From: Candidatus Kuenenbacteria bacterium
Lineage (GTDB): Bacteria > Patescibacteriota > Patescibacteriia > UBA2196 > GWA2-42-15
Direction: 5' to 3'
Assembly (NCBI GenBank): GCA_012798565.1
Contig: JAAZMX010000011.1
Location: 1 to 33,893, forward strand
DNA length: 33,893 bases
Shown piece after piece: positions 1-33,893 of the stretch. Both the position numbers and the translations under genes were made by a program. Below the pieces are notes generated by a model. The model ran no database searches, was not told the DNA's origin, and worked only from the letters and a program-made list of their open reading frames with translations. Numbering within the stretch: the first letter of the stretch is position 1; every line of letters starts with the position of its first letter.

Positions 1-1
1 A

Positions 2-3000
2 ACATTTCCAACTGACTACAGTCCAACAACCCAGCCAACTTGCAGTTATAACTGTTATCTCTACAAAAACGGAGACCCCCATGGAGCCAATGATTATTCT
101 GTCGCAAGCGGGACCAACATCTATGCCGCAGCTAGTGGTTCAGCTATGGCACATTATTATCCGAATACCACTGGCGAGGGTAGTTATGGTTATATGGTTA
201 CAATCACTCACGCTAATGGTTATTTAACTCGTTATGCCCACCTAAGTGGCTATGTCGCGAAAATCAGAAATGATCAAACAGGTGTTTGGGTAGAACAAGG
301 AGAGCTAATTGGTTATTCGGGAAACAGTGGCGGTCCGTGGAGACAAAGTGATAACACATTGCGTGCCCCTTACCACCTACATTTTGAAGTTCAGAAAAAT
401 GGAGTTAGGGTCAATCCCTATGATCCGAATAACTATCTATGGACAACCAACCCGCCTTCACCAGCTAAAACTCCGCCACTAGTCGGTTTCCTATCTCCCA
501 ATGGCACTATAGATTCCCAAATCACCCCATTATTCAAAAGTTTCTACGATGTCAACGGCGGTGCTACCACCTTCGGTTTTCCTTGGGACAATGGTGGTAC
601 GAATTTTGTCCATGACTGGGGTGACCTAGAAGTCCAGGATTTTCTCAAAGGTGATATTTGGTGCCAGCTAGTTCTTAACCCCTGGAACAACAAAGTCTAT
701 GCAGTCTGGAATAAAATTCTGCGCTTCTGGAACAGCCATTATGGTTACCGAGATTATGGCGCGCCGTATACCAATGAAACCGAGTACACATTTTTTGCCA
801 GAGGCCAAACGAGCTTTGCTACCCGAGGCGATAAGATAACTGTCCAGAAGTTTGCTATCCTACAGGATTTAAGCCGTAAGACAATTATCTATAATCCTAC
901 CACCAACTATGTCGGTCATTGTCCGGTTGGAGTTTTCACCTTTGACATGAGCAAGGTTCCTGCTGGTTATTATTTGGCGGAACACTTTGATGATGGGTCC
1001 ACAATCCCGCTACCCAATGTGCCCACTAATAATGGCAAGCGCGAGTGGCTGTTACAGGCTGGCTCTCATGTTTTTTGGATTATTAAAGCGGATGGCCAAC
1101 CAATTCAGGGCCAGGGCTTAGCTATTACCATAACCGAAGGTAACGAAAAGGTCTATGGTCCTTCAGATATTGGTTTTAGCGATACTGATCCCGGTTCTGG
1201 TGGATCTAGCGGTGGTGGCTCTAGCGGCGGTAGTTCAGGCGGCTCTGGTGGATCTTCTGGCGGAGGCGGTTTGTCCGGCGGTAGTGGCGGAGGACAAATT
1301 CCCACCCTACATTTAGACGATCCGCATGATGGCCAAATAATTTTTTTAGCGGATCAAACTAAAAGGCCATTTTTCATAAGTAATATCGGACATGGCATAT
1401 TGGAGTGCACGGTTTCTACTAGCGGTCATTCATGGCTGGTGGTAAAATATACCACGTTGGGCTACTATGCCGAGAATTATGTTGACACAGTTTTTGTCAA
1501 CTACGGCGCAATGTCCAGTGGTACAAATATTGGCTATGTCTATTTGAGCTCTAGTGGTGGTTCGGCCACTATTACGGTTACCGCCAATAAAACAGACTCC
1601 AGTCCAGTAAACCCACCCAATTACAACCACAATCCGGCCTTTACTAGTTTTACTGTGAGCCCTGCTTCTGGCAGCGCGCCACTTATCATCAACTGTAGCG
1701 CGACCATTCAGGACCAAGACGATGACCCGACGACTCTGATCTGGGATTTCGGCGATGGTATTACTAGTTCACAATTAGTGGTTAGCCATTTTTATTCCAA
1801 CTCTGGTCAATATACAGTAAAGGCCACGGCCAGTGATGGTAAGGGCGAATCAGCCACGCACGAACAGCAAGTTACCGTTACCGAAGGCGCCAAGCTCTGG
1901 GCGAATTACGACGGTCTGGGATTTGCGCGAGCCTATGACATTTCCGGCAGTTTTGTTCTCGGCAATTCCGGCAATGCCACTTTAAATTGGTCAATGACTG
2001 ATATCCCAGTTTGGTTATCAGTGAATCCAATCGGTGGAATTATTTCTGTCGGAAAGAATGACACGGTGATTGTCACGCCCATTGATTCAAAAACGCCGGT
2101 AGGTAATAGCTATGCTGACCTGAAAATAACTTCCAATGGTGGAGACTGGAATGTTCATATTATTATGAACAAACCGGCCCAGACTCCGAAGCTTTATTTT
2201 CCTTGGGACATCGTTGATTGTGATAGCACCTTGGTCGATAAGGGCTATAAAATTAAAAATCCAGGTACTGACACCCTGCATTGGCAACTATTAGAAGACA
2301 TAGCCTGGTTGTCTGTTCGGCCGTCATCCGGTTCTGTTGCTCCTAATGGTAAAATTGACATTCATTTTATAGCCAATCGTTCGGTTCTTTCTTCAGGTGG
2401 TTATTCCCCCAAGGTCTATCTAAATTCCAACGGTGGCAATAAGGAATTGGTAGCCAAGATTTTCATGCCGCAACCATCAACTCCAAAACCAACCAACCAT
2501 GAACCATCCACTACCGAACCACCACCAGTCACTCCTGATCCTGTTATTCCGCCACCGGTATTTCCATCTGACCCTGCTCTAATTGTTCCGCCGCCTACTG
2601 GACCCACCCCTATTACTCCGCCAGCGGTTTTGTATTTTCCTTGTGATGGTTTTGGTTTTGGAGAAAATACATTGAAGAGGATGTTCGATCTGGAAAATGA
2701 TGGCGGTGATATATTGGTCTGGTCAGTCTTGTCAGAGCAACCATTTATTGTTATTTCTCCTAATTCTGGTAATTTGGCCGCCGGGTCAAAAGTTACCTTA
2801 ACTTTTGAAGCCAAGCGCATTGGTCTTACTGATGGTGTCTATTTCGCCAACGTTTTATTCACCAGTAATATTGGGAATAAAGCAATCATCGTTTGTGTCA
2901 CTTGTAAAAATATGACCGGTGCCGTTATCCAGGCCAACACCAATCTGGCTGGCGAGGTTGGATCGATTCCCACCTCATTCATCCTCTATCAAAATTATCC

Positions 3001-3235
3001 CAATCCCTTTAATCCGGAAACCACGATTAGCTATGATCTGCCAGAGCAATGCGCGGTCAAGCTGATTATCTACGATCTGCGGGGTAGGGAAGTAGAGATA
3101 TTGGCGGACGAAAACCAGTTTGCTGGCAATCACCTTATCCGCTGGCAACCGACTGATCTGTCCAGCGGCATGTATCTGTGCCGATTGATCGCCGGTGGCA
3201 AAATAAAAACACAAAAAATGTTATTTACAAAGTAA
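2..3235 (+). CDS. Secreted M23 peptidase with PKD, Ig-like repeats and T9SS-like C-terminal domain (5' partial)
   Basis: The frame is open from base 2, so the true start lies left of the window; the ATG at 146 would cut off the active site. Counting visible residues from base 2, the zinc-peptidase signature is H27-x3-D31 (HGANDY) and H125-x-H127 (HLHFEV), typical of LytM-like M23 endopeptidases that cut peptidoglycan cross-bridges. A Gly/Ser-rich linker (nt 1192-1300), a PKD domain with WDFGDG (nt 1636-1890) and three similar ~90-residue Ig/BACON-like repeats follow (nt 1891-2150, 2190-2450, 2626-2900). A Pro/Thr-rich linker separates repeats two and three. The last ~90 residues begin QNYPNPFNPETTISYDLP and end in KMLFTK, matching the FlgD-Ig/type IX secretion sorting-domain family. 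Peptidase and tail assignments are firm; export by T9SS in this organism is only inferred. Confidence 0.88.
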   Translation, partial: TFPTDYSPTTQPTCSYNCYLYKNGDPHGANDYSVASGTNIYAAASGSAMAHYYPNTTGEGSYGYMVTITHANGYLTRYAHLSGYVAKIRNDQTGVWVEQGELIGYSGNSGGPWRQSDNTLRAPYHLHFEVQKNGVRVNPYDPNNYLWTTNPPSPAKTPPLVGFLSPNGTIDSQITPLFKSFYDVNGGATTFGFPWDNGGTNFVHDWGDLEVQDFLKGDIWCQLVLNPWNNKVYAVWNKILRFWNSHYGYRDYGAPYTNETEYTFFARGQTSFATRGDKITVQKFAILQDLSRKTIIYNPTTNYVGHCPVGVFTFDMSKVPAGYYLAEHFDDGSTIPLPNVPTNNGKREWLLQAGSHVFWIIKADGQPIQGQGLAITITEGNEKVYGPSDIGFSDTDPGSGGSSGGGSSGGSSGGSGGSSGGGGLSGGSGGGQIPTLHLDDPHDGQIIFLADQTKRPFFISNIGHGILECTVSTSGHSWLVVKYTTLGYYAENYVDTVFVNYGAMSSGTNIGYVYLSSSGGSATITVTANKTDSSPVNPPNYNHNPAFTSFTVSPASGSAPLIINCSATIQDQDDDPTTLIWDFGDGITSSQLVVSHFYSNSGQYTVKATASDGKGESATHEQQVTVTEGAKLWANYDGLGFARAYDISGSFVLGNSGNATLNWSMTDIPVWLSVNPIGGIISVGKNDTVIVTPIDSKTPVGNSYADLKITSNGGDWNVHIIMNKPAQTPKLYFPWDIVDCDSTLVDKGYKIKNPGTDTLHWQLLEDIAWLSVRPSSGSVAPNGKIDIHFIANRSVLSSGGYSPKVYLNSNGGNKELVAKIFMPQPSTPKPTNHEPSTTEPPPVTPDPVIPPPVFPSDPALIVPPPTGPTPITPPAVLYFPCDGFGFGENTLKRMFDLENDGGDILVWSVLSEQPFIVISPNSGNLAAGSKVTLTFEAKRIGLTDGVYFANVLFTSNIGNKAIIVCVTCKNMTGAVIQANTNLAGEVGSIPTSFILYQNYPNPFNPETTISYDLPEQCAVKLIIYDLRGREVEILADENQFAGNHLIRWQPTDLSSGMYLCRLIAGGKIKTQKMLFTK

Positions 3236-3255
3236 ACCAACTCTAACCTGAAACC

Positions 3256-3298
3256 AAAGGCCAAGTCCATTATCCTTTGTGGGTTTGGCCTTTTTGTT
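3256..3298 (+). terminator. Rho-independent terminator after the M23 gene
   Basis: A 9-bp perfect stem AAAGGCCAA (3256-3264) / TTGGCCTTT (3285-3293) runs directly into a T-rich tract. It lies 20 bases after the M23 stop and before pgk, so it separates the two transcription units. Confidence 0.85.
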
Positions 3299-3317
3299 TC
3301 CGCGAAATTGTTTTCTG

Positions 3318-3326
3318 TGCTAAAAT
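3318..3326 (+). promoter_or_regulatory. Extended -10 element of pgk
   Basis: TGC-TAAAAT is an extended -10 box (TG at 3318-3319, hexamer 3321-3326). I see no convincing -35 box at 16-18 bp. The pgk ATG is the seventh base after the hexamer, so transcription would begin at or next to the start codon, giving a leaderless message. Confidence 0.55.
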
Positions 3327-3332
3327 AAAATT

Positions 3333-4541
3333 ATGAAATTAAAACCCTTAACTGCCCTGAAAAACATCACTGGCCAGCGTATTTTCGTACGCTGTGATTT
3401 TGATGTACCTGTAAAAAATGGGCGTATTACTGACGATAGTCGGTTAAAATCCTGCTTGCCCACTGTGCAGTATTTATTAAAAAATAAAGCCCGGATTATT
3501 CTCGCTGGCCATCTGGGTCGACCAGAAGGCCAGATAGTACCAGAATTAAGTTTATTGCCAATCAAAAAACAGTTAGAGAAATTACTCGGCCATAAGGTTA
3601 TTTTTGTAACCCAAATGGAAAATTATCTTGGATCCGCTGCCAAGGAGGCTACCAGAAACATGCGTGCTGGCGAAATTATTATGTTAGAAAATCTGCGCTT
3701 CTCCGAACGCGAAGAATTGAATTGCCGGCGTTTTGGGAGGGATCTGGCTTCTTTGGCCAAATATTATATTAACGAAGCTTTTGCTGTCAGCCACCGGGCT
3801 GCCGCCTCTGTTTCGGCTATCAGGGAATATTTACCCGGTTATGCCGGTCTGCATCTCAGCGAGGAAATAGCAAAATTATCCGCTGCCCAAAAACCAAGCC
3901 ACCCCCTGGCTCTGATTATCGGTGGCGCCAAGATCGAGACTAAATTGCCGGTCATTAAAAAGTTTATCGGCTTGGCTGATTATATTTTGGTTGGCGGCGG
4001 AGTGGCCAATGATTTTTTTAAGGCTATTGGTTATGAGGTTGGTCAGTCTTTGGTTGACGAAGAATACATTAAAGACGCCAGCAGTATTTTGGAAAGAGTG
4101 ACCCAGGCGAAAACCAAGTTAATTTTACCCGTGGATGTCAAAGTTGCTGCCGGTCGCAAAATAGCGGTTAAAGAATCCCATAACGTGTCAAGCAAAGAAA
4201 TGATTTTGGATATTGGTCCGAAGACCATAAAATTTTATGAGGAGCTGATTAAAAAATCAAAAATGATTATCTGGAATGGTCCTATGGGCAAGTTTGAAGA
4301 TCCCAAATTTTCTCGCGGAACCAAATTAACCGCCCAAACTCTTTTAAAGTCCCAAGCGAAAATATTAGTTGGTGGCGGTGAAACAGGGGAGTTATTTAAG
4401 TCAAAAGTCAAAAGGCCTGCCTCGCCGAACGCTAGTCAAGGCGGGCAAAAGTCAAAATTAAGGAAGAATCTTTTTGTATCTGTCGGCGGCGGGGCGATGT
4501 TGGAATTTTTAGCTGGCAAAAAACTACCCGGTTTGGAATAA
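3333..4541 (+). CDS. pgk: Phosphoglycerate kinase
   Basis: Transfers the acyl phosphate of 1,3-bisphosphoglycerate to ADP in lower glycolysis (cytoplasm). Visible landmarks are the N-terminal substrate-binding segment FVRCDFDVPV, the GHLGRP loop, GGAKIETK in the hinge/nucleotide region, IWNGPMGKFE, the Gly-rich GGGETGEL and C-terminal GGGAMLEFL. At 402 residues it is slightly long. The extra residues (about 355-380, KSKVKRPASPNASQGGQKSK) lie between GGGETGEL and GGGAMLEFL and coincide with a palindromic DNA insertion (see the repeat at 4403-4457). The start is fixed by the -10 box just upstream; there is no Shine-Dalgarno site. Followed at 73 bases by eno, forming a pgk-eno-gpmI glycolytic cluster. 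Confidence 0.97.
   Translation: MKLKPLTALKNITGQRIFVRCDFDVPVKNGRITDDSRLKSCLPTVQYLLKNKARIILAGHLGRPEGQIVPELSLLPIKKQLEKLLGHKVIFVTQMENYLGSAAKEATRNMRAGEIIMLENLRFSEREELNCRRFGRDLASLAKYYINEAFAVSHRAAASVSAIREYLPGYAGLHLSEEIAKLSAAQKPSHPLALIIGGAKIETKLPVIKKFIGLADYILVGGGVANDFFKAIGYEVGQSLVDEEYIKDASSILERVTQAKTKLILPVDVKVAAGRKIAVKESHNVSSKEMILDIGPKTIKFYEELIKKSKMIIWNGPMGKFEDPKFSRGTKLTAQTLLKSQAKILVGGGETGELFKSKVKRPASPNASQGGQKSKLRKNLFVSVGGGAMLEFLAGKKLPGLE
4403..4457 (+). repeat. Palindromic element inserted in-frame in pgk, flanked by 11-bp direct repeats
   Basis: A 33-bp segment (4414-4446) can fold through a 7-bp stem, GCCTGCC (4415-4421) with GGCGGGC (4440-4446), including one G-T pair. It is flanked on both sides by the identical 11-mer AAAAGTCAAAA (4403-4413 and 4447-4457), which resembles a target-site duplication. 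The whole is translated in the pgk frame as a Pro/Ser/Gly-rich insertion between two conserved C-terminal motifs. Palindromic elements tolerated inside coding genes are known from Rickettsia (RPE); relationship to those is not implied. Confidence 0.7.
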
Positions 4542-4614
4542 AACCCCCGAGAGGACAATTAATTGATGTGTTGTATTCGTAAATTTGTAATTGATTAGTA
4601 TATTTGTGAGTTAT

Positions 4615-5937
4615 ATGAAAATAAAAAATATTCTCGCCCGTGAAATTCTCGACTCTCGTGGCGATCCCACTATTGAGGTGGCGGTTACTTTGGAAAATAA
4701 TGTCACCCGCGTGGCTTCGGTCGCCTCGGGCGCTTCGACTGGCAGTCATGAAGCCTTGGAATTGCGCGATGGCGATAAAAAGCGTTACGACGGCAAAGGA
4801 GTCTTAACGGCCGTCAAAAATGTGAATGATAAAATCGGCCCCAAGCTGGTCGGCTTTGAGATTGGTGAACAGATAAAGATTGACCGTCGGTTGATAGAAT
4901 TAGATGGCACATCCAGCAAAGAAAAATTGGGTGCCAATGCCATTCTCGGTGTTTCTTTGGCCGTGGCTCGTTCTGCCGCCACTTACCAAAATATTCCCCT
5001 TTATCATTATCTACACGGTGTTTATAATTTAAAAAATAAACTCAGTCTGCCTATCCCGCTCTTTAATGTCTTTAATGGCGGCAAGCATGCTGATACTAAC
5101 CTTGATTTCCAGGAATTTCATATTATCCCGGTCATTCATGACACTTTCAAAGAAAGGTTGCGCATCGGTTCGGAAATTTTTCATGCCTTAGGCCGAGTTT
5201 TAAAAAATTACGGCTTGGATATTGATGTAGGCAATGAAGGCGGCTATGCTCCCAATATTGACTCCTCTGTCAAAGCGGTTGACTATATCATGGAAGGCAT
5301 TGCCGCTGCTGGTTATCCTGCCGGCGAATCCGTCGCTCTGGGCATGGATGCTGGCGCTTCCACCTTCTATTTGCCCCAAGAACGACTTTATAATTTTAGT
5401 ATGGACGAATCATTTTTGGATTCTGATCAGTTGATCTATCTTTATCGCGAGTGGCTTAGCAAATATCCTTTTCTTCTGATTGAGGATCCGCTGTCCGAGG
5501 ATGATTGGCAGGCTTGGCAGAAATTGACCAAAGAATTTTCCGCACTTGATCTAAAAATTCATAATTACCGCCTGGATGACAAAAAGTTTATTAAATTGCA
5601 TGATAAAAATCTGCATCCAGTGATTGTCGGTGATGATTTGTTTACCACCAACGTCAACCGTTTGTCTGAAGGCATAAAGCTCGGCGTGGCCAATGCCGTT
5701 GTCGTGAAGCCCAATCAAATTGGCACCCTGACTGAGACTGTTGAATTCGCTCGCCTGGCTCAAGATAATGATTATCAGCTGGTTGTTTCGCACCGCTCAG
5801 GGGAAACGTACGACGATTTTATCGCTGATTTATCCGTGGCTCTCGGGGCTGAATTTATCAAAGCCGGCGCGCCATCGCGCGGTGAACGTGTCGCTAAATA
5901 CAATCGTCTGCTAAAGATTGAGGAGGAGTTGTCATAA
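4615..5937 (+). CDS. eno: Enolase
   Basis: Interconverts 2-phosphoglycerate and phosphoenolpyruvate. The ATG at 4615 (MKIKNILAREILDSRG) aligns with the usual family N-terminus; an upstream TTG at 4591 is in frame but adds residues the family lacks. Landmarks: SGASTGSHEALELRD loop, GNEGGYAP with the catalytic Glu region, metal-ligand contexts GMDAG, IEDPLSE and VGDDLF, catalytic Lys in VVKPNQIGT, and SHRSGETYDD near the end. Compared with E. coli enolase there is an extra stretch of roughly 20 residues (around KIHNYRLDDKKFIKLHDK) just before the metal-binding GDD. 440 residues. No clear Shine-Dalgarno or terminator; probably cotranscribed with or closely following pgk. Confidence 0.97.
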   Translation: MKIKNILAREILDSRGDPTIEVAVTLENNVTRVASVASGASTGSHEALELRDGDKKRYDGKGVLTAVKNVNDKIGPKLVGFEIGEQIKIDRRLIELDGTSSKEKLGANAILGVSLAVARSAATYQNIPLYHYLHGVYNLKNKLSLPIPLFNVFNGGKHADTNLDFQEFHIIPVIHDTFKERLRIGSEIFHALGRVLKNYGLDIDVGNEGGYAPNIDSSVKAVDYIMEGIAAAGYPAGESVALGMDAGASTFYLPQERLYNFSMDESFLDSDQLIYLYREWLSKYPFLLIEDPLSEDDWQAWQKLTKEFSALDLKIHNYRLDDKKFIKLHDKNLHPVIVGDDLFTTNVNRLSEGIKLGVANAVVVKPNQIGTLTETVEFARLAQDNDYQLVVSHRSGETYDDFIADLSVALGAEFIKAGAPSRGERVAKYNRLLKIEEELS

Positions 5938-6018
5938 ACCCCTCCCCATCCCTCCCCTTGGTAAGGGGAGGGCGTCTGGCCCCCTCCTTGCCAAGGAGGG
6001 GGAGAAGGGGGTGGTTGT
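5938..6018. repeat. Three-stem palindromic repeat between eno and the DUF559 gene
   Basis: Two perfect hairpins lie side by side: a 10-bp stem with 3-nt loop at 5950-5972 (CCCTCCCCTT / AAGGGGAGGG) and another 10-bp stem with 3-nt loop at 5980-6002 (CCCCCTCCTT / AAGGAGGGGG), 7 bases apart. Flanking C-rich (5938-5949) and G-rich (6003-6018) arms can pair imperfectly around both, giving a clover-like fold. No T-tract follows, so this is not an ordinary terminator. Similar C/G-rich palindromes are, to my knowledge, often found beside DUF559 genes in many bacteria. Confidence 0.8.
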
Positions 6019-6028
6019 TTATATTATT

Positions 6029-6388
6029 ATGACCTTGATTTATAACCAACGTCAATATAGAGAAACCAGGAAGCAACTAAGAAATAACAGCACCGAGGCT
6101 GAAAAAATTCTTTGGCAAGAATTAAAAGGTGGTCGCCAAGGAATTAAATTCCGGCGCCAGTATGGCATTGGTGGCTACATCGCCGATTTTTGTGCCCCGC
6201 GACAAAAGTTAGTTATCGAGATTGACGGCGGAATACATCTGGAAAGGTATCAAAAGCTATATGATCATGAAAGACAATTAGATATTGAGAATTTAGGATT
6301 TAAAGTGATAAGATTATCCAACGAAAAAATATTAAACAACCTATCAATAGCCCTGACAACCATTCGTCGGGCTATAAACCAAAAATAA
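6029..6388 (+). CDS. DUF559 / Vsr-like endonuclease-fold protein
   Basis: A 119-residue protein of the DUF559 family, which has the PD-(D/E)xK fold related to Vsr very-short-patch endonucleases. The family pattern is clear: TRKQLRNNSTEAEKILWQELK near the start, FRRQYGIGGYIADFCAPRQKLVIEIDGG carrying the acidic and E-x-D catalytic-like residues, then HERQLDIENLGFKVIRLSNEKI. The ATG at 6029 is chosen because the longer frame from 5918 is only read-through of the palindromic repeat. It sits between eno and gpmI with 5 bases to the next start, interrupting an otherwise glycolytic cluster. The substrate and role of stand-alone DUF559 proteins are unknown; a link to the adjacent repeat is an inference. 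Confidence 0.85.
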   Translation: MTLIYNQRQYRETRKQLRNNSTEAEKILWQELKGGRQGIKFRRQYGIGGYIADFCAPRQKLVIEIDGGIHLERYQKLYDHERQLDIENLGFKVIRLSNEKILNNLSIALTTIRRAINQK

Positions 6389-6393
6389 ACTTC

Positions 6394-7968
6394 ATGAAAA
6401 CATCAATACCCCATGCTCCCTTTGCCTTTATTATTCTTGACGGCTATGGTATCGCGCCACCCGGTCCGGGCAATGCGGTGCGTTTGGCTAACACGCCTTT
6501 TTTGGATAAACTATTCGCCGAATATCCCTATACCACTCTCGGTGCTGCCGGTGAGTCCGTGGGCTTGTTTCCCGAGGTCACCGGTAATTCCGAAGCCGGG
6601 CATATGAATTTGGGCGCTGGTCGAATTGTCTGGCAGGATTTAGTGACTATTTCTCGGATGATTGACGATGGCACTTTTTTTAAAAATGCCGCTCTTTTGG
6701 AAGCAGTAAAACATGTTCAGAAAAATAAGTCTAATTTGCACATTATGGGTCTTTTGACAGGCAAGTCATCAGCTCATGCTTGTCCTGATCATCTGTATGC
6801 TCTAATTGAATTTTGTAGGCGACAGGCGATTAAAAAAGTTTATTTTCATCTTTTTACCGATGGACGCGATTCGGACAAATATGAAGGTTATAATTTTTTG
6901 AAAATTCTTTTAACTAAAATGGATCCGGAGCGGGAAATAATCGCCACTATCATGGGTCGTTTTTATGGCATGGATCGCAAAAAAGAATGGGCTCGAACTG
7001 GGTTGGCTTATCGGACATTAACTGATGGTTTTGAGCGCTCGGCCGAGGGGCCGCTCAAAGCGATTGAAGACGCTTACGCCCGTGGTGAATCTGATGAATT
7101 TATCACCCCCACTGTGATCACTTACAAGGGTCACCCGGCCCAGCGGATAGATGATAATGACTCAGTTATTTTTTTTAATGCCATGTCCGATCGCGCTCGC
7201 CAGTTGACCAAGGCTTTTATTCAGAAAAATTTTAATGATGACAACCCCGGTTCCTTTCGTCGCAAGAAAACCCCAAAGAACCTGGTCTTTACTGCTATGG
7301 CTGATTTTGGGCCAGAATTACCAGGTATCCTGACTGTTTATCCTTCTCCTGATATTAAGGATACTTTGCCCATGATTTTAAGCGACCAGCGCCAGCTTTA
7401 TATTGCCGAAACAGATAAATATGCCCATATGACTTATTTTTTCAATGGTGGTTATGCCGCTCCGGTTGGTGGCGAAAACAGAATTCTTGTTAATTCACCG
7501 GCCGTTGACTCCTATGACGCCACACCAGCTATGTCTGCCGGAGAAATAACTAATATTGTAGTAAAAAGTATAGAGGAAAGAATTTATGATTTTTTTGGCA
7601 TCAATTTTGCTAATCCGGATATGCTGGGGCATACTGGCAATCTAAGCGCTACTATTCAAGGCATTGAATTTGTAGATCGCTGTGTCAAAAAAATCGTCGA
7701 AGCCGCGGTCTACAAAAAAAATGGCTATGTAGTTTTGGTTGGCGACCATGGAAATGCCGAGGAAATGTTGGACATCGCGACTGGGAAAATAGATACCAAG
7801 CATTCGATTAATCCCGTACCTTTCTGTATCGTCGGCCCAAGAAAACAGGTCAGCCAGATTAAAAGGTTGCGTGCTGGCGGTATTTTGGGCGATGTCGCTC
7901 CGACTATTCTTTATTTACTCAAACTGGAGCAATCGGCTAGAATGACCGGTAAAAGTTTAATTATTTAG
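6394..7968 (+). CDS. gpmI: 2,3-bisphosphoglycerate-independent phosphoglycerate mutase
   Basis: Interconverts 3- and 2-phosphoglycerate using two Mn ions and a phosphoserine intermediate (alkaline-phosphatase superfamily). Visible: metal-binding LDGYG (D16), the phosphorylated serine in TGNSEAGHMNLGAGR (S66), HLFTDGRDS, GRFYGMDRKKEW, and the C-terminal metal sites NPDMLGHTGN, LVGDHGNAEEM and TKHSINPVP. 524 residues, slightly above the usual ~510. The normally conserved DGGVHSH loop is replaced by TGKSSAHAC, keeping a His. It begins 5 bases after the DUF559 stop and ends 8 bases before manC, so it is in the same operon. Confidence 0.96.
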   Translation: MKTSIPHAPFAFIILDGYGIAPPGPGNAVRLANTPFLDKLFAEYPYTTLGAAGESVGLFPEVTGNSEAGHMNLGAGRIVWQDLVTISRMIDDGTFFKNAALLEAVKHVQKNKSNLHIMGLLTGKSSAHACPDHLYALIEFCRRQAIKKVYFHLFTDGRDSDKYEGYNFLKILLTKMDPEREIIATIMGRFYGMDRKKEWARTGLAYRTLTDGFERSAEGPLKAIEDAYARGESDEFITPTVITYKGHPAQRIDDNDSVIFFNAMSDRARQLTKAFIQKNFNDDNPGSFRRKKTPKNLVFTAMADFGPELPGILTVYPSPDIKDTLPMILSDQRQLYIAETDKYAHMTYFFNGGYAAPVGGENRILVNSPAVDSYDATPAMSAGEITNIVVKSIEERIYDFFGINFANPDMLGHTGNLSATIQGIEFVDRCVKKIVEAAVYKKNGYVVLVGDHGNAEEMLDIATGKIDTKHSINPVPFCIVGPRKQVSQIKRLRAGGILGDVAPTILYLLKLEQSARMTGKSLII

Positions 7969-7976
7969 CAACGGTT

Positions 7977-9050
7977 ATGAATTTAATTATTTTTGCCGGC
8001 GGTGTCGGTACGCGCCTCTGGCCGCTTTCTCGGGCTAATTCGCCTAAACAATTTGACTCTATTTGGGCGGGTAAATCAACTCTCCGTTTGGCTATCGAGC
8101 GAATATCGGCTCATTTTTCTTGGTCTGATATTTTTGTCCAAACCGTTCCGAACTATTACAAGTTGGTTCACTCACAGGTGCCAGAGCTTTCCAATGAAAA
8201 TATCTTTCTTGAGCCGACTAGACGCAATGTTGGTCCGGCGGTTTGTCTGGCTATGGGCCGTCTGCGCCAGCTAGGCAAAACCGGTCCCGTGGCCATACTT
8301 TGGGCCGACCATCTGATGAAAGATGCGTCTGAATTTATCAAGAATTTGAAAATTGCCGAGCAATTAATTATCCAGAATCCTAATCGTTTTATCTTTTTTG
8401 CTGAAAAACCGCGGTTTGCCAATAATAATCTGGGCTGGATTCAGGTGGGTAAAAAAATAGGCTCTTTTCAAAGTACTGCTTACTTTAGTTTTTTGGGCTG
8501 GCGCTATAAGCCTGACTCGCAAGATTGTGAAAAAATGTTTCGCTCAGGTGATTATTTTTGGAATCCCGGTTATTTTATTTCCACTCCTGATTTTATCCTT
8601 TCAGAATATGCCAAACATAGTCCCGACATTTTGGCAGCCGTAGAAAAAACTTTGGTTGCCAAAAACAAACAGCAGGCTTTTGAGGCTTATGCCGAGGCAC
8701 CCAAAATTTCTTTTGATCAATGTCTGATTGAAAAAACAGATTTGCGCTCGGCCGTTATTTTAAAAACTAACATGGGCTGGAGCGATCCAGGCACGCTTTA
8801 TGCGCTTAAGGAGGCGCTTTCTGCTGGACCTCGCGCTAACGTGATTACCGGCCAGGTTTTTAACCTGGGGACAGAAGATTCCTTGGTTTATAACTTAGAA
8901 GCTAAAAAATTGGTCGCCACCGTTGGCCTTAACGGTTTTGTCGTTGTAAATACTAAGGATGCTCTTTTGGTTGTTCCCAAAGATCGTGTCAAAGATGTCA
9001 CTGAATTGGTCGAAGCCCTTGGCCGTGACGGTTACAAAAAGTATTTATAG
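7977..9050 (+). CDS. manC: Mannose-1-phosphate guanylyltransferase
   Basis: Makes GDP-mannose from mannose-1-phosphate and GTP, feeding surface polysaccharide or glycan synthesis. The N-terminal nucleotidyltransferase signature AGGVGTRLWPLSR (residues 7-19) and the following SPKQF are diagnostic; LEPTRRNVGPAV, WNPGYFIS, SFDQCLIEK and MGWSDPGTLYALKEAL are the further conserved segments of the family. 357 residues is the length of the single-domain GMP form, without the C-terminal isomerase domain of bifunctional enzymes. It follows gpmI after 8 bases, without a visible Shine-Dalgarno site. A 105-base gap without a terminator separates it from mltG. Confidence 0.95.
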   Translation: MNLIIFAGGVGTRLWPLSRANSPKQFDSIWAGKSTLRLAIERISAHFSWSDIFVQTVPNYYKLVHSQVPELSNENIFLEPTRRNVGPAVCLAMGRLRQLGKTGPVAILWADHLMKDASEFIKNLKIAEQLIIQNPNRFIFFAEKPRFANNNLGWIQVGKKIGSFQSTAYFSFLGWRYKPDSQDCEKMFRSGDYFWNPGYFISTPDFILSEYAKHSPDILAAVEKTLVAKNKQQAFEAYAEAPKISFDQCLIEKTDLRSAVILKTNMGWSDPGTLYALKEALSAGPRANVITGQVFNLGTEDSLVYNLEAKKLVATVGLNGFVVVNTKDALLVVPKDRVKDVTELVEALGRDGYKKYL

Positions 9051-9144
9051 TTTTCATAACCATTACCCGTAAATTAATTTGAATATTCGTAGTAAAAGTT
9101 GTAGCCTTACGAGAGTCCATGGCTTTTTGTCCCAGATATTTCAC

Positions 9145-9150
9145 TATAAT
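9145..9150 (+). promoter_or_regulatory. -10 box of mltG
   Basis: A consensus TATAAT ends five bases before the mltG ATG (9156), so the expected transcription start falls on or next to the start codon, as at pgk. No clear -35 hexamer is visible at 17 bp. The rest of the 9051-9144 gap contains nothing else I recognise. Confidence 0.55.
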
Positions 9151-9155
9151 TGTAG

Positions 9156-10178
9156 ATGAAAAAAATAATTTTTTATCTATTTGTTATCTTGGTTATTACC
9201 GGCTTTATTCTTAGCGCTTGGTTTATTTTTATCTTACTCAATCCAATTCGGCTGGAACAGTCAGCTAAGTTCACTATTACTGAAGGCACTGGTGTTAATG
9301 AAATCAGCGCCGCTCTAAAACAGCAAGGTATTATTAAGAGTTCTTTTGTTTTTGAAACCTATGCTTATCTCAAAGATATTGAGGGGCAATTCAAGGCTGG
9401 TGAATATTCTTTGCCCGCTGTTGTTAATATTAAAAGATTGGTTGATATTTTGACGGACAGCCAAGCGGCCAGTAATCTCATCCTTTTAGTCAAAGAAGGG
9501 GAGACCATCGCTGACATTGACCAATCATTATCAACCCAAGGGCAGTTTGCTTCTGGTGATTTTCAAAAATCACTCCAAAACTTAAATCAGGAATTTTTGG
9601 CTGAACGCTCTTTTTTGTCAGACAAACCAGCTAGTGCCAGTTTGGAAGGCTATCTTTTTCCGGACACTTATTATTTTTTCAGCTATTCTAGCACCGAGGA
9701 TATTGTCAGGAAAATGTTAGCCAATTTTGACCAGAAACTAGACGCGGAATTACGCTCAGAGATTAGCCGCCAGGGCAAAACTATTTTTGAGGTCATTACC
9801 GTAGCTTCGATTATTGAGCGTGAGGCCAAAATCAATCCTCAAAATCCAAGCGCGGATGCCAATATTATTTCCGGTATTTTTTGGAAAAGGTTGGCTGCCA
9901 ATATGCCTCTTCAGGCGGATTCCACTATTGGTTACGTAATTGGCAGGGAACCAACGGCCGCAGATTTAAAAATTGATTCACCCTACAATACCTACTTGTA
10001 CTTTGGCCTGCCACCCGGTCCGATTGGCAATCCAGGGCTGGCCGCTATCAAGGACGCTATTTATCCAGAAGAGTCTGACTATTTTTATTTTATCACCGAA
10101 CAAAATGACCAGGGCACCGTTCATTATGCGAAGACTTTTGAAGAACATCAGAGAAATATCGCTGAATACCTACGCTAA
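9156..10178 (+). CDS. mltG: Endolytic murein transglycosylase MltG (YceG-like)
   Basis: An inner-membrane lytic transglycosylase thought to cut nascent glycan strands and set peptidoglycan chain length. A single N-terminal transmembrane helix (about residues 5-30) is followed by an extracytoplasmic domain. The YceG pattern includes LEGYLFPDTYYF, VASIIEREAK with the catalytic Glu (E221), MPLQADSTIGYVIG and the highly conserved SPYNTYLYFGLPPGPIGNPG, then YFYFITEQNDQGTVHYAKTFEEH at the C-terminus. 340 residues, normal for the family. The next gene starts 3 bases after its stop. Confidence 0.96.
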   Translation: MKKIIFYLFVILVITGFILSAWFIFILLNPIRLEQSAKFTITEGTGVNEISAALKQQGIIKSSFVFETYAYLKDIEGQFKAGEYSLPAVVNIKRLVDILTDSQAASNLILLVKEGETIADIDQSLSTQGQFASGDFQKSLQNLNQEFLAERSFLSDKPASASLEGYLFPDTYYFFSYSSTEDIVRKMLANFDQKLDAELRSEISRQGKTIFEVITVASIIEREAKINPQNPSADANIISGIFWKRLAANMPLQADSTIGYVIGREPTAADLKIDSPYNTYLYFGLPPGPIGNPGLAAIKDAIYPEESDYFYFITEQNDQGTVHYAKTFEEHQRNIAEYLR

Positions 10179-10181
10179 TTT

Positions 10182-11012
10182 ATGGCTGATAAAAAAATAA
10201 AAATTGCTTGGTTCGGTCGCCACTTTGGCGAGGAGCCGCCGCTAATTGGTAGTCGCGAAGAGGGAGCCGGCGGTATTTTTTTTGCCGGTTGCAATCTCCG
10301 CTGTGTTTTTTGTCAGAATTATCAGATTTCCCAGCAGAGTCTCGGCCGCTATTATTCTATTTCTGAATTGGCAGACATTATGCTGCGTCTTGAGGCTGAG
10401 GGCGCTGTCAATATCGATCTAGTCACGCCCACTATCTGGGCCGAGCCAATCATTGCCGCTATTCCTTTGGCCCGGCGTCAGGGCTTGAAAATTCCCATTG
10501 TTTGGAATTCTAATGCCTATGAAACTGTTGATTTAATAAAAAGCCTTCGGGGGCTAGTAGACATTTTTTTACCTGATTTCAAATACAGTGACGATCGGCT
10601 GGCTTATAAATATTCACAAGTCAAAAATTATTCTACCACGGCCGCTTATGCTATCGCAGCCATGCTGGAAAATGTCGGCCATCCCCGCTTTGACCGTTTT
10701 GGTCTTATGAGCGCCGGCTTGGTTGTGCGCCATCTGGTTTTGCCCGGGAATCTGGAGAATAGCTTTGGCGTTTTGGATTCGATTGCCCAAATTGATCAGC
10801 GTATTTTTGTCAGCCTGATGGCCCAATATTATCCTTTACGCCACGCTTTTAGTTATCCCGAACTCAATCGTCGCCTGTCAAAAAAAGAATTTGATACTGT
10901 CCAAAATTATCAGCTCCAACTTGGTTTGGAAAATGGTTGGTACCAAGAATTGACTAGCGCCAAAATGCTTATTCCCGACTTTACCAAACCAGAACCTTTT
11001 GGCATGATTTGA
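10182..11012 (+). CDS. Radical SAM protein, PflX/PflA-like (COG1313)
   Basis: A 276-residue radical SAM protein. The cluster-binding motif C37-x3-C41-x2-C44 (CNLRCVFCQNYQIS) is preceded by EEGAGGIFFAGC, the form found in PflX-type relatives of pyruvate-formate-lyase activating enzyme. Other segments (VTPTIWAEPI, IVWNSNAYET, VDIFLPDFKYSDD, LVVRHLVLPG, VSLMAQYYP) agree with that family. The true substrate of PflX-like proteins is not established, and no glycyl radical enzyme is nearby. It lies 3 bases after mltG, so it is cotranscribed. Its TGA stop (11010-11012) is contained in the -35 box of the rplJ promoter. Confidence 0.9.
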   Translation: MADKKIKIAWFGRHFGEEPPLIGSREEGAGGIFFAGCNLRCVFCQNYQISQQSLGRYYSISELADIMLRLEAEGAVNIDLVTPTIWAEPIIAAIPLARRQGLKIPIVWNSNAYETVDLIKSLRGLVDIFLPDFKYSDDRLAYKYSQVKNYSTTAAYAIAAMLENVGHPRFDRFGLMSAGLVVRHLVLPGNLENSFGVLDSIAQIDQRIFVSLMAQYYPLRHAFSYPELNRRLSKKEFDTVQNYQLQLGLENGWYQELTSAKMLIPDFTKPEPFGMI

Positions 11013-11037
11013 CAAATTATTTATCATTTGCTATGAT
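11009..11037 (+). promoter_or_regulatory. Promoter of the rplJ-rplL operon
   Basis: Consensus sigma70-type promoter: TTGACA (11009-11014), 17-bp spacer, TATGAT (11032-11037), with an extended -10 TG. It overlaps the stop codon of the upstream gene and precedes the L10 leader. Confidence 0.88.
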
Positions 11038-11043
11038 TTATTC

Positions 11044-11155
11044 AATTAAACATTACCACAGACAGTAGGCATATATAAGCCCTACCGAGGTAAAATATTA
11101 GCTAAATTCAGCACTTTGGCTTTTAATTTATTCTGTGGTTTGTCCACAGTTTTTT
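11044..11155 (+). ncRNA. L10 ribosomal-protein leader
   Basis: The untranslated region before rplJ has the features of L10 leaders: a helix GTAGGC...GCCCTAC (11065-11086) immediately joined to CCTACCGAGGT, the conserved L10(L12)4-binding segment. This RNA normally lets excess L10 repress its own operon. Here the upstream CCACAG (11056-11061) can pair with CTGTGG (11133-11138), which otherwise forms the terminator stem downstream, so the leader can switch between two folds. Assignment rests on the motif, position and architecture; no covariance search was run. Confidence 0.82.
11133..11155 (+). terminator. Attenuator hairpin of the L10 leader
   Basis: CTGTGG (11133-11138) and CCACAG (11144-11149) form a perfect 6-bp stem followed by six T residues, 35 bases before the rplJ start. 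Because its left arm can alternatively pair with 11056-11061, it reads as a regulated terminator. Confidence 0.75.
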
Positions 11156-11189
11156 ATTTTTATATCTTTTATTTTTAATATTAAAAAAT

Positions 11190-11711
11190 ATGCCCAAAAC
11201 AAGGAAACAAAAAGAAGCTGTCTTGCAAAATTTAATTGCCAGCCTCAAGAATGCCAAGGGCGTGGCATTGACAGTTTTTTCCGGTTTGAAAGTTACGACC
11301 GATCGTCCCTTTCGTCATGAGTTATATCATGAGGGCATAGAATATTCCGTTGTTAAAAAGACTTTATTGCGCAAGGCTTTTCAAGAATTGAATTATCCTT
11401 CCGATGCCGTCGATAAAATTCAGGGCAATATTTCTATCGCCACCTCCAGCCAAGACGAAGTTGCTCCAGCCAAGGCCATGGATAATTTTATGAGAAATAA
11501 CCAGACCATGGGTTTTATTGGGGGCATTCTGGAAAATCAGTGGATTGACTCAAATCGAATTAAGGCTTTGGCTCAGTTGCCCGGCCGCGATGAGTTAATC
11601 GCTAAAACAGTGGGTACAATTAAAGCTCCGCTTTCCGGCTTTGTTAATGTTTTGGCTGGTAACTTGAGAGGCTTGGTCAATGTCCTAAAAGCCGTCCAAG
11701 AAAAAAAATAA
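11190..11711 (+). CDS. rplJ: Large-subunit ribosomal protein L10
   Basis: Stalk base of the 50S subunit that anchors L7/L12 dimers. 173 residues. The N-terminal RNA-binding domain is recognisable from MPKTRKQKEAVLQNLIASLKNAKGVALTVFSGL, YSVVKKTLLRKAF, and GFIGGILENQWID; the C-terminal helix that binds L12 (VNVLAGNLRGLVNVLKAVQEKK) is present. No Shine-Dalgarno site precedes the ATG, only an A/T-rich stretch. Transcribed from 11009-11037 through the L10 leader and followed after 93 bases by rplL. Confidence 0.96.
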   Translation: MPKTRKQKEAVLQNLIASLKNAKGVALTVFSGLKVTTDRPFRHELYHEGIEYSVVKKTLLRKAFQELNYPSDAVDKIQGNISIATSSQDEVAPAKAMDNFMRNNQTMGFIGGILENQWIDSNRIKALAQLPGRDELIAKTVGTIKAPLSGFVNVLAGNLRGLVNVLKAVQEKK

Positions 11712-11788
11712 TTACCATGATGGTAAATTGGAAACTAAAAATAATTTTTATAATTAAGTACGCAAGCGGGTATTAACTCCGATTGCGT
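11712..11788 (+). other. Two hairpins in the rplJ-rplL spacer
   Basis: Immediately after the rplJ stop, TTACCAT-G-ATGGTAA (11712-11726) forms a 7-bp stem with almost no loop. A second hairpin pairs ACGCAA (11760-11765) with TTGCGT (11783-11788), continuing into CGG/CCG across one mismatch. Neither is followed by a T-tract. They may affect RNA processing or the rplL:rplJ ratio; function is not shown. Confidence 0.5.
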
Positions 11789-11804
11789 TAAAGAAAGGCA
11801 TTGT

Positions 11805-12215
11805 ATGTCTGAGGAACAAAAAACCGCTGTTGAGGTACCGGAGAAATTTAAATCAATAGTGGAAACCATTGAAAAGTTGTCTGTTTTGGATTTATCCGAG
11901 CTCGTAAAAATCCTAGAAGACAAATTCGGCGTTTCGGCTGCCGCTCCGGTTATGGTGGGAGCTATGCCGGCCGCTGGCGGTGCTGCCGCTCCTGCTGAAG
12001 AAAAGAGTGAATTTGACGTAGAGCTGACCACCACCGGTGATAATAAGATCGGCGTGATCAAGGTTTTGCGCGAGGTCACTGGCAAGGGCTTAAAAGAAGC
12101 CAAAGATATGACCGAGGCTGGCCCAGTCGTTGTCAAGTCTGGTGCTAAGAAAGAAGAAGCCGAGGAGATCAAGAAGAAATTAGAAGAAGCCGGTGCTACC
12201 GTTACCTTAAAATAG
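11805..12215 (+). CDS. rplL: Large-subunit ribosomal protein L7/L12
   Basis: Multicopy stalk protein that recruits translational GTPases. The N-terminal dimerisation domain ([29 protein letters not shown]), an Ala/Gly/Pro-rich hinge ([20 protein letters not shown]) and the conserved C-terminal domain ([38 protein letters not shown], then [14 protein letters not shown]) are all present. 136 residues, slightly long because of extra N-terminal residues. AGAAAGG upstream could serve as a ribosome-binding site. A strong terminator follows. Confidence 0.97.
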
Positions 12216-12225
12216 TCTTTATTTC

Positions 12226-12262
12226 AAAGGCCGTCCCAATGAATGTTGGGGCGGCTTTTATT
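12226..12262 (+). terminator. Rho-independent terminator of the rplJ-rplL operon
   Basis: A 14-bp stem (12226-12239 with 12246-12259, two G-T pairs, 6-nt loop) ending in TTTTATT, 10 bases after the rplL stop. Confidence 0.92.
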
Positions 12263-12332
12263 ATAGATTTGGTAAAATAGCCATTTCAATCAATCTTTGT
12301 ATTGTGTCGTTGTTTTGTTTTTATTTTAATTA

Positions 12333-12341
12333 TGGTAAAAT
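12333..12341 (+). promoter_or_regulatory. Extended -10 before the 755-residue repeat-protein gene
   Basis: TGG-TAAAAT (12333-12341) is an extended -10 box 44 bases before the ATG. A TATAAT at 12346-12351 is an alternative. No convincing -35 is at the right distance. Confidence 0.4.
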
Positions 12342-12385
12342 AAATTATAATTTGCTGATTAATTTAAAAATTAAAATACAATATT

Positions 12386-14653
12386 ATGAAGAAAATAATC
12401 TTTGGTTGTCTAATTTTAGCACTGGGAATCGGCTTGGTAGGGCCAATTTTACCAGTGCGAGCAGTGGCGACAACCATAAAATTAACTAATACCGCCCTGG
12501 ATACGGTCAAAGTGGAAATAACTGGCAAGGAAAATAGCGCGGTAAAATTATCTTTTTTGCCGACCGGAGCATCAGCCTTGAGCACAATTACTCTTGGCTC
12601 CACTAACGCCAGCGGTTCATTTGTTAATTCTATCAGCAGTGGTGGTTATGGTATTCCAGCCACTTCACCAGTTTACGCGACAATTGACGGAGTGCAATCA
12701 AACACCATACTTTGGCCAGCTTATACCAGCTCTCTTGCCCTTAGCAAAACCAGCGTACAGATAGCGGTGGGCCAAAATTCTAAAATAACCGCCACTCATA
12801 CTTTGATTTTGGCGGCCAATAGTTTGCCTGCGAGCATCGGCACGGCTCTGAGCGGTAGCCAGCTAACGGTGACTGGATTAGCAGCAGGCACGGGTACTTT
12901 GGTTTTGTGTGGTTCTAATGTCGGTTGCGCATCGGTAGCGGTAACAGTAGGGAGCAGCGAGGGTCAAAATGAAATAACTTTGAGTGAAAATAGTTTGACA
13001 CTGGACTATCGGCAATCGGCTATGGTGAATATTTTCGGTGGCGGTAATAATGGGTATATGATTAAATCCAATACCAACCAAACGGCGGTGAACGCGACTA
13101 TCAGCGGTTTGAGTAACGAAATTTCTTTATATGCTAATAATGCTGGTACGGCCAATATTCAGGTGTGTTCCATATCTTCGGAATCAAATTGCACCAATCT
13201 TTACGTGACGGCTTTGGCGGCGAGTGAAAACAGTTTGTCTTTCAGTTACAATGATTTTTCCTTGGCGCCAAGCGTCTCTCGAACAACAATTGTTTCCGGC
13301 GGGCCGGATAATAATTATTATATTTCTTCCAATAGTAATTCCGGAGTGGCCACAGCCAGTCTTTACGGCACCACAGTGACGGTAACCGGCGGCAGCATCA
13401 CTGGCTCCACAGTGATTATGGTTTGTTCGGCTTCCAAGAGCTCCATTTGTAGTAATTTACGAGTGAGCAATAATGCTGACGTGATGACGCCTTCAGTCAG
13501 TGTTTTAGCTTTTAGTCAAAACGTGGTTTCGGTGGCCAAGAAAGACACCACAAACGTGACGGTGTCCGGAGGTAATGGCACCGGTTACACAGTGTCTTCC
13601 AATTCCAATTCTAGTGTGGCCACGGCCAGTATTAGTGGCAGTGGTAATATCATCTCTCTTTACGGTAGCGAGGAAGGCACGACGATCGTGGAGGTCTGCT
13701 CGGTGGAGACAGCGCGCGTCTGCGCCAGTGTTTATGTGATTGTGGGTCCGGAGTTGGCAGAAATCAGCTTTAGTAAGACTCCGGTGACAGTCGTGAGCGG
13801 TCAAAGCGTGATTATCAATATTACCGGTGGAACCAACAATAATGTTATTTATTCCATCAGTGATTACGGCGTAGTAGCGGCCAGTTTATCTAATAATGGG
13901 CACACCTTGGTGGTGTCTGGCGGGTCTAAAAATGGTTCAGCGGTAGTAAAGATCTGTGACGCTGCAGACAGTACCAAAAACTGTTCCGATTTGTCAGTGA
14001 TCAATAGTGGCGCGTCAAATACGACGACAACGTCAACGGTGGAAACGACTAACGCGACAGCTCAAACACAGCAAATCACTGAGGAGGCCAAGGTGATTTA
14101 TGGTGGTGATCTAAAAGCCATTTTGGTTTTAAACGGTTTGGCTCGTAATACTGAAAAAGAAGCTAATACCTTGACTAAATATCTTAATAATTTAAAAAAC
14201 GATCAGAAAAATTTGACAGCGGAACAAATAAACCTTTTAAATTATTTTATTACTTATGGCACTAGCCTGACAAAGAAATTGGGAGAAGGGGAGAGGGCTG
14301 GAGTTTTGGGTTCCTATAAAAAGGCTTTTGGCAAATTGCCGACCACTGAAGCGGAATGGTCTGATGTGATCAAAATTGCCAATGGCCGTTGGCCAGCGGA
14401 AACCAGCCAGAAGGCTTTGGACAGCGCGAAAGTGGAATTTCGCAAGGTTTACTTGCGCGAGCCAGATATGAATGATACCCATGACAACGCGGCGGTTTCA
14501 GTGATCGCTTATGGCTTGAGGCCGGCGGCGAGAAAGATTGAGGCGGAAAAAGCCGCTATTAAAATTTTTAAGCATATCTATGGTCATGATCCAGTCTCTT
14601 CTTTGGCCTGGGATATTGTTAGGGCAATAGCTTACTCCGGAGCTAAACGGTAA
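12386..14653 (+). CDS. Secreted Ig-like repeat surface protein with paired cysteines
   Basis: A 755-residue exported protein. Residues 1-26 are a signal peptide (MKKIIFGCLILALGIGLVGPILPVRA). About residues 110-545 contain five Ser/Asn/Thr/Val-rich beta repeats of roughly 86-90 residues, each ending in a strand with two nearby cysteines: LVLCGSNVGC, IQVCSISSESNC, IMVCSASKSSIC, VEVCSVETARVC, VKICDAADSTKNC (first Cys near 174, 260, 346, 436 and 523). The pairing suggests one disulfide per Ig-like domain. After a Thr-rich linker (about 548-570), residues 575-755 change to a charged, helical domain (AKVIYGGDLKAILVLNGLARNTEKEAN onward) without a repeat. It resembles bacterial cell-surface or S-layer-like adhesins, but I cannot name a family. 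No sortase or membrane anchor is visible. Confidence 0.85.
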   Translation: MKKIIFGCLILALGIGLVGPILPVRAVATTIKLTNTALDTVKVEITGKENSAVKLSFLPTGASALSTITLGSTNASGSFVNSISSGGYGIPATSPVYATIDGVQSNTILWPAYTSSLALSKTSVQIAVGQNSKITATHTLILAANSLPASIGTALSGSQLTVTGLAAGTGTLVLCGSNVGCASVAVTVGSSEGQNEITLSENSLTLDYRQSAMVNIFGGGNNGYMIKSNTNQTAVNATISGLSNEISLYANNAGTANIQVCSISSESNCTNLYVTALAASENSLSFSYNDFSLAPSVSRTTIVSGGPDNNYYISSNSNSGVATASLYGTTVTVTGGSITGSTVIMVCSASKSSICSNLRVSNNADVMTPSVSVLAFSQNVVSVAKKDTTNVTVSGGNGTGYTVSSNSNSSVATASISGSGNIISLYGSEEGTTIVEVCSVETARVCASVYVIVGPELAEISFSKTPVTVVSGQSVIINITGGTNNNVIYSISDYGVVAASLSNNGHTLVVSGGSKNGSAVVKICDAADSTKNCSDLSVINSGASNTTTTSTVETTNATAQTQQITEEAKVIYGGDLKAILVLNGLARNTEKEANTLTKYLNNLKNDQKNLTAEQINLLNYFITYGTSLTKKLGEGERAGVLGSYKKAFGKLPTTEAEWSDVIKIANGRWPAETSQKALDSAKVEFRKVYLREPDMNDTHDNAAVSVIAYGLRPAARKIEAEKAAIKIFKHIYGHDPVSSLAWDIVRAIAYSGAKR

Positions 14654-14662
14654 AATTGGCTT

Positions 14663-14698
14663 TTAAAACCCCGTTCTTGGTTAAGGGCGGGGTTTAAA
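14663..14698 (+). terminator. Possible terminator hairpin after the repeat-protein gene
   Basis: AAACCCCG (14666-14673) pairs with CGGGGTTT (14688-14695), 12 bases after the stop. No T-tract follows on the + strand, so termination is plausible but weak. The stretch to 14815 is otherwise featureless apart from a TTGACT at about 14754 that lacks a good -10. Confidence 0.45.
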
Positions 14699-14857
14699 CT
14701 TGATAAAATTAAAAGAAAATGATATTCTTCAGGTGTGAATTAAACAAGTCGTTTTGACTTATTTTTGTGTTATTTTGGTCGATTTAAGGCAGATTGGCTC
14801 ACCTGCTACAGCTTTGGCGACTTAGCTCAGCTGGTAGACCTGCCCGCCACAGCCTGA

Positions 14858-14930
14858 GCCGTCTTAGCTCAGCTGGTAGAGCAACGGTTTTGTAAACCGT
14901 AGGTCCTCGGTTCGAACCCGAGAGACGGCT
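14858..14930 (+). tRNA. tRNA-Thr (anticodon TGT)
   Basis: Complete 73-nt cloverleaf: acceptor GCCGTCT/AGACGGC, D-arm TAGCTCAGCTGGTAGAGC, anticodon stem ACGGT/ACCGT with loop TTTGTAA (anticodon TGT), T-arm CTCGG-TTCGAAC-CCGAG with its standard loop, discriminator T. CCA is not encoded. Confidence 0.95.
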
Positions 14931-14960
14931 GAGGCGATGGTAGGCGGGGCAACGCTTTTG

Positions 14961-14990
14961 TCTCCCAGAGGGAGATGTCCCTTAGGGACA
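14961..14990 (+). repeat. Two tandem 15-nt hairpins in the anticodon loop of the broken tRNA-Thr copy
   Basis: TCTCCC-AGA-GGGAGA (14961-14975) and TGTCCC-TTA-GGGACA (14976-14990) are perfect 6-3-6 hairpins placed end to end. Removing exactly these 30 bases restores TTTTG|TAAACCGTAGG, the normal tRNA-Thr anticodon-loop sequence. Confidence 0.85.
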
Positions 14991-15121
14991 TAAACCGTAG
15001 GTCCTCGGTTCGCCCAGTCATTCGGCCGGGTTCAAACCCGAGAGTCGGCTCCATTAAATCATTAAATCAAGAAAACAAAAAATTAATAAAATAATTATTT
15101 GATTATTAACTTAGCAATAAT

Positions 15122-15286
15122 ATGGCGACAAAGTATAAAGAAAAATTGATTAAGTTTGAATGCAGCGTTTGCAAGCGAATCAATTATTTTTCCCAAAAGA
15201 ACAAAAAAATAAACAAAGAGCGCTTGGAGTTGAGCAAATATTGCAAGTGGTGCAAGAAGCACACTCCACATAAAGAAACAAAATAA
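15122..15286 (+). CDS. rpmG: Large-subunit ribosomal protein L33
   Basis: A 54-residue protein starting [19 protein letters not shown] and ending HTPHKETK. It has the four cysteines of a zinc-ribbon (C+) L33: C-x2-C in ECSVC and C-x2-C in YCKWC. The family pattern of a short basic protein with N-Y-x-S-x-K-N and [14 protein letters not shown] is clear. It lies 15 bases before the next CDS and between tRNA-Thr and tRNA-Trp, as in the common bacterial arrangement that normally continues to secE-nusG. Confidence 0.93.
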
Positions 15287-15300
15287 AATAATTTTGACTT

Positions 15301-15657
15301 ATGTCAAAAATTATTAACAATCAGAAAGGTGTTTCCTATTGGGCAATTATCATTGTCATGGCCTTTTTCGTTATTGCCTTAATCGTGGCTTTCTGGCCTC
15401 AGGATATGACTTCGGGCGACAATAGCACCCCGACTTATATCCGCCTATTAAGCAACGCCAAAAATAAGGCGGTGGAAATTAGTGATAAGGCAAAAATAGA
15501 AAAGTGGATAGTAGACGAAGGCCTGAATCAATATGGCGATCCGGCTGATACTTTGTATGCCGGCGGTACCCCGCTTTTTGATGAGGCGACCGGTCAGACA
15601 CTGGATAAGTATGATTATATCCTCAGGAATCATCCAGACAGGCCGTGGAACAAGTAG
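15301..15657 (+). CDS. Small single-pass membrane protein of unknown function
   Basis: 118 residues: a short basic N-terminus (MSKIINNQKG), one hydrophobic helix (about residues 12-31), then a polar domain ending in TLDKYDYILRNHPDRPWNK. The position after rpmG is where secE often lies, but there is no secE-like sequence and the orientation of charged residues differs. QKG followed by a hydrophobic segment vaguely recalls type IV prepilins, but the usual Glu at position +5 is absent. Start chosen as the first ATG, 14 bases after rpmG; no Shine-Dalgarno site. I do not recognise the family. Confidence 0.7.
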   Translation: MSKIINNQKGVSYWAIIIVMAFFVIALIVAFWPQDMTSGDNSTPTYIRLLSNAKNKAVEISDKAKIEKWIVDEGLNQYGDPADTLYAGGTPLFDEATGQTLDKYDYILRNHPDRPWNK

Positions 15658-15719
15658 CCTGTCAGTAACTTGTAGCTTGTAATTAACAACTAGCGATAGG
15701 TATTTTTTGTTTTGAGATT

Positions 15720-15877
15720 TTTATATTATTAAATTACTAAATTGTTTCATTGTTGGGTTGTTAAGTTGCCAGGTTGCTCCAAAGAAAGATTGGGCTTTGA
15801 AATTTGAGATTTGAAATTTATTTGGAAATTGGAAATTGGGATTTGGAAATTAAAAATTTTTTTTAAAAATTTTTCTT
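15720..15877. repeat. A/T-rich degenerate tandem repeat region
   Basis: Degenerate short units of the types TTGTTAAGTTG (15725-15780) and GAAATTTGAGATTT / GGAAATTGG (15797-15850), ending in a near-palindrome of A and T runs (15850-15875). No ORF, RNA or promoter is evident. Such imperfect units usually reflect slippage in intergenic DNA. Confidence 0.6.
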
Positions 15878-15899
15878 GCGGGTGTCGTATAGTGCCGTG

Positions 15900-15923
15900 A
15901 CCTGTCATTCGCGAATGACAGGT
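15900..15923. repeat. 24-bp perfect palindrome in the D-loop of the tRNA-Trp copy
   Basis: ACCTGTCATTCG followed by its exact reverse complement, CGAATGACAGGT, without a loop. Its core CCTGTCA-N8-TGACAGG is shared with the element at 15949-15970. Confidence 0.85.
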
Positions 15924-15935
15924 GGGGCTACAGGG

Positions 15936-15987
15936 GTCTCACCCGTTCCTGTCAGCCGCAACTGACGGGACGACTGACGGGTGTCTC
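15936..15987. repeat. 42-bp element with 6-bp terminal inverted repeats and 5-bp direct repeats
   Basis: The 42 bp at 15941-15982 begin with ACCCGT and end with ACGGGT (exact inverted repeats). They enclose a second hairpin TCCTGTCAG / CTGACGGGA (15947-15970, one G-T pair). The element is bounded by GTCTC at 15936-15940 and 15983-15987, as expected of a target-site duplication. Removing the element and one GTCTC restores the tRNA-Trp anticodon loop. Confidence 0.78.
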
Positions 15988-16000
15988 CAAAACCTCAATT

Positions 16001-16252
16001 ATATTTTATGTTTATATTTTAGAACTTAATGACATAAAAAATAAGAAATTTTATATTGGCTACACTTCTGACTTGAGAAAACGGATATTAGAACACCTTT
16101 CTGGTACTACAAAAACCACCAAGGGTAGAAACTTAAAGTTAGTTTATTATGAGGCTTATACCGATAAATATCTAGCTTTAAAAAGGGAAAAGGGGCTAAA
16201 GTCTAGTGGGTCAGTATATATGTCTTTAATTAAAAGATTGGGTTACAAATAA
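16001..16252 (+). pseudogene. GIY-YIG endonuclease ORF lacking a standard start codon
   Basis: Translation from 16004 gives FYVYILELNDIKNKKFYIGY, the GIY (YVYI) and YIG motifs, then LRKRILEH with the catalytic-type Arg, YYEAYTDKYLALKREKGLK with the expected Glu, and a stop at 16250-16252 (82 residues). This is the complete length of the small stand-alone GIY-YIG family (UPF0213/YhbQ-like). The codon where the family has ATG is ATA (16001-16003); no in-frame ATG, GTG or TTG lies between the upstream stop at 15890 and the domain. It is therefore either decayed or uses a rare start. It sits between the truncated and intact tRNA-Trp copies. Confidence 0.75.
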
Positions 16253-16257
16253 TTGAT

Positions 16258-16328
16258 GCGGGTGTCGTATAATGGTAGTACAGGGGTCTCCAAAACCTCT
16301 AGCGGGGGTCCGATTCCCTCCACCCGTG
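16258..16328 (+). tRNA. tRNA-Trp (anticodon CCA)
   Basis: 71-nt cloverleaf: acceptor GCGGGTG/CACCCGT (one G-T pair), anticodon stem GGGGT/ACCTC with loop CTCCAAA (anticodon CCA), T-arm GGGTCCGATTCCCTC, discriminator G. CCA is not encoded. The anticodon shows that UGA is not read by this tRNA. Confidence 0.93.
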
Positions 16329-16341
16329 TTTTAGCCTTTTA

Positions 16342-16365
16342 AGCCCCACCTTTGGTGGGGTTTTT
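16342..16365 (+). terminator. Terminator after tRNA-Trp
   Basis: CCCCACC (16344-16350), TTT loop, GGTGGGG (16354-16360), then TTTTT. It closes the tRNA/rpmG region and marks the left border of the accessory genes. Confidence 0.9.
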
Positions 16366-16381
16366 GATAACCCAATGCAAG

Positions 16382-16410
16382 TTGACATTGCCCTTAATGC
16401 TTGATAAGCT
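16382..16410 (+). promoter_or_regulatory. Possible promoter of the radical SAM cassette
   Basis: A perfect -35 TTGACA (16382-16387) lies right after the terminator. With 17-bp spacing the -10 would be TAAGCT (16405-16410), a poor match, so the assignment depends mainly on the -35 and position. Confidence 0.4.
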
Positions 16411-16423
16411 AGAAGCAAATTAT

Positions 16424-17824
16424 ATGAAATATTTAGTCGTTAATGCTCCAAATTTTCCACTAAGTAATTCCTCTATTCTGATAGAACCGGTGGATGCCTT
16501 GACCATTGCTACCTGGATACAGCATAACCACAACGACGTCTCTTTTATTGACCTAGACCGTTTTGGGCTCGATGCCATAAACGATTTAGCCGCCAATTAC
16601 AAAGTAGCATTAGTGGTTTTTGACTACCTGATAGCACTATATAGTTCAGAAGGCGTTAACCATTTAGGAAGTTTATTTTCCGCATTAGCAAAACGAGCTG
16701 AATATATTTTATTTGTTGGTCGTATCGCGACATATTTTCCTTATGAAGTTTTAGATAAATTTCCCGAAGTATACGGATGCATTATTGGTGAGCCAGAGGT
16801 TGTTTTGGCTGATCTGTTTAAATACAAGGATTTGCGTTTATTAAAAAATAATCCCCAGATTATTACTCGCGAAAGTAAACTTGATGGCTCTAAATTATTT
16901 TCTAACAATAAGGGAATAAACATTTATGACTTATTTCCCAAATTTGGCCCGATTGCCAATAGAAAATTGTGCCAATTTGACAAATACATAGATGTTCACT
17001 CCATTATTGCTAGCCGAGGTTGTAGCGGGCGCTGTAAGTTTTGTAGCACGGGTGGTTATTTGGGAAACTGGAAGGCCGCTTCACCGGAATTAGTTCTGTC
17101 GGAAATTAAACACCTAATAAATTTAGGAACTCATAAAATTATTTTTTTGGATGATAATTTCTCCAATGATCAAAATCGTATTACTAAAATTTGCGAAATG
17201 ATCATACAAGAAAAGATTGATATAACTTGGGGTTGTTTGTGTAGAATTATTGATCTCAATGAAGATATAATTCAACAGATGCATAAGGCTGGTTGTCGGT
17301 GGATACATTTTGGGATAGAACATGATCAACAAACTCGCTTAAAATTGGGTAAGAATTTTTCCGATGAAGATGCTATTAGAATTATCCAATTTGCTCAAAA
17401 AATTGGTGTTCGTATCCGAACGAGTTGGATATTGGATTTGTTGGAGGCTACTGCTAATAGTGTAAAAAATACTTTCGAACTAGCCAAAATAATATCCAGC
17501 TATGAAATCAAATTGCATTTTTTGGCTCTAAGGCCTGGTAGTAAATATTATGACCAGGTAAAATTTCCGAAGTCAATTTTTAATAATAATAACGTTAACG
17601 AGATATTTATTCACAAGGGGTCACCCTTTAATACTTCATCTAAAGAGCTGGAGCTGAGCATAGTGAACCAGTTCGAGAAATTTAAGTTAGAAATGTGCGA
17701 TATTGGTTATCAATGGGTTCCAGATGCAAGGTTTTGGGACAAATTTAATAACCGAGAAGCCTTACCAAATGAAAAATTTTTTTCAACCAGTATTATGCGT
17801 TATGGTCTTGGCTGGGTAAGATAA
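16424..17824 (+). CDS. B12-binding-type radical SAM protein
   Basis: 466 residues. The N-terminal ~190 residues resemble the Rossmann-like cobalamin-binding domain found in B12-dependent radical SAM enzymes (MKYLVVNAPNFPL..., EPVDALTIATWIQHN...VSFIDLDRFG, YGCIIGEPEVVL). The radical SAM core follows with C200-x3-C204-x2-C207 (RGCSGRCKFCS), KIIFLDDNFSND and FGIEHDQQTRLKLGK. The usual GLPGET-like segment is divergent (ILDLLEATANSV). The family methylates or rearranges unactivated carbons in natural products, cofactors and lipids; substrate unknown here. The ATG at 16424 is preferred over an upstream TTG at 16352, which lies inside the terminator. It is first in a three-gene + strand cassette. 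Confidence 0.87.
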   Translation: MKYLVVNAPNFPLSNSSILIEPVDALTIATWIQHNHNDVSFIDLDRFGLDAINDLAANYKVALVVFDYLIALYSSEGVNHLGSLFSALAKRAEYILFVGRIATYFPYEVLDKFPEVYGCIIGEPEVVLADLFKYKDLRLLKNNPQIITRESKLDGSKLFSNNKGINIYDLFPKFGPIANRKLCQFDKYIDVHSIIASRGCSGRCKFCSTGGYLGNWKAASPELVLSEIKHLINLGTHKIIFLDDNFSNDQNRITKICEMIIQEKIDITWGCLCRIIDLNEDIIQQMHKAGCRWIHFGIEHDQQTRLKLGKNFSDEDAIRIIQFAQKIGVRIRTSWILDLLEATANSVKNTFELAKIISSYEIKLHFLALRPGSKYYDQVKFPKSIFNNNNVNEIFIHKGSPFNTSSKELELSIVNQFEKFKLEMCDIGYQWVPDARFWDKFNNREALPNEKFFSTSIMRYGLGWVR

Positions 17825-17893
17825 TAATTGTAGTTTTTATTTTTTATTAATAAACTAAAATAATTTAGCCAAAACAAAAAATAAAATTTTAAT

Positions 17894-17900
17894 AAAGGAG
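17894..17900 (+). promoter_or_regulatory. Strong Shine-Dalgarno site before the GluRS-like gene
   Basis: AAAGGAG lies seven bases before the ATG at 17907. A similar AAGGAG (18865-18870) precedes the third gene. Most core genes in the window lack such sites. Confidence 0.75.
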
Positions 17901-17906
17901 TGGGAT

Positions 17907-18860
17907 ATGAAAAAAATAATAGTCAGAACAGCCCCCAATATTTCTCTCAACGCCGGCCATTATGGGCATGTTTTAACTTTTTTGGTTGCGCACTGGGTTG
18001 CTATAGCTTTGGGAGGAAGAGCAGTGGTGCGGATTGATTGGCAACTGAAAACCAAAGGTAGCATGCATAGAAGCGCCAGTAACCGCGAACTAGAAGAAAG
18101 GCAACTTGGCTTTGATAGAATTTGCCATTTATCCAAATTGTGTGGTATATCAGAGGTAATTGACGAATATGGCATTCGTTTTTCCCTTGATGGCCAAAAA
18201 CGATCTCCCAAATATAGGGTTTTCAAAGATCGGGAGAATAATATTCCTATTATCTATGATTATGGTTGGGACACGTTAGGGGAAGAGGAATTAAGGTCAT
18301 TTTTAAGCTCATCTTCTTTCGAACTGGCGCGCTTGCCATGGGATAGTGTCGATAAAAGACTGCCCTTAATTATGGAGCATACACACATATGTTTATCTTC
18401 TTTCCCCGGAAAGTATCTCCCCAGATTAAAGGAAATATGTATTGCAACAGACCAACTTCCACGCCGTTTTCATAAAGCTTATTGTCATCTGCAGATGGAC
18501 AGCTTATTGGGAGTGACTCATGTTATACGCGGGGATGATTTCCATTCAAATAGGGTCGCCAATGTCCACGAAAGAAGTTTAAATCAAGAATGGGGTATTC
18601 CGCTGTTCCCGATAATTAGGATTCCTCTGGTATACTGCAATGGCCAAAAAATAAGCGCATCCGAAGATGACGGCATAATCGGTCTATTCCCGACCAGCAA
18701 AGAACAGATTGAAAATATGGTGACAACGGTCATCAAACCGAAGTATTTAAGACATTTCTTGCCTGTTCTTGACGGCCCCTGGTTCGCAGAATTGTTAAAA
18801 TCAGATCAACCCTTATTAGACGCCCCAATTTGGTCTTATAAAGAATTATCGGCAAAATAA
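17907..18860 (+). CDS. Glutamyl-tRNA-synthetase-like catalytic-core protein (divergent)
   Basis: A 317-residue class I aminoacyl-tRNA-synthetase-like protein of the GluRS/GlnRS type. The N-terminus VRTAPNISLNAGHYGHVLTF corresponds to the R-x-A-P...HIGH region, with HYGH (H18, H21) in place of HIGH. GGRAVVRIDW matches the next strand. LGVTHVIRGDDFHSNR is the most diagnostic segment (GITHVIRGEDH in GluRS). The KMSKS loop reads QKISAS (about 247-252): the first Lys is kept but the second is Ala. There is no anticodon-binding domain, and I see no zinc-binding cysteine cluster as in GluQ-RS (YadB). It probably activates a carboxylate (Glu or another) for a tRNA or non-tRNA acceptor, or has lost ligase activity; the altered loop makes ordinary GluRS activity unlikely. 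Confidence 0.8.
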   Translation: MKKIIVRTAPNISLNAGHYGHVLTFLVAHWVAIALGGRAVVRIDWQLKTKGSMHRSASNRELEERQLGFDRICHLSKLCGISEVIDEYGIRFSLDGQKRSPKYRVFKDRENNIPIIYDYGWDTLGEEELRSFLSSSSFELARLPWDSVDKRLPLIMEHTHICLSSFPGKYLPRLKEICIATDQLPRRFHKAYCHLQMDSLLGVTHVIRGDDFHSNRVANVHERSLNQEWGIPLFPIIRIPLVYCNGQKISASEDDGIIGLFPTSKEQIENMVTTVIKPKYLRHFLPVLDGPWFAELLKSDQPLLDAPIWSYKELSAK

Positions 18861-18878
18861 AAGCAAGGAGAATGGGTA

Positions 18879-19385
18879 ATGAATAAAAGAAATAATCAAA
18901 ATTTAATTTTTGTGATATGTGGGCCATCTGGCGCGGGGAAAACAAGTATAAAGGTAGCATTGCTGGCTACGTGTCATAATCTTAAAATTTGCCCTTCAAT
19001 TACCACTCGCCCTATTAGCGAAGAAGCAGCCCCAGATATCCAAGAATATCATCACATTGGCCAGGAAGAGTATCATCGTTTGTATAGAGCCGAGAAACTT
19101 ATCAGCAAACGAGTACAGCAATTTGGTTTCTATTACGGCCTCAAGCTCGGCGAGATTGATGATATTTTGAATGCAGGATATCACGTTTTGCTAGAGACAA
19201 CCTTATGGGGTATAGGCCAATTAAAAAGATATTTTAACAATGTTATCTCGATTTTTATTGGTCCACCATCTCTCAGAGCCGTGCGTGAACTTAGAACCGT
19301 AATCATGAACGGCTGGCACTCCTACGAAATGGACGCGGCCGTCAAAATGCTCCGCCACGAGTCGCCGTTTGATTGGATTGAGTAA
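18879..19385 (+). CDS. Guanylate-kinase-like P-loop protein (short, divergent)
   Basis: 168 residues with the guanylate kinase layout. Walker A is GPSGAGKTS (15-23), the nucleotide-binding SITTRP follows, then EYHHIGQEEYHRLYRAEKLISKR and FGFYYGLKL in the positions of the GMP-binding YFF...EF and GNYYGT segments. GYHVLLETTLWGIGQLK corresponds to the Walker-B-like VLLEIDWQGA, and SIFIGPPSLRAVREL to IFILPPSLEEL. Several GMP contacts look changed: RPxR is RPIS and the Glu of FLEWAE is absent. It is also ~20-40 residues shorter than housekeeping GMK and its lid/C-terminal part is reduced. Third gene of the cassette, 18 bases after the GluRS-like stop; ends 12 bases from the convergent helicase gene. 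It may phosphorylate a different small molecule. Confidence 0.8.
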   Translation: MNKRNNQNLIFVICGPSGAGKTSIKVALLATCHNLKICPSITTRPISEEAAPDIQEYHHIGQEEYHRLYRAEKLISKRVQQFGFYYGLKLGEIDDILNAGYHVLLETTLWGIGQLKRYFNNVISIFIGPPSLRAVRELRTVIMNGWHSYEMDAAVKMLRHESPFDWIE

Positions 19386-19397
19386 ATCTTTTATATC

Positions 19398-22112
19398 TTA
19401 AAGACTAAATTTATATTTTAATAAATATGCGTCCTTTTTGTTAAATTTTTGTTCCAACGCTCCTATGATTTTATTCTGAGTTTCGGGCGTCCAATAAATT
19501 TTCAACTTCTTTTTTGCTCTTGTAATCGCTGTATAAAATACGTTGTGAGAGATTCTCTCTTCTGTTTCATTCGTAATAACAATTTTTACAGAATCGTATT
19601 CTAAACCTTGCGCCTTATGGATAGATACAGCATAAGCAACCTGAAAAGGTACGATATCTGATGCAGAGTCATCGTCATCTTCATCTGTGCTCCTGAGCTT
19701 GTTAACACTAAATCGGATGACAGATGTGGCTTCTTCAATGCTATCCAACAACTCCAGATCATCATATCCTCGAATATCTAACTCAGAAATCACTTTATCA
19801 ATTTGAATATCAAATTGGATTCTTTCCTCGAATATCTGAATATTAAGTATTTTTCCTTTTAGATTGTTATGGATTACTGATCCGAACCTATTGGATTCAT
19901 TAAATAAAACGGGGTCGTCAATTTTGTATGTATGAACCCCCCACGCTACTGGTTTTTTCTCGTTACTTTCCTGTAAAAATCTGTTGATGTTATTTATACC
20001 ATAAAATCCATCGTAATTTAGGCACAAAATTATTTCATCATCTTCGGAATGTTTAAAAATTGAATCATCTAATTTACTCGAATATTTGTTTTGTGTTATA
20101 TGCTCATCAATATCTTCCTCGAGGTTTCGAACTTTGTCCCATAATTTCAACAGGTCATTATTATTTTTTGCGCGCCAGGGGACGGTTAATTCAATTGCGG
20201 ATGATTCTGGTACAAAACTCTTGGCTATATAAAACCAATTTCCAAATCGAATTGATTCTATCTGGAATATATCTCCGACAAGAATTAGGGCCCCAAACGA
20301 TGCCTTCCTAAGTATGTCACGCATATCTATATTGCTCACAACGCTACACTCATCAATAATTAAAATATCAAACTCTGTTCTTTCTCCATTTCCGTTCAAA
20401 AAACTTCTTATTGTTTTAAATTCGGTGTTTTGAGCAGTGATTCTGCTTCTTAAATTACTAACCGCAGAGTGTGTATTCGCCAAGTAAAGTTTTGATCTTT
20501 CGTTATGAAATTTTGAGATATGCTCTATCAACTTTGTCTTCCCCGTTCCTGCGGCACCATAAATTAACGACACTTTGGAAGCCGTAAACATACCCCTAAG
20601 CGCTGTTTTTTTCTGAGAGCAATCAACATCCGAATCCGGTGAGGCTAGCCATGCATTAATTGAATTCGAGTAGTTTTTTATACCTAATGCCGATAAATCT
20701 TTTAACTTTCTAACAATTTCAATAACAGCGTTTTCGTATCCGGTAATGTAAACGTGATCTTTATATATTTCAAGTTTGCGCTCTCTCTGGGTTTCAGTAC
20801 CCTGGTAAAGTAAACTATTAAATTTATCTATGAGTCCATTAATATCCTCAAAATGATTTATGTCTTCTATCGGTGTGTACAACCATCCCTTAATTTCCGC
20901 ATTGCTTGTTATACGTCGAGCAAATAATTCATGCTCCCTACCAGTGATATCTATACAATCTAACAGATCAGAAATTACAGGAGTATGCTTTACGGGGCAA
21001 CTAGCAAAAGGCATTTCGTCGAAAGGAATACACTCATACAGAAGATTTAAGTTTGATAATTTAAAGTTACCGTCCCTATTATATTGCTCTTTTATAACCC
21101 TATTATTTAGGTTGTAAAGTAAGTATCTAAGTACATTGGTCCCCGGGGAGCGCTTCTGCACAAATTCACGACTTTTATCTAACAAATCAAGTATTCGAGT
21201 CGTTGTAGCCTTTTGGGTAATTCTATTTTTAAATCTATTGTAGTAATTATCAGGAAAATCTATTATTTCAATCAAGTTCAAACCGGTTTCTGTCAAAAAA
21301 GACATTATTTCATCGTATTCTTTAGTTCTGCTGTATTCTTTAGAGTCTGAAGTAAAGATATTTTCATAATTTTTAAATTCACACGGGCGTATCGAAACTT
21401 CCCAATCGTCAATAATCTGTATCGGCATTCTCTTACCCGACACTTCAATGTAATCTCTGCTAACAATGAACTTCACTGCATAGTTCTCAGTTATTTCCAA
21501 TTTTGTAAAAGCAATAAGCCTATCAAACTTGCGAGTCTTGTCATCAGCAATTCTAAAGGTTACTTCATAAAATATTTCTTGATTTACAAAAAAAGGTTTT
21601 ACTTTTTGTATATAAAATCTTTCGTTATATTCACTACTTGCCGGTCTTGATTGCGGCTCTTTTATTTTTTTTGCTATTTTCTCATAGTACTCATTGAGTG
21701 TCCGATCCGTATTTAATGGGAACTTATCGATATTATTTAAAACCTCAAAATTATAGGCTGTCTTTAAGAAAGATTTAATTTTAAGTAGATATTCATAGTA
21801 CTTCAACATTAACCTTTCTGAAACTTCTTCGTCGGTCGCATAGTGTGATTTTGAATGTTGAAGAAATTTATGAAATTTACTTAAAAATCTTAAATTAGCT
21901 CTTGATGCGACGTAATTTTTTGCTTTATCTTCAAAAATCTCATAACTATATTCGGTTTCGCCAGCAGCCTTGACAGAGATAGCCTCAACAAAAGTCCTTA
22001 GTTTATCCAAGATGTTTTGTGATAAAAATCCTCGCTGGTCCGCACCAAACGTATTAATTAGTTTACATATTGATTCGTTGGCTATATTGATTTGTTCATC
22101 TACTTTTCTCAT
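19398..22112 (-). CDS. SF1 (RecD/UvrD-like) helicase, last gene of the defence operon
   Basis: 904 residues. The N-terminal half (about 1-500) has no motif I recognise and may be a recognition or effector domain. The C-terminal half is an SF1 helicase: Walker A GAAGTGKTK (about 518-526), motif II DILIIDECS (about 580-588), motif III-like LVGDIFQIESIRFG, motif IV/V-like ELTVPWRAK, and the UvrD C-terminal motifs YAVSIHKAQGLEYDSVKIVI and FYTAITRAKKKLKIYW. The last resemble the UvrD_C_2 domain of RecD-type enzymes. The start ATG overlaps the stop of the membrane-protein gene by 4 bases (ATGA), so the two are translationally coupled. By eye it is richer in A/T than hsdR and hsdM. A 12-base gap with a weak TCTTT/AAAGA hairpin separates it from the convergent GMK-like gene. 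Confidence 0.85.
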   Translation of the reverse strand: MRKVDEQINIANESICKLINTFGADQRGFLSQNILDKLRTFVEAISVKAAGETEYSYEIFEDKAKNYVASRANLRFLSKFHKFLQHSKSHYATDEEVSERLMLKYYEYLLKIKSFLKTAYNFEVLNNIDKFPLNTDRTLNEYYEKIAKKIKEPQSRPASSEYNERFYIQKVKPFFVNQEIFYEVTFRIADDKTRKFDRLIAFTKLEITENYAVKFIVSRDYIEVSGKRMPIQIIDDWEVSIRPCEFKNYENIFTSDSKEYSRTKEYDEIMSFLTETGLNLIEIIDFPDNYYNRFKNRITQKATTTRILDLLDKSREFVQKRSPGTNVLRYLLYNLNNRVIKEQYNRDGNFKLSNLNLLYECIPFDEMPFASCPVKHTPVISDLLDCIDITGREHELFARRITSNAEIKGWLYTPIEDINHFEDINGLIDKFNSLLYQGTETQRERKLEIYKDHVYITGYENAVIEIVRKLKDLSALGIKNYSNSINAWLASPDSDVDCSQKKTALRGMFTASKVSLIYGAAGTGKTKLIEHISKFHNERSKLYLANTHSAVSNLRSRITAQNTEFKTIRSFLNGNGERTEFDILIIDECSVVSNIDMRDILRKASFGALILVGDIFQIESIRFGNWFYIAKSFVPESSAIELTVPWRAKNNNDLLKLWDKVRNLEEDIDEHITQNKYSSKLDDSIFKHSEDDEIILCLNYDGFYGINNINRFLQESNEKKPVAWGVHTYKIDDPVLFNESNRFGSVIHNNLKGKILNIQIFEERIQFDIQIDKVISELDIRGYDDLELLDSIEEATSVIRFSVNKLRSTDEDDDDSASDIVPFQVAYAVSIHKAQGLEYDSVKIVITNETEERISHNVFYTAITRAKKKLKIYWTPETQNKIIGALEQKFNKKDAYLLKYKFSL

Positions 22113-23674
22113 AATTCTTTTTCTTCTTTTTTATTCTCTGATTCATTCCCATCTTTGGTTTTTTGAGCCTCGTCCTTCTGCGCCTTACTGCGCTCTCTTA
22201 GAGCTCTTAGTATCTCTTTCCAATGCTCTGTTTTTCTGTTTTCGTCCGAATCCTTTGGGTAAGTAAGATTATTTAATTCAGCTTGCCATTGATCAAGATT
22301 AGTAACTGAAAAGACTCCACCGAATATAAATAGCGCCAGATTGATGGCCTCTTTTAATTGTTCTTCGTTTTGCCGAACAAAATCTGTTTCGACGCCGTCA
22401 CCCCATCCAGTGAATACTCGACCTACATAACCAAAATTTTGATCGCTCTCTACAATAGCCTTCATGCGAGAATCAGACCATGGACGCATAACGAAAGCGA
22501 GTATCTTTGCCCAGATAATAGGATCAACGCTCGGAAATAATTCTTTAGCTACTTCATCTAAATCCTTATCCCACTCTTTTCCTCCACTCCAAATACGAGA
22601 ACGAGACCACTCAAGAAATCTATTAAGCCACACTCTTGAAACAATGTGATCTTTTAGATTGGAAATTGTGACTTTCCATTTTGCAGGAAAATAATGACCC
22701 CAAATATCGTATGCTTCTTGTGACTTTGGCGATTGATCGAGAATATCGTTATAAATTGGTAAGTGTTCAATGTAAACGTATGTGTGTTGCGAACCGACAA
22801 TCTGCTCTGTAGCATGCTTATCGATGTGATCTTCCAAGTGTTTAAAATAAGAGAAAGAATTGCCAGTAATTCCTGTTAGGGCTTCTTTAGTTACATATCT
22901 AATTATTTGATCAATGATATGATCCGCCTCAAAGGTTTTAATATCAACTGCCGTCTCGTTTCCGTCTTCTTTATCTTTAGCAAACTTTGAAAATTGTTTT
23001 TTCCAAAATATAAAATGCCACTCAAGAATTTTTGGGAAAAACTCGGGAAAGACAAGAATAAAAATTTTATTTCGATTTTGTATGTTGCTGGAAAAATTCT
23101 CAAGGAGCTTGGGGAGAATATCCCACTCTTCTTTATCGTCAGATTGTAAGATTGAGTCGATCTGAGCTGAAAAGGCGATAAAGAAATCCTTTTCTACGAA
23201 TCGCTTATTTTTATTCCAATCAGTACTCCAAAAATTGCCCCATGAGACAATCTTGTCTTGTGGGGACAATGGTAGGAATGGCTTTGTAAAATAGCTCAAT
23301 CTGAAATCGTCCTTATCGCCTTTAACCCACACATAAAGTCGAAGTAATGTCCAGAAAAGCACGAATAGGGCAACGGCCCAAACAAGAAAGATGATCGCTT
23401 TAATTTCCGTATTATGAATACCCATAAAAAATGGGCTGACGACTACCACCAGAAGTATAAAAAGCGATGGCTTGAATAACCAAACATGATCTAGAGCAAC
23501 ATGTAAATCTAAAAAATTGCCCTTGCGTTCACCATCACCAAGATGATGGATAAATATACCGATAGCAAATGAAATTAAAAGAGTTAAAACTGCAATACCT
23601 GCACCCTGCATTAATTCGGGCAAAGAAGAATAATTAAGAAAACTCCATATTGTACATACAAAATATTTTTCCAT
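22109..23674 (-). CDS. Three-TM protein with large soluble domain, unknown function
   Basis: 521 residues. Three hydrophobic helices are clear in the first quarter (about 25-46, 70-92 and 95-122). The remaining ~400 residues are soluble, rich in Trp, Phe and charged residues, and end in a strongly charged Lys/Glu tail (QKTKDGNESENKKEEKEL). I recognise no enzymatic motif. It starts 4 bases after the protease stop (TAAAAATATGG) and overlaps the helicase start by 4 bases. A membrane partner coupled to a helicase at the end of a type I restriction operon suggests a two-component defence module, but that is inference. Confidence 0.8.
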   Translation of the reverse strand: MEKYFVCTIWSFLNYSSLPELMQGAGIAVLTLLISFAIGIFIHHLGDGERKGNFLDLHVALDHVWLFKPSLFILLVVVVSPFFMGIHNTEIKAIIFLVWAVALFVLFWTLLRLYVWVKGDKDDFRLSYFTKPFLPLSPQDKIVSWGNFWSTDWNKNKRFVEKDFFIAFSAQIDSILQSDDKEEWDILPKLLENFSSNIQNRNKIFILVFPEFFPKILEWHFIFWKKQFSKFAKDKEDGNETAVDIKTFEADHIIDQIIRYVTKEALTGITGNSFSYFKHLEDHIDKHATEQIVGSQHTYVYIEHLPIYNDILDQSPKSQEAYDIWGHYFPAKWKVTISNLKDHIVSRVWLNRFLEWSRSRIWSGGKEWDKDLDEVAKELFPSVDPIIWAKILAFVMRPWSDSRMKAIVESDQNFGYVGRVFTGWGDGVETDFVRQNEEQLKEAINLALFIFGGVFSVTNLDQWQAELNNLTYPKDSDENRKTEHWKEILRALRERSKAQKDEAQKTKDGNESENKKEEKEL

Positions 23675-23678
23675 ATTT

Positions 23679-24404
23679 TTAATATTTCCACTCCTCGTAA
23701 GAGAGAATAAAGCGGTTCAATTCTTCCTTAGTGCTTTTCCACTTGGGGAGATATTTTGTCATTAAGGCCACGAATTTATCGTCGTGTTTTTTCTCAATCA
23801 GATGCAAGAGTTCGTGAACAACAACATATTCGGTACAGGCTATCGGCTTTTTAGCCAACTCCAAGTTTATAAGGATTCGGCCGCGTTTGTGATTACATGT
23901 GCCCCAACGGGTTTTCATCCGCTTTATTGCCCAAAATTTGGCCTGTACGCCAATTTTCTTCTGCCATTTGACAATAAGGCCATCAACGACTTTGTGCAGT
24001 TCTTGCCGATACCAATCAAGCATTACTTCGCGTCGTTTGGCTATTGGACTTTTTGGCCGGACTTGTAAGATGAGTTTATTTTTTCCTTTTAAAATAACTG
24101 TCGGAACTTCATTCTTATAAACCAATTCCAAACGGTAGCGCTTGCCAAAAAGATAATGGCTCTCGCCGGAAACGTAATCGCGTTTTGTTTGCCGTTCCTG
24201 GCCAGCAAACTTGGCTTGCTGTTTCTTGATCCACGGGAGTCGTAAAGCGATAAGGGTCCGAATTGCGTCATCCTTCATGCGCTCAGGCGCTGAAATACGT
24301 ACCCAGCCGTTGGGAGGCAGAACGGAAAGATGTAAATTCTTGATTGGCTTGCGGACGACCAATGCTTCAACAGTGCCAAGTTGTAAGTAGGAATTAGTAC
24401 TCAT
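23679..24404 (-). CDS. YgjP/SprT-like metal-dependent hydrolase (DUF45, M48-type)
   Basis: 241 residues from the ATG at 24404; a TTG at 24425 is possible but lies deeper inside hsdR. The zinc-protease motif is VVHELLHLIEKKHDDKF (HExxH near residue 197-201, with the downstream His). It is preceded by the family-typical MKTRWGTCNHKRGRILIN and followed by a C-terminal MTKYLPKWKSTKEELN. YgjP-like proteins are repeatedly found next to type I restriction subunits, but their role there is not established; proteolytic control of restriction is one idea. The start overlaps the end of hsdR by 11 bases, indicating coupling. Confidence 0.9.
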   Translation of the reverse strand: MSTNSYLQLGTVEALVVRKPIKNLHLSVLPPNGWVRISAPERMKDDAIRTLIALRLPWIKKQQAKFAGQERQTKRDYVSGESHYLFGKRYRLELVYKNEVPTVILKGKNKLILQVRPKSPIAKRREVMLDWYRQELHKVVDGLIVKWQKKIGVQAKFWAIKRMKTRWGTCNHKRGRILINLELAKKPIACTEYVVVHELLHLIEKKHDDKFVALMTKYLPKWKSTKEELNRFILSYEEWKY

Positions 24405-27400
24405 TTTGATTTTTGATAATCTCAAAAAGATTCTTTAAATCATCCTCGGAAATATCTGACAAAACCTTTTTAATCTCAATCTTGATAGCGCGTTCTTTCA
24501 AACGGTTGCCACGCCAATCAGACTGGCGCGCTTCCAATACCGCTTCATGAACTTGCTTCGCTTTCTCCACATCTTGCCCGAGGTTATCGTAAAGAGCGCG
24601 AAGGGCCGGAGTATTAATGTCGGCTCCGACCGATTCGTCCATCGGATTTTTAACCTTCTTGGATAAAGAGATTATTTCTTTCAGGTATTCGCGATATTCA
24701 ATGTCAGCCTGCTTGCGCCTTTTAACCAGCTCATCCAATAATTCGGACATCCGCAAATAATATTTCGGGTTAGTCGGCATTTCGTCGATGATCAACTTGC
24801 GAACGTTATTCTCAATAGTCTCGGCCATGGCCTCCTGGCTTTGCTGGAAAGCTTCCGGCAATTCACCGAGAGCGTCTTCGCCTTTTTTAACGATCAAATC
24901 AACCAATGTCATATCGTTAAAAGCCGACAATCGTTCGCTTTCTTCGGCGGTAATATAACGATCAATCAAAACACGCATCGCCGGTTCGTATTTTTTAAGA
25001 TCAATATAATCACCGCTGGCCAGTTTTACTTCCATGCGCACTGATTCAAAGTGTTTTACTTCGCGCTCAATTGCTTGAGACTGATCTTTGGTATAGCCTG
25101 CACTGGCCATATCATTAGCTAAGTCGGCATAAGCCCGGAGTAAATGACTAACGGATTTATATAATTTAACCCGTTTAATTTCATTCTCTTTAAGCGAGTA
25201 AGGATTTTCCACATCACCACAGAAGTAGCGGATATACGAGGCCGAGTCTTTAGGCGGAGCGACCGGTTCGCATAAAGCCCGAACCATTTCTAAGGCTTCA
25301 TCCAAATCTTTCTTTCCTTCAACAAAACGGTCTTTCAAAAGCCCGAGCACATCTTCTTTATCAAAACCATCAAAAGCGCCGGAAGTATATTCAGTAACCG
25401 CCTTTTCCAATTTCTTAAATAGATCGCGGTAATCCACAATATAGCCATATTCTTTATCTTCACCGTCCAATCGGTTCACACGGCAAATAGCCTGGAATAA
25501 GCCGTGATCCTGCATATTCTTATCGACGTAAAGATAAGTAGCCGGCGGCGCGTCAAATCCGGTCAGTAATTTATCAACCACGATCAAAAGCTGCATCTGG
25601 CCTGGTTGCTCAATGAACTTTTTCTTAGCTTCCTTTTCGAAGTCGTCCGTAGTTTTGCCATTTAACATCTTTTGATAGACGGCATACTCGCGAGTGTCGG
25701 TAGATAATGCCCCTGGTTCATAAGAAGTTACTACCGCGCATTTGGTAAATCCCTGCGATTGGAAAATTTCATAATACTGGCAGGCCTCGTAAATACTGCT
25801 GGTTACAAGCATGGCATTGCCTCGACCGTTAGCCAGACGATCCTTTTTATAGAAGTCATCCAGAATATCAAAAACAACTTTTTCTAAACGTGATCGGGAG
25901 GAAAGCAAAGACTGCATCGTGCCCCAGCGTCGCTTTAATTCGGCCTTAGCCACATCGGTAAGTCCTTGGGTGCGTTCCTCAAACCATTCGTCAATTTTTG
26001 CTTGGGAGGTGATGTTCTGATCAACGCGGCGAGCTTCGTAACGTAAATCCAAAACCACTTTGTCGGCCACAGCCTCGTTGTATTTGTAAGTATGAATATA
26101 TGGCCCGAACATACCGACACTGTTTTTCTTATCAACTCGCAAAAGAGGCGTCCCGGTAAAGCCGATAAAAGTCGCATTGGGCAAAATTTCTTTCATGGCG
26201 TCGTGCAATTTGCCGGTGTGCGATCGGTGGCATTCATCTACAAAGACGAACATATTGCCTTTGGCGGAGAAGTTCTTCGGCAAATTCTTGCGGAGTTCCG
26301 CCACATCAATTTCAAAATTTCCTTTGGCGTTGACTCGGCCAAATTTATGCACCAGCGAACACAACAGCCATTTATCTTTTTTGTTTAATTCATCCAAAAG
26401 TTCTTTGGCGCTTTTCACCCGATGAACCTGTTCGCTGACACCTTTAAAAACCTTTTCAATTTGTTCGTCCAATTCGGTGCGGTCGGTTAAAAGCAACACC
26501 CGGGAGTCCTCAATATTTTCATGTATCCATTTGGCCAGCCAAACCATGGTCAAAGATTTTCCCGACCCTTGCGTATGCCAAATGATTCCGCCCTCATGAC
26601 GCTTAACAAAATCCTGCGTTGCCTTAACTCCGAAAAACTGGTTGTGCCTGCAAGTCTTTTTTATACCGCTGTCAAAGACGATAAAATCGTGGATTATTTC
26701 CAAAAGACGCTTCTTCTCGCACATCTGCAAAACCGCCCGGTCAAGACGAGATTCGTCGCCAAGTCCGGCTTCTTTCCAGGTCATATAGTATTCTTCGGTA
26801 GTTTCCGTAGTGCCGTATTTCAATCCCTCGGTATCATTGCCGGCCATTACCAACTGGATCGTTCCGAAAAATGTCTTGATGAATTCTTCTTTTTGGTTGC
26901 CGATATTCTGGCGAATACCTTCGGAAACCGAGACAATGCTTCGCTTGAGCTCAATCACACCCACTGCGATGCCGTTCACATACAAGACAATGTCCGGACG
27001 CTTGGTGCGGTTGCCTTTAATTGTTACTTCTTCGGCAATGGCAAAATGATTCTTTTCCGGATGCGCCCAGTCAATCGGCCAGACTGTCTGATAATTTTCG
27101 CCTACGTCTTCGCGGACTTTAATGCCATAACGAAGCAAGCTATAAGTTTCGTAATTCAAATCATACAAGCTCAAATGCGGACGATTGGCCGTCTTTTTAA
27201 GCTCATCAATCGCTTTATTGATTAAATTTTCGCTATGGCCGGCTCGCAATAGAAACGGACGCAAATAGGCTTCCTCGACGTTGTTATTTTCCTCCCGTTC
27301 CTCAAAATTGCCGAGATAGTCGTAGCCGAGCCGATCCTTAAACAAGGAAACGATGCGATCCTGTGTTTTGCGTTCCAGCTGGCCGACTTTGGTTGTATTT

Positions 27401-27411
27401 TGTGTATCCAT
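24394..27411 (-). CDS. hsdR: Type I restriction enzyme R subunit
   Basis: 1005-residue motor/nuclease subunit that translocates DNA and cleaves it away from unmethylated sites. The PD-(D/E)xK nuclease is RPDIVLYVNGIAVGVIELKR (about 140-160: D and E-x-K). The SF2 translocase has Walker A TQGSGKSLTM (about 280-289), VLLLTDRTELDEQ, motif II VDECHRSH (about 389-396), motif III FTGTPLL and a later VDKLLTGFDAPPATYLYVDK with AICRVNR (motifs V/VI). The C-terminal ~250 residues are helical and presumably contact HsdM/HsdS. Full length for the family and apparently intact. It starts one base after the hsdS stop (TAA-T-ATGG). Confidence 0.97.
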   Translation of the reverse strand: MDTQNTTKVGQLERKTQDRIVSLFKDRLGYDYLGNFEEREENNNVEEAYLRPFLLRAGHSENLINKAIDELKKTANRPHLSLYDLNYETYSLLRYGIKVREDVGENYQTVWPIDWAHPEKNHFAIAEEVTIKGNRTKRPDIVLYVNGIAVGVIELKRSIVSVSEGIRQNIGNQKEEFIKTFFGTIQLVMAGNDTEGLKYGTTETTEEYYMTWKEAGLGDESRLDRAVLQMCEKKRLLEIIHDFIVFDSGIKKTCRHNQFFGVKATQDFVKRHEGGIIWHTQGSGKSLTMVWLAKWIHENIEDSRVLLLTDRTELDEQIEKVFKGVSEQVHRVKSAKELLDELNKKDKWLLCSLVHKFGRVNAKGNFEIDVAELRKNLPKNFSAKGNMFVFVDECHRSHTGKLHDAMKEILPNATFIGFTGTPLLRVDKKNSVGMFGPYIHTYKYNEAVADKVVLDLRYEARRVDQNITSQAKIDEWFEERTQGLTDVAKAELKRRWGTMQSLLSSRSRLEKVVFDILDDFYKKDRLANGRGNAMLVTSSIYEACQYYEIFQSQGFTKCAVVTSYEPGALSTDTREYAVYQKMLNGKTTDDFEKEAKKKFIEQPGQMQLLIVVDKLLTGFDAPPATYLYVDKNMQDHGLFQAICRVNRLDGEDKEYGYIVDYRDLFKKLEKAVTEYTSGAFDGFDKEDVLGLLKDRFVEGKKDLDEALEMVRALCEPVAPPKDSASYIRYFCGDVENPYSLKENEIKRVKLYKSVSHLLRAYADLANDMASAGYTKDQSQAIEREVKHFESVRMEVKLASGDYIDLKKYEPAMRVLIDRYITAEESERLSAFNDMTLVDLIVKKGEDALGELPEAFQQSQEAMAETIENNVRKLIIDEMPTNPKYYLRMSELLDELVKRRKQADIEYREYLKEIISLSKKVKNPMDESVGADINTPALRALYDNLGQDVEKAKQVHEAVLEARQSDWRGNRLKERAIKIEIKKVLSDISEDDLKNLFEIIKNQNEY

Positions 27412-27412
27412 A

Positions 27413-28651
27413 TTATTTTAATATTATTTTTCCAGTTAAAAGTGTTTGCATCATGCCTTGCTTGATATCTTGGTATTTCGTAAGTTGCGACTCCAATTTT
27501 TCAATTTCTGATTCCATATCCGTAAGAATTTGAGCGATTGCTTTTTGTTCTTCAAATTCCGGAAAGCTTACTTCCAAATTCGCCAGATCGTTTGCGTATA
27601 AGTGAAAAACAGTTGATCCTTTAACTAGCTTGAGGACAGAGTTTTTATTTTGCGTAATGAAGTAGCTCAAAAATACTCCGTCATGACCGGAATGGAGTCG
27701 GATGACCAAAATTCCTCCACCAAGAACCACGCCATCCTCCCGAATACAGCTGGCGGTTGCCAATCCTCTGGGAGTTACATCGGAGGTCGGCATTAACACA
27801 TCGTTCGCCTTTGAATAAAAATGATTACCTGCGACATTCGTCTTGCTTTTTATTTCTCCGATCAATTCTTTGTAACCGGTAAATAGCTGGCCGTAGTGGA
27901 TGCATCTATAAGCACCAGCATCATTCAAGTCCGCCTTTGAGAGACCTTGTCCACGTTCGAAATCCGCAATCTCGCCAAGTGTTTGAGTATTCCATTTGCC
28001 CTTAAATCCAGAGAGACGTCGCTTGCCGGAGAGTAATTCCTGCATCGCACCTTGCTTGATGTTCTTTTTCTTTTCGATCAGGCTTCTGGTTTTACTGATA
28101 AGTAAATCTATATCAGTAATTGCATCGGAAATTGCGGACTGTTCAGATTTTGATGTTGGATAAGCAACTAAAAAATCAAGAACGTCACCTTTAGAAAGAT
28201 TTAGTTGAGATGAGCCTTGTCCTGCTGTCTTGAAATATTTCTGATGGCAATTTATATACTTAGATAGAAAATAAGGAGAAACATTCCGCACATTCCTTAA
28301 TGCACCTACCCGCTGGTTTAAGACATATCGGTTGCTTTCTGGAATTAAGTCAGTAAGTCCGAGAAAATTACCATGAGCTACATCGCTCAGGATCATGATT
28401 AGGTCATTCTTGCTCAAAGAGTTATCGCTAAACTTTACTCTAAGATGATCCTCTTTGAGCCGACCATTTATGTCTAAACTATTCAAAGTCATCAAATAGT
28501 AATCGCCACTGTTATCAATATACCTTTCGAGCGATTTACCATTTTTGTAATCAGCAAGTTCACCTAATTTTTTTATCTCCCAATCCTCCGGGATCACGCC
28601 GATCTCGGTTTTTTTATATCCTTTTGGAATTGTCTGAGTTACGTTCATCAT
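27413..28651 (-). CDS. hsdS: Type I restriction specificity subunit
   Basis: 412 residues with two target-recognition domains in tandem. The first starts PKGYKKTEIGVIPEDWEIKKLGELADYKNGKS and is followed by a coiled-coil spacer (ITDIDLLISKTRSLIEKKKNIKQGAMQELLSGKRRL). The second starts KGKWNTQTLGEIADFERGQ and ends with the matching spacer (EEQKAIAQILTDMESEIEKLESQLTKYQDIKQGMMQTLLTGK). The two spacers, each ending in KQGxMQxLL(S/T)GK, are the classic symmetric HsdS layout, so the target should be a bipartite sequence. Two ATG codons in a row (28651 and 28648) leave the exact start open. Follows the 254-residue gene by 4 bases. Confidence 0.95.
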   Translation of the reverse strand: MMNVTQTIPKGYKKTEIGVIPEDWEIKKLGELADYKNGKSLERYIDNSGDYYLMTLNSLDINGRLKEDHLRVKFSDNSLSKNDLIMILSDVAHGNFLGLTDLIPESNRYVLNQRVGALRNVRNVSPYFLSKYINCHQKYFKTAGQGSSQLNLSKGDVLDFLVAYPTSKSEQSAISDAITDIDLLISKTRSLIEKKKNIKQGAMQELLSGKRRLSGFKGKWNTQTLGEIADFERGQGLSKADLNDAGAYRCIHYGQLFTGYKELIGEIKSKTNVAGNHFYSKANDVLMPTSDVTPRGLATASCIREDGVVLGGGILVIRLHSGHDGVFLSYFITQNKNSVLKLVKGSTVFHLYANDLANLEVSFPEFEEQKAIAQILTDMESEIEKLESQLTKYQDIKQGMMQTLLTGKIILK

Positions 28652-28655
28652 AAAA

Positions 28656-29420
28656 TTATTTTGTCATTAGTTTCTGGGCTCTTTTATAATTCTCAGTATT
28701 CATCATTTCTGTCTTAAGCCGATTATTTTCATCAACTAGCTTCTTAAATCTGGGCCCAAAGTCACCAATCAATTTAAAGACCTTATATTTCTGGTTAACC
28801 CCATAGAATAAATCCATAAGCCCCAAAGCTGTATTGGCGACAAACCATAAATCGGTTTTTATCCAGTAGCCATTTTCCGGGTCAAAGAAAGTCGTCTTAA
28901 AACCAGCATCTTCAATTGGCTTCATTTCAAAATTTTGAAATGCATATGCAATGTTGGAATGAGCGCCAGCGCCACTTATCATCTTTTTTAATCTGCGAGT
29001 TTCGTCGGCTTTAACTTTAAAGTTATTATCGAGCCACTGATACATCGCTTTTTCATGTTTGTCCTCCACGGAAATTATTCCATTAGCGTCTTTACTACAA
29101 AACTTGTCTTGGTCTTCGTTACCCAACGCGTAGGCCGCCCACTGTGCCGCTTCGATTACATATCTTAGATTCATGCTTGTCTGAATGTGGTGTCTCCTTA
29201 TCGCGGAGAATAAAGCGAGGGTGTGATATTTTCTGATTTGAAAAAGAAAAGCGACAAATATAAATTTTGCCGGATCATCAATCGACTTAATAAAGTCGTT
29301 CAAAAGATGGTTAAATTCTGAGGCGTTAATGAAATAATCGCCGTAGCATTCCGCACCATGAAGAACCAACTCATGTTCACTGGTAAGAATATCTCCAATT
29401 GTGTCCTGTTTAAATTCCAT
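28656..29420 (-). CDS. Unknown protein encoded between hsdM and hsdS
   Basis: 254 residues, soluble, largely helical with many aromatic residues. The middle has IRKYHTLALFSAIRRHHIQTSMNLRYVIEAAQWAAYAL, an Arg/His-rich helix pair that resembles the helical cores of DUF5677/HEPN-like proteins, but no R-x4-6-H active site can be assigned with confidence. The C-terminus is charged and possibly coiled-coil (KKLVDENNRLKTEMMNTENYKRAQKLM). It starts one base after hsdM (TAA-T-ATGG) and is 4 bases from hsdS, so it belongs to the restriction operon and is expected to act with it. I do not recognise a named family. Confidence 0.8.
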   Translation of the reverse strand: MEFKQDTIGDILTSEHELVLHGAECYGDYFINASEFNHLLNDFIKSIDDPAKFIFVAFLFQIRKYHTLALFSAIRRHHIQTSMNLRYVIEAAQWAAYALGNEDQDKFCSKDANGIISVEDKHEKAMYQWLDNNFKVKADETRRLKKMISGAGAHSNIAYAFQNFEMKPIEDAGFKTTFFDPENGYWIKTDLWFVANTALGLMDLFYGVNQKYKVFKLIGDFGPRFKKLVDENNRLKTEMMNTENYKRAQKLMTK

Positions 29421-29421
29421 A

Positions 29422-31863
29422 TTATTTCAAATTAAATCCCATCTTGGAGAGATGCTCTTCGACTTTTTCGGTAAGATCGGCAACGTCATCCGAGATTGCC
29501 GGCATCGGTTCGGCATAGCGTTCGGCCAATTCTTTGACCCGGCCGGCCAACATCTGGGAGAGCCGGTCCACTTCACCCAAAACCCGAGCGGACAACTCAT
29601 CCATCCACTTGCGCTCAACGACCAGCGTTTTGATTTCTTCATCGGTAAGAGCCGGATATTTTACAAGCACCTTTTTCTCCAAATCTTTCTCGGCATCTTT
29701 AATCGCTTTTTTGGTGTCGGCTTCTTTTTCAAACAAAGCCGAATATTTTTCAAGAATCAAAAGCTCATCATCAACATCAGAATCATCCGAGGTTTTACTA
29801 ATTTCTTTAATTCGTCTCTGCACGTTAGCTTTGCTTATTTTATCGTTATCGATAACTTCAGAAAGCAAGCCGTCTTCACCACCATGTTCGTCTTTAAGCG
29901 CATCCATATCCACTCCGACTTGCTCAAGCGCGGCATTTAGCTCATCAAGTTTTTTCTGTTCATCGGCAAAATAAACTTTAATGGCCAAAGAGATTGGAAT
30001 AAGCCGGCCTTCCAAACCGGTCAAACCCTCAATATCTTTTTTCTTGCCTTTATTTTCTTTCTGCAAACGGATCACTTCGTTGCCGGATTTCCAGCCGTCA
30101 ACGGTGATAATATGGGTATCATCCTGTATCGTTTCCTCCCAGTAATTCATCAAATGCTGGTAGACATCGTATTTATCAATCAAGTGCAGATCGGAATATG
30201 TCCCGAGCAAGCCGTCTGATATTTTTTGGATGACTGCCTTGGGATGATTGGCACCGGAGATAGTTTTAAGGAAATCGACTGAATCCTTCTGCCACTTGGT
30301 GAACGAATCCATAACTTTCTTCCGGAATGTTTCAAATTCCGGATGATTGAGAATGGTTTTCTTTATTTCATCATGAGCGATCAAGAGCTCGCTATATCCT
30401 TTACGGCCGTTAGTTTTGAAAAGAGAATTTTTGAGCGTCGGACAAATATCCCAATAAGCGGACAGGGCTTTAATATCGGCGTCAGGGATTCCGCCTTTGA
30501 GATGCGCTTCAATGTCTTGAATGTCTTCGGCTTCCTGCGTATCAATGTAGCGCGGGAGATTAAGATTATATTCATTCTTTTTTATTTCGTCATTGGCAAC
30601 GAAGCGGGAGAATTTCGGCAATTCCAATTTATTCTCCCAGACGTCCACAATCTTGCGGATGTCCTGCTCACGCAAACGGTTTTTATTGCCATCTTTGATA
30701 AAGCCCTTAGAAGCGTCAATCATAAAGATGCCCTGGCGATTACCTGATTCGGATTTATCCAAAACGATAATGCAGGCTGGGATGCCCGTGCCATAAAACA
30801 GGTTAGCCGGCAAGCCAATGATGCCTTTGATATAACCACGGTCAATAATATTCTTGCGGATTTCCGCTTCGGCATTGCCGCGGAACAAAACACCGTGAGG
30901 CAAAATAACTGCGCCGGTCCCGGTGCTCTTGAGAGATTTTAAAATATGTAAAAGGAAAGCATAGTCGCCATTTTTCTTAGGAGGGATGCCGAAGCCGTCA
31001 AAACGGCCAAAAATATCTTGTTCAGGATTAAAGCCGTTCCGCCAAGCTTTATAAGAAAATGGCGGATTAGCAACCACGTAATCAAAAGTCTTGAGAGCGC
31101 CGTTGTCGGTGAAAAGCGGACCGGAAATGGTGCTTTGGCCTTTTTTGATAACGGCTGTCGGCTTGGAGTGAAGCCACATATTGAGTGTGGCTAACCCGGC
31201 GGTGGCATTATCAAGTTCCTGGCCGAATATAGATATTCCTTTCGGCGCTTCGTCGGCGACTTTCAAAAGAAGCGAACCGCTGCCACAGGTCGGATCGTAA
31301 ACCGACTGCATTGTGCCGGTAGCTTTATGAGCATCAATCACTTTGGCCATGATGCGAGAAACTTCGGCCGGGGTATAAAATTGGCCTTTGCTTTTTCCGG
31401 ATTCAACGGCAAAGTGCTTCATCAGATATTCATAAGCATCGCCTAAAAGATCGTCTCCCTCGGCCCGGTTCTTACTGAAATTCAGATCAGGATTTTCGAA
31501 AATTGCAATAAGGTTGGAAAGACGATCCTGCATGTCTTTGCCTTTACCGAGCTTATCTTCATCATTAAAATCAACCGCGTCAATTACGCCATGCAATTCG
31601 TTAGCTTCGGCCAGTTTGCTTAAAACTTTGTTGATACCTTCGCCGATGTCCGGCTTGCCTTTGAGTTTAATAAGATCGGAAAAACTTCCACCGTCTGGAA
31701 TTTCCACCAGCTGATTTGATTTGCCGGCGTATTTGTCCGAGACATAGCGTACGAACAAAAGCACGAGAACGTAATCCTTATACTGCGAAGCGTCCATGCC
31801 ACCGCGAAGTTCGTCGCAGGCCGACCATATTGAGCTATAGAGTTGAGATTTTTTGATTGCCAT
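29422..31863 (-). CDS. hsdM: Type I DNA methyltransferase subunit with long C-terminal extension
   Basis: 813 residues. The N-terminal helical domain (SSIWSACDELRGGMDASQYKDYVLVLLFVRYVSDKY) and the N6-adenine methyltransferase core are standard: motif I YDPTCGSGSLLLK (about 190-202) for SAM binding, motif IV VVANPPFSYKAW (about 260-271) as catalytic NPPF, and GIIGLPANLFYGTGIPACIIVLDK. HsdM proteins are usually about 500-550 residues. Here about 280 extra C-terminal residues form a charged, largely coiled-coil region (KEISKTSDDSDVDDELLILEKYSALFEKEADTKKAIKDAEKDL), probably for subunit assembly; similar long HsdM forms exist. One base separates it from the DUF4145 gene upstream and from the unknown gene downstream. 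Confidence 0.95.
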   Translation of the reverse strand: MAIKKSQLYSSIWSACDELRGGMDASQYKDYVLVLLFVRYVSDKYAGKSNQLVEIPDGGSFSDLIKLKGKPDIGEGINKVLSKLAEANELHGVIDAVDFNDEDKLGKGKDMQDRLSNLIAIFENPDLNFSKNRAEGDDLLGDAYEYLMKHFAVESGKSKGQFYTPAEVSRIMAKVIDAHKATGTMQSVYDPTCGSGSLLLKVADEAPKGISIFGQELDNATAGLATLNMWLHSKPTAVIKKGQSTISGPLFTDNGALKTFDYVVANPPFSYKAWRNGFNPEQDIFGRFDGFGIPPKKNGDYAFLLHILKSLKSTGTGAVILPHGVLFRGNAEAEIRKNIIDRGYIKGIIGLPANLFYGTGIPACIIVLDKSESGNRQGIFMIDASKGFIKDGNKNRLREQDIRKIVDVWENKLELPKFSRFVANDEIKKNEYNLNLPRYIDTQEAEDIQDIEAHLKGGIPDADIKALSAYWDICPTLKNSLFKTNGRKGYSELLIAHDEIKKTILNHPEFETFRKKVMDSFTKWQKDSVDFLKTISGANHPKAVIQKISDGLLGTYSDLHLIDKYDVYQHLMNYWEETIQDDTHIITVDGWKSGNEVIRLQKENKGKKKDIEGLTGLEGRLIPISLAIKVYFADEQKKLDELNAALEQVGVDMDALKDEHGGEDGLLSEVIDNDKISKANVQRRIKEISKTSDDSDVDDELLILEKYSALFEKEADTKKAIKDAEKDLEKKVLVKYPALTDEEIKTLVVERKWMDELSARVLGEVDRLSQMLAGRVKELAERYAEPMPAISDDVADLTEKVEEHLSKMGFNLK

Positions 31864-31864
31864 A

Positions 31865-32650
31865 TTATTCAGGTTTAGTTTCTATTTGCTCTTCTTCGTC
31901 TTTACCGTTTTTAGAGCTGGAAAAAACAGATTTAAGCTGGCTTAAAACGCCTAGGCGATCTTTGCGCTCAGCCGGAACGACATACATTTCATGCAATGTT
32001 GCCTTTGTTAATTCAATAAGGGTCGTGAGCTTGGGAGAATCCCATGCGTCCCATGATCCTTCGTGGACATTGTCGCTGACCATTTCTTGAATTTGTCCGA
32101 GTGCATCAAAAAGCTCCGGCGCGACAGCTGGAAACTTTGTTTTCAAACTTTTAATACTTTCCTGGTAGTCGGCATGGCCGGTCTTTGAATTTTTTACAAT
32201 AGCCTTCTCATACTCGAGTAGTTCATAAATAGCTTTGCGTAAGCAGGCCGATGCGCCGACAAGGAAGTTTGATCTGCGACTGTTTTCTGCTTCGTAAATT
32301 AGCTCTCGAACCTTTTCGGGAATGCGATTGTCCAGTACGAAATATGAAGTCGGTTGGGAGAAAAATAAAAATTTATCAATGTCAGTATTTTCTGCAAATC
32401 TGCTGTAATAACGCTGTTGGCTATATTCAACGTAACCCTCTCGCAATTCTTTAAAACTCAAATGCATAGATACCTTTTCACATCCATCGGAATTACATCT
32501 GATTAAATAGCCATGACAGATTTTCTTGTCGCCCCAATTAAAAGCAAAGTGATCCACCATGCTGTAGGTAACATGATTACGCTTGCAAAAGGGGCAGTTA
32601 TATTTGTGCGCGTCAATAAAATATTTTTTGTCGAGATGTGATAAGTCCAT
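31865..32650 (-). CDS. DUF4145 protein with N-terminal zinc ribbon
   Basis: 261 residues from the ATG at 32650, chosen because it gives the same TAA-T-ATGG junction as its neighbours; a longer frame to 32746 would overlap Fic by 95 bases. The N-terminus has a zinc-ribbon pattern (CPFCKRN ... CNSDGC). The centre matches DUF4145: YFVLDNRIPEKVRELIYEAENSRRSNFLVGASACLRKAIYELLEYEKA, then SIKSLKTKFPAVAPELFDALGQIQEMVSDNVHEGSWDAW. DUF4145 domains occur in type I R-M loci and fused to HsdR, with unknown function. The C-terminus is a Lys/Glu-rich tail. Confidence 0.85.
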   Translation of the reverse strand: MDLSHLDKKYFIDAHKYNCPFCKRNHVTYSMVDHFAFNWGDKKICHGYLIRCNSDGCEKVSMHLSFKELREGYVEYSQQRYYSRFAENTDIDKFLFFSQPTSYFVLDNRIPEKVRELIYEAENSRRSNFLVGASACLRKAIYELLEYEKAIVKNSKTGHADYQESIKSLKTKFPAVAPELFDALGQIQEMVSDNVHEGSWDAWDSPKLTTLIELTKATLHEMYVVPAERKDRLGVLSQLKSVFSSSKNGKDEEEQIETKPE

Positions 32651-32651
32651 A

Positions 32652-33554
32652 TTATTTGTTTTTTCCATTCTTATACTCAAAATCTTCTCCGATTTTCCAG
32701 ACGCCCTTTTCACGAAAAGCCGGGATGTATTGCCGTCTGGCAGCATTGGTCATGGCCGGAGCTGACAAATTATGTGTCTTAGTATATTCGGAAAGAGTAA
32801 TAATTTTCTGACCTTTAAGATAAGTGATGCGCTTATTAAGAGATTCCATCAAAGCCAAGTAAACGACTTTTTCCATGGTCTTGGCGGATTTATCATCTCG
32901 ATAATCGCCGAAAGCTTTATAGTATTCTTTCTTTTCGCGATCACGGATAATAATCATCGGAAAACCGAGGCGCTGTAATTGGAAACAAACCAAGACACGG
33001 CCGATGCGTCCGTTGCCGTCGCAAAAAGGATGAACGTTTTCAAAATCCAAATGAAACTTAGCGATCTTATCTAAAAAATAATTATTCAGATTGCCGGTGT
33101 ATTCAAGAAGTAAAGCTTCAATCATTCTCTCAACGTGCTCGGGAGCCGGCGCCACATGAGTCCCAACACGAACATATTCACCGAGTCTTCTAAAACGGCC
33201 GGCGATTTTATCATCAATTCCGCCGATCAACATTTGATGCAAAAGTAAAATAAGCTCTTTGCTGATTTCTGTTTCCTTGCTTTTATTGCGAGTGTAGCCG
33301 ATGACGCGAGCTAAATTTTTAGCCTCATAAACTTCTCGCAAAGAAACGTCGCGAGAGACTTCCATGTCCAAAAGAATTTTCTCCGTCTCTTTAAGAGTGA
33401 GGGTAGAGTTTTCAATAGCGTTGGAGTTATAGACGCTTTCCGGAACATCAGCTTCGTCAATCATAACTAAAAGCGACTCCTTGCCTTTGCGGAGAGTATC
33501 AAATTCGCTTTTTAAAGCTGTTAGCCGGTCCCTTATTGGTTTTGTTGTAGCCAT
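32652..33554 (-). CDS. Fic-family protein (AMP-transferase fold), first gene of the operon
   Basis: 300 residues. The Fic motif HPFCDGNGRIGR (175-186; catalytic H175) is perfect and should support NMP transfer to a target protein. An N-terminal inhibitory-helix motif, SNAIEN (S44 to N49), fits class II Fic proteins in which the toxin is self-inhibited. GRFRRLGEYVRVGTHVAPAPEHVERMI is the conserved flap/Fic-N region. The C-terminal ~70 residues look like a winged-helix domain (SEYTKTHNLSAPAMTNAARRQY). It is read from the promoter at 33579-33607 after a short leader and is followed, with one base between, by the DUF4145 gene. Fic genes are often seen beside type I restriction genes; the target is unknown. 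Confidence 0.93.
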   Translation of the reverse strand: MATTKPIRDRLTALKSEFDTLRKGKESLLVMIDEADVPESVYNSNAIENSTLTLKETEKILLDMEVSRDVSLREVYEAKNLARVIGYTRNKSKETEISKELILLLHQMLIGGIDDKIAGRFRRLGEYVRVGTHVAPAPEHVERMIEALLLEYTGNLNNYFLDKIAKFHLDFENVHPFCDGNGRIGRVLVCFQLQRLGFPMIIIRDREKKEYYKAFGDYRDDKSAKTMEKVVYLALMESLNKRITYLKGQKIITLSEYTKTHNLSAPAMTNAARRQYIPAFREKGVWKIGEDFEYKNGKNK

Positions 33555-33578
33555 ATGTTTTGTTAATAGTATACTGGT

Positions 33579-33607
33579 ATTATAGTCGTTTTATCTTAAA
33601 ATGTCAA
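33579..33607 (-). promoter_or_regulatory. Promoter of the Fic-hsd operon
   Basis: Read on the - strand: TTGACA (33607-33602), 17-bp spacer, TATAAT (33584-33579), both perfect consensus hexamers. The expected start is near 33572, giving a leader of about 18 bases before Fic. It is the only strong promoter I see for the nine genes down to 19398. Confidence 0.9.
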
Positions 33608-33609
33608 TA

Positions 33610-33650
33610 TTTAGTGAATTGAGGCCATTTATTGCTTCCCATTCACTAAA
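33610..33650. promoter_or_regulatory. 10-bp inverted repeat, probable operator between divergent promoters
   Basis: TTTAGTGAAT (33610-33619) and ATTCACTAAA (33641-33650) are exact inverted repeats separated by 21 bases. The left arm lies 2 bases from the -35 box of the Fic operon; the right arm lies where the -35 of the rightward promoter would be. Confidence 0.65.
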
Positions 33651-33655
33651 TTATA

Positions 33656-33664
33656 TGCTATTAT
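33656..33664 (+). promoter_or_regulatory. Possible extended -10 for the right-edge gene
   Basis: TGC-TATTAT (33656-33664) is an extended -10 box 31 bases before the ATG at 33696. The -35 region would fall in the right arm of the inverted repeat and is not consensus. Confidence 0.45.
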
Positions 33665-33695
33665 TCCAATAAGCACAATAGCCTAAAAGCGAAGT

Positions 33696-33893
33696 ATGGA
33701 AAACGAAGAAACACCAATTGAATACAAAGATAAATTTCAGCTCATCTTCGTGACTGAGTTTTGGTCTGATGATCCGATTTACGAAACATGGACTGAAGGC
33801 CGGATCGAAATTCGGAAATGGGAGGATAATTATTGCAACAATGAAATTAGGTATTGCACCGAGAAGAACGACGAGTGGTTTGTGTTTGAGAAA
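33696..33893 (+). CDS. Unknown small acidic protein (3' partial)
   Basis: 66 codons are visible, MENEETPIEYKDKFQLIFVT onward, and the frame runs off the window. The segment is rich in Trp, Glu and Asp (FWSDDPIYETWTEG, KWEDNYCNNEIRYC) with two Cys; no family is recognised. There is no Shine-Dalgarno site. It is divergent from the restriction operon and shares the intervening inverted repeat, so it could be a regulator or an independent small gene. Confidence 0.55.
   Translation, partial: MENEETPIEYKDKFQLIFVTEFWSDDPIYETWTEGRIEIRKWEDNYCNNEIRYCTEKNDEWFVFEK

Follow-up and report, generated by a model that had tools for sequence, protein, structure and literature searches.

Three adjacent genes for a radical SAM, a GluRS-core-like and a guanylate kinase-like protein in a Candidatus Kuenenbacteria genome, and a radical SAM family heading an ESR-repeat peptide cluster

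Overview

The 33,893-nucleotide stretch of Candidatus Kuenenbacteria DNA analysed here (the window) contains three real and unusual genes, which encode a radical SAM protein (gene 1), a GluRS-core-like protein (gene 2), and a Gmk-like P-loop kinase (gene 3). There is so far no evidence that they form a conserved pathway. We tentatively interpret the trio as a lineage-specific tailoring cassette, probably acquired and located in a variable island, that would make or modify a small molecule or a short peptide; this reading is plausible, although we stop short of calling it probable. Gene 1 is best placed, with full tree support, as a diverged member of a B12-type radical SAM family, other members of which head a strongly conserved gene cluster in a wide range of hosts.

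Gene 1 (16424..17824, + strand) codes for 466 amino acids, with a putative N-terminal B12-type Rossmann region and the cluster motif CSGRCKFC. The product of gene 2 (17907..18860, +; 317 amino acids) carries the motifs HYGH, HVIRGDD, and KISAS, and that of gene 3 (18879..19385, +; 168 amino acids) the P-loop GPSGAGKT. The initial annotation of three adjacent genes on the same strand had the coordinates right; the genes are intact, and the coding frames were confirmed: by codon log-likelihood, with the housekeeping genes of the window as reference, the annotated frame was the best of six for each gene. The frame of gene 1 is open further upstream, as far as a TTG at 16352. GGAG-type ribosome-binding sites precede genes 2 and 3.

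The radical SAM protein and the ESR cluster

The product of gene 1 matched the Pfam model Radical_SAM with E = 5e-17 (63 bits; cut-off 29.5), and its cluster motif fits the CxxxCxxC pattern. Of its initial assignment as a B12 radical SAM protein, the radical SAM part stands, whereas the Pfam B12-binding domain was unmatched in gene 1. Since this domain was present in 15 of 19 members of the gene 1 family alignment, binding of B12 may be inferred by homology. The radical SAM core and the putative B12-type architecture are common to gene 1 and enzymes of the BchE/HpnJ/PhpK/AprD4 type, but gene 1 reached only 55–88 bits against curated cut-offs of 480–600, and no pathway genes of these enzymes are associated with it.

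One strong match to gene 1 was found in the phylum (G049; 34% over the full length). With an alignment of both proteins as query, 22 full-length homologues were retrieved, which share 30–36% full-length identity with gene 1. A maximum-likelihood tree, which took in 21 of these 22 (the frame-split L061 was omitted), grouped gene 1 with the homologues with 100/100 support, as the outermost member of the clade and on a long branch (1.63). Twenty-four other B12-type radical SAM proteins of the phylum were placed outside the clade; such patescibacterial proteins had been considered as further family members and were rejected, their scores being about half or less. This placement argues for gene 1 as a diverged member of the B12-type radical SAM family that heads the cluster described below. 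At near-invariant family positions, gene 1 displays the changes H73 to Y, P71 to A, and K100 to R.

The genes behind the family radical SAM encode a CoaE-like P-loop kinase, a SPASM radical SAM protein, DUF3419, a small peptide with [SG]ESR repeats, a cyanophycin-synthetase-like ATP-grasp protein, and a class I methyltransferase. We refer to this strongly conserved arrangement, present in loci L041–L062 plus G049/L060 and L035 (for example, L053:6001-11914), as the ESR cluster. In every readable locus, the family radical SAM is followed by a protein with the P-loop nucleotide-kinase fold. DUF3419 was recognised by Pfam in one cluster member and the remaining members were assigned by similarity; the SPASM radical SAM is fused in some loci. 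Gene order varies in L041, with the ATP-grasp gene upstream, and in L055 and L060, where the methyltransferase gene stands ahead of the ATP-grasp gene. The clusters in L043, L044, L056, and L058 end at contig ends.

In most loci that have the small protein, its ESR triplets exceed those of composition shuffles: the observed count was reached by 0–2 of 2000 shuffles, except in L059 (9) and L048 (28). L055 and L060 yielded no small protein in which ESR recurs; that of L060 has GES repeats. The hosts of the ESR cluster include Clostridia, Bacilli, Mollicutes, Gastranaerophilales, an alphaproteobacterium, a phylum-mate of the window genome, and also a Pacearchaeota archaeon, in which the first two genes are readable. 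Open-access literature searches returned no description of this cluster, and one may exist elsewhere. Judged from its gene content, it looks like a new peptide-modification system, for which the repetitive Glu-Ser-Arg peptide would be the target.

The window resembles the ESR cluster in having a P-loop kinase-fold gene downstream of the radical SAM gene. It differs in lacking the SPASM radical SAM, DUF3419, ESR peptide, ATP-grasp, and methyltransferase genes, and its kinase is Gmk-like, whereas that of the ESR cluster is CoaE-like. No SPASM-DUF3419 protein was found in the window genome, nor was there an ESR-repeat precursor close to the trio.

The GluRS-core-like protein

Gene 2 scored below the cut-off of the Pfam family tRNA-synt_1c (PF00749; E = 0.0019; 17.7 bits versus 23.4) and reached 16.2 bits against the 401.75 set for gltX_arch. 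In a profile comparison with hhalign, the GluRS profile aligned with gene 2 over 222 columns (probability 92.9; E = 3.6e-7). The HIGH-like 'AGHYGH', 'THVIRGDD', and 'KISAS' are arranged in the order known from GluRS, and the C-terminus lies about 65 residues past KISAS, while the GluRS rows extend beyond. The description of this protein as a GluRS-like core with no anticodon domain and with KISAS instead of KMSKS is therefore correct: the protein ends early and the motifs are as stated.

Gene 2 shares 19–28% identity with GluRS cores and is far under the family cut-offs. Among the positions invariant in 24 GluRS cores, it retains R7, A9, P10, H18, G20, R42, H205, V206, R208, and S250. It has RIDWQL in place of RIEDTD and KISAS in place of K[IL]SK. 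The catalytic core, the HIGH-like motif, and HVIRGDD are shared with GluRS; the second KMSKS lysine is missing. AlphaFold modelling gave a pLDDT of 56 with GluRS rows as input and 37 for gene 2 alone, the latter model being uninformative. GluRS structures came first in the fold search, but the model on which this ranking is based is weak and biased by the GluRS input rows. Taken together, the profile comparison, the motif order, and the weak-model fold ranking support gene 2 as a relative of GluRS. R7 and R208 correspond to the arginines of Thermus GluRS that bind the side-chain carboxylate of the substrate; since both are retained, a Glu-like acid is suggested as the substrate of gene 2.

GluQ-RS (YadB), which glutamylates queuosine in tRNA-Asp, is likewise core-only. 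Among curated families it comes closest to gene 2 (E = 8.5e-5), and a 2022 review of aminoacyl-tRNA synthetase duplication lists no other paralogue of GluRS (PMC9437257). These points would fit a tRNA- or nucleotide-modifying unit, with gene 2 transferring an amino acid onto a modified base in the manner of GluQ-RS and the kinase and radical SAM protein acting on a nucleotide. However, gene 2 reached only 22.1 bits with the GluQ-RS model NF004315 (cut-off 250) and 17 bits with TIGR03838 (276.7), and the neighbours of the radical SAM family are genes for a putative precursor peptide and an ATP-grasp ligase, not for tRNA modification. We consider such a unit very improbable.

The guanylate kinase-like protein and the housekeeping paralogues

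Gene 3 passed the domain cut-off of the Pfam family Guanylate_kin (E = 6.8e-17; 62.2 bits versus 25.2) and scored 82.4 bits with the Gmk equivalog TIGR03263, the cut-off of which is 160.45. The protein has the general fold of Gmk, an intact P-loop, and the TTR and YYG elements. We take the GMP-binding positions, in yeast numbering, to be S34, R38, R41, Y50, E69, S80, and D98/D100. S34, R38, and Tyr50 are retained. Relative to yeast and E. coli Gmk, R41 is replaced by S, E69 by K/S, S80 by L, and LDIDxQG by LETTLWG, with loss of the LDID acidic pair (D98/D100), which bears out the initial annotation of a small kinase with changed GMP-binding residues. Independent of these two reference sequences are the alignment row of the host Gmk and the matches in the PDB. 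Gene 3 also lacks the last ~25 residues and stops ahead of the VIVND element of Gmk, 13 nt from a convergent neighbour; no downstream frame that would restore the C-terminus was found.

The window genome (1.06 Mb in 75 contigs) possesses a separate GluRS (G000:C43) and a separate Gmk (G000:C45), the latter sharing 33% identity with gene 3. This makes genes 2 and 3 paralogues of housekeeping enzymes, as had been proposed, and with scores of 22.1 versus 250 bits and 82.4 versus 160.45 bits they are not simple orthologues of GluQ-RS and Gmk. The host Gmk (G000:C45:12602-13165; L036:1103-1666) has itself an unusual P-loop, GTSGSGQD, in which the usual lysine is absent; GKD, GED, or GKT occur in its relatives from the same class. 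One genome of this class encodes three Gmk-domain proteins of different architectures within about 5 kb (L196, G397:C30, 5314-10549). These clustered proteins were inspected as relatives of gene 3 and were not close to it.

The loss of the second KMSKS lysine from gene 2, the missing C-terminal ~25 residues of gene 3 with its stop 13 nt from the convergent neighbour, and the weak fold prediction for gene 2 would all be expected of decaying remnants, that is, outgoing paralogues with an inactive GluRS-like protein and a Gmk-like protein truncated at an island junction. Against this, all frames are open and best by codon usage, and the P-loop, HIGH-like, and CxxxCxxC motifs are retained. Human cytosolic TyrRS is active despite a KMSSS motif, so that loss of the second lysine does not in itself imply inactivity of gene 2. 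The motif of the human enzyme is given in PMC2813244. Decay of the trio appears improbable to us.

Search for the trio in other genomes

A six-frame search for gene 2 covered the genomes of the family and order, 380 genomes of the phylum, and 381 of the class, about 750 distinct genomes in total. The earlier proposal of a conserved, dedicated pathway was not supported: relatives of gene 2 were found in none of the ~750 other genomes, and neither gene 2 nor gene 3 adjoins any of the 22 gene 1 homologues. No second genome with the trio was detected at this depth, and no relatives of gene 2 were found in phages, plasmids, or viral contigs. A collection of genome contigs, screened by exact 8-residue matches and thus for close relatives only, also contained none. 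Three weak matches in the class (E about 5e-4 to 1e-3) were ordinary GluRS, as was the single match among the viral contigs (L092). Apparently complete GluRS genes occur on many IMG/VR viral contigs (L092:4130-5620 and L095-L163), that of L092 amid phage-like genes. Viral contigs yielded no relatives of gene 3, and the phage matches to it were of the Gmk type, the best sharing 33%. In agreement with the initial annotation, open-access literature searches turned up no described pathway with this trio.

Genomic context

A tRNA-Trp gene (CCA; 16257..16329, +) lies immediately 5' of gene 1. The interval between them contains a terminator-like hairpin, CCCCACC-TTT-GGTGGGG followed by T5 (16344..16365, +), which was recognised by eye only and was not listed by the consensus terminator scan. 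On the other side, the minus strand of the window (19398-33554) is occupied by a defence island in which a full-length match to the PDC-S53 helicase, a PADLOC candidate system, is accompanied by type I restriction genes (R and S) and a YgjP-like metallopeptidase. With the PADLOC models, genes 2 and 3 were unmatched and gene 1 gave only a generic match at the radical SAM level (26 bits). A genome of the same genus (G005) shares the PGK-enolase-iPGM-nucleotidyltransferase-YceG-L10 block with the window and has different genes after L10, so the trio belongs to a variable segment bounded by tRNA-Trp on one side and the defence island on the other. The 20-kb stretch of G005 that covers the PGK-to-L10 block contains no tRNA. 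The tRNA-Trp gene is the likely island boundary.

Partial copies of tRNA-Thr and tRNA-Trp adjoin the intact genes (14818-15050 and 15876-16329), and a small GIY-YIG-like frame (about 16006-16252) separates the tRNA-Trp fragment from the intact gene; the arrangement suggests that insertions have recurred at tRNA genes. The window also encodes a protein of 1029 amino acids (146-3235, +) that combines M23 peptidase, PKD, and BACON domains with a Por-type secretion tail (E = 4.3e-9); such a protein is unexpected in a small patescibacterial genome.

The main rival to the tailoring cassette, and a strong one, is that the three genes are chance neighbours, namely an acquired radical SAM gene beside an unrelated GluRS-like/Gmk-like two-gene unit, in a segment reaching from the tRNA to the defence island and with no joint action. 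The GC content of gene 1 is 35%, whereas those of genes 2 and 3 (41–42%) are similar to host genes, and gene 1 may therefore have arrived separately. An AT-rich gap of 82 nt (17825..17906, +) separates genes 1 and 2, but only 18 nt lie between genes 2 and 3. The absence of genes 2 and 3 near the 22 homologues, the lack of a second trio, the adjoining helicase and restriction genes, and the different genes after L10 in G005 point the same way. Conversely, the trio lies on one strand with no intervening gene, and the consensus scan listed no + strand terminator-like site in the gap or elsewhere between the trio genes. Chance neighbourhood is a serious possibility, if a somewhat doubtful one.

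A possible tailoring cassette

We nevertheless favour the tailoring cassette, tentatively, because of the intact catalytic motifs and the parallel with the ESR cluster, in which a kinase and a carboxylate ligase also occur. The core motifs are present throughout the trio: CxxxCxxC in gene 1; R7, HYGH, HVIRGDD, and KIS in gene 2; and a P-loop with GKT in gene 3. By analogy, the kinase-like and ligase-like genes of the window may parallel the P-loop kinase and the ATP-grasp carboxylate ligase of the ESR cluster. Also counting for the cassette are the open frames, the close spacing (18 nt) between genes 2 and 3, the separate host GluRS and Gmk, and the placement of the radical SAM protein. Counting against it are the lack of a second trio genome, the GC difference, the changes at family positions in gene 1, the missing second lysine of KMSKS, the end of gene 3 at VIVND, and the weak models of gene 2.

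In the proposed order of reactions, an unactivated carbon would first be modified by gene 1 through a radical mechanism, either methylation or C-C/C-X chemistry. Gene 2 would then adenylate a carboxylate, plausibly that of Glu or a Glu-like acid given the two substrate-binding arginines kept, and the acceptor may be other than tRNA or a tRNA used without anticodon reading. Finally, gene 3 would phosphorylate an acceptor other than GMP. MshC, the CysRS-derived ligase of mycothiol synthesis, is an earlier case in which the core of a class I synthetase has become a small-molecule ligase (PMC9437257); it differs from gene 2 in synthetase family and pathway. A bolder version, which we hold to be unlikely, is that the gene 1 family marks out a so far undescribed peptide-modifying system of wide, scattered distribution and that the trio is a stripped alternative version of it for a different substrate, with a GluRS-core ligase in place of ATP-grasp and a Gmk-type in place of the CoaE-type kinase.

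If the tailoring cassette is real, the GluRS fold would gain a new use, with its core acting as a ligase beside a radical SAM enzyme. The radical SAM family and its ESR cluster are a more consequential result than the trio itself.
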